Shown here: piece after piece, positions 1 to 40,433 of the stretch
Layout: the number at the start of each line of letters is the position of its first letter
How positions within the stretch are numbered: the first letter of the stretch is position 1
Source: Mycobacterium sp. Marseille-P9652
GTDB lineage: Bacteria > Actinomycetota > Actinomycetes > Mycobacteriales > Mycobacteriaceae
Direction of reading: 5' to 3'
Length of the DNA: 40,433 bases
Assembly (NCBI RefSeq): GCF_902652685.1
Contig: NZ_CACRUY010000048.1
Coordinates: 1 to 40,433, forward strand
Program-made: the position numbers and the translations under genes
The notes under the pieces: model-generated
Databases searched by the model: none
The model's input: the letters and a program-made list of their open reading frames with translations, nothing else
What the model was told of the DNA's origin: nothing

Positions 1-461
1 CCCTCGGTCCGCATCAGGTGGTAGCCCCCCACCTGCGCTGCCAGCCGGCCGGCGACCTCGCTCATCGGCGCCAGCAGCGGCAGCGTGCCGTCGGCGGTCT
101 GCACGGTCTCGTAGGCGATCGACGTCGTGCCCGACGCCAACAGCGCGTCGGTGCACGCGCGGGAGGCGGCCAGGTGCAGGTAGGTGAACAGCACCTGGGT
201 GCCCCGCAGGAGCCCGTACTCCTGGGGCGTCGGCTCCTTGACCTTGAGCAGCAGGTCGGCCTCGCCCCACACCTGCTCGGCGGTGGCGGCGAGTTGGGCG
301 CCCGCCGCCTTGAACTCGTCGTCCGGGATGGCCGACCCCTCGCCGGCGCCCGCCTGGACGATCACCTCGTGGCCGCGGTGGGTCAGTTCCGCGACGCCGG
401 CCGGGGTGATCGCCACCCTGAACTCGTTGTTCTTGGTCTCGGTCGGAACGCCGACTCGCAT
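1..461 (-). CDS. ald: Alanine dehydrogenase, N-terminal part (cut by window edge)
   Basis: Catalyses NAD-dependent interconversion of L-alanine and pyruvate plus ammonia in the cytoplasm. The minus strand from the ATG at 461 reads MRVGVPTETKNNEFRVAITP, the conserved N-terminus of the AlaDH/PNT family, followed by the conserved stretches GAGEGSAI, DLLLKVKEP and the TYLHLA segment. About 153 codons are visible; the nucleotide-binding domain lies outside the window. A purine-rich AGGGGAAG precedes the start. In M. tuberculosis ald is divergent from its Lrp-type regulator aldR; here the divergent neighbour is an SRPBCC gene instead, so aldR is not adjacent. Identification is firm; the regulation is unknown from this sequence. 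Confidence 0.95.
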   Translation of the reverse strand, partial: MRVGVPTETKNNEFRVAITPAGVAELTHRGHEVIVQAGAGEGSAIPDDEFKAAGAQLAATAEQVWGEADLLLKVKEPTPQEYGLLRGTQVLFTYLHLAASRACTDALLASGTTSIAYETVQTADGTLPLLAPMSEVAGRLAAQVGGYHLMRTE

Positions 462-521
462 GCTTCCCCTAGCCTCGAGCTTCGGGTTCCAGAGTAGGCT
501 CGCCCGGCCGCATCTGCTGGC

Positions 522-527
522 TATGAT
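522..527 (+). promoter_or_regulatory. -10 element giving a leaderless SRPBCC transcript
   Basis: TATGAT (TANNNT) lies exactly 6 nt before the ATG at 534, so transcription would begin at or next to the start codon. No Shine-Dalgarno sequence is present. It would drive the five-gene run 534-6306. Confidence 0.5.
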
Positions 528-533
528 CGGCCG

Positions 534-1001
534 ATGACCGATCCGTGCGTGGCGGCCGCCGTTCATGTCGACGCCCGCCCCGACGAGGTGTACCGGCTCC
601 TCACCGACCTGCCGACGCTGGCCTCGCTCGCCGAGGAGGCGGTCTCGATGACGTGGCGCAAGGGTGATGCCGCCCGGCCGGGGGCGGTGTTCACCGGCCA
701 CAACCGCAACGGCGGGCACAGCTGGACCACCACCTGCACGGTGACCGACGCCGAACCGGGCCATCGCTTCGGGTTCGACGTGCGGTATGCCTTCATCCCC
801 ATCGCGCGCTGGCAGTACGACGTGGTCGAGGCCGACGGTGGTTGTCGGGTTACCGAGAGCACGTGGGACCGCAGGCCGGGGTGGTTCCGCCGGTTCGCCG
901 GCCGGGCCACCGGCGTGAGCGACCGGCCGGCCGCGAACGCCGAACACATCCGGCTGACCCTGCAGCGGCTCAAGCAGCGCGCCGAGGCCCGCGGGCGATG
1001 A
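534..1001 (+). CDS. SRPBCC (polyketide cyclase/lipid-binding fold) protein
   Basis: A 155-residue protein of the START/SRPBCC helix-grip type, a fold that binds hydrophobic ligands. The N-terminal VHVDARPDEVYRLLTDLPTL is the typical first strand and helices, the central GHNRNGGHSWTTTCTV the strand pairs, and the C-terminal AANAEHIRLTLQRLKQRAEA the long lid helix. It appears to match Rv2778c of M. tuberculosis by position and size. Its stop overlaps the start of the monooxygenase gene (ATGA), so the two are translationally coupled. A substrate-carrier or cyclase role beside the oxidative enzymes is inference; the ligand is unknown. Confidence 0.82.
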   Translation: MTDPCVAAAVHVDARPDEVYRLLTDLPTLASLAEEAVSMTWRKGDAARPGAVFTGHNRNGGHSWTTTCTVTDAEPGHRFGFDVRYAFIPIARWQYDVVEADGGCRVTESTWDRRPGWFRRFAGRATGVSDRPAANAEHIRLTLQRLKQRAEARGR

Positions 1002-2461
1002 CCGCGCGGGACCCGAGCGTCGCCGTCGTCGGGGCCGGCATGTCGGGCATCTGTGTGGCGATTGCCTTGCTGCGCAACGGGATCACCGACGTCACCGTCT
1101 ACGAGAAGGCCCCCGACGTCGGGGGCACGTGGCGCGACAACACGTACCCGGGCCTGTCCTGCGACGTGCCCTCGCGGGTCTACCAGTACACCTTCGCCCG
1201 GAATCCGGACTGGACGCACCTGTTCTCGCCCGGCGGCGAAATCCAGGACTACTTCCGCGGTGTCGCCGACCGCTTCGGGCTGCGGCAGCGCATCCGGTTC
1301 GGCACCGAAATCGTCGACGCCCGTTTCGAAGACGGGCGGTGGACGTTGCGCACCGACTCCGGGGCGGAGTCGACGGTCGACTTCCTGATCTCGGCCACGG
1401 GCGTCCTGCACCATCCGCGGATGCCGTCGATCGCCGGACTCGACGACTTCGGCGGGCATGCCTTCCATTCCGCGCGGTGGGATCACTCCGTCGAGCTGCG
1501 GGGTCGCCGCATCGCCATCGTGGGCAACGGATCGACCGGCGTGCAGCTCGTCTGCGGTCTGGCCGGTGTGGCGGGCAGGGTCATGCTGTTCCAGCGCACC
1601 GCGCAGTGGGTGGTGCCGATGCCGAACCCGCGCTACTCCCGCCTGGTCGGCAGCGCCTACCGGGCCGTTCCGTGGCTTGACCGGGTGGCCTACCGGACAT
1701 ACAGCCTCTTCTTCGAGACCTTCGCCGGCGGGCTCACCAAGCCGGGCCTGCGGCGACGGTTCATGGGGGCGTTGTGCCGCGCCAACCTGCGCCGGGTGCG
1801 CGACCCGGGGTTGCGTCGCGCGCTCACCCCGGGCTACCAACCGATGTGCAAACGGCTGGTGGTCGCGGGCGGGTTCTACCGGGCGATGCAGCGCGACGAC
1901 GTCGAATTGGTGACCGCTGGAATCGACCACGTGGAGCGCCGCGGAATCGTCACCGACGACGGCGTCCTGCACGAGGCGGACATCATCGTGCTCGCCACCG
2001 GGTTCGACACCCACGCGTTCTTCCGGCCGATGCGGCTCACCGGCCGCGACGGGATCGCCGCCGACGACGTGTGGCGGGACGGGCCGATGGCCTACCAGAC
2101 GGTCGCGCTGCCGGGCTTCCCGAACTTCTTCATGATGCTGGGCCCGCACAGCCCGGTCGGGAACTACGCGCTGACGGCCGTGGCCGAGTCGCAGGCCAAC
2201 CACATCGTCGGGTGGATAAAGCGTTGGCGCCGAGGCGACTTCGACACCATCGAGCCGACCGCCGCGGCGACCGAGCGGTTCAACGCGCGGCTTCGCGCGG
2301 CCATGCCGGACACCGTGTGGACCACCGGCTGCGACAGCTGGTACCTCAACAAGGACGGGGTGCCCGAGGTGTGGCCCTTCACCCCGGCCGCGCACCGCGC
2401 CATGCTGGCGGACGTCGACGCCGGGCAGTACGACCTGCGCCGGCACGCCACAGCCGGCTGA
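998..2461 (+). CDS. Baeyer-Villiger-type flavin monooxygenase
   Basis: A 487-residue FAD/NADPH monooxygenase. The first Rossmann motif is GAGMSG (residues 12-17) for FAD and the second GNGSTG (176-181) for NADPH. The type I BVMO fingerprint FxGxxxHxxxW(P/D) is complete at residues 151-162 (FGGHAFHSARWD), and the accessory GGxWxxxxYPGxxxD motif is at 42-56. Such enzymes insert oxygen next to a ketone to give esters or lactones. The ATG at 998 overlaps the upstream stop; longer in-frame starts would run through the SRPBCC gene. I do not recall a counterpart at this position in H37Rv, where Rv2778c and Rv2777c sit side by side, so it may be an insertion or a retained ancestral gene. The substrate is unknown. 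Confidence 0.9.
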   Translation: MTARDPSVAVVGAGMSGICVAIALLRNGITDVTVYEKAPDVGGTWRDNTYPGLSCDVPSRVYQYTFARNPDWTHLFSPGGEIQDYFRGVADRFGLRQRIRFGTEIVDARFEDGRWTLRTDSGAESTVDFLISATGVLHHPRMPSIAGLDDFGGHAFHSARWDHSVELRGRRIAIVGNGSTGVQLVCGLAGVAGRVMLFQRTAQWVVPMPNPRYSRLVGSAYRAVPWLDRVAYRTYSLFFETFAGGLTKPGLRRRFMGALCRANLRRVRDPGLRRALTPGYQPMCKRLVVAGGFYRAMQRDDVELVTAGIDHVERRGIVTDDGVLHEADIIVLATGFDTHAFFRPMRLTGRDGIAADDVWRDGPMAYQTVALPGFPNFFMMLGPHSPVGNYALTAVAESQANHIVGWIKRWRRGDFDTIEPTAAATERFNARLRAAMPDTVWTTGCDSWYLNKDGVPEVWPFTPAAHRAMLADVDAGQYDLRRHATAG

Positions 2462-2512
2462 AACCCGGCATCGAGCGCTCGGCGGCGGGGCCGCCGGGTG
2501 ACGGGGTGGTTC

Positions 2513-2518
2513 TATACT
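2513..2518 (+). promoter_or_regulatory. Possible internal -10 element and RBS for the di-iron protein gene
   Basis: TATACT lies in the 87-nt gap after the monooxygenase, with a strong AAGGGGGAGG ribosome site at 2531-2540 and the ATG at 2549. No convincing -35 box is visible. It suggests that the downstream genes can be transcribed separately from the upstream pair. Confidence 0.4.
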
Positions 2519-2548
2519 TCTGAGCACTCGAAGGGGGAGGGGGTCGCG

Positions 2549-3457
2549 ATGTCCACTGTCGACGACCGGGCCGCCGGTCCGCACGACCGATCGCTGGACC
2601 ACGAGCGCATCGTGCTCGAGCCGCGCGACGTCGACTTCGACTGGGCCACGCTGCCGTTCCACTACGTGCCCGGCGAACCATTCACCACCCACATGCTCAA
2701 CGTCCTGCACATGCTGCTGCCCGCGGGCGAGGAGTTCTTCGTGGACGCGTTCAAGAATGCCCTGCCATTCATCAAGGACGACCAGCTGCGGCTCGACGTG
2801 CAGGGCTTCATCGGCCAGGAGGCCGTGCATTCGCGGGCCCACGCCAAAGTCCTCGATCACTTCGCCGCCCACGGCGTCGACGTCACCCCGTACACCGACC
2901 AGATCCGCTGGCTGTTCGAGAAGCTGCTGGGGTCCAGGCCGGGCTGGAGCCCGCGGCGGCGGCACAGCTGGCTGCTCGAGCAGGTGTCGCTGGTATCGGC
3001 CATCGAGCACTACACCGCGATCCTCGGCGAGTGGGTGCTGAACACTCCCGCCCACGACGCCATCGGCACCGACCCGGTGATGCTCGACCTGCTGCGCTGG
3101 CACGGCGCCGAGGAGGTCGAGCACAAGGCCGTCGCCTTCGACACGATGAAGCACCTGCGCGCCGGGTACTGGCGCCGGGCCCGCGCGCAACTGGTGGTCA
3201 CCCCGGCGATGGCGCTGCTGTGGATCCGCGGCGTGCGGTTCCTGTACTCGGTGGATCCCGAGCTGCCGCCCGGGGCCAAGCCGCGCTGGCGCGACTATTT
3301 CCGGGCGGCGCGGCGCGGGCTGCTGCCCGGCCCGCTGCGCTTCGTCCGGGTCGTCGGCGACTATTACCGGCCCGGCTTCCACCCCTCCCAGCTGGGCGGC
3401 CTGGGTCCGGCCGTCGACTACCTGGCCGTCTCGCCCGCAGCGCGTGCGGCCCACTGA
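2549..3457 (+). CDS. Predicted 'metal-dependent hydrolase' with di-iron four-helix ligand pattern
   Basis: 302 residues, resembling the Pfam family called predicted metal-dependent hydrolase (PF10118) and, by position, Rv2777c. The sequence shows the ligand order of a carboxylate-bridged di-iron four-helix bundle: Glu61/62 (GEEFF), Glu91-x2-His94 (QEAVH), Glu153 (AIEHY) and Glu189-x2-His192 (EEVEH). This favours a ferritin-like oxidase, oxygenase or desaturase over a hydrolase. The C-terminal third is basic and contains a hydrophobic stretch (TPAMALLWIRGVRFLY) that may contact membrane. The start at 2549 is chosen for its AGGGGGAGG site; an upstream in-frame ATG at 2498 lies before that site. 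The 2Fe-2S reductase two genes downstream is a plausible electron donor (inference). Confidence 0.8.
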   Translation: MSTVDDRAAGPHDRSLDHERIVLEPRDVDFDWATLPFHYVPGEPFTTHMLNVLHMLLPAGEEFFVDAFKNALPFIKDDQLRLDVQGFIGQEAVHSRAHAKVLDHFAAHGVDVTPYTDQIRWLFEKLLGSRPGWSPRRRHSWLLEQVSLVSAIEHYTAILGEWVLNTPAHDAIGTDPVMLDLLRWHGAEEVEHKAVAFDTMKHLRAGYWRRARAQLVVTPAMALLWIRGVRFLYSVDPELPPGAKPRWRDYFRAARRGLLPGPLRFVRVVGDYYRPGFHPSQLGGLGPAVDYLAVSPAARAAH

Positions 3458-3460
3458 GCC

Positions 3461-5221
3461 GTGACTTCCAAGACGAGCGTCACGACGTCCGACGGTGTCA
3501 CGCTGGCCGTGCACCGCTACACCGAGATCGACCCGCGCCGCCCGACGGTGCTCGCCGTTCACGGCTGGCCCGACAACCACCACGTCTGGGACGGCGTGGC
3601 CGAGCACCTGGGCGAGGCGTACCCCGGCCGCTACAACGTCGTCGCCTATGACGTCCGCGGCGCCGGCGAATCATCCCGGCCGGCAAGGCGATCCGGCTAC
3701 TCGTTCGCCCGGCTGACGTCCGACCTCGGCGCGGTGATCGACAGCCTCGGCGTCCGGCGGGTTCACCTGCTGGCTCACGACTGGGGGTCGATCGCGGCGT
3801 GGGACGCGGTGACCGACGAGTCGGTGATGGCGAAGGTCGCGTCGTTCACTTCCGTTTCGGGACCGCACCTGCGGTATGCGGGCCGCTTCCTGCGGTCGGC
3901 GCGCAACCCGCGCGCCGGGGGAGGGGTCGCCAGGCAGCTGCTCGGATCGCTCTACATCGCCTTCTTCCTGTGTCCGGGCGTGCCCGAGCTCGCCTTCCGG
4001 TCCCGCGTCGGCGTGAAACTCGTTGAGGCGCTCGAACGCATCGGCCGGTCGAGCGCCCGCAGCCGGCGGAGCGCGACGCCGCGGTCCATCGGCGACTACG
4101 TCAACGGGCTGGGGCTCTACCGGGAGAACATGCCCGGCCCGATGATCTCGCCTGGGCCGCGACTGCCCGAGACCACCGTCCCGGTGCAGACCGTGGTGCC
4201 GCGCGCGGACCTGTTCGTGACGCCGGCCCTGCAGCGCTTCACCGGCGCGGTCCCGGCGGCCGGCCGGGTGGTCGAGATCGAGGGCGGACACTGGGTGGTC
4301 ACCTCGCGCCCCGACGTCATCGCCCGCCTCACCGCCGAATGGGTCGACCAAATCGAAGGCGGCGCAAGCGCTTCCGCCGCGACGGCGGGGAGCACGCGCG
4401 AGATCACGGGGAAGTTGGCCCTGATCACCGGTGGGGGAGCGGGCATCGGCCGGGCCACCGCGGTGGAGTTCGCGCGCCGCGGCGCCCGCAAGGTCGTGAT
4501 CGTCGACCGCGACCTCGACGCCGCCAACGTCGGCGTCGACGCCGTCCGCGCCGCGTGCGCGCTTGCGGCGGCGTACCGGGTCGACGTGCGCGACGAGAAG
4601 GCGATGAACGACCTTGCGGCGCAGGTGCGCTCCGAACACGGGGTGGTCGACATCCTGGTCAACAACGCGGGCATCGGGATGGCCGGGCGGTTCCTGGAGA
4701 CCAGCCCGGAGAACTGGGACGACATCATCGCGGTCAACGTCCGCGGCGTCATCGCCGGCAGCAGGGCGTTCGGGGCGCAGATGGTCGAGCGCGGACAGGG
4801 CGGGACCATCATCAACCTGGCGTCGGCCGCGGCGTTCATCCCCTCGAAGTCCATGGTGGCCTACGGCACGACGAAGGCCGCGGTGCTCGCGTTCAGCGAA
4901 GCGCTGCGCGCCGACTTCGCCGACGATGGCATCACCGTCACCGCCGTCTGCCCGGGATTTGTCAACACCAACATCGCCAAGAGCACGATCTACGCCGGCA
5001 TGACCGACGAACAGCAGGAGCGGGCCCGGCAGAAGGCCGACGCCGCCTACCGGCGCCGCAACTTCACCCCGGAGGCGGTCGCCAAGGCGATCGCGAAGGC
5101 CGTCGAGACCGGGGCGCCGGTGGTGCCGATCGCGGCCGAATCCCGTGTCGGCTACGCGATGCGGCGCATCAGTCCCTCGGCGCTGCGCCTGTTCGCCCGC
5201 CTCGACATTCGTCAGGGTTGA
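3461..5221 (+). CDS. EphD-like fusion: alpha/beta hydrolase plus short-chain dehydrogenase
   Basis: 586 residues with two catalytic domains. Residues 1-300 are an epoxide-hydrolase-type alpha/beta hydrolase: oxyanion motif HGWP (34-37), nucleophile Asp107 in AHDWGS, and a late GGHW His. Residues 315-586 are an SDR: TGGGAGIG nucleotide site (323-330), NNAG, and the Ser455/Tyr468/Lys472 triad (YGTTK). This is the architecture of EphD (Rv2214c), an epoxide hydrolase linked to mycolic acid metabolism in M. tuberculosis; this copy is a paralogue at another locus. The GTG start follows the previous stop by 3 nt and the next gene starts 2 nt after the stop, so it is within an operon. Hydrolysis of an epoxide to a diol followed by oxidation to a ketol is the inferred sequence. 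Confidence 0.9.
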   Translation: MTSKTSVTTSDGVTLAVHRYTEIDPRRPTVLAVHGWPDNHHVWDGVAEHLGEAYPGRYNVVAYDVRGAGESSRPARRSGYSFARLTSDLGAVIDSLGVRRVHLLAHDWGSIAAWDAVTDESVMAKVASFTSVSGPHLRYAGRFLRSARNPRAGGGVARQLLGSLYIAFFLCPGVPELAFRSRVGVKLVEALERIGRSSARSRRSATPRSIGDYVNGLGLYRENMPGPMISPGPRLPETTVPVQTVVPRADLFVTPALQRFTGAVPAAGRVVEIEGGHWVVTSRPDVIARLTAEWVDQIEGGASASAATAGSTREITGKLALITGGGAGIGRATAVEFARRGARKVVIVDRDLDAANVGVDAVRAACALAAAYRVDVRDEKAMNDLAAQVRSEHGVVDILVNNAGIGMAGRFLETSPENWDDIIAVNVRGVIAGSRAFGAQMVERGQGGTIINLASAAAFIPSKSMVAYGTTKAAVLAFSEALRADFADDGITVTAVCPGFVNTNIAKSTIYAGMTDEQQERARQKADAAYRRRNFTPEAVAKAIAKAVETGAPVVPIAAESRVGYAMRRISPSALRLFARLDIRQG

Positions 5222-5223
5222 GT

Positions 5224-6306
5224 GTGGTTGAGCGGCAGAGCATCTGGGCGAGCCGGCCCGGCGACCTGTACGGCCGGCGCGACCGCGACCGCCTCGGCAC
5301 GGCGCTGTGGGGCATGCGGGCGCTGTTCGGCGGGTTCGCCGCGGCGTCGCGGTGGGCGCCGTCGCGGGTGCTTCCGGTGCCGCGGGGACTGTCCGCGGTC
5401 GTCACCGCACGCGAACTCGTCGCCCCCGACGTCGTCGCGCTGACCCTCGCCGACCCCGGCGGTGGCCTGCTGCCGTCGTGGACGCCCGGTGGCCACATCG
5501 ACGTGCTGCTGCCGTCGGGCCGGCGCCGGCAGTACTCGCTGTGCGGCCCGCCCGGCCGGCGCACCGACTACCGCATCGCCGTGCGGCGCATCGCCGACGG
5601 CGGCGGCGGGTCCGTCGAGATGCACGAGGCCTACCGCGTGGGTGATACCCTCGTGTTCGAGGGGCCCCGCAACGCCTTCTACCTCGGCACCGCAGAGCGC
5701 GACGTCCTGTTCGTCATCGGCGGCATCGGCGTGACGCCGATCCTGCCGATGATCCGGGCCGCCGCGCAGCGCGGAATGGATTGGCGCGCCGTCTATGCCG
5801 GGCGCGGCCGCGAGTACATGCCGTTCCTGGACGAGGTGGTGTCGGCGGACCCGGATCGGGTGACGGTGTGGGCGGACGACGAGCGCGGCGGCTTCGCCGG
5901 CGTCGACGACCTGTTGGCCGGCGCGGGTCCGGCGACCGCCGTCTACGTGTGCGGGCCCAGCGGCATGCTCGAGTCGGTGCGCCGGGCGCGCGACGAGCAT
6001 GCTTGTGCCCCATTGCATTACGAGCGGTTCAGCCCGGCGCCGGTGGTCGACGGCGTCGCGTTCGAGGTGGAGCTGGCGCGGTCGGGTGAGGTGCTCGGCG
6101 TTCCGGCGAACCGGTCGGCGCTCGAGGTGCTGCTCGATCGCGACCCGACCGCGCCCTACTCGTGCCGCCAGGGATTCTGCGGGACGTGCAAGGTGAAAGT
6201 GCTTGCGGGGCAGGTTGATCACCGGGGCCGGCTGGCGGTGGGCGACGACGAGATGCTCGTCTGCGTGTCGCGGGCCCGCGGCGAACGGCTCGTCATCGAC
6301 GCCTGA
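5224..6306 (+). CDS. PDR/VanB-type oxidoreductase (flavin reductase with C-terminal 2Fe-2S)
   Basis: 360 residues. It transfers electrons from NAD(P)H through a flavin to a plant-type 2Fe-2S cluster, and so to a partner oxygenase. Flavin site RQYS is at 102-105, the nucleotide-binding GGIGVTPILPM in the middle, and the cluster cysteines are Cys314, Cys319, Cys322 (CRQGFCGTC) and Cys347 (VCVSRA). The GTG at 5224 is chosen because it begins 2 nt after the upstream stop; the open frame upstream overlaps the EphD-like gene. It appears to correspond to Rv2776c (309 aa). It is the only obvious electron donor for the di-iron protein of this operon. The 3' end overlaps the convergent GNAT gene by 14 nt. 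Confidence 0.92.
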   Translation: MVERQSIWASRPGDLYGRRDRDRLGTALWGMRALFGGFAAASRWAPSRVLPVPRGLSAVVTARELVAPDVVALTLADPGGGLLPSWTPGGHIDVLLPSGRRRQYSLCGPPGRRTDYRIAVRRIADGGGGSVEMHEAYRVGDTLVFEGPRNAFYLGTAERDVLFVIGGIGVTPILPMIRAAAQRGMDWRAVYAGRGREYMPFLDEVVSADPDRVTVWADDERGGFAGVDDLLAGAGPATAVYVCGPSGMLESVRRARDEHACAPLHYERFSPAPVVDGVAFEVELARSGEVLGVPANRSALEVLLDRDPTAPYSCRQGFCGTCKVKVLAGQVDHRGRLAVGDDEMLVCVSRARGERLVIDA

Positions 6307-6799
6307 GCCGGTAACCCAGGTGCGGCACCTGGATGCCCGGCAGCGGCTCCCACGTCAGCGTTCGGCCGTCGGCCTCGAAGTTGTTCTTCTCGTAGAAGCG
6401 TCGGCCCTTCGCGTTCTGCTCGGCGACCCACAGGATCGCGTCGCCCGACGGGTGGGCGTCCAGCGCCGCCCCGAGCAGGCGGCCACCGATCCCGTGCCGC
6501 TGGCTGTCCTCGGCGATGTAGAGGGCGTCGATCTGCAGCGCGTCCGGGGCGTCCTCGTCGGGCCCGAAGATCGTCACGCCCACCGTCCGGCCGACGTCTT
6601 CGGCGATCCACATCGCCCACCCCGGGCGGTTGAGGGTCTGCGGATAGACCTGCGCCACCCAGCGTCGTGCCGGCCCCAGCAGGTCGAGGAGCGGCGGCGT
6701 CAGAATCCCCGCCCACGACCTCCGCCAGACCGCGTAATGCATCTGGGCGACGCGGGGGAAGTCGGCCGGCTCGGCCTGCCGGAGCGCGATGTCGGTCAC
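6293..6799 (-). CDS. GNAT family acetyltransferase
   Basis: 168 residues with the acetyl-CoA pyrophosphate loop QRHGIGGRLL (Q/RxxGxG/A) in motif A and a C-terminal NAKGRRFYEKNNFE segment typical of the fold. It appears to match Rv2775 in position and size. Its GTG start overlaps the stop of the TetR gene by 4 nt (GTGA), so it is translationally coupled to that regulator. The acceptor is unknown. Confidence 0.88.
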   Translation of the reverse strand: MTDIALRQAEPADFPRVAQMHYAVWRRSWAGILTPPLLDLLGPARRWVAQVYPQTLNRPGWAMWIAEDVGRTVGVTIFGPDEDAPDALQIDALYIAEDSQRHGIGGRLLGAALDAHPSGDAILWVAEQNAKGRRFYEKNNFEADGRTLTWEPLPGIQVPHLGYRLRRR

Positions 6800-7443
6800 G
6801 GGCGTGACTCGAGGTAGGCGGCCAGGGCGTTGGTGAGGCCCCGCCGCGCCATGTCGAGGTCGGCGTAGGAACCCAGCTGGCGCTCGGACACCAGACCGCG
6901 CATCGCGCCGGGGATCAGCGCGGCCACCTCGCGGAGCCGCGCCGGGTCGACGTCGAGCCCGGCGAAGGCCTGACGGCAGGTCTCCAGCCAGCTCTTGCCC
7001 CAGGACACCAATTCGGCGGCGGTGCGCGGGTAGAGGCGCTCGAGTTCCCGCGGGTCGCGGGGCAGCGCCGCGCGCAGGTTCTCGATCGCGCGGGAATCCG
7101 GGGCGGCCAGGCCGCGGTACAGGGTGTCCACGATCGCGCCGACGCGTTCGCGCAGCGGCGCGTCCGGGCGCACCGGCGTCGACAGGGCGGCGAACGTCTC
7201 GGCCCGCCGCTCGGCGGTGCGGTGCAACACCGCGGCCCAGAATCCGTCGGTGTCGCCGAACTGGTACTGAACGGCGCCCCAGGTGGCGCCGATGTCCTTG
7301 GCGATGCGATTGGCCGACACCGAGCCCGGCTCGCCCGATGCCAGCGACTTGAGCGCGGCCTCGAGCATGCTCTCCCGGGTCGCGTGGCCGCGCCGGTTGG
7401 GTCGCCGGCTGGAACGCAGTCCCGCGACGTCGTTGCCCGTCAC
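6796..7443 (-). CDS. TetR family transcriptional regulator
   Basis: 215 residues. The N-terminal 60 residues form a TetR helix-turn-helix (ATRESMLEAALKSLASGE, then SANRIAKDIGATWGAVQYQF), followed by an alpha-helical ligand domain ending MARRGLTNALAAYLESRP. The start is GTG at 7443. It is divergent from the Rieske oxygenase with a 63-nt shared control region, the usual arrangement for a TetR repressor that controls its neighbour and itself; this is inference. The co-transcribed GNAT gene would be under the same control. Confidence 0.88.
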   Translation of the reverse strand: MTGNDVAGLRSSRRPNRRGHATRESMLEAALKSLASGEPGSVSANRIAKDIGATWGAVQYQFGDTDGFWAAVLHRTAERRAETFAALSTPVRPDAPLRERVGAIVDTLYRGLAAPDSRAIENLRAALPRDPRELERLYPRTAAELVSWGKSWLETCRQAFAGLDVDPARLREVAALIPGAMRGLVSERQLGSYADLDMARRGLTNALAAYLESRP

Positions 7444-7453
7444 CGGCTCAGGC

Positions 7454-7483
7454 TACCATTTTCATAGAGGGTACTGTTATTCT
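7454..7483 (+). promoter_or_regulatory. Divergent control region: candidate operator and -10 for the Rieske operon
   Basis: In the 63-nt gap between tetR and the Rieske gene, TACC (7454) and GGTA (7469) form a short spaced inverted repeat and TATTCT at 7478-7483 is a -10-like hexamer. A GGAGG ribosome site follows at 7493-7497 before the ATG at 7507. The operator assignment is weak because the inverted repeat has only 4-bp arms. Confidence 0.35.
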
Positions 7484-7506
7484 TTGGCGCGTGGAGGACT
7501 CCTGGC

Positions 7507-8514
7507 ATGGCTAAGCCGCCGCTGCCGATGAAACCGACCGGCTGGTTCCAGGTCGCCTGGTCCGACGAGATCGGCGTGGGTGACGTCCACACGATGAAGT
7601 ACTTCGACCAGGAGATGGTCGCCTGGCGGTCCGAGTCGGGCCGGCTCACGGTGATGAACGCCTACTGCGAACATCTCGGCGCGCACCTCGGCTACGGCGG
7701 CACGGTCGTCGGCGAGGTGCTGCAGTGCCCGTTCCACGGCTGGCAGTGGAGCGGCGAGGGGCGCAACGTCTGCATCCCCTACCAGGACCACCCCAACCGC
7801 GGCAGGCGGATCCGCACCTATCCCGTCGTGGAACGCAACGAGTCCGTCTACATCTGGCACGACGTCGAGCGCCGCGAGCCCTACTTCGACGCGCCCGACG
7901 TGTTCGGCGCCTTTCACGACGGCAGCGGTCCGCACGACTACTACCCCCAGCAGCGGCTGTACCGGGAGCGGCTGGAGCTGCACCCCCAGTACGTGCTCGA
8001 AAACGGCGTGGACTTCGCGCATTTCAAGTTCGTGCACCAGACTCCGATCGTGCCGGTCTTTACCCGCCACGACTTCGGCGACGCCGTGTCCTTCGTCGAC
8101 TTCACCATCACCTTCGAGGGCGACGACGGCCAGAAGATCGAGGACGTCAAGAGCGGCGTGGAGGCCGTCAACGGCGGGCTGGGTATCGCGGTGACGAAGA
8201 GCTGGGGCATGGTCGACAACCGGACGATCTCCGCGGTCACCCCCGTCGACGAGTCCACCTCCGACGTCCGGTTCATGGTGTACATAGGCCGGCGACCGGC
8301 CGGCGATCCGGCCAGGGACCCCGCCCGCGCCGAGGCCAAGGCGGCCGAGTTCGGGCGCGAGGTGATCCGGCAGTTCACCCAGGACATCGAGATCTGGCGG
8401 CATCAGCGCTACTCCGACCCGCCCGCGCTCGCCGCGGACGAGTACGAGGGCTTCACCGCGATCCGCGCCTGGGCCAAGCAGTTCTATCCGCAACCCGCAT
8501 CCCAGAAAGGCTGA
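7507..8514 (+). CDS. Rieske non-haem iron oxygenase, KshA-like terminal oxygenase
   Basis: 335 residues. The Rieske 2Fe-2S ligands are Cys54-x-His56 (CEH) and Cys74-x2-His77 (CPFH). The mononuclear iron site is visible as NGVDFAHFKFVH, with Asp169, His172 and His177, and a later QDIEIW Asp as the probable third ligand. This is the layout of bacterial ring-hydroxylating oxygenase alpha subunits such as 3-ketosteroid 9-alpha-hydroxylase KshA. No reductase or ferredoxin is encoded beside it, so an electron donor must come from elsewhere (possibly the reductase at 5224-6306). The next gene starts 5 nt after the stop. The substrate, probably a steroid or other alicyclic/aromatic ring, is not determinable here. 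Confidence 0.92.
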   Translation: MAKPPLPMKPTGWFQVAWSDEIGVGDVHTMKYFDQEMVAWRSESGRLTVMNAYCEHLGAHLGYGGTVVGEVLQCPFHGWQWSGEGRNVCIPYQDHPNRGRRIRTYPVVERNESVYIWHDVERREPYFDAPDVFGAFHDGSGPHDYYPQQRLYRERLELHPQYVLENGVDFAHFKFVHQTPIVPVFTRHDFGDAVSFVDFTITFEGDDGQKIEDVKSGVEAVNGGLGIAVTKSWGMVDNRTISAVTPVDESTSDVRFMVYIGRRPAGDPARDPARAEAKAAEFGREVIRQFTQDIEIWRHQRYSDPPALAADEYEGFTAIRAWAKQFYPQPASQKG

Positions 8515-8519
8515 CCGGA

Positions 8520-9599
8520 ATGAGTGCACCGATCCGCGTCTTCCAGGTGGCCACCGGAAACGTCGGCAAGGAGATGATCAAGCGGATCGCCTCGCGCCCG
8601 GACCTGGAACTCGTTGGCGTGCATTGCTATTCGCCCGAGAAGGTCGGACGGGACGCGGGCGAGATCGCCGGGCTGCCGCCCAATGGGGTGACCACGACCG
8701 GCACCGTCGACGAGATCCTCGCGGCCAAGCCCGACGTGCTCACCTTCCACGGGGTGTTCCCCGACGAGGACCTCTACGTCACGGTGCTCGAGAACGGGAT
8801 CAACGTCGTGACCACCGCCGACTGGATCACCGGGTGGCACCGCGACAAGAATCACCCGCACCCGTCGGGCAAGCCGGTGACCCAACTCCTGGCCGAGGCG
8901 TGCGAGCGAGGCGGGTCGACGTTCTACGGCACCGGCATGAACCCCGGGCTCAACCAAATCCTCGGGGTGGTGTGCTCGGCCGACGTCGCCGAGATCGAGA
9001 ACGTCACCACCATCGAGTCGGTCGACGTGTCGTGCCACCACTCCAAGGACACCTGGATCGAGGTGGGCTACGGGCAGCCGGTGGATGACCCGGAGATCCC
9101 GTCCAAGCTCGAGAAGTACACCCGCGTCTTCGCCGACAGCGTCCTGATGATGGCCGACTGCTTCGACCTGCCGCTCGACGAGGTCACGTTCAGCTACGAG
9201 CTGGGCGCCTGCACCAAGGACGTCGACCTGGGCTGGTACACGCTGCCCAAGGGGTCGTTGGGCGGCAACTACATCAAGTACCAGGGCATGGTCGACGGCG
9301 TGCCGCGCGTCGAGACCCACCTCGAGTGGCAGATGACCCCGCACACCGATCCGAGCTGGAACATCAAGGGCTGCTACATCACTCAGATCAAGGGCGACCC
9401 GTGCGTCTACAACAAGCACATGATCTTCCCCCGTCCGGGCGTCGACCTCTCCAACCCCGACAACTTCGCCTCCATCGGCATGACCGTGACCGGCATGCCG
9501 GCGCTGGCGTCGATCAAGTCGGTGGTGGCGGCGCGGCCGGGACTCATCACCAGCGCCGATCTTCCGCTGCGCGGGTTCGCGGGGCGGTTCAAGATCTAG
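8520..9599 (+). CDS. DapB-like NAD(P)H-dependent dehydrogenase
   Basis: 359 residues, of the family often annotated as dihydrodipicolinate reductase-like or amine dehydrogenase-like. The N-terminal VFQVATGNVGKEMIKRIASR is a Rossmann nucleotide site, followed by ELVGVHCYSPEKVGRDAGEI and TFYGTGMNPGLNQILG. It is longer than true DapB (245 residues, encoded at 11723) and lacks the HHPHKxDAPSG lysine-pathway motif, so it is not a second lysine enzyme. It is co-transcribed with the Rieske oxygenase, which suggests it reduces or oxidises the product of that enzyme (inference). Confidence 0.85.
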   Translation: MSAPIRVFQVATGNVGKEMIKRIASRPDLELVGVHCYSPEKVGRDAGEIAGLPPNGVTTTGTVDEILAAKPDVLTFHGVFPDEDLYVTVLENGINVVTTADWITGWHRDKNHPHPSGKPVTQLLAEACERGGSTFYGTGMNPGLNQILGVVCSADVAEIENVTTIESVDVSCHHSKDTWIEVGYGQPVDDPEIPSKLEKYTRVFADSVLMMADCFDLPLDEVTFSYELGACTKDVDLGWYTLPKGSLGGNYIKYQGMVDGVPRVETHLEWQMTPHTDPSWNIKGCYITQIKGDPCVYNKHMIFPRPGVDLSNPDNFASIGMTVTGMPALASIKSVVAARPGLITSADLPLRGFAGRFKI

Positions 9600-9609
9600 G
9601 GCCGACGGG

Positions 9610-10974
9610 TCAGGGAACGTCGTCATCGTCGTCCTCGAAGAGGCGCTCCGGATGGTGGTAGTCGTTGGTGCGCGGCCCGCGGTCCAAGTGCGGAGGCGGT
9701 ATCCACTCGGTGCGCCCGTCCGGGAGTTTCCTTGTCCGCCAGCCCTCGTCGATCAGCTTGTGGTAGGGCGGGCAGGCGAACGTCAGGTTGTCGGCATCGG
9801 TGAGGCCGCCGGCAGCCCATTCGGTGACATGGTGCACTTCCGCCCAGTAGCCCGGCACGTCGCAGCCCGGATGTGTGCAGCCGCGGTGCAGTGAATACAT
9901 CACGACGCGCTGGTCCGGTGACGCGATGCGCCGGGTCCGGCCCAGGTACAGCGGACGGTTCGAGTGTTTGTCGAACACGGCGAGATAGTGATACGCGTGG
10001 CTCGCCATCCGGATCAGGTCGCGCATCGGCAACACGGTCCCGCCGCCCGTCACCGCCCGACCGGTCGCCGCGGTCAGTTCCTGAAGCGTCGTGGACACGA
10101 TGACGGTGACCGGTAAGCCGTTATGCTGGCCGAGCTTTGGATCGCCCAGCTGTCCGCGCACCAGCGCGTTGAGCGCGTCGTGCTGGCGCTGGGCGTGGCT
10201 ACGGGTGTCCCTGCTGGCGAGCTCGTCGCCCGGTTCCCCGTCGACGCAGGGTTTTTCGTCGTCGGGGTTGCACATGCCCGGAGCGGCGAACCGCGCCAGC
10301 CACGCATCGATGTTGGCGCGCAGCTCCGGCGACGCAACCAGCTTTCCGACGCTCATGCCGTCGGCGCGCTGGCCGCACCACGTGAACCCGCGCTGACGGG
10401 CACGGTCGGCGTCGGAGAACTTCCCGTCGGGATTCAGCTGCAGCGCGCACCGGTTCGCGGTTTTCTCCAGTTGATCCGGGCGCAGCTTCGTGGCCTGCCG
10501 GGCCAGGAACCGCTCGGCCCTCGCGACCGCGTCGACGGGTATGCCGTCCGGCAGGTCGCGGACGAACGTCTGGATCACCCGCAGGTGCTGCCCGTCGAGC
10601 ATGCCGTCGCGCCAAGCCTTCGCGGTGGCCGGCAGCTCCGGCGGGAGCTCCTCCCCGGTGAGGGTGAGGCGCTTGGACAGCTGCCTGACGTCTCGGACCC
10701 GACGGCTCGCCTCGGCCGGGCTGATGCGCAGCCAATCGGCGATCACCTTGTGGACGGGGCCGCCGACGTCCGCGGCTTCCTCCTTGTCCAGGCCCGCGAT
10801 GACGTCGTGGTTGACCGCGATCTGCCTACGGCGAGAGCTCTCCATCCGCTCCAGCGCCCGGAGCCGCACGACGGGGCTGAGCGCGTCGAAGTTCAGCGTG
10901 CCGATCTGGGCGACGGCCGTGTCGAGCGCGTCGAGTGCCGCATCCACATCGGACGGACCCTGTATCGAACGCAT
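9610..10974 (-). CDS. DUF222/HNH endonuclease, 13E12-repeat family
   Basis: 454 residues. The first ~330 residues are the DUF222 domain (ADWLRISPAEASRRVRDVRQ is characteristic). The C-terminal HNH module has Cys366, Cys371, His381-His382, Asn396, Cys401 and His405 (CTHPGC, HHVTEW, DNLTFACPPYH). The protein ends in an acidic EDDDDDVP tail. The family is multicopy in mycobacteria (REP13E12 genes). The start codon ATG (10974) lies inside a perfect LexA box and is placed 7 nt from a TATTAT -10, so the mRNA should be leaderless and SOS-induced. The target of the nuclease is unknown; it could be a domesticated mobile element gene. Confidence 0.93.
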   Translation of the reverse strand: MRSIQGPSDVDAALDALDTAVAQIGTLNFDALSPVVRLRALERMESSRRRQIAVNHDVIAGLDKEEAADVGGPVHKVIADWLRISPAEASRRVRDVRQLSKRLTLTGEELPPELPATAKAWRDGMLDGQHLRVIQTFVRDLPDGIPVDAVARAERFLARQATKLRPDQLEKTANRCALQLNPDGKFSDADRARQRGFTWCGQRADGMSVGKLVASPELRANIDAWLARFAAPGMCNPDDEKPCVDGEPGDELASRDTRSHAQRQHDALNALVRGQLGDPKLGQHNGLPVTVIVSTTLQELTAATGRAVTGGGTVLPMRDLIRMASHAYHYLAVFDKHSNRPLYLGRTRRIASPDQRVVMYSLHRGCTHPGCDVPGYWAEVHHVTEWAAGGLTDADNLTFACPPYHKLIDEGWRTRKLPDGRTEWIPPPHLDRGPRTNDYHHPERLFEDDDDDVP

Positions 10975-10980
10975 GTTCGA
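10965..10980. promoter_or_regulatory. LexA (SOS) box overlapping the HNH gene start codon
   Basis: TCGAAC-GCAT-GTTCGA is a perfect match to the mycobacterial SOS box TCGAAC-N4-GTTCGA. The HNH gene's ATG falls in the 4-nt centre, so bound LexA would sit on the transcription start. Confidence 0.9.
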
Positions 10981-10986
10981 ATAATA
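10981..10986 (-). promoter_or_regulatory. -10 element of the HNH gene
   Basis: On the minus strand TATTAT abuts the SOS box and is followed after 6 nt by the ATG at 10974, predicting a leaderless mRNA that starts inside the LexA operator. Confidence 0.7.
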
Positions 10987-11106
10987 GAGCGCGGTGCCCC
11001 GTTTCGGCCGGCCCCGATCCCGCTTCTGTGGATGGATGCGCGACTGTGGATAAGGGCCGGCGCGAAGATGATCCCGCTGGACTGTTTCTCGGGGCAGCGC
11101 TGCGGA

Positions 11107-11112
11107 TATTCT
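11107..11112 (+). promoter_or_regulatory. -10 element for the exported MPT63-like gene
   Basis: TATTCT is followed by exactly 6 nt and then the GTG at 11119, the leaderless layout. This supports the GTG as the true start. Confidence 0.5.
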
Positions 11113-11118
11113 CGTGAG

Positions 11119-12460
<1,342 letters not shown>

Positions 12461-12461
12461 A

Positions 12462-12917
12462 ATGAACGCCGTCGTACGCATCCAGCTGGTGATCGCCTTC
12501 CTCTGTGTGGCGATGTTGACGTATTTCGTGTTGTTGGGGCGCATGGCTTTCGCGATGATCGGCTCGGGGAGGACCGCCGCCGTCGGTCTGGGACTCGCCG
12601 TGTTGATACTGCCCGTCATCGGCCTGTGGGCGATGATCGCGACGCTGCGGGCCGGGTTCGCCCACCAGAGGCTGGCACGGCTGATCGCGGCCGACGGAAT
12701 GGAACTCGACACCGGCGCGCTGCCGCGGCGCCCGTCGGGCCGCATCAGCCGCGACGCGGCCGACGCCCTCTTCGCCGAGGTGCGCACCGAGGTGGAGACC
12801 GACCCCGACGACTGGCGCCGCTGGTACCGGCTGGCACGCGCCTACGACTACGCGGGGGACCGGCGGCGCGCGCGGGAAGCCATGAAGACGGCCGTGCTGC
12901 TGCAAGGCCGCCCGTGA
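12462..12917 (+). CDS. Two-helix membrane protein with TPR-like tail
   Basis: 151 residues, corresponding to Rv2772c by position and size. Two hydrophobic segments (about 5-27, with LVIAFLCVAMLTYFVLL, and 36-60, with GLGLAVLILPVIGLWAMIA) form a membrane hairpin. The C-terminus DDWRRWYRLARAYDYAGDRR plus AREAMKTAVLLQ reads like a single TPR helix pair, suggesting a cytoplasmic protein-contact surface. The start is 1 nt after dapB's stop and its stop overlaps the next gene. No function is known. Confidence 0.85.
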   Translation: MNAVVRIQLVIAFLCVAMLTYFVLLGRMAFAMIGSGRTAAVGLGLAVLILPVIGLWAMIATLRAGFAHQRLARLIAADGMELDTGALPRRPSGRISRDAADALFAEVRTEVETDPDDWRRWYRLARAYDYAGDRRRAREAMKTAVLLQGRP

Positions 12918-13369
12918 GCAAGACGCTGCTGATCGTGCACCACACGCCGTCGCCGCACTGCCAGGAAATGCTGGAGGCCGTCGTCGCCGGCGCCACCGAC
13001 CCCGAGATCGAAGGGGTCGAGGTCGTGCGCCGGCCCGCCCTGACGCTGTCGCCGGCCGACGTGCTCGACGCCGACGGCTACGTCCTGGGCACCCCCGCGA
13101 ACCTCGGCTACATGAGCGGCGCCCTCAAGCACGCGTTCGACGTCTGCTACTACCCGTGCCTCGACGCCACGCGCGGCCGGCCGTTCGGCCTGTACCTGCA
13201 CGGCAACGAGGGCACCGAGGGTGCCGAGCGCGGCGTCATGTCGATCACCACCGGCTTGGGTTGGGCGAAAGCCGCTGAGACGGTGGTTGTTTCGGGCAAA
13301 CCGAACAAGGAAGACCTGGAACAGTGCTGGGAACTCGGCGCCACGGTCGCCGCGCAACTGATGGAATGA
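12914..13369 (+). CDS. Flavodoxin/NADPH-dependent FMN reductase-like protein
   Basis: 151 residues, corresponding to Rv2771c. The phosphate-binding HHTPSPHCQEMLEAV is near the start, and the FMN isoalloxazine loop GTPANLGYMSGALKHAFD is at about 62-79, as in WrbA/flavodoxin-like proteins. The GTG start overlaps the upstream stop (GTGA). A flavin-dependent redox role is likely; partner and substrate are not evident. Confidence 0.87.
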   Translation: MSKTLLIVHHTPSPHCQEMLEAVVAGATDPEIEGVEVVRRPALTLSPADVLDADGYVLGTPANLGYMSGALKHAFDVCYYPCLDATRGRPFGLYLHGNEGTEGAERGVMSITTGLGWAKAAETVVVSGKPNKEDLEQCWELGATVAAQLME

Positions 13370-13407
13370 AGCGCCACACTCGTGGATCGGCGGACGGGAC
13401 AACGTGA

Positions 13408-14361
13408 ATGGCCATCATCGTCAACGTCGACAACTTCGTCCGGGCTGAAACGCATCGGATGTTCACGGACATCCAGCGTGCCGCGGGCGGCGTCGGGAGG
13501 TTCCGCCATAATCGGCAGCCGACATCGATCGACGAGCAGACCGTCATACGGATGAACCGGGATACGCTGTACAGCTTCGCTATCGTCGACTTGGCCGAGA
13601 CGGCCTGGCTGTCGCTCCCAGACCCCGGTGGCCGGTATATGTCCGCAATGGTCGTGAATGAGGACCACTACATCAACGTGATCCTCCACGCGTCGGGGCG
13701 GCATCAGTTGACCCGACAGCGATGTGGGTCCCGCTACGTCCTGGTGGGCGTGCGTATCCTGGTCGATCCGTTGGACCCCGATGACGTCGCCGCCGTCGGC
13801 GCCCTCCAAGACCGCATCACGCTCGAGTCGAGTTCCGACGAGTTCGCCGCTCCGGAATACGACACAACCAGTCTCGACAAAACCCGCGACGCCCTCCTCG
13901 CGCTGGCGAGCGGCTTGACTTCCTTCGAGCGGACGTTCGGAAGTCCGGACGAGGTGGACCCCGTGCACCATCTGATCGGTACGGCCGCCGGGTGGGGAGG
14001 GCTGCCGACTTCCGAAGCCTCCTACGTCGGTGTCGACCCTGGGGTACCGCCCGGATCGTACGAGCTGACGTTCAAAGACGTTCCGGTGGACGCGTTCTGG
14101 TCCGTTTCGGTGTACAACGCCGCCGGCTTCTTCGAGCCGAACCCGCACGGACTTTATACGGTCAACAGCGTGACGGGGGTGCCGGGAGCGGACGGCTCGA
14201 TCACCGTGCACTTCACAGCCGATCCCGGCGAGAACCCCCCAGCGAACTGCATCATCACACCCGAAGGATGGAATTACCTGGTTCGGTTGTATCGCCCGCG
14301 CGAGGAATTCTTCGCCGGCACGTGGACGCTGCCTTCGCTCTCGCCGATCAACGGGACTTAG
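13408..14361 (+). CDS. DUF1254/DUF1214 domain protein
   Basis: 317 residues with the DUF1254 hallmark near the N-terminus (VIRMNRDTLYSFAIVDL, then LPDPGGRYMSAMVVNEDHY) and the DUF1214 hallmark at the C-terminus (PVDAFWSVSVYNAAGFFEPN and ITPEGWNYLVRLYRP). No signal peptide is visible. The family is widespread and of unknown function. It sits where H37Rv has PPE/PE genes (Rv2770c-Rv2768c), so the locus differs in gene content. Its GC content appears slightly lower than that of its neighbours, which is compatible with transfer but not proof. ATG 13408 follows a weak GGGAC; the start is moderately sure. Confidence 0.85.
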   Translation: MAIIVNVDNFVRAETHRMFTDIQRAAGGVGRFRHNRQPTSIDEQTVIRMNRDTLYSFAIVDLAETAWLSLPDPGGRYMSAMVVNEDHYINVILHASGRHQLTRQRCGSRYVLVGVRILVDPLDPDDVAAVGALQDRITLESSSDEFAAPEYDTTSLDKTRDALLALASGLTSFERTFGSPDEVDPVHHLIGTAAGWGGLPTSEASYVGVDPGVPPGSYELTFKDVPVDAFWSVSVYNAAGFFEPNPHGLYTVNSVTGVPGADGSITVHFTADPGENPPANCIITPEGWNYLVRLYRPREEFFAGTWTLPSLSPINGT

Positions 14362-14364
14362 AAG

Positions 14365-14380
14365 GGTTGTCGTGACAACC
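14365..14380. terminator. Hairpin between convergent genes
   Basis: GGTTGT-CGTG-ACAACC is a perfect 6-bp stem with a 4-nt loop, 3 nt after the DUF1254 stop and before the convergent thioesterase stop. There is no U tract, which is common for mycobacterial terminators. Confidence 0.45.
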
Positions 14381-14397
14381 GTCGCGGCAGTAGCCGG

Positions 14398-15228
14398 CTA
14401 TCGGTACGACGGCTGGAACGCCTCGGCGGGTTGGGCGAGGGCCAGCGCGGTGCCGGTGCCCAACGGTCCGTGCCGGTCGAACAGCGTCGCCGTGCCGGTG
14501 GCCACGCCCGCCGCGCCATAGTGGCTCATCGCCGCGAGGCCGAGGTATTCGCCGTCGGGGAGCCGGGCGGCGGTGACGGTGTAGTCGGCGTTGATGAAGC
14601 GCAAACCGCCTGTGCCCCAATGCGTCAGCGAGCTCGTGATGTCACCGACGAAGGCCAGGCGCACGAACGGTGTCAGCGGATAGCCGTGGACCATCGGACG
14701 GAAGATCCGCGTCCACGCGAACTTCTGGGACTTCCCCTGTTCCCACTCGGCCATCCCGGGGGTACCCCCCGAAACGTCGCCGCCATAGCTCCAGATGTGA
14801 AACGGCATTTCGGGCGGGAAGCCGGCGGAGTCGGTGGGCGGCGGCGGCATAGCCACCGGGGTCGACCACACCCGCGCGTCGGGATGCTCACCGCGGCGCA
14901 GAAAGAGCGCGCTAGCCCGCGCCACGACCTTTCCGTCCTGCAGCAGGGTGCCGTCGACAATTTTGATGCGCCGACCCTCCCGCTGTACCTCGGTCCGGAT
15001 CTGCACCGGCTCCATCAGCGCCGGACGCAACAGGTCGACGGTCAGCCGGGCCGGTTGCAGGCCCGCATCGATGCCCGATTGCTCGATGCCCCACGCCAGG
15101 AGGCCGCCGACGTTCTGACCACCCATCACCGCACCCCACGGCCCCTGGGTGATCGCGGCCGGGAGATAGGAGTCGCCGTCGACGGCGAAGTACGCCTCGG
15201 GCATGATGGCGGAATCCTCGATCGTCAT
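14398..15228 (-). CDS. Acyl-CoA thioesterase-like (double hot-dog) protein
   Basis: 276 residues of the TesB-like thioesterase family. The N-terminal half contains AITQGPWGAVMGGQNVGGLL and LTVDLLRPALMEPVQIRTEV, the first hot-dog; the second includes GDITSSLTHWGTGGLRFINA and ATLFDRHGPLGTGTALALAQ. Such enzymes hydrolyse acyl-CoA thioesters. The gene is divergent from the acyl-CoA ligase, with 32 nt between starts, and likely shares control with it. It would oppose the ligase chemically (release versus activation), suggesting turnover or proofreading of the same acyl pool (inference). Confidence 0.85.
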   Translation of the reverse strand: MTIEDSAIMPEAYFAVDGDSYLPAAITQGPWGAVMGGQNVGGLLAWGIEQSGIDAGLQPARLTVDLLRPALMEPVQIRTEVQREGRRIKIVDGTLLQDGKVVARASALFLRRGEHPDARVWSTPVAMPPPPTDSAGFPPEMPFHIWSYGGDVSGGTPGMAEWEQGKSQKFAWTRIFRPMVHGYPLTPFVRLAFVGDITSSLTHWGTGGLRFINADYTVTAARLPDGEYLGLAAMSHYGAAGVATGTATLFDRHGPLGTGTALALAQPAEAFQPSYR

Positions 15229-15235
15229 CGCTCAC

Positions 15236-15241
15236 ACCTTA
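15236..15241 (-). promoter_or_regulatory. -10 element of the thioesterase gene
   Basis: On the minus strand TAAGGT is followed by 7 nt and the ATG at 15228, a leaderless layout. On the plus strand an AGGAGG site (15246-15251) serves the divergent ligase. Confidence 0.45.
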
Positions 15242-15260
15242 GGACAGGAGGATCCCGCGC

Positions 15261-16793
15261 ATGCCTCCGGTGATCGAAATACCGCGCGACCACAACCCAT
15301 TCGCCACGACCGGTGTCACCCGAGACTCAGCCGGCGTTCCGCACTACGACGACCTGCCGGAGACGCTGCTGGACATGCTCGCCGAGCACGTCGACGCCCG
15401 GCCCGACAGCGAGGCCGTGGTCGAACTGGGCGCCGGCCGCCTGACCTACCGCCAGCTGTGGGATCGCGCGTCCCGCGTGGCGGGGGGCCTGCGCGAGGAC
15501 GGCCTCAGACCGGGGGAGCGCGTCGCCGTGCGCTACCCGGCCGGGCTCGACTGGGTGCTGGCCTTCTGGGGCACCGTGATGGCGGGCGGCGTTGCGGTGG
15601 CGGTCAACACCCGCTCGGCGCAACCCGAGGTCGAGTTCGTGCTCAACGACTCAGGCGCCCACGTCGACCTCGCCCCCGACACGCCACTGCCGGACGGACA
15701 GCCTTACGTGACGGGGGAACTCGACCGCGACGACATCGCCGCGCTCTTCTACACCTCCGGCACCACCGGCCACCCGAAGGGCGTCCCCACGACCCACGAG
15801 GCGTTCCTGACGAACACCGAGAACGGGATCCGGTGCCTCGAGCAGCCCAGGGACCTGGGCGAGGGCATGCGCACGCTGATCTCCGTGCCGCTGTTCCACG
15901 TAACCGGCTGCAACTCACAGCTTCTCGCCGCGACACGCCTGGGGGGAGCGTCGGTGATCATGCCCGCGCTCAACCTCGACGAGCTGATCGCCACGCTTGC
16001 CGGCGAGCGGATCTCGGTGATGGTGACGGTGCCCGCCGTCTACGCGCTCTTGTTGCGGCACAAGGGACTACAAACGGTCGACGTCAGCGGCGTGCAGTGG
16101 GTGGGCTACGGCGGCGCGCCGATCGCCCCGTCGCTGGTTCAGTCGGTGAAGGACGCGTTTCCGCGCGCGACGGTGTTCAACGGCTACGGCATGACGGAGA
16201 CCGCGTCGCTCATGACCGTGCTGCCCGACTCCGACGCCCTCGAGCACGCCGATTCCGTGGGATATGCGGTTCCTTCGGTGGATCTCGGCCTGGTGCCGTT
16301 CGGTGCCGACCGGTCCGAGGGCGAACTGGTGGTCCGCGGCGCCAATGTGACCGCCGGCTACTGGAATCGCCCCGAGTCGACGGCCGCCACCATCGTGGAC
16401 GGCTGGCTGCACACCGGCGACGTCGTCCGCGTGGACGACGACGGTCGCGTGCACATCGTCGACCGGCTGAAGGACATCATCAACCGCGGCGGGGAGAACG
16501 TTTCGAGCGTCGAGGTCGAGGCGGTGCTGCTCGCGGCGCCCACCGTGGCCGACGCGTGCGTGCTGGCGGTTGCCGACGAGGTCATGGGCGAAAAGGTCGG
16601 CGCCGTATTGGTCGGCGACGCAGGAGAAGTCGACGTCGCCGCCGTGCTCGACCACTGCCGCGCCCGGCTTGCCGACTTCAAGGTTCCGCAGTACATCACC
16701 GTGGTAGACGAGTCGCTGCCGCGCAACGCCGGCGGCAAGCTGCTCAAGGGCAGGCTGCGCGAACAGGTTCGGTGGGGCGACCCGTTGCGATGA
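15261..16793 (+). CDS. Acyl-CoA ligase (AMP-forming)
   Basis: 510 residues of the ANL superfamily. It activates a carboxylic acid to its adenylate and then the CoA thioester. The phosphate loop YTSGTTGHPKG is at 164-174, followed by GYGMTETASL, the HTGD adenosine/ribose motif and the hinge DRLKDIINRGGENV; the catalytic Lys493 is in NAGGKLLKG. The ATG has an AGGAGG site 9 nt upstream. The stop overlaps the carboxylase start (ATGA), so the two products are made together: the ligase probably supplies the acyl-CoA that the carboxylase modifies. Chain length cannot be read from the sequence. Confidence 0.93.
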   Translation: MPPVIEIPRDHNPFATTGVTRDSAGVPHYDDLPETLLDMLAEHVDARPDSEAVVELGAGRLTYRQLWDRASRVAGGLREDGLRPGERVAVRYPAGLDWVLAFWGTVMAGGVAVAVNTRSAQPEVEFVLNDSGAHVDLAPDTPLPDGQPYVTGELDRDDIAALFYTSGTTGHPKGVPTTHEAFLTNTENGIRCLEQPRDLGEGMRTLISVPLFHVTGCNSQLLAATRLGGASVIMPALNLDELIATLAGERISVMVTVPAVYALLLRHKGLQTVDVSGVQWVGYGGAPIAPSLVQSVKDAFPRATVFNGYGMTETASLMTVLPDSDALEHADSVGYAVPSVDLGLVPFGADRSEGELVVRGANVTAGYWNRPESTAATIVDGWLHTGDVVRVDDDGRVHIVDRLKDIINRGGENVSSVEVEAVLLAAPTVADACVLAVADEVMGEKVGAVLVGDAGEVDVAAVLDHCRARLADFKVPQYITVVDESLPRNAGGKLLKGRLREQVRWGDPLR

Positions 16794-19700
16794 CCCAGAC
16801 CCTGCTCATCGCCAACCGCGGCGAGATCGCGCTCCGGATCATCCGGACCGCCATGGAACTGGGCATGGCGACGGTCGCGGTCTACGCCGAGGACGACGCG
16901 GACAGTCCCCACGTGCACGCGGCCGACGAAGCCGTCGGGCTTGCCGGTGCGGGCCCGAGGGCCTACCTCGAGGGCACGGCGCTGCTGACGGCCGCCGATA
17001 AATCCGGCGCCGGCCTGATTCATCCGGGCTACGGATTCCTCAGCGAGAATGCCGGCTTCGCCCGGGCGTGTGCCGCCGCCGGACGCACGTTCGTCGGGCC
17101 CGGCGCCGACGTCCTCGACCTGCTCGGCAACAAGTCCGCGGCGCGGGCCGCGGCGATCGCCGCCGGGGTCCCGGTGCTGCCCGCGACCGATGGTCCGAGC
17201 AGCGTGGCCGACATCCGGGCATTCTTCGCCGAGCACGGCGGTCCGTTGATGATCAAGGCCCTCGCCGGCGGCGGTGGCCGCGGGATGCGAAAAGTGTTGA
17301 GCGCCGAGGAGATCGACACCGCCTACCAGCGGTGCGCCGCGGAGGCGCGGCTGGGCTTCGGCGATCCGTCGCTCTTCGCCGAGGCCGCGCTGGGGGCCGC
17401 GCGGCACATCGAGGTGCAGGTGGTCGCCGCGCCGGCCGGGCACCAGACCCACGCCCTGGCCCTGGGGGACCGCGACTGCAGCGTGCAGCGGCGCTACCAG
17501 AAGATCGTCGAGATCGCGCCCGCGCAAGGGCTTTCCGACGCGCTGCGCCGCGGCCTGCACCAAGCCGCCGCCCGGCTGTGCGCCCGCGTCGGCCTGCGGG
17601 GCGTGGCGACCGTGGAATTCCTCGTCAGCGGAGACGAATTCGTCTTCCTCGAGGTCAATCCGCGCATCCAGGTCGAACACACCGTCACCGAGGAGACCAC
17701 CGGGACCGACCTGGTGGCCGTCCAGCTGGCGATCGCGTGCGGCGCATCGTACTACCGGCTGGGGCTGCCGGCCGGAACCGCCTCGGACGGCACCGAGGTC
17801 ATCGGCGAACCGGCCGCGCACCGGGGCATCGCCATTCAGGCCCGGGTCAACACGGAAACGTTCGCCGCCGACGGGTCGGTCGTGCCGGCGGCGGGCACGC
17901 TGACCGTGTTCTCCCCACCGGGCGGACCCGGCGTCAGGGTGGACACCTACGGAAGGCCCGGGCTGGCCACCAGCCCGCAGTACGACTCGCTGCTGGCCAA
18001 GGTCATCACCCATGTGCACGGTACGTCGTTCAGTGCGGCGGTCCGCAAGGCGCGCACCGCCCTGGGCGAGTTCGCCATCGAGGGTGTCGCCACCAACATT
18101 GCATTTCTCCGGGAGCTCCTGTCCGACAACAGGATTCAATCGGGATGGGTGACCACCGACTTCCTGGACGGCGCAATCGCGGAGTTCGCGTCCGCGGCCC
18201 TCTCCCACCAACACGACGTGCATGTCGCCACGGTCGAGCTCTACCCGGGCGAGGAGGTCCTGCGCGCCCACCTGGCGGGCACCGTCGTCGAGGTGGCGCC
18301 GGACGGCGCCGAGTTCGGCACCGGGGCACAGCTGGCGGTGCTCGAGGCGATGAAGATGCAGCACGTGCTGATCGCGCCCGCGGCGCTGCGCACGGTCCGT
18401 GCCCTGGTGAGGGTCGGCCAGGTGGTCGGCACCGGGGACCCGCTGCTGGTCTTCACCGGCACCGCCGACGGCGGCGACCGCGATTCGGCCTCGGCAGCCG
18501 TCGATCTCGACAAGCCCCGCGCCGACCTCGACGAGGTGCGGCACCGGCACCTGCTCACCCTCGACGAGGGCCGTGAGGCGACCGTCGCCAAGCGGCACGG
18601 GCGCGGCCGCCGAACCGCCCGCGAGAACATCGCCGACCTGGTCGACCCGGGAAGCTTCGTCGAATACGGCGCCCTGGCCATCGCGGCGCAGCGCAGCCGG
18701 CGCAGCGAAGAGGACCTGATCGCCAACACCCCGGCCGACGGCCTCGTCGCCGGCCTCGCGACGATCGGGGCGGAACGCTTCGGGCGGGCGGCGGCCGAGG
18801 TGGCCGTGCTGTCCTATGACTACACCGTGCTCGCCGGAACCCAGGGCATGCGCAACCATGCCAAGACCGACCGCGTCTTCGAGCTGGCGGCGCGAAGGCG
18901 CCTTCCGGTCGTGTTGTTCGCCGAGGGCGGCGGCGGCCGGCCCGGCGACACGGACGTCGGCGGCCACGCGGGCCTGGACGTGCCGACCTTTCGAATGCTG
19001 GCCGCGCTGAGCGGCACGGTGCCGCTGGTGTCGATCGTCTCGGGCCGGTGCTTCGCCGGCAACGCCGCGCTGGCCGGGGTGTGCGACGTGATCATCGCGA
19101 CCCCGGACGCGAACATCGGCATGGGTGGCCCGGCGATGATCGAGGGCGGCGGGCTGGGCGTGTACCCCCCGGAGGCGATCGGCCCGATCGACGTGCAGCG
19201 GCGCAACGGCGTGGTGGGCCTGGTCGCCCGCGACGAGGCGCACGCGGTGTCGCTGGCCAAGCGGTACCTGTCCTACTTCCAGGGCCCGCTGGCCGAGTGG
19301 GAGGCGCCGGATCCGCGGATCGCCCGGCATGTCGTGCCGCAGAACAGGTTACGGGCCTACGACGTACATCGGGCCATCGAGTCGATCGTCGACGTGGGCT
19401 CCGCGTGCGAGCTGCGGCCCGACTACGGGGTCGGGATCGTCACCGCCCTCGTGCGCGTCGAGGGCGTGGCATACGGGCTGATCGCCAACAGCACCCACCA
19501 TCTGGGCGGCGCAATCGACGCCGAGGCCGCCGACAAGGCCGGCGACTTCCTGGCCCTGTGCGAGTCGTTCGGCCTGCCGGTGATCTCGCTGTGCGACACC
19601 CCGGGCTTCATGGTCGGGCCAGACGCCGAAAAGGACGCGGCGGTGCGCCGATTCGGCCGCATGTTCGTGCTGGGCGCCCGGCTGACGGTGCCACTCGGCA

Positions 19701-20026
19701 TGATCATCCTGCGCAAGGGATACGGGCTGGGCGCGATGGCAATGGCAGGCGGCTCGTTCCGCGCCCCGCAGTTCACGATCGCCTGGCCCACCGGCGAGAT
19801 CGGCGGCATGGGTCTGGAAGGCGCTGTGCGCCTTGGGTTCAGCAAGGAACTGGCCGCCGTCGCCGACCCGGCCGAGCGACAGGAACTGTTCGACAAGCTG
19901 GTAGCGGCGGCCTACGAGCACGGCAAGGCGCTGCGATCCGCCACGACGTTCGAGCTCGACGACGTCATCGACCCGGCCGACTCCCGGGCCTGGATCACCA
20001 GGCTCGCCGGGGGATCGGGCGGCTAA
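16790..20026 (+). CDS. Single-chain multidomain acyl-CoA carboxylase (long-chain type)
   Basis: 1078 residues carrying all three biotin-carboxylase functions in one chain. Residues 1-450 are biotin carboxylase (LLIANRGEIALRIIRTA, ATP-grasp KALAGGGGRGMRKV, EVNPRIQVEHTVTEE). Residues 480-560 are the biotin carrier, with Lys522 in EAMKMQH as the biotinylation site. Residues 570-1078 are a carboxyltransferase (RGRRTARENIADLVDPGSF, GNAALAGVCDVIIA, GGMGLEGAVRLG). Ordinary mycobacterial acyl-CoA carboxylases use separate AccA and AccD chains. This architecture matches the long-chain acyl-CoA carboxylase described structurally from M. avium subsp. paratuberculosis, which alpha-carboxylates long acyl-CoAs. 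It is translationally coupled to the ligase. The biological use of the product is not established. Confidence 0.93.
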   Translation: MTQTLLIANRGEIALRIIRTAMELGMATVAVYAEDDADSPHVHAADEAVGLAGAGPRAYLEGTALLTAADKSGAGLIHPGYGFLSENAGFARACAAAGRTFVGPGADVLDLLGNKSAARAAAIAAGVPVLPATDGPSSVADIRAFFAEHGGPLMIKALAGGGGRGMRKVLSAEEIDTAYQRCAAEARLGFGDPSLFAEAALGAARHIEVQVVAAPAGHQTHALALGDRDCSVQRRYQKIVEIAPAQGLSDALRRGLHQAAARLCARVGLRGVATVEFLVSGDEFVFLEVNPRIQVEHTVTEETTGTDLVAVQLAIACGASYYRLGLPAGTASDGTEVIGEPAAHRGIAIQARVNTETFAADGSVVPAAGTLTVFSPPGGPGVRVDTYGRPGLATSPQYDSLLAKVITHVHGTSFSAAVRKARTALGEFAIEGVATNIAFLRELLSDNRIQSGWVTTDFLDGAIAEFASAALSHQHDVHVATVELYPGEEVLRAHLAGTVVEVAPDGAEFGTGAQLAVLEAMKMQHVLIAPAALRTVRALVRVGQVVGTGDPLLVFTGTADGGDRDSASAAVDLDKPRADLDEVRHRHLLTLDEGREATVAKRHGRGRRTARENIADLVDPGSFVEYGALAIAAQRSRRSEEDLIANTPADGLVAGLATIGAERFGRAAAEVAVLSYDYTVLAGTQGMRNHAKTDRVFELAARRRLPVVLFAEGGGGRPGDTDVGGHAGLDVPTFRMLAALSGTVPLVSIVSGRCFAGNAALAGVCDVIIATPDANIGMGGPAMIEGGGLGVYPPEAIGPIDVQRRNGVVGLVARDEAHAVSLAKRYLSYFQGPLAEWEAPDPRIARHVVPQNRLRAYDVHRAIESIVDVGSACELRPDYGVGIVTALVRVEGVAYGLIANSTHHLGGAIDAEAADKAGDFLALCESFGLPVISLCDTPGFMVGPDAEKDAAVRRFGRMFVLGARLTVPLGMIILRKGYGLGAMAMAGGSFRAPQFTIAWPTGEIGGMGLEGAVRLGFSKELAAVADPAERQELFDKLVAAAYEHGKALRSATTFELDDVIDPADSRAWITRLAGGSGG

Positions 20027-20358
20027 CCGTGGCCGCCGCCGCAGCCGACGCCGGGCAGGCAGGCCTGGCCGCCCGGCACGCCGCCGGGTCCCGCGTTCTG
20101 GCCCCCGGAGCCGCAGCCGACACCCGGGACGCAGCCCTGACCGCCCGGGCCGCCGCCGGGGCCGTTGTTCTGGCCGCCGGAGCCGCAGTTGCCGTTCCCG
20201 TCGCAGCCGCCGCCGCCCGGGTCGTCCTTGACGATGACATGCGTCGGCGCGCCCGCGCCCGGTGCGGCCGCGAAGGCGTCGGCCGGCGCGGCGGCGACCG
20301 CCGCGGCAACCGCCCCGCTCACCATGATCGATTTCATGAGGGTTAATTTCTTCGACAT
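20023..20358 (-). CDS. Small exported Cys/Gly-rich repeat protein
   Basis: 111 residues. Residues 1-31 form a signal peptide (MSKKLTLMKS, hydrophobic AVAAAVAAAPADAFA). The mature part is two near-identical 24-residue repeats (58-81 and 82-105, consensus CGSGGQNxGPGGxPGGQxCxPGVG) plus half-copies at each end. The six cysteines are strictly periodic: 52, 58, 76, 82, 100, 106, alternating spacings of 6 and 18. The repeats are 72 bp in DNA. The gene converges on the carboxylase with a 4-nt overlap and diverges from the SDR at 20428. No family is recognised; metal binding, disulphide knots or a wall-associated role are possible. The reading frame is convincing because it has export signal, repeat phase and fixed Cys spacing. 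Confidence 0.75.
   Translation of the reverse strand: MSKKLTLMKSIMVSGAVAAAVAAAPADAFAAAPGAGAPTHVIVKDDPGGGGCDGNGNCGSGGQNNGPGGGPGGQGCVPGVGCGSGGQNAGPGGVPGGQACLPGVGCGGGHG
20044..20187 (-). repeat. Two in-frame 72-bp repeats coding for the Cys/Gly units
   Basis: Unit 1 spans 20187-20116 and unit 2 spans 20115-20044 (minus strand). They encode residues 58-81 and 82-105 of the small exported protein and differ at a few codons only. Confidence 0.8.
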
Positions 20359-20427
20359 AGGCGCCGCGTACCACGCATCGACAGTCCAAAACATCTCGCC
20401 GCCCACCCAACGAAAGAGACGCCCACA

Positions 20428-21222
20428 GTGACCACATCGAAGACCCCACTGGACCTGACCGGACGGACCGCCATCATCACCGGCGCCTCGCGCGGCATCG
20501 GGCTGGCGATCGCGCAGCAACTGGCGGCCGCCGGCGCGGACGTGGTGCTCACCGCCCGCAAGCAGGAGGCCGCGGAAGCGGCCGCTGCGCAGGTCGGGCA
20601 GAAGGCGCTCGGCGTGGGTGCGCACGCCGTCGACGAGGACGCCGCGCGGCGCTGCGTCGACCTCACCCTCGAGACCTTCGGCCGCATCGACATCCTGATC
20701 AACAACGCCGGAACCAACCCGGCCTTCGGTCCGCTGATCGACCAGGACCACGCGCGTTTCACCAAAATCTTCGACGTCAACCTGTGGGCGCCGCTGATGT
20801 GGACGTCGCTCGCCGTCAAGTCGTGGATGGGCGAGCACGGCGGCTCGGTGGTCAACACCGCCTCCATCGGCGGCATGCACCAGTCGCCGGGCATGGGCAT
20901 GTACAACGCCACCAAGGCCGCGCTGATCCACGTCACCAAGCAACTGGCCCTGGAACTTTCGCCGAAGATCCGGGTGAACGCGATCGCCCCCGGGGTGGTC
21001 CGCACCAGGCTGGCCGAGGCGCTGTGGAAGGACCACGAGGACCCGCTCGCGTCGACGATCGCGCTCGGCCGCATCGGCGAGCCGATCGACGTGGCGAACG
21101 CGGTCGCTTTCCTGGTTTCCGACGCCGCCAGCTGGATCACCGGCGAGACGCTGGTGATCGACGGCGGCACGGTGCTCGGCGCCGCGCAAGGCTTCCAGTC
21201 GCAACCCGGGGGCTCCCAATGA
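20428..21222 (+). CDS. SDR family oxidoreductase (FabG-like)
   Basis: 264 residues, probably the Rv2766c equivalent. Nucleotide site TGASRGIG is near residue 17, NNAG follows, and the catalytic Tyr159-x3-Lys163 is in YNATKAA with Ser in NTASIGG. It reduces or oxidises a hydroxy/keto group, most likely on an acyl thioester. GTG start at 20428. The stop overlaps the first acyl-CoA dehydrogenase (ATGA), and that gene overlaps the second, so the three form one beta-oxidation-like unit. Confidence 0.92.
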   Translation: MTTSKTPLDLTGRTAIITGASRGIGLAIAQQLAAAGADVVLTARKQEAAEAAAAQVGQKALGVGAHAVDEDAARRCVDLTLETFGRIDILINNAGTNPAFGPLIDQDHARFTKIFDVNLWAPLMWTSLAVKSWMGEHGGSVVNTASIGGMHQSPGMGMYNATKAALIHVTKQLALELSPKIRVNAIAPGVVRTRLAEALWKDHEDPLASTIALGRIGEPIDVANAVAFLVSDAASWITGETLVIDGGTVLGAAQGFQSQPGGSQ

Positions 21223-22409
21223 CCCCCGACGACCTGGACGACCGCGTCAAGGCCCTGCTCGACGAGCACGACCCGGCCACCAGCGACCCGCGCGAATTCC
21301 TTGGGGCGCAATACGACGCGGGCCTGGCCTGGGTGCACCTGCCCGGGGGCTTCGGCGGCCTCGGCCTGCCCCGCAGCGCCCAGGAGCCGGTCGACGCGCA
21401 CCTCGCCGCGGCGGGCGCCCCGGTGCGCGGGACCGTCAAGAACTTCATCGGGATGGGCATGGCGGCACCGACCATCGCGGCGTTCGGGACCGACGAGCAG
21501 AAGCGAAAGTTCCTGCGCCCCTTGTTCACCGGCGAGCAGGTGTATTGCCAGCTGTTCAGCGAGCCGGGCGCCGGATCCGACCTCGCCGGGGTCGCCACCC
21601 GCGCCGTGCGCGACGGTGACGACTGGATCGTCAACGGGCAGAAGGTGTGGACCTCGATGGCGCAGCACGCGCAGATGGCCATCCTGGTCGCCCGCACCGA
21701 CCCGACCGTGCCGAAACACGCCGGGCTGACGTATTTCCTGTGCGACATGACCCAACCGGGCGTCGAGGTGCGCCCGCTGCGCCAGATCACCGGCGAGGCG
21801 GAGTTCAACGAGGTGTTCCTCACCGACGTCCGGGTGCCCGACGCCAACCGGCTGGGCCCCGAGGGCGGCGGCTGGCGCGTCGCGACCACCACGCTCAACA
21901 ACGAGCGCGTCGCGATCGGCTCGCGCTCGGGCGCCCCGCGGGAGAGTGGGCACATCGGCAAGGTCGCCGACGCCTGGCGCGACGATCCGGGGCTGCGCAA
22001 TCCCGCGATGCACGACGAGCTGATGCGGTTGTGGGTGGACGCCGAGGTGCTGCGCCTGGCGGGGGAGCGCCTGCGACAGCAGGCCAGCGCAGGCCAACCG
22101 GGGCCCGAGGGCGCCGGCATGAAGGTGGCGTTCGCCCGCCTGGCGCAGGCCATTTCGGGTTTTGAGATCGAGCTGCACGGTGAAGCGGGGCTGGCCTACG
22201 ACGACTGGACCATGCGGCGCACCGAGGTGGTCGACCTGGTCGGGCGCGGGCCCGGCTATCGCTACCTGCGGGCGCGCGGCAACTCGATCGAGGGCGGCAC
22301 CTCGGAGATCCTGCGCAACACGATCTCCGAGCGGATCCTCGGCCTGCCGGGCGAACACCGCGTCGACAAGGACGTCGCGTGGAAGGATCTGAAGGACCTG
22401 AACCGATGA
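21219..22409 (+). CDS. Acyl-CoA dehydrogenase, catalytic-type subunit
   Basis: 396 residues. FAD-dependent alpha,beta-dehydrogenation of an acyl-CoA. QLFSEPGAGSDLAG and the WIVNGQKVWTSMA flavin/substrate segments are clear, and Glu358 in NSIEGGTSEILRN occupies the catalytic-base position (MCAD Glu376). The QRxxFG flavin motif is not found, whereas the next protein has it. This division matches mycobacterial heteromeric dehydrogenases such as the FadE26-FadE27 type, where each flavin site is built from two unlike chains. Electrons would pass to ETF. Confidence 0.93.
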   Translation: MTPDDLDDRVKALLDEHDPATSDPREFLGAQYDAGLAWVHLPGGFGGLGLPRSAQEPVDAHLAAAGAPVRGTVKNFIGMGMAAPTIAAFGTDEQKRKFLRPLFTGEQVYCQLFSEPGAGSDLAGVATRAVRDGDDWIVNGQKVWTSMAQHAQMAILVARTDPTVPKHAGLTYFLCDMTQPGVEVRPLRQITGEAEFNEVFLTDVRVPDANRLGPEGGGWRVATTTLNNERVAIGSRSGAPRESGHIGKVADAWRDDPGLRNPAMHDELMRLWVDAEVLRLAGERLRQQASAGQPGPEGAGMKVAFARLAQAISGFEIELHGEAGLAYDDWTMRRTEVVDLVGRGPGYRYLRARGNSIEGGTSEILRNTISERILGLPGEHRVDKDVAWKDLKDLNR

Positions 22410-23494
22410 CCGACCTGCTGTACTCCGACACCGAGGACGCGCTGCGCGACAGCGTTCGCGAACTGTTCGCCGACCGCTGCCCGCCGGAGACCGTGGCACG
22501 GGCCTACGACCCGGAGCCGCAAGACTTTTCGGCGCTCTGGCGGACGCTCGCCGCCGAATTGGGCGTAGCCGGCCTGCTCGTTCCCGAGGGCCTCGGCGGC
22601 GCCGGTGCGGGGCCGCGCGAGACGGCGGTCGTCATGGAGGAGATCGGGCGGGCGGTCGCGCCGGTGCCCTTCCTGTCCAGCGCCGTCCTCGCGACCGTCG
22701 CGTTGCTGCGGGCCGGTGACACCGAGACCGTGCCCGCGCTGGCGCGCGGAGAGTTGACGGCGGCGCTGGTGGTGCCGCTGTCCGCCGCGCCGGGGGATTC
22801 CGTTGCGGCCGTGGCAATTAGCGCCGACGGGCTCGCCGGAACGGTCACCAGCGTTGCCGGCGCCGCGCAGGCCGACGTCCTGGTGGTGCCCGTCGCGGGA
22901 GCGGGCGGGCTCGAACTGCACACGGTCGCCGCCGACGGGGCCGGCGTGGAGATTTCGCCGCGGGTCGCGCTGGACATGACGAGACCCCTTGCCGACGTCA
23001 GCTTTTCGGGTGCGGCGTCCGCGCGGGTGGGGCCCGCCGGCGCCGCCATCGACGAGGCGCTCGAAACCGGGGCGGCCCTGCTCGCCTCGGAGCAGCTCGG
23101 GGTGGCCCGCTGGTGCTTCGACGCCACACTGTCATATGCCAAGCAGCGCAAGCAGTTCGGCCGGCTGATCGGCTCCTACCAGGCGATCAAGCACCGACTC
23201 GCCGACCTGTGGTTCGAGGTCGGCGCGGCCACCGCCGCCGCCCGGTACGCCGCCGACGCGTGCGCCCGCGGTGAGGACGTAGGCGTCGCGGCGGCCACCG
23301 CCCAGGCGTACTGCAGCGGGGCCGCGGTGCACGCCGCCGAGGAATGCGTGCAGCTGCACGGCGGCATCGGGATGACGTGGGAGTATCCGGCGCACCTGTA
23401 CCTCAAGCGCGCCAAGAGCGACCAGCTGGCGCTGGGCAGCGCCTACCGCCACCGCTCGCGGCTGGGCGAGCTGGTCGGCTTGCCGCCGAGCTAG
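22406..23494 (+). CDS. Acyl-CoA dehydrogenase, non-catalytic partner subunit
   Basis: 362 residues, overlapping the previous gene by ATGA. It keeps the flavin/subunit motif Gln247-Arg248-Lys-Gln-Phe-Gly252 and the GGIGMTWEYPAHLYLKRAK segment. At the catalytic-base position it has Leu343 (DQLALGS) where active enzymes have Glu. It is therefore expected to be inactive alone and to complete the flavin site of the partner chain in an alpha2beta2 complex (inference from known ChsE-type enzymes). Convergent with the hydrolase at 23512, 17 nt apart. Confidence 0.92.
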   Translation: MTDLLYSDTEDALRDSVRELFADRCPPETVARAYDPEPQDFSALWRTLAAELGVAGLLVPEGLGGAGAGPRETAVVMEEIGRAVAPVPFLSSAVLATVALLRAGDTETVPALARGELTAALVVPLSAAPGDSVAAVAISADGLAGTVTSVAGAAQADVLVVPVAGAGGLELHTVAADGAGVEISPRVALDMTRPLADVSFSGAASARVGPAGAAIDEALETGAALLASEQLGVARWCFDATLSYAKQRKQFGRLIGSYQAIKHRLADLWFEVGAATAAARYAADACARGEDVGVAAATAQAYCSGAAVHAAEECVQLHGGIGMTWEYPAHLYLKRAKSDQLALGSAYRHRSRLGELVGLPPS

Positions 23495-23511
23495 CCGACG
23501 CCGGTCCGGTG

Positions 23512-24252
23512 TCAGCGCGGTAACGCGGCGCCGAACAGGTCCCTCATCGCCGCCCAGTGCCGCTCGGCGGCGGCCGGGTTGTAGGGGCCGTTGTCCGGCA
23601 CCGCGAACCCGTGGCCGGCCGAGTACCACTCGATCGTGTGGGTCACGCCGGCCGCGGTCAGCGCCTTCTCGAGCTGCTCGGCGTCGTCGGCCGTGAACGA
23701 CGCGTCGTTCTCGGCGCCCCCCACGTAGACCGTGGCGCGCATGCGGTCGGCGAGCAGGTGCGGGCTGTCGTCGGTGTCGGTCACCAGGCCCCCGCCGTGG
23801 AACGACGCCGCGGCGGCGACGCGCTCCGGCACGCGGCCCGCGACCACCACCGACGTGCGGCCGCCCATGCAGTAGCCGCAGACGCCGAAACGGTCCCCCG
23901 AGACCTCGGGCCGCGACGCCAGATAGTCGAAGAACGCGCCCGCGTCGGACGCCATCTTGTCCGGCGTGATGCTGCCGATCATCGAGAACAGCCGGTTGCG
24001 CTCCTTGGCGTCGCCGAACACGGTCGCCATGTCGAAGGGCGCCCAGTCGCCGCTGCGGTAGTACACGTCGGGAAGCAACACCGCGTACCCGAATCCGGCC
24101 AGCTTGGCGGCCATCTGGTCGAACGTGTCGCGCGTCCCGCCGGCGTCGACGTACATGACTACCCCGGGCCACGGCCCGGACCCCTCGGGGGTGAACAGGC
24201 CGACGGGGCAGGTGCCGTCGGGGGTGGTGATGGTGTCGGTGATCTTCGGCAT
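23512..24252 (-). CDS. Dienelactone hydrolase family protein
   Basis: 246 residues, apparently the Rv2765 equivalent (245 aa). The alpha/beta hydrolase has a cysteine nucleophile in FGVCGYCMGG, an acid in the VGGAEND segment and His in SAGHGF, the Cys-Asp-His triad of dienelactone hydrolases. Start ATG at 24252; the open frame upstream runs antisense through thyA and is not real. Divergent from thyA by 42 nt. The substrate is unknown. Confidence 0.92.
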   Translation of the reverse strand: MPKITDTITTPDGTCPVGLFTPEGSGPWPGVVMYVDAGGTRDTFDQMAAKLAGFGYAVLLPDVYYRSGDWAPFDMATVFGDAKERNRLFSMIGSITPDKMASDAGAFFDYLASRPEVSGDRFGVCGYCMGGRTSVVVAGRVPERVAAAASFHGGGLVTDTDDSPHLLADRMRATVYVGGAENDASFTADDAEQLEKALTAAGVTHTIEWYSAGHGFAVPDNGPYNPAAAERHWAAMRDLFGAALPR

Positions 24253-24282
24253 GGCACCCGTTCTACTCCCGCCCTGAAAAGC

Positions 24283-24288
24283 TAAGCT
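24283..24288 (+). promoter_or_regulatory. -10 element of thyA
   Basis: TAAGCT followed by 6 nt and the GTG at 24295; a leaderless candidate that supports this start. Confidence 0.5.
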
Positions 24289-24294
24289 GACCGC

Positions 24295-25095
24295 GTGCCG
24301 ATCGCCACCCCCTACGAGGACCTGCTGCGCCTGGTGCTCGAGCGCGGCACCGCCAAATCCGATCGCACCGGCACCGGCACCCGCAGCCTGTTCGGCCAGC
24401 AGATCCGCTACGATCTGTCGGCCGGCTTTCCGCTGCTGACCACCAAGAAGGTGCACTTCAAATCGGTGGTCTACGAGTTGCTGTGGTTTCTGCGTGGCGA
24501 CTCCAACGTCGGCTGGCTGCACGAGCACGGCGTCACCATCTGGGACGAATGGGCAAGTCCCACAGGCGATCTCGGCCCGGTCTACGGAGTGCAATGGCGG
24601 TCGTGGCCCACGCCCTCGGGCGAGCATGTCGACCAGATCAGCGCGGCACTGGAGTTGCTGCGCACCGACCCGGACTCGCGGCGCATCATCGTCTCGGCGT
24701 GGAACGTCGGCGACATTCCTCGGATGGCGCTGCCGCCGTGCCACGCGTTCTTCCAGTTCTATGTCGCCGACGGGCGCCTGAGCTGCCAGCTCTATCAGCG
24801 CAGCGCCGACCTGTTCCTCGGCGTGCCGTTCAACATCGCCAGCTACGCGCTGCTCACCCACATGATGGCCGACCAGGCGGGCCTCGGGGTCGGCGAGTTC
24901 GTGTGGACCGGAGGCGACTGCCACATCTACGACAACCACGTCGAGCAGGTGCGCCTGCAGCTGGCCCGCGAGGCCCGGCCGTACCCCGAACTCGTTCTGG
25001 CGCAGCGGGATTCGATCTTCGACTACACGTACGAAGATGTCGTCGTCAAGAATTACGACCCGCACCCGGCCATCAAAGCGCCCGTCGCTGTATGA
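24295..25095 (+). CDS. thyA: Thymidylate synthase (folate-oxidising)
   Basis: 266 residues. Methylates dUMP to dTMP using methylene-tetrahydrofolate, which it turns into dihydrofolate. The nucleophile Cys149 is in [13 protein letters not shown], with the phosphate-binding [10 protein letters not shown] and the FNIASYALL segment. dfrA, which recycles the dihydrofolate, overlaps its stop (ATGA), so the two cooperating enzymes are coupled. A second, unrelated thymidylate synthase, thyX, lies 2.7 kb downstream. Confidence 0.98.
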
Positions 25096-25586
25096 CGTCT
25101 TCTTCGTCCGTGGGCCTGGTCTGGGCTCAGTCGACCTCCGGTGTCATCGGTCGCGGCGGTGACATCCCGTGGCGGGTGCCCGAGGACCTGGTCCGCTTCA
25201 AGCAGGTGACCATGGGACACACGGTCGTGATGGGCCGGCGCACCTGGGAGTCGTTGCCGGCGCCGGTGCGGCCGCTGCCGGGCCGCCGCAACGTCGTCCT
25301 GTCCCGGCGGCCCGACTTCGCGGCCGACGGGGCCGAGGTGATGGGCTCGCTCGAGGACGCCCTGACCGACCCGGACACGTGGATCATCGGCGGCGAGCAG
25401 GTCTACGCGCTCGGGCTGCCGCACGCCACCCGGTGCGAGGTCACCGAGGTCGAGATCGACCTGCCGCGCGACGACGACGACGCGCTGGCGCCGGTCCTCG
25501 ACGAGACGTGGATCGGCGAGACGGGCGAGTGGCAGATCAGCCGCTCTGGCCTGCGGTATCGCTTCCACAGCTACGTTCGGCCGTGA
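25092..25586 (+). CDS. dfrA: Dihydrofolate reductase
   Basis: 164 residues (M. tuberculosis DfrA is 159). NADPH-dependent reduction of dihydrofolate to tetrahydrofolate; the target of trimethoprim-type inhibitors. Active-site stretch [25 protein letters not shown] motifs [12 protein letters not shown] and [11 protein letters not shown]. The start overlaps the thyA stop by 4 nt, as in other mycobacteria. Confidence 0.97.
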
Positions 25587-25670
25587 GCGCCTTGCCCCCA
25601 AGCTGACATACTCGGACGCGGGGGGTCGGTCACACCGGGTCTACCAGGCGTTTGCAAGAAGGGGGGAAAA

Positions 25671-26378
25671 TTGACAGGGATAACCGAACCCGCGAAGACG
25701 TTTTCGCGCACGTTCAGGGGCTACGAACCAGCGGCGGTCGACGCCCACATCGAGGTGTTGACGACCAAACAGCAGCTGCTCATCGACGACGTCGAGAGTC
25801 TGCGGGCCCGCTTGAAGGCGGCCGGCGACGAAGCGGCCGCGCTGCGCAAGGAGGTTGCGGTCCTCACCGACACCTCGCCCGCGCCCCACGCGATGCAACA
25901 GCGGATGGCCAAGATGCTGCGGCGCGCGGTCGACGAGGTGTCGGCCATGCAGGCCGAGGCGCGCGCCGAAGCAGAGGCGCTGATCGCCGAGGCCGAGGCC
26001 GAGGCGGAGGCCGCCCGGCAGAAACACGAAGAGCAGATGGCCGATCTGGCCGCGCGGCGCGAAGCCGTGGAGGCCGAATTCGAGGAGAAGAAGAAGCGCC
26101 TCGAGGCCGAGCTGGCCCGCATGCGCGCGGAAACCGAGGCGGCGATCGACGAGTCGTGGCGCGACGCCAAGCGCGAGGCCGACCACTACCGGGCGCAGGC
26201 GCGGCGTGCGGCCGACGAGGCCAGCGAGCAGCGCATCCGGATCCTCGAGCAGCTGACGGGGGTGTACCGCGACCTGGAACCGGTTCCCGACGCCCTCGAG
26301 GCGGCGTACCGGGAACACCGCAACTCGCCCGAGGCCGACGTCGTGGTGCCGCTCGGGGAAAAGGTCAGCACCGGGTAA
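25671..26378 (+). CDS. DivIVA-domain coiled-coil protein
   Basis: 235 residues. The N-terminal TFSRTFRGYEPAAVDAHIEV is the DivIVA lipid-binding crossed-helix motif, and residues 75-215 are an almost continuous, Ala/Glu/Arg-rich coiled coil. Such proteins mark curved or growing membrane in actinobacteria (Wag31 is the essential member). This is a smaller paralogue, not wag31. The start is TTG at 25671 after a GGGGGG site (25661-25666). It lies 84 nt after dfrA. Its role, perhaps at poles or septa, is inferred from the domain only. Confidence 0.82.
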   Translation: MTGITEPAKTFSRTFRGYEPAAVDAHIEVLTTKQQLLIDDVESLRARLKAAGDEAAALRKEVAVLTDTSPAPHAMQQRMAKMLRRAVDEVSAMQAEARAEAEALIAEAEAEAEAARQKHEEQMADLAARREAVEAEFEEKKKRLEAELARMRAETEAAIDESWRDAKREADHYRAQARRAADEASEQRIRILEQLTGVYRDLEPVPDALEAAYREHRNSPEADVVVPLGEKVSTG

Positions 26379-26405
26379 GCCCGCGGAAGGTGGCCCGGCG
26401 CCCGG

Positions 26406-26411
26406 TATTCT
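26406..26411 (+). promoter_or_regulatory. -10 element of the YcaQ-like gene
   Basis: TATTCT, 7 nt, then GTG at 26419: leaderless layout. Confidence 0.5.
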
Positions 26412-26418
26412 CGGCGCC

Positions 26419-27645
26419 GTGTCGCTCCCCAGCCGTCGGCTATCCGCCGCGCAGGCGCGGCGAATAGCCGTTGCGGCACAAGGCTTTACCGAACCGCGGC
26501 CGCGCGGCCCGGTCACCCGCGCGCACCTGAGCAGGCTGATCTCCAGAGTCCATGTGCTGCAACTGGATTCGGTGTCGGTCGCGGTGCGCGCCCACTACGC
26601 GCCGGTGTTCAGCCGGCTCGGGCCCTACGACCGCGACGTGCTGGACCGTGCCGCCTGGGGGCCGCGCCCGTCGCGGCTGTTGGCCGAATATTGGGCGCAC
26701 GAGGCCGCGCTGATGTCCGTCGACGACTGGCCCCTGCTGCGGTGGCGCATGCGCCAGTACCGGCACGGCCGCTGGCGCACCCACGTCGTCAAGGAGAACC
26801 CCCGGCTCGCCGAGGACGTCGGCGCGGCCGTCGCCGAGTTGGGGCCCAGCACGGCCGGCCAGATCGAGGCGTACCTCGAGAGGGGGTCGCCCCGCCGCAA
26901 GGGCGCCTGGTGGAACCGCACCGACACCAAGTGGGTGGCCGAGGCGCTCTTCGCGGCTGGGGTGCTCACCACCGCCACCCGGGTGGGCTTCGCGCGGCAC
27001 TACGACCTGGTGGAACGCGTGCTGCCGGCGAGCGTGCTCGCCCGGGAGGTCGACGACGACGATGCCGTCCGCGAGCTCGCGCTGCGCGCCGCCACCGCCC
27101 TGGGCGTCGCCACGGAGGCCGACATCCGCGATTACTTCCGGCTCGCGGCCGCCCAGGTCAAGCCGGCGCTCGCCCGTCTGGTGGCCGACGGTGAGATCGA
27201 GCGGGTCGAGGTGGACGGCTGGCCCGCGCCGGCGTACCTGCACGCCGGCCGCGCCGTGCCGCGCCGCGACGGCGGGACCGCGCTGCTGTGCCCGTTCGAT
27301 CCGCTGATCTTCTTCCGGCCCCGCGTCGAGCGGCTGTTCGGGTTCCACTACCGCATCGAGATCTACACCCCGGCCGCCCAGCGGCGGTACGGGTACTACG
27401 TGTGGCCGTTCCTGCTCGACGGCAACCTGGTCGCGCGGGTGGACCTCAAGGCGGACCGGGCGGCCGGCACGCTTCGGGTGGTCGGCGCCTTCGCCGAGCC
27501 GGACGTGCCGCGGGCTACGGTCGCCGCGGCGCTGAACACGCAGCTCGAGTCGATGGCGGGATGGCTGGGACTCGGCCGGATCGATGTGTCGGACCGTGGC
27601 GATCTGGCCGGGGAGCTGGCCGCGGCCCCACGATCGCCGGGCTAG
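26419..27645 (+). CDS. Winged-helix DNA glycosylase, YcaQ/AlkX-like (HTH_42)
   Basis: 408 residues of the HTH_42 family, whose members excise alkylated bases and unhook interstrand cross-links. The catalytic Q-x-D motif is Gln48-Leu-Asp50 in VLQLDSVSV, as in E. coli YcaQ/AlkX rather than the QxQ of AlkZ. Also seen are [32 protein letters not shown] and [20 protein letters not shown], all typical of the family. GTG start at 26419. Its stop codon lies in a partial copy of the 57-bp repeat array that follows. DNA repair is the probable role; the lesion is not known. Confidence 0.9.
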
Positions 27646-27815
27646 GCCGATTGCCCGCCTCCTCCTCGCGCCACTGCGTGGCGCGCATCGTCGCCGGGCT
27701 AGGCCGATTGCCCGCCTCCTCCTCGCGCCACTGCGTGGCGCGCATCGTCGCCGGGCTAGGCCGATTGCCCGCCTCCTCCTCGCGCCACTGCGTGGCGCGC
27801 ATCGTCGCCGGGCTA
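27633..27815 (+). repeat. Three identical 57-bp tandem repeats plus a partial copy
   Basis: Units at 27645-27701, 27702-27758 and 27759-27815 are identical; a 12-nt partial copy (27633-27644) forms the end of the YcaQ-like gene. Each unit holds a perfect 8-bp stem with a 3-nt loop (first at 27667-27685: CGCGCCAC-TGC-GTGGCGCG). Because 57 is a multiple of 3, every junction repeats the same in-frame stop (CTAG, last copy CTAA). The array fills the gap before thyX and the last copy runs into its AAGGTGAG ribosome site. It is a VNTR/MIRU-like locus; copy number probably varies between strains (inference). Confidence 0.95.
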
Positions 27816-27826
27816 AGGTGAGCGCC

Positions 27827-28579
27827 GTGGCCCAGACCGCGCCGCTGCGCGTCCAAATGATCGCCAGGACCGAGTTTCTGGCCCCGCCGGAGGTCCCGTG
27901 GGCCACCGACGCCGACGGCGGTTCCGCGCTGGTCGAGTTCGCCGGCCGCGCCTGCTACCAGAGCTGGTCGAAGCCCAACCCCAGGACCGCGACCAATGCC
28001 GGCTACATCAAGCACATCATCGACGTCGGCCACTTCTCGGTGCTCGAGCATGCGAGCGTGTCGTTTTACATCACCGGCATCTCGCGGTCGTGCACACACG
28101 AGCTGATCCGGCACCGGCACTTCTCCTACTCGCAGCTTTCGCAGCGGTACGTACCGGAGGACGACTCGCACATCGTCGTCCCGCCCGGCATGGACGACGA
28201 TCCCGAGCTGCGGCAGATCCTGGCCGCGGCCGCCGACGCCAGCCGCGCCACCTACACCGACCTACTGGCCAGGCTGGAAGCCAAATTCGCCGACCAGCCG
28301 AACGCGATCCTGCGGCGCAAGCAGGCCCGCCAGGCCGCCCGCGCCGTCCTGCCCAACGCCACCGAGACCCGCATCGTCGTGACCGGGAATTACCGGGCGT
28401 GGCGGCATTTCATCGCGATGCGGGCCAGTGAGCACGCCGACGTCGAGATCCGCCGGCTGGCCATCGAGTGCCTGCGCCAGCTGGCCGGCGTGGCACCTGC
28501 GGTGTTCGCCGACTTCGAGGTGGTCACCCTGGCCGACGGCACCGAGGTCGCCACGAGCCCGCTCGCCACCGAAGCCTGA
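27827..28579 (+). CDS. thyX: Flavin-dependent thymidylate synthase
   Basis: 250 residues, the M. tuberculosis length. Makes dTMP using FAD and NADPH and releases tetrahydrofolate, so it does not need DHFR. The ThyX signature [14 protein letters not shown] starts at Arg95. The GTG at 27827 aligns with the known N-terminus (AxTAPLRVQ) and has AAGGTGAG 4-11 nt upstream; an in-frame GTG at 27818 would overlap that site. Upstream transcription must cross the hairpin repeats. Confidence 0.97.
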
Positions 28580-28593
28580 GCCTGAGCCGTGAG

Positions 28594-28643
28594 GGTGCGC
28601 GGTTGTACGCTTCGCCGCGGCGTGTCGCGGACAAACACGCACC
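28594..28643. repeat. Imperfect inverted repeat between thyX and dapA
   Basis: GGTGCG at 28594 pairs with CGCACC at 28638, with further inner pairing (TTGT with ACAA, and CCGCG with CGCGG around the centre). It is 14 nt after the thyX stop and could be a terminator without U tract or an mRNA structure. Confidence 0.4.
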
Positions 28644-28656
28644 TTCGCGCCGCTGA

Positions 28657-29595
<939 letters not shown>

Positions 29596-29602
29596 GCCGC
29601 GC

Positions 29603-31279
29603 GTGAACGAAGACCTCACCCCACCAGGTCCCTTGTCCCCGGGTGGGTTGCGGGTCACCGCGTTGGGTGGCATCAACGAAATCGGCCGCAACATGACCGT
29701 TTTCGAGCACCTCGGCCGCTTGCTCATCATCGACTGCGGGGTGATGTTCCCCACCCACGACGAGCCCGGCGTCGACCTGATCCTGCCCGACCTGCGCCAC
29801 ATCGAAGATCGGCTCGAGGACATCGAGGCGCTGGTCCTGACGCACGCACACGAGGACCACATCGGCGCGATTCCGTTCCTGCTCAAGCTGCGGCCCGACA
29901 TCCCGGTCGTCGGCTCGAAGTTCACGCTCGCGCTGGTCGCCGCGAAATGCCGCGAGCACCGCATCAAGCCGGCGTTCGTCGAGGTCGCCGAGGGACAGCG
30001 CAGCACCCACGGCGTCTTCCAGTGCGAATACTTCGCCGTCAACCACTCGATCCCCGACGCGCTGGCCATCGCGGTGCACACCGGGGCGGGCACCGTCCTG
30101 CACACCGGCGACATCAAGCTCGACCAGCTCCCGCCCGACGGCCGGCCCACCGACCTGCCCGGCATGTCGCGGCTCGGCGACGCCGGCGTCGACCTGTTCC
30201 TGTGCGACTCCACCAACGCCGAGATCCCCGGCGTCGGCCCGTCGGAGAGCGAGGTGGGGCCCACCCTGCACCGGCTGATCCGCGGCGCCGACGGCCGCGT
30301 CATCGTCGCGTGCTTCGCCTCCAACGTGGACCGCGTTCAGCAGATCATCGATGCGGCAGTCGCATTGGGGCGGCGCGTGTCGTTCGTGGGGCGGTCCATG
30401 GTGCGCAACATGGCGATCGCCCGGGAGCTGGGCTTCCTGCGGGTCGACGACTCCGACGTGATCGACATCGCCGCGGCCGAGATGATGGCGCCCGAGCGGG
30501 TGGTGCTGATCACCACCGGCACCCAGGGTGAGCCGATGTCGGCGCTGTCGCGGATGTCGCGCGGCGAGCACCGCAGTATCACGCTCACCGCGAACGACCT
30601 GGTGGTCCTCTCGTCGTCGCTGATACCCGGCAACGAGGAGGCGGTGTACGGCGTCATCGACTCGCTGGCGAAGATCGGGGCCCGAGTGGTCACCAATCAA
30701 CAAGTGCGCGTTCATGTCTCGGGTCACGCGTACGCCGGTGAGCTGCTGTTCCTCTACAACGGGGTGCGGCCGCGCAACGTGATGCCAGTGCACGGAACCT
30801 GGCGGATGCTGCGGGCCAACGCCAAGCTCGCGGCCCGCGCCGGGGTGCCCGAGGAGTCGATCGTGCTGGCCGAGAACGGCGTCAGCGTCGACCTGATGGC
30901 CGGACGGGCCGCCATCGCGGGCGCGGTGCCGGTCGGCAAGATGTTCGTCGACGGGCTGATCACCGGCGACGTCGGTGACATCACGCTGGGGGAGCGCCTC
31001 ATCCTGTCGTCGGGCTTCGTCGCGGTGACCGTCGTCGTCGGCCGCGGCACGGGACGCCCGGTCGCGGTGCCACACCTGTACTCCCGTGGGTTCTCCGAAG
31101 ATCCCAAGGCGCTCGAGCCGGCGGTGCGCAAGGTGGAGGCGGAACTGGAAGCGCTGCTGGCCGAGCACATCACCGACCCGGCCCGCATCGCGCAGGCGGT
31201 GCGCCGCACGGTGGGCAAGTGGGTGGGGGAGACCTACCGCCGCCAGCCGATGATCGTGCCGACGGTCATCGAGGTCTAG
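29603..31279 (+). CDS. rnj: Ribonuclease J
   Basis: 558 residues, the same as Rv2752c. Metallo-beta-lactamase/beta-CASP nuclease with endo- and 5'-exonuclease activity in RNA processing and decay. Metal site LTHAHEDHIGA (HxHxDH), NHSIPDALAI, the beta-CASP motif HTGDIKLDQLPPDGRPTDLP and the C-terminal HGTWRMLRANAKLA. The start GTG at 29603 matches the length of the known protein; an upstream ATG in dapA is rejected. The C-terminus VGETYRRQPMIVPTVIEV is the conserved end. Confidence 0.97.
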   Translation: MNEDLTPPGPLSPGGLRVTALGGINEIGRNMTVFEHLGRLLIIDCGVMFPTHDEPGVDLILPDLRHIEDRLEDIEALVLTHAHEDHIGAIPFLLKLRPDIPVVGSKFTLALVAAKCREHRIKPAFVEVAEGQRSTHGVFQCEYFAVNHSIPDALAIAVHTGAGTVLHTGDIKLDQLPPDGRPTDLPGMSRLGDAGVDLFLCDSTNAEIPGVGPSESEVGPTLHRLIRGADGRVIVACFASNVDRVQQIIDAAVALGRRVSFVGRSMVRNMAIARELGFLRVDDSDVIDIAAAEMMAPERVVLITTGTQGEPMSALSRMSRGEHRSITLTANDLVVLSSSLIPGNEEAVYGVIDSLAKIGARVVTNQQVRVHVSGHAYAGELLFLYNGVRPRNVMPVHGTWRMLRANAKLAARAGVPEESIVLAENGVSVDLMAGRAAIAGAVPVGKMFVDGLITGDVGDITLGERLILSSGFVAVTVVVGRGTGRPVAVPHLYSRGFSEDPKALEPAVRKVEAELEALLAEHITDPARIAQAVRRTVGKWVGETYRRQPMIVPTVIEV

Positions 31280-31383
31280 CGCTTCGGCGGCTCGCCATCG
31301 CGAAACGTGAACTGCTGCGGAGTTTTTCGGCGTGTCGCCGCAACCGTTTACGTGTCGTGGCGGCGAGGCCCGGTGCCCCGCCG

Positions 31384-32256
31384 CTATACCTTCTCCGCGT
31401 AGGCCGACCACTCGATCTGTGACGCCTTGAGCCTGCGGCCGGTCGGCTCGACGTAGCGCCGGACCAGGTCGTCGGGCCCCGCCTGTTCCACCAGCCGCCA
31501 GCCGTACGGGGCGAGGAAATCCGCCACCTCGTCGGGCTGCAGGCCGAAGTGCCACAGCTGGCGGCGCTGCCGGACGCTGCGGTACAGCGTCCGGGTGCCG
31601 TACCGATTGGTGCCGTCGATGAAATCCCGGCGCACGTAGGTGAACACCAGCCGGCTGCCCGGCGCGGCGGCGCGCAGGCCCTCCAGCGTTCGGCGGACGG
31701 TCTGCTCGCTGAGGTACTGGGTCACGCCCTCGCAGATGAAGAAGGCCCGGTAGTCGGTGTGGTAACCGTGCTCCGCCAGCGCCGTGAGCAGGTCGTCGCG
31801 CTCCAGGTCCAGGGCCACCAGGCGCACCGACAGCGGCGGCCCGCCCAGCACCCGGCGGACCGTCTGCAGCTTGCGCGCGATGTTGACGGGCAGGTCGACC
31901 TCGAAGACGGGGATGCGGACCTGCCGCGTCAGCAGGTAGGGGCGGGTGTCCAGGCCGGCGCCGAGGATGACGACGGCGTCGACGTCACCGAGCGCGCCGG
32001 CGAGCTTGTCGCCGATGAACCGCTTGCGGCAGGCCAGGTTGACCCACAGCCCGCGGCCGGACCACTCCGATCCCCGGATCATCAACCGGCGCAGGGGCCC
32101 CGAGCGGGTGGCGGTGACGAGCCACCGCAGCGGGGTCGGCAGGAACAACGCGGCGAGGTCGTCGTCCAGCAACCGGCGGTCGGGCGGCTCGTTCTGCTCG
32201 ACGGCCGTCAGCACGATCGGGCCGAAGGCGGTCTGCGCCACAAGGTTTCGCGCCAT
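31384..32256 (-). CDS. SAM-dependent methyltransferase (LCM-like)
   Basis: 290 residues, apparently the Rv2751 equivalent. The class I SAM site VVILGAGLDTRPYLL is at about 95-109, with the acidic motif II FEVDLPVN and FICEGVTQYLSEQTV as in the mycobacterial leucine carboxyl methyltransferase-like family. It starts 6 nt after the SDR stop in a three-gene minus-strand operon. The substrate is unknown. Confidence 0.92.
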   Translation of the reverse strand: MARNLVAQTAFGPIVLTAVEQNEPPDRRLLDDDLAALFLPTPLRWLVTATRSGPLRRLMIRGSEWSGRGLWVNLACRKRFIGDKLAGALGDVDAVVILGAGLDTRPYLLTRQVRIPVFEVDLPVNIARKLQTVRRVLGGPPLSVRLVALDLERDDLLTALAEHGYHTDYRAFFICEGVTQYLSEQTVRRTLEGLRAAAPGSRLVFTYVRRDFIDGTNRYGTRTLYRSVRQRRQLWHFGLQPDEVADFLAPYGWRLVEQAGPDDLVRRYVEPTGRRLKASQIEWSAYAEKV

Positions 32257-32262
32257 GAATGG

Positions 32263-33084
32263 CTACTTGTTCAGGAAGCCGGCGTCGACGGGCAGCGTGA
32301 CGCCGGTGATATAGCGGGCCTGGTCAGACACCAGCCACGCCACCGCGTTGGCGATGTCCTCGGCCTGCAACACCTCCACCGGCAGGGCGTTGCCCATGGC
32401 CCCCGGCGTGTCCGTCGACGCGGCCATCTTGGCCAGCCACTCCCGGGTGAACTCGTTGTTGATCATCGGCGTTTCCACGCCCGTCGGATGAATCGAGTTG
32501 ACCCGGATGTTCTGACCGGCAAGCAGATTGGCGTATACCCGCATCAACCCGACCACCCCGTGCTTGGCGGCGGCGTAGCCGACCGAACCGGCGTCCGGGC
32601 TGCCCACGCCGGCGAGCCCGGCGGCCGAGCTGATCAGCACGATCGATCCGCCGGTGCCCTGTTTGACCATGGTCGGTATCGAGGCCTTGATCGTGTTGTA
32701 GACACCGGTCAGGTTGACGTCGATGACGTCGCGCCAGCCGTCGTCGCCGGACTGCATGGGAGCGATGCCGGCGTTGGCCACCACGATGTCCAGCCGGCCG
32801 AACTCGTCGAGGCCCGCCTTCAGCGCGGCGGACAGCGATCCCCGGTCGCGGACGTCGCCCTGCTTGGCGACGATCCGGGCGCCCGTGTCCTCGACCAGCT
32901 TGACGGTGGCGGCCAGGTCGTCAGCGGTGGCCAAGGGGTACGGCACGCTGGCGATCTGTTCGCACAGGTCGACCGCGATGATGTCGGCGCCATCGGAGGC
33001 AAGACGAACGGCGTGCGCGCGGCCCTGGCCGCGCGCGGCCCCCGTGATGAACGCGACCCGGCCCTCGAGCGGCCCCCCCGTCAC
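32263..33084 (-). CDS. Mycofactocin-coupled-type SDR oxidoreductase
   Basis: 273 residues (Rv2750 equivalent, 272). It has the signature of the SDR subfamily that co-occurs with mycofactocin: [20 protein letters not shown] at the nucleotide site, ADIIAVDLC and an inserted [18 protein letters not shown] loop, then [13 protein letters not shown] with the catalytic Tyr and Lys. Members keep a tightly bound NAD and pass electrons to mycofactocin. GTG start at 33084 overlaps the stop of the upstream gene (GTGA). The alcohol substrate is unknown. Confidence 0.9.
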
Positions 33085-33395
33085 GGGCGCAGCTGGCCCT
33101 TGTCGGGGTCGCCGGCCGGGACCGGCTGCAGCATCTTGATGTCCGGCGCCCCCGCCAGGTGCTCGCCTGCCGCGCTGAACATCTTGCCGATCGCCGGGGC
33201 TGTGCTGTGGGCCTTGAGGGCCTCCTCGTCGGCCCACTGCTCGACGAACACGAAGGTCTCACCCGTCTGGTGCAGCGAGTACAGCTGGCAGCCGGGCTCG
33301 TCGTGCACCTCTTGCACCGCGGTGGTCAGGATGTCGCGGACGGTGTCGACCGATTCGGGCTTGACGGTCATGGTGGCGACGACGACGACGGGCAT
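33081..33395 (-). CDS. Antibiotic biosynthesis monooxygenase (ABM)-domain protein
   Basis: 104 residues, as Rv2749. A ferredoxin-like ABM fold: [20 protein letters not shown], then [20 protein letters not shown] and [16 protein letters not shown], found in small dimeric cofactor-free oxygenases. The ATG at 33395 is chosen over an upstream one at 33446 because a GGAGG site is 9 nt before it and the length matches. A TAGGGT -10 at 33456-33461 (minus) would give a ~54-nt leader. First gene of the operon with the SDR and methyltransferase; divergent from ftsK. Confidence 0.9.
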
Positions 33396-33539
33396 GCTGG
33401 GGCCTCCTGGGGTTTCGGGGTGGGTGACGCGCATGACTTTCGTCACCGCCTGTCACCCTACTCACGCCTCGGGGAGGGTGGACCCGCGATATCGGCGCGT
33501 TACCAGTGTGGCGGATGGTGCCGAAGAGGCGGTTGCGAC

Positions 33540-33545
33540 TACGCT
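33540..33545 (+). promoter_or_regulatory. -10 element of ftsK
   Basis: TACGCT, 7 nt, then the ATG at 33553: leaderless layout that fixes the ftsK start. Confidence 0.5.
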
Positions 33546-33552
33546 TGCCGAC

Positions 33553-36042
33553 ATGGCTAACAAGACGGCCGCCCGCTCGAAAACCCGAACAAACAGGTCA
33601 AAGGCCACTCCGCGGGCCGGGGCGCGGAAAGCGCGGCCGGCCCCCCCGCGCCGGAAGGCCGGCAGGCCCGTCAGCCGGCGCAGGCGGTCGCTGCTGGTGG
33701 CGACCGGCCTGACCTGCGCTCGCGGCGCGCGCGCCGCCTGGCTGATGGCGGCCCGCGGAACCGGGGGAGCCGCCCGCTCGATCGGGCGCGCGCACGACAT
33801 CGACCCCGGGCATCGCCGCGACGGGATCGCGCTCGCGCTGCTCGGCGTCTCGGTGATCGTCGCCGCGAGCTCCTGGTTTCACGCCGCCCGGCCGGTCGGC
33901 GCGTGGGTCGACACCGTGCTGCGGACGTTCATCGGCGCCGGGGTGCTGGCGCTGCCCCTGGTCGCAGCCGGGATCGCGGTGGCGTTGATGCGCACCGAGC
34001 CCGATCCCGACGCCCGGCCCCGCCTGATCCTGGGCGCCAGCCTGGTGGCGCTGTCCGTGCTGGGGCTGCGCCACCTGTGGTCCGGCTCGCCCGAGGACCC
34101 CGAGGCGCGGCGCCGCGCCGCGGGTTTCGTCGGGTTCGCGATCGGTGGGCCGCTGTCCGACGGGCTGACCCCGTGGATCGCGGCTCCGCTGCTGTTCATC
34201 GGCTTCATGTTCGGCCTGCTGTTGCTGACCGGCACCACGATCCGCGAGGTGCCCGACGTCGTGCGTTCCATGTTCGGCACCCGGCTGTTCGGGCAGGATG
34301 ACGACTACCACGACGAGGCCTACGACTTCGCCGGTGACGACGCGGACACCGAGGAGGTCGAGGGCGTCAGGACCCCCGCAGAGGACTTCTCCGACGGCTA
34401 CTACGACGCGGCCGTCGACGACCAACCGGCCGCCTGGCCCTCGCAGTCCGACGCCCCACTGGTCGACGACCTGCCCACGGTCCCCGAGCCCAAGCGCCGC
34501 CGCTCGTCGCGCAAGAGCGAACCACCGCTCGACCGCGTCGTCGAGGGCCCGTACACCCTGCCGCCGCTGAGCCTGCTGGTGGCCGGCGACCCACCCAAGA
34601 AGCGCAGCGCCGCCAACACCGTCATGGCCGACGCCATCAGCGAGGTGCTCAACCAGTTCAAGGTCGACGCCGCCGTCACCGGCTGCACCCGCGGGCCGAC
34701 CGTCACCCGCTACGAGGTGGAGCTGGGGCCCGGGGTCAAGGTGGAAAAGATCACCGCGCTGCAGAAGAACATCGCCTATGCGGTGGCCACCGAGAGCGTC
34801 CGCATGCTGGCGCCCATCCCCGGCAAGTCGGCCGTGGGCATCGAGGTGCCCAACACCGACCGCGAGATGGTGCGGCTGGCCGACGTGCTGACCGCGCCCA
34901 CCACGCGTCGCGACCACCACCCGCTGGTCATCGGCCTGGGCAAGGACATCGAGGGCGACTTCATCTCGGCCAACCTGGCGAAGATGCCCCACCTGCTGGT
35001 CGCGGGCTCCACCGGCTCCGGCAAGTCCAGCTTCGTCAACTCCATGCTGGTGTCGCTGCTCACGCGCGCCACCCCGGAGGAGGTCAGGATGATCCTGATC
35101 GACCCGAAGATGGTGGAACTCACGCCGTACGAAGGCATTCCGCACCTCATCACCCCGATCATCACCCAGCCGAAGAAGGCGGCGGCCGCGCTGGCGTGGC
35201 TCGTCGAGGAGATGGAGCAGCGCTACCAGGACATGCAGGCCTCGCGGGTGCGCCACATCGACGACTTCAACGACAAGGTGCGCTCGGGGGCCATCACCGC
35301 GCCGCTGGGCAGCCAGCGCGAGTACCGGCCCTACCCGTACGTCGTCGCGATCGTCGACGAGCTGGCCGACCTGATGATGACCGCGCCGCGCGACGTCGAG
35401 GACGCGATCGTGCGGATCACCCAGAAGGCCCGCGCCGCGGGCATTCACCTGGTGCTGGCCACCCAGCGCCCGTCGGTGGACGTCGTGACCGGACTGATCA
35501 AGACGAACGTGCCCTCCCGGCTGGCGTTCGCCACGTCGTCGCTCACCGACAGCCGCGTCATCCTGGACCAGGCCGGCGCCGAGAAGCTGATCGGCATGGG
35601 CGACGGGCTGTTCCTGCCGATGGGCGCCAGCAAGCCGATCCGGCTGCAGGGCGCCTACATCACCGACGAGGAGATCCAGGCCGTCGTCGCCGCCTGCAAG
35701 GACCAGGCCGAGCCCGAGTACACCGAGGGCGTCACCACCGCCAAGCCCACCGGTGAGCGCGCCGACGTCGACCCCGACATCGGCGACGACATGGATGTGT
35801 TCCTGCAGGCCGTGGAGCTGGTGGTGTCGAGCCAGTTCGGCTCCACCTCGATGCTGCAGCGCAAGCTGCGGGTCGGGTTCGCCAAGGCCGGCCGGCTGAT
35901 GGACCTGATGGAAACCCGCGGCATCGTGGGGCCGAGCGAGGGCTCCAAGGCGCGCGAGGTGCTCGTCAAGCCCGACGAGCTGGCCGGGACGCTGGCGCTG
36001 ATCCGCGGCGGCAGCGACGCCGACGGCGGCGAGCCCGAATAG
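33553..36042 (+). CDS. ftsK: DNA translocase FtsK
   Basis: 829 residues. Septal ATPase that pumps chromosome ends during division. The N-terminal 60 residues are very basic, followed by about four hydrophobic segments (residues 90-240), an acidic linker (QDDDYHDEAYDFAGDDADTE), the motor (Walker A GSTGSGKSS at 485-493 with Lys491; Walker B VVAIVDELADLM) and the C-terminal winged-helix gamma domain (SSQFGSTSMLQRKLRVGFAK). The linker is shorter than in E. coli FtsK. The ATG at 33553 follows a -10 element by 7 nt; longer open frame upstream overlaps the divergent operon and is not used. Corresponds to Rv2748c. Confidence 0.97.
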   Translation: MANKTAARSKTRTNRSKATPRAGARKARPAPPRRKAGRPVSRRRRSLLVATGLTCARGARAAWLMAARGTGGAARSIGRAHDIDPGHRRDGIALALLGVSVIVAASSWFHAARPVGAWVDTVLRTFIGAGVLALPLVAAGIAVALMRTEPDPDARPRLILGASLVALSVLGLRHLWSGSPEDPEARRRAAGFVGFAIGGPLSDGLTPWIAAPLLFIGFMFGLLLLTGTTIREVPDVVRSMFGTRLFGQDDDYHDEAYDFAGDDADTEEVEGVRTPAEDFSDGYYDAAVDDQPAAWPSQSDAPLVDDLPTVPEPKRRRSSRKSEPPLDRVVEGPYTLPPLSLLVAGDPPKKRSAANTVMADAISEVLNQFKVDAAVTGCTRGPTVTRYEVELGPGVKVEKITALQKNIAYAVATESVRMLAPIPGKSAVGIEVPNTDREMVRLADVLTAPTTRRDHHPLVIGLGKDIEGDFISANLAKMPHLLVAGSTGSGKSSFVNSMLVSLLTRATPEEVRMILIDPKMVELTPYEGIPHLITPIITQPKKAAAALAWLVEEMEQRYQDMQASRVRHIDDFNDKVRSGAITAPLGSQREYRPYPYVVAIVDELADLMMTAPRDVEDAIVRITQKARAAGIHLVLATQRPSVDVVTGLIKTNVPSRLAFATSSLTDSRVILDQAGAEKLIGMGDGLFLPMGASKPIRLQGAYITDEEIQAVVAACKDQAEPEYTEGVTTAKPTGERADVDPDIGDDMDVFLQAVELVVSSQFGSTSMLQRKLRVGFAKAGRLMDLMETRGIVGPSEGSKAREVLVKPDELAGTLALIRGGSDADGGEPE

Positions 36043-36058
36043 CGTCCGCCGTCATCGA

Positions 36059-36562
36059 CTAGAGCACCAGCAGCATCCGGGAGTTTCCCAGGATGTTGGG
36101 CTTCACGTAGCTCAGGTCGAGGAACTCGGCCACGCCGAGGTCGTAGGAGCGGCACATCTCCTCGAACACCTCGGCGGTGACCGGCGTGCCCTCGATCTCG
36201 GTGAACCCGTGCCGGGCGAAGAACTCGGTCTCGAAGGTCAGCACGAACAGCCGCTCCAGCTGCAGTTCGCGGGCCACCTCCAGGAGCCGGTTGACGATCG
36301 CGTGCCCGATGCCGCGGCCCGTCATCGCCGGATCGACGGCGACGGTGCGGATCTCGCCGAGGTCCGACCACAGCACGTGCAGCGCTCCGCAGCCGACCAC
36401 CTTGCCGTCAAACTCGGCCACCCAGAACTCCTGCACGGCCTCGTAGAGCGTCACGAGGTTCTTTTCCAGCAGGATCTTTCCCGCGTAGGTGTCGACGAGC
36501 TGCTTGATCGCCGGCACGTCGGACGTTCGCGCGCGGCGGACCACCGGTGGGCTTTCGGTCAC
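36059..36562 (-). CDS. N-acetylglutamate synthase-type GNAT acetyltransferase (ArgA-like)
   Basis: 167 residues, equivalent to Rv2747, shown in M. tuberculosis to acetylate glutamine/glutamate as a stand-alone first enzyme of arginine synthesis. Conserved: VRRARTSDVPAIKQLVDTYA, VGCGALHVLWSDLGEIRTVA, the acetyl-CoA loop MTGRGIGHAIV and FFARHGFTEIEGTPVT. GTG at 36562 is chosen because homology begins there (TESPPVVRRA) and a TACTGT -10 lies 5 nt upstream; an in-frame ATG at 36613 would extend it by 17 residues. Convergent with ftsK, divergent from pgsA3. Confidence 0.9.
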   Translation of the reverse strand: MTESPPVVRRARTSDVPAIKQLVDTYAGKILLEKNLVTLYEAVQEFWVAEFDGKVVGCGALHVLWSDLGEIRTVAVDPAMTGRGIGHAIVNRLLEVARELQLERLFVLTFETEFFARHGFTEIEGTPVTAEVFEEMCRSYDLGVAEFLDLSYVKPNILGNSRMLLVL

Positions 36563-36567
36563 GGGTA

Positions 36568-36573
36568 ACAGTA
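36568..36573 (-). promoter_or_regulatory. -10 element of the ArgA-like gene
   Basis: On the minus strand TACTGT precedes the GTG at 36562 by 5 nt, slightly shorter than the usual leaderless spacing. Confidence 0.4.
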
Positions 36574-36617
36574 TCGGCGTCGTCGCCGGCGAGGGAACGG
36601 CCGTGCTGGTCAACCGT

Positions 36618-36623
36618 TATTCT
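36618..36623 (+). promoter_or_regulatory. -10 element of pgsA3
   Basis: TATTCT, 6 nt, then the GTG at 36630: leaderless layout. Confidence 0.5.
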
Positions 36624-36629
36624 GATGCC

Positions 36630-37232
36630 GTGTCGGGTCAGCCGCAGACGGGTCCGCTAACGGGACCGACAGGGCGCGCCCGCATCGCCAATCTCGCCAA
36701 TGCCCTGACGCTGTCCAGGCTGGTGCTGGTTCCGATCTTCCTGCTCGCGCTGTTTGCGAGCGACGGCCACCAAACCGCCTTTCGCGTCCTGGCTTTCGTA
36801 ATCTTCACGGTCGCGGTGATCACCGACCGGCTGGACGGCCTGCTCGCCCGCAATTACGGCATGGCCACCGAGTTCGGCGCGTTCGTCGACCCGATCGCCG
36901 ACAAGACGCTGATCGGCTCGGCGCTGATCGGGCTGTCGATGCTCGGCGAGCTGCCGTGGTGGGTCACGGTGGTGATCATGGCCCGCGAGGTGGGCGTGAC
37001 CCTGTTGCGCCTGGCCGTCATCCGCCGCGGGGTCATCCCCGCCAGTTGGGGCGGCAAGCTCAAGACGGTGGTGCAGGCCTCCGCGATCGGGCTGTTCATC
37101 CTGCACCCCACCGGGCCGTTTCTGGTGGCGGCGTCGGTGGTCATGGGCGCCGCGATCGTGCTGACGGTCGTCACCGGCATCGACTACGTGGCCTCGACGG
37201 TCAGGGAAGTGCGCCGCACGGCGCGCGGCTGA
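36630..37232 (+). CDS. pgsA3: CDP-alcohol phosphatidyltransferase (PgsA3-type)
   Basis: 200 residues (Rv2746c is 209). An integral membrane enzyme making phosphatidylglycerophosphate or a related lipid from CDP-diacylglycerol. The signature D-x2-DG-x2-AR-x8-G-x3-D-x3-D is complete: Asp66, Asp69-Gly70, Ala73-Arg74, Gly83, Asp87, Asp91. About five or six hydrophobic helices are visible. Start GTG 36630 is preferred over ATG 36489, which lies in the divergent gene. It precedes clgR-pspA, a phospholipid-stress system. Confidence 0.93.
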
Positions 37233-37263
37233 GCCGAAATCCGCCGAATTGCCCCGGCCGATC

Positions 37264-37290
37264 GGGAACCAACCTGGGGCCACCGGCGTT
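37264..37290 (+). promoter_or_regulatory. SigE-like promoter of clgR
   Basis: GGGAAC (37264-37269), 17 nt, then CGTT (37287-37290) fits the ECF/SigE pattern GGAAC-N16/17-GTT. The transcript would have a leader of about 70 nt ending in the AAGGAGAG ribosome site at 37352. SigE control of clgR is established in M. tuberculosis. Confidence 0.75.
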
Positions 37291-37363
37291 CAACCCGTGT
37301 AGGCCTTGGGCGAATTCGAATCATCACGTGCTGAGCAGGGCCGACGGGACGAAGGAGAGCGGG

Positions 37364-37693
37364 ATGGCGCCATTGGTGCGCGAGGTGATCGGCGACGTGC
37401 TGCGCCGGGCGCGGGTGTCGCAGGGCCGGACGCTGCGCGAGATTTCCGATTCGGCGCGGGTGAGCCTCGGGTACCTCTCCGAGGTCGAGCGGGGCCGCAA
37501 GGAGCCGTCCAGCGAGTTGCTCAACGCGATCTGCGACGCGCTCGAGGTCCCGCTGTCGTCGGTCCTCACCGACGCCGGCGAACGGATGGCCGACGAGGAG
37601 CGCGCGGCCCAGACCGCGCGGACCGGCGGTGCCAGCATCGACGTCAGCACGAAGGTCGTCATCCCGCCCGTTGCCCCTCTCGCGGTGGCCTGA
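37364..37693 (+). CDS. clgR: Clp gene regulator ClgR (XRE family)
   Basis: 109 residues (Rv2745c 112). Transcription activator of clp protease genes and of the psp system under envelope or redox stress. Cro/CI-type helix-turn-helix [20 protein letters not shown] followed by [16 protein letters not shown]. The C-terminus [12 protein letters not shown] is small and hydrophobic like an ssrA tag, consistent with the known Clp-dependent turnover of ClgR (inference here). ATG 37364 has AAGGAGAG 5-12 nt upstream. First gene of clgR-pspA-pspM. Confidence 0.95.
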
Positions 37694-37698
37694 GCACG

Positions 37699-37747
37699 CG
37701 GCCGATCGGCCGTAGGGGTGGGGCGATCGGCGCCGACCCGATAAATT
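37699..37747 (+). promoter_or_regulatory. Palindromes and -10 element before pspA
   Basis: CGGCCGATCGGCCG (37699-37712) is a perfect 14-bp palindrome and TCGGCGCCGA (37727-37736) a perfect 10-bp palindrome. TAAATT (37742-37747) could be a -10. They suggest operator sites or a second promoter inside the clgR-pspA operon; the first palindrome could instead be a weak terminator of clgR. Confidence 0.4.
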
Positions 37748-37799
37748 GAGCGACAGGGCGCTAGTCCGGCATACACACAAGCGAAGGCGGAGCTAAGTC

Positions 37800-38618
37800 A
37801 TGGCCAATCCGTTCGTCAAGGCGTGGAAGTACCTGATGGCGCTGTTCAACTCGAAGATCGACGAGCACGCCGACCCCAAGGTGCAGATCCAGCAGGCCAT
37901 CGAGGAGGCGCAGCGCACCCACCAGGCGCTGACCCAGCAGGCCGCTCAGGTCATCGGCAACCAGCGCCAGCTGGAGATGCGGCTCAACCGGCAACTGGCC
38001 GACATCGAGAAGCTCCAGGTCAACGTCCGTCAGGCGCTGACGCTGGCCGACCAGGCCACCGCCGCCGGGGACGCCGCCAAGGCCACCGAATACAACAACG
38101 CCGCCGAGGCGTTCGCCGCGCAGCTGGTGACGGCCGAGCAGGGCGTCGAGGACCTCAAGGCGCTGCACGACCAGGCCCTGCAGGCGGCCGCGCAGGCCAA
38201 GAAGGCGGTCGAGCAAAACGCGATGGTGTTGCAGCAGAAGATCGCCGAGCGCACCAAGCTTCTCAGCCAGCTCGAGCAGGCCAAGATGCAGGAGCAGGTC
38301 AGCGCCTCGCTGCGGTCGATGAGCGAGATCGCCGCGCCGGGCAACACGCCCAGCCTCGACGAGGTGCGCGACAAGATCGAGCGCCGCTACGCCAACGCGG
38401 TCGGCGCGGCCGAGCTCGCGCAGGGCTCGGTGCAGGGCCGCATGCTGGAGGTGCAGCAGGCCAGCGTGCAGATGGCCGGTCATTCCCGGCTCGAGCAGAT
38501 CCGCGCCTCGATGCGGGGCGAGGCCCTGCCGGCCGGTGGCACACCCGCCGCGGGGGCCAGCCCGGCGCCCGCCGAGCCCGCCGGCGGCGCGATCACCGAA
38601 AAGCCTTACGGCCAGTAG
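37800..38618 (+). CDS. pspA: PspA (35-kDa antigen), phage-shock/IM30 protein
   Basis: 272 residues (Rv2744c 270). A peripheral membrane protein of the ESCRT-III-like PspA/IM30 family that protects the inner membrane. [20 protein letters not shown] is the amphipathic membrane-binding helix; residues 25-230 are a long coiled coil ([40 protein letters not shown]). The C-terminal 40 residues are Pro/Ala-rich. GGCGGAG precedes the ATG. pspM follows 15 nt after the stop. Confidence 0.96.
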
Positions 38619-38633
38619 CAAGACGACCTTCCC

Positions 38634-39446
38634 ATGGCGGTCAAGTCGACGCAGCGCGGGCTCTTTCGCGCGGTGCTGCAGCGGGGGTTGGACACCGCGG
38701 CCGACGTTTTCGACGTGGTGGCCGCGCGGGTCAGTGCCGCCGCGGACCCGCGGGCGCGGCTGCTGCGGCGCCGCCGCCGCGCCCTGCGCTGGGGCCTCAT
38801 CTTCGGCGCCGGGTGCGTGTTCTGGGCGGCTGTGACGATCCTGCTGGCCGCGTGGGGCTGGTTCGCGTTGCTGCTCGAGATCACCGGCGCGGTCGCCGTC
38901 CTGATGGCGATCCCCGCCACGCTCCTGCTCATCCGCTACCGCTGGTTGCGCTCCGAGCCGCTGCCGGCGCAGCGGCCCGCCGGCACTCGCCGGCTGCCGC
39001 CGCCCGGTTCCGCGGCCCGGCCCTCGATGTACGCGCTGGGGGCCTCCGAGCGCGGCTTCGTCTCGCTGCTGGGGGTGATCGAGCGGGGCTCGATGCTGCC
39101 GGCCGACGAGATCCGTGACCTGTCGGCGGCTGCCACCAAGAGCTCGGCCGCCATGGCGGCCACCGCCGCCGAGGTGGTGTCGATGGAGCGCGCGGCGCAG
39201 TCAAGTGAGTCGTCGCGGTCGTACCTGGTTCCCACGATCAACGCGTTCACCGCGCAGCTGAGCGCCGGCGTTCGTCAGTACAACGAGATGGTCACCGCCG
39301 CAGCGCAATTGGTGTCGTCGGCCAGCGGTGACGGCCTGACGGCCTCCCAGCAGCGCTACCGCGCGGACCTGGTGGGGGCCACCGACCGCCTGCTGGGCTG
39401 GGCGCAGGCGTTCGACGAGCTAGGCGGGCTGCCGAAAACCGGCTAA
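38634..39446 (+). CDS. pspM: PspM, membrane partner of PspA
   Basis: 270 residues, equivalent to Rv2743c, the membrane protein that binds PspA in the mycobacterial Psp system. Two adjacent hydrophobic helices (about 55-78 and 80-102: WGLIFGAGCVFWAAVTILLA and LLLEITGAVAVLMAIPATLL) follow a basic N-terminus RLLRRRRRALR. The rest is soluble and helical. In M. tuberculosis pspN (Rv2742c) follows; here a minus-strand PE_PGRS gene begins 7 nt later, so pspN is absent. Confidence 0.93.
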   Translation: MAVKSTQRGLFRAVLQRGLDTAADVFDVVAARVSAAADPRARLLRRRRRALRWGLIFGAGCVFWAAVTILLAAWGWFALLLEITGAVAVLMAIPATLLLIRYRWLRSEPLPAQRPAGTRRLPPPGSAARPSMYALGASERGFVSLLGVIERGSMLPADEIRDLSAAATKSSAAMAATAAEVVSMERAAQSSESSRSYLVPTINAFTAQLSAGVRQYNEMVTAAAQLVSSASGDGLTASQQRYRADLVGATDRLLGWAQAFDELGGLPKTG

Positions 39447-39453
39447 GGCGTGC

Positions 39454-40433
39454 TCAGTTGTCGAAGACCAACGTCCCGTCACCGCCGTACAAGAGGTAGA
39501 TCGGCCTCTGCGAGTACGGAAAGTTCCCGGTGTTGAACCCGTCTTGGGGGGTCACGATGGTAGGGGCGTCGAAACCCGTACCGACTGTCTGCGAATACAG
39601 TAACGTCTGCCCGTCGCCGGTGTAGACCGAGATGACATCTCCCGCCGGCACCGGTACGCCGACCTGGCCGGTGTTGTCCGGCACGAAATCATTGGGAATG
39701 AATCCGTTCACGCCGCCGGAATCGATCGTCGCGCCGGTGAATGACCCGGCGATGGTTGTCCCGTTGCCCGTGACCTTCACCACCAGGTTGGCGAGCGGCG
39801 CGCCGGGAACCGAGGCGATGGGAGTGAATGGGTTGGCGCCGAACTCCAGCTCGCCGGCGGGTTCGTCGATGAGCACGCCCTGAGCCAGGGTGCCGGGGAG
39901 CGTCGGCACGGGTCCGGCGGACAGCGGACCCCCGGCGTTCACCCCGATCCCCAGGATGTTGGGTATGTCCGACAGGGGAATTGCGTGACCGTTCAGGTCC
40001 GTCGCTGACGTGACAACACCGACCGTCGTGGGCGCGGTGATTATTCCCTTGCCGAAACTCACCGTCGTCGAATACGTCGTGTAGTCGAGGGTGATCTCCT
40101 CGACGCTGCTGCCGTATGAGGCGGTTCCCGTTCCGGTGGGCGCGCCGAGAGTCGAGCCGACGACGTTCTGTGGTGTCACGATGATGCCAACCGATCCGGT
40201 GTCGACCAGCACGGGCGCACTCGCTCCGCCGCCGATGGAGATGTCGACCTCCAGTTGATGGTTCTGGTCGAGCCGCATCGGGACGGCGGCCGGACCGCCG
40301 GCGGACCCGTCGGCGCCGTGCCGGCCGAACAGGCCGCCCGCGCCGCCGGGGCCGCCCGCGCCGTCGACTCCGCCGGTGCCCCCGGTGCCGCCGACCCCGT
40401 AGAGCCAGCCGCCGTGGCCGCCGGCCCCGCCGG
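39454..40433 (-). CDS. PE_PGRS protein, C-terminal part with aspartic-protease-like domain (cut by window edge)
   Basis: About 326 codons are visible and the frame stays open to the window edge. The upstream 51 codons read Gly-rich PGRS repeats (GGAGGHGGWLYGVGGTGGTGG). From Met at 40278 a 274-residue globular domain follows with two retropepsin-like catalytic signatures: Asp-Thr-Gly-Ser (VDTGSVGIIV, Asp26 of that domain at 40203-40201) and Asp-Ser-Gly (TIDSGGVNGFIP, Asp186 at 39723-39721). This resembles the PecA/PE_PGRS35-type proteases that cut PE proteins at the cell surface. The ATG at 40278 is internal, not the start. Export through ESX-5 is the norm for PE_PGRS proteins (inference). Confidence 0.9.
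   Translation of the reverse strand, partial: GGAGGHGGWLYGVGGTGGTGGVDGAGGPGGAGGLFGRHGADGSAGGPAAVPMRLDQNHQLEVDISIGGGASAPVLVDTGSVGIIVTPQNVVGSTLGAPTGTGTASYGSSVEEITLDYTTYSTTVSFGKGIITAPTTVGVVTSATDLNGHAIPLSDIPNILGIGVNAGGPLSAGPVPTLPGTLAQGVLIDEPAGELEFGANPFTPIASVPGAPLANLVVKVTGNGTTIAGSFTGATIDSGGVNGFIPNDFVPDNTGQVGVPVPAGDVISVYTGDGQTLLYSQTVGTGFDAPTIVTPQDGFNTGNFPYSQRPIYLLYGGDGTLVFDN

Follow-up and report, generated by a model that had tools for sequence, protein, structure and literature searches.

The window, by which we mean the whole 40,433-nt stretch of DNA analysed here, contains 39 gene models, and the models of the neighbouring genes come from a simple gene finder. A thioesterase-like protein of 276 amino acids with 4HBT_3 and 4HBT_3C domains (Pfam) is encoded at 14398..15228 on the minus strand, back to back with an AMP-forming acyl-CoA ligase of 510 amino acids (Pfam) at 15261..16793 on the plus strand. 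The two divergent starts are separated by a gap of 32 bp (15229..15260), in which AGGAGG precedes the ligase ATG. The stop codon of the ligase overlaps with the start codon of the single-chain acyl-CoA carboxylase LCC in the letters ATGA, which both reading frames share (16790..16793, plus strand), and the LCC gene continues to position 20026 of the same strand, encoding 1078 amino acids in the order BC, BCCP and CT (phmmer, Pfam). Convergent with LCC, overlapping it by 4 nt and ending on its stop codon, is a gene for a small Gly-rich protein with a signal-like N-terminus (20023..20358, minus strand), which went unmentioned in the sequence-only reading of this DNA; the gene is present in 23 of 40 loci from the genus, and a Pfam search with its product gave no match. 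Beyond it lie an SDR (20428..21222; Pfam), the closest solved relative of which is DHRS4 by sequence match, and the first (21219..22409) and second (22406..23494) chains of an acyl-CoA dehydrogenase, all on the plus strand and linked to each other through 4-nt overlaps in the gene models. The sequence-only reading had described the ATGA overlap, the thioesterase facing the ligase, the BC-BCCP-CT carboxylase and the SDR with a two-chain dehydrogenase just beyond, and this layout was recovered in full.

Residues 1-1075 of LCC align with residues 1-1075 of 4RCN with a score of 1927 bits (phmmer), and by sequence the protein is a full-length ortholog of this crystallised single-chain carboxylase, which agrees with the earlier statement that the enzyme type is structurally characterised. 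The Pfam domains Biotin_carb_N, CPSase_L_D2, Biotin_carb_C, Biotin_lipoyl and Carboxyl_trans follow each other in order, the Biotin_lipoyl match being weak (21.8 bits versus a cut-off of 22.1). The lysine of the EAMKM motif, K522 (18353..18355, plus strand), is the expected biotin site and is probably biotinylated. We take 4RCN to be the LCC of M. avium subsp. paratuberculosis (MapLCC), which is reportedly a homohexamer with swapped domains, and the related solved carboxylase 5FIF/5H80 is presumably the Deinococcus YCC. According to the kinetics retold in PMC6491548, LCC accepts substrates from C2 to C16 with similar kcat, and its Km for palmitoyl-CoA is 350-fold below that for acetyl-CoA. When LCC was aligned by motifs to the carboxyltransferases encoded in the same genome, with MccB itself outside the alignment, Phe734 appeared to fall at the column of MccB Gly161, and a Phe occupies this column in 12 of the 13 aligned LCC-type rows. 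We applied the MccB Gly161 chain-length rule to LCC through this alignment and judged that it may well not transfer, because the palmitoyl-using MapLCC has the same Phe.

The ligase holds an AMP-binding domain and the C-terminal domain (Pfam), as befits an AMP-forming acyl-CoA ligase, and is one of 71 AMP-binding matches in the 5.7-Mb genome. Among the 25 NCBIfam models listed, none scored it above cut-off, and the curated long-chain model NF004837 gave 395 bits versus a cut-off of 476. FadD13 is its closest solved relative by sequence, and a fold search with the AF2 model (pLDDT 90) placed it near feruloyl, FadD13, 4-coumarate and MenE ligases, a structure comparison that does not decide the chain length. 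The AF2 model of the thioesterase was poor, with a mean pLDDT of 49.

Across 198 genomes of the genus, 48 contain both the ligase and LCC, 7 only LCC and 13 only the ligase (Fisher p 2.5e-26, uncorrected for kinship). The gap between the two genes, measured locus by locus from the in-frame LCC start nearest the ligase stop, is -4 nt in 27 of the 35 fetched genus loci with both genes; in 6 of 40 genus loci they are separated by intervening genes, mostly PE/PPE. Close orthologs of the thioesterase were identified in 36 of the 198 genomes, 35 of which are LCC-positive.

Outside the genus, we examined a non-random sample of 49 LCC loci, consisting of 5 plasmid hits, 16 loci from a genome scan and 28 from family and phylum searches. 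The scan of genome contigs covered the best 80 of 594 candidates, from which we used the 16 that showed a single full-length match to LCC (L117-L132) and omitted patchy matches such as L151 and L157; most of the scan loci were BC-only because it was the biotin carboxylase part that the scan patterns hit. In the 49 loci, 17 complete ligases flank LCC, and they are 23-31% identical to the ligase of the window. A ligase stands directly upstream of LCC in 15 complete cases and 1 partial case, and directly downstream in 2. These ligases belong to different subfamilies: NF004822/PRK06178 ligases above the cut-off in Deinococcus, Bradyrhizobium and L207, with L211 falling 0.5 bit below; PRK06155-like ligases, under the cut-off, in Tistrella, R. 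opacus and L224; and another subfamily in Marinobacter. The fetched flanks of 27 of the 49 loci, including Pseudomonas, Lentzea and Actinomadura, showed no ligase, although some of these flanks are short, and none is annotated within 7 kb of the LCC copy on a P. aeruginosa plasmid. The pairing of acid activation and carboxylation is recurrent but not universal, since non-orthologous ligases flank LCC elsewhere and yet more than half of the outside loci show none.

Other neighbours of LCC in these loci include a TetR cluster (14/49) and an MFS cluster (9/49). The Paracoccus locus contains an LIV-type ABC system and two ligases, the gene order in Pseudosulfitobacter is TetR-LCC-ligase-TRAP, and CoA-transferase III genes lie near LCC in L010, L011 and L132; transporter substrates were assigned tentatively, from the family. 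The Deinococcus LCC has a ligase and a TetR gene as partners, with none of the genes annotated next to it being for oxidation. LCC matches 40 phage records, and among those listed 2 cover at least 80% at 32% identity. Of the 12 regions examined with split relatives of LCC (CT only, or BCCP-CT), just one, L236 from another actinobacterium, has an adjoining ligase, which overlaps a CT-only relative; because of this low number, the split relatives neither carry nor break the argument.

The genes beyond LCC suggest a link to the breakdown of acids. The SDR was identified in all 40 fetched LCC loci of the genus. The first dehydrogenase chain has 4X28 chain A and 6WY9 as its closest solved relatives, and the second, which has no middle-domain Pfam match, 6WY8 chain A and 4X28 chain D; since the chains match two different subunits of the same complexes, the description of a two-chain dehydrogenase is supported. 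The enzyme scores far under the NCBIfam cut-offs for IpdE2 (196 versus 450) and PimC (189 versus 624). In 11 of the 13 ligase-positive genus genomes that lack an intact LCC, the ligase has this type of SDR and an ACAD11-type kinase at a distance of about 10 kb or less. Nine of these 11 loci were fetched, G078 and G174 being judged from coordinates only, and all nine contain an ACAD11-like dehydrogenase. For the kinase, the match is to the kinase domain of ACAD11 (E 3e-42); for the dehydrogenase, ACAD11 (2e-128) ranks directly behind an unnamed putative dehydrogenase. Of the 30 genus genomes that are positive for the kinase, 23 have an SDR match no more than 60 bp from it. Among the 40 LCC loci, an APH-type kinase was found in 7, an ACAD11-like dehydrogenase in 5 and the first chain of the two-chain enzyme in 33, and the latter two never occur together. 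Judged by homology, we read the set of ligase, SDR, kinase and ACAD11-like dehydrogenase as enzymes of 4-hydroxyacyl-CoA breakdown. Both the kinase and the ACAD11-like dehydrogenase are missing from the window; the closest relatives in the genome are 38% identical for the kinase and 56% for ACAD11, and in the lineage of the window the two-chain dehydrogenase occupies this place.

We favor the hypothesis that the locus serves the catabolic use of an acid, and give it about an even chance of being correct. A free carboxylic acid would be converted into a CoA thioester by the ligase, and the co-translated LCC would carboxylate the alpha carbon of this thioester. The SDR and the two-chain dehydrogenase would act on this acyl chain or a related one, in its oxo/hydroxy and saturated forms; where members of the genus are more divergent, the position of the two-chain dehydrogenase is taken by a kinase, an ACAD11-like enzyme or both, in some of them with an MFS transporter. 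The ligase product would then flow to LCC, the acid would be imported and catabolised, and the natural substrate would probably be functionalised or of small to medium size, and not a plain long-chain fatty acid. In favor of this hypothesis are the preserved 4-nt overlap, the different ligase subfamilies next to LCC in other groups, the TetR, transporter and CoA-transferase III genes near it there, and the SDR, kinase and ACAD11-like genes around the ligase in the genus. A more specific version, which we regard as rather doubtful, is that LCC acts on a functionalised (oxo/hydroxy) acid that its paired ligase has joined to CoA, and that the mycobacterial cassette joined a split ACAD11 4-hydroxyacyl-CoA pathway, the kinase and ACAD11 later being swapped for an alpha2beta2 dehydrogenase. 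The direction of this exchange between dehydrogenase modules is one that we infer. Several observations run counter to a catabolic role: the palmitoyl-CoA kinetics and the FadD13 likeness of the ligase, the ligase-free loci outside the genus and the genus genomes with only one of the two genes, and the lack of both kinase and ACAD11 in the window.

We also considered the possibility that ligase and LCC together supply long-chain alpha-carboxyacyl-CoA (alkylmalonyl-CoA) from which polyketide-type lipids are built, while the thioesterase trims the pool. What held of this proposal, put forward in the sequence-only reading as a route from free acids, is the pairing of ligase and LCC, which recurs elsewhere; its long-chain, alkylmalonyl and thioesterase-control parts were not established. 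The in vitro preference for palmitoyl-CoA, the resemblance to FadD13, the near confinement of the thioesterase orthologs to LCC-positive genomes, the ligase overlap in L236 and the published precedent for a ligase and carboxylase route (PMC5187497) would all fit. However, a Pfam scan of 18 proteins from the window revealed no polyketide synthase, transporters accompany the ligase-LCC pair in other groups, and the ligase is retained without LCC next to catabolic genes; the Phe at the Gly161 column would also count against it, though MapLCC shares this Phe and the rule may not transfer. On balance we consider this explanation unlikely.

Two further hypotheses uncouple LCC from the ligase product. 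Propionyl-CoA arises when a 4-oxo C5 acid is broken down, and LCC might be a broad auxiliary carboxylase for the propionyl-CoA or acetyl-CoA released by the adjoining breakdown module, consistent with its acceptance of C2 to C16, with the breakdown genes beside it in the genus and with its absence from 11 genomes in which the ligase, the SDR and the kinase have stayed close to each other. But the Deinococcus LCC has no such genes annotated beside it, the genome of the window has other carboxylases and the Km for acetyl-CoA is high, and we find this improbable. Alternatively, the neighbourhood may reflect descent only, the ligase serving the SDR and dehydrogenase pathway and LCC being independent on a shared transcript. 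The genomes that retain one gene without the other, the intervening PE/PPE genes and the ligase-free outside loci would be explained, but the recurrence of non-orthologous ligases by LCC in several phyla and the preserved 4-nt overlap speak against it. We give this explanation the least credit, with a slim chance of being right.

A crystal structure of LCC has been available since 2015, and no agreed physiological role was found in the literature searched. Nor did that literature, with Tran 2015 and the Deinococcus structure paper outside it, describe a pairing of LCC with ligases or ACAD11 genes; the relevant passages of a review on M. avium (PMC8623537) attach the Tran 2015 reference to another gene and were set aside. 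The coupled ligase, and the 4-hydroxyacyl-CoA genes associated with the locus in the genus, offer short lists of candidate acids for enzymes that can be produced in E. coli. If LCC uses functionalised acids, calling it “long-chain” is misleading for annotation, and if it makes alkylmalonyl-CoA, the extender-unit route of the stambomycin type reaches well beyond Streptomyces.

The kind of carboxylase is already known, and it is the operon context that is new. The LCC of the window shares with the 4RCN protein the domain order, the biotin motif and full-length colinearity, and none of the tested carboxylase features differs. By their closest matches, the adjacent dehydrogenase genes would correspond to two different subunits in ChsE4-ChsE5 (4X28; PMC8399759) and in Tcur3481-Tcur3483. 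The levulinate operon lvaABCDE and mammalian ACAD10/ACAD11 represent the 4-hydroxyacyl-CoA pathway (PMC6692424, PMC11342911, PMC12440821), and the more divergent relatives of the locus in the genus carry a ligase, SDR, APH-type kinase, ACAD11-like dehydrogenase and MFS transporter, whereas the window instead holds LCC and the two-chain dehydrogenase. In stambomycin biosynthesis, the ligase SamR0482 and the carboxylase MccB make alkylmalonyl-CoA (PMC5187497). Both systems encode a ligase with an acyl-CoA carboxylase, and by analogy the chemistry from acid to acyl-CoA to alpha-carboxyacyl-CoA may be the same, but MccB is a separate beta subunit with a shared alpha subunit in a polyketide cluster, whereas LCC is a single chain in which the Gly161 column appears as Phe.

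In the window, a thioesterase-like gene on the reverse strand (14398-15228) precedes forward-strand genes for an acyl-CoA ligase (15261-16793) and a single-chain acyl-CoA carboxylase (LCC; 16790-20026), with an ATGA common to the ligase end and the LCC start. This gene structure bears out the positions and overlap given in the sequence-only reading, and the SDR and two-chain acyl-CoA dehydrogenase that it placed beyond the carboxylase are present in the gene models. A small Gly-rich gene with a signal-like N-terminus (20023-20358, reverse strand) is convergent with the LCC gene and overlaps its stop, and after it the SDR, acyl-CoA dehydrogenase 1 and acyl-CoA dehydrogenase 2 are joined by 4-nt overlaps. 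According to these gene models, a reverse gene therefore appears to separate two forward units in the window, ligase-LCC and SDR-ACAD-ACAD. A Pfam search with the Gly-rich protein gave no match.

Further upstream on the forward strand are a DUF1254/DUF1214 protein gene (13408-14361, flanked by the dapB side and the thioesterase gene), consecutive genes for an FMO-like monooxygenase, a metal-dependent hydrolase and an alpha/beta-hydrolase-SDR fusion (998-5221), a 2Fe-2S ferredoxin-domain protein gene (5218-6306) and, about 7 kb upstream, a steroid-type Rieske oxygenase with a KshA_C domain (7507-8514). The steroid-type oxygenase and the steroid-type dehydrogenase pair may hint at a bulky substrate.

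Among 198 genus genomes, the LCC was identified in 55 (E 1e-200 or better, including four partial or split matches in genomes G007, G045, G076 and G091) and the ligase in 61 (cut-off about 70% identity or more); 48 genomes have both, 13 the ligase only and 7 the LCC only. The thioesterase (72% identity or more) was found in 36, of which 35 are LCC-positive. Fisher p-values for this co-occurrence are not independent evidence because the genomes are related. We fetched 40 LCC loci from the genus, all with the SDR downstream, 36 with dapB and/or a flavodoxin-like gene upstream, and 23 with the Gly-rich gene; two of the four loci in which neither dapB nor the flavodoxin-like gene was seen have short upstream flanks, those of L061 and L080 not being short. 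The ligase is directly upstream of the LCC in 29 loci, 1.4-3.4 kb away in 6 and absent in 5, and 27 of the 35 loci with both genes show a gap of -4, counted from the in-frame LCC start closest to the ligase stop. PPE or PE/PPE genes adjoin or separate the ligase and LCC in L059-L063, L082, L243 and L244, and the operon of this lineage may have been disrupted when they arrived.

The genes downstream of the LCC vary. The most divergent LCCs (70% identity; L073-L075) stand in the order ligase-LCC-RmuC-TetR-SDR2-ACAD11-SDR-kinase-MFS, of which TetR-SDR2-ACAD11-SDR is kept in L068-069 and SDR2-SDR-kinase in L066-067; L064-065 combine SDR2-SDR-kinase, and L070-072 SDR2-SDR, with the two-chain enzyme. 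The remaining 28 loci match the window arrangement of SDR and two-chain enzyme, with the second chain not found by this search in L044. ACAD11 occurs in 5 of the 40 loci and the first chain in 33, and never both together. Judging by how far the LCCs have diverged, and not by a phylogenetic tree, we infer that the window state is the derived one.

Eleven of the 13 ligase-only genomes were fetched as loci. In six (L237-239, L245, L248, L250) the genes after the ligase are RmuC-TetR-SDR2-ACAD11-SDR-kinase-MFS, with no LCC among them, and genomes G078 and G174, judged by coordinates alone, have the same spacing. In L240-242, ACAD11, SDR and kinase lie about 10 kb or less from the ligase with other genes interspersed (the SDR and kinase of L242, beyond the fetched end, being placed from genome match coordinates). 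L243 and L244 contain PE/PPE genes and the two-chain enzyme; the LCC remains as broken pieces in L243 and was not found in the fetched locus of L244. Kinase relatives occur in 30 of the 198 genomes, with an SDR match at most 60 bp away in 23; five of these pairs (G046, G087, G109, G117, G163) are away from any ligase or LCC match.

Outside the genus, 49 loci with full-length LCC were searched within their fetched flanks (tblastn, 8 ligase queries, E 1e-12). A ligase is directly upstream on the same strand in 15 complete cases and 1 partial one, directly downstream in 2 and further off in 4, and no ligase was detected in 27. The adjoining ligases belong to different subfamilies. A TetR cluster is present in 14 of the 49 loci and an MFS cluster in 9; from a motif, we take the MFS proteins to be of the metabolite:H+ symporter kind. 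Among four further plasmid records, a ligase adjoins the LCC in two, and TRAP transporter genes accompany one of these pairs; the P. aeruginosa plasmid copy has no ligase annotated nearby, and one record is without annotation around the LCC. Relatives of these genes were also observed. In another actinobacterial family, a CT-only LCC relative overlaps an acyl-CoA ligase by 4 nt (L236:7325-10545), preceded by a gene resembling a TetR regulator. In a genome without LCC, about 1.9 kb separate a thioesterase relative (53%; L226:6341-7153) from a CT-only LCC relative. L224 and L225 each carry a divergent single-chain carboxylase (37-39% identity) with genes for a ligase and of the TetR cluster after it; this may be a second LCC-like family that shares the ligase pairing.

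The gene overlap and the recurrence of the pairing with non-orthologous ligases support the coupling of ligase and LCC proposed in the sequence-only reading, and breakdown genes adjoin the pair in the genus. The LCC may act on the entry substrate of these breakdown genes, on their end products, or on neither. We suggest that an acid imported by the cell would serve as a carbon source: the ligase would convert the free acid to its acyl-CoA, with ATP going to AMP, and the biotin-dependent LCC would then carboxylate it at the alpha position. The same reading, supported in part overall, also proposed a long-chain product of the alkylmalonyl-CoA type, and such a product is possible. Palmitoyl-CoA is favoured in the LCC kinetics (PMC6491548), the solved ligase nearest to that of the window is FadD13, and the stambomycin system demonstrates the chemistry of a ligase with a carboxylase (PMC5187497). 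However, one alignment column distinguishes short- from medium-chain carboxylases (PMC5187497), and 12 of 13 LCC-type rows, all except the divergent L224, have Phe there, which alone would favour short chains; since the crystallised ortholog MapLCC also has Phe, this column may not be informative on LCC chain length. In the window's own genome, a carboxyltransferase (L262, C44:41526-43977) has Gly and Ala at two columns taken as specificity positions of MccB, the stambomycin carboxylase. We presume that this protein is AccD4.

The kinase and ACAD11-like protein of the genus loci match the ACAD11 kinase domain and ACAD11, respectively, in sequence and Pfam searches. For ACAD10/11 and LvaA/LvaC, two reports describe phosphorylation of 4-hydroxyacyl-CoA followed by phosphate elimination (PMC11342911, PMC12440821); levulinate is activated by LvaE and levulinyl-CoA reduced by LvaD, as stated in a third (PMC6692424). 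No paper describing the operon context of the LCC was found in the literature searched on it. The LCC is an enzyme of an already known kind, and the new part is its operon context.
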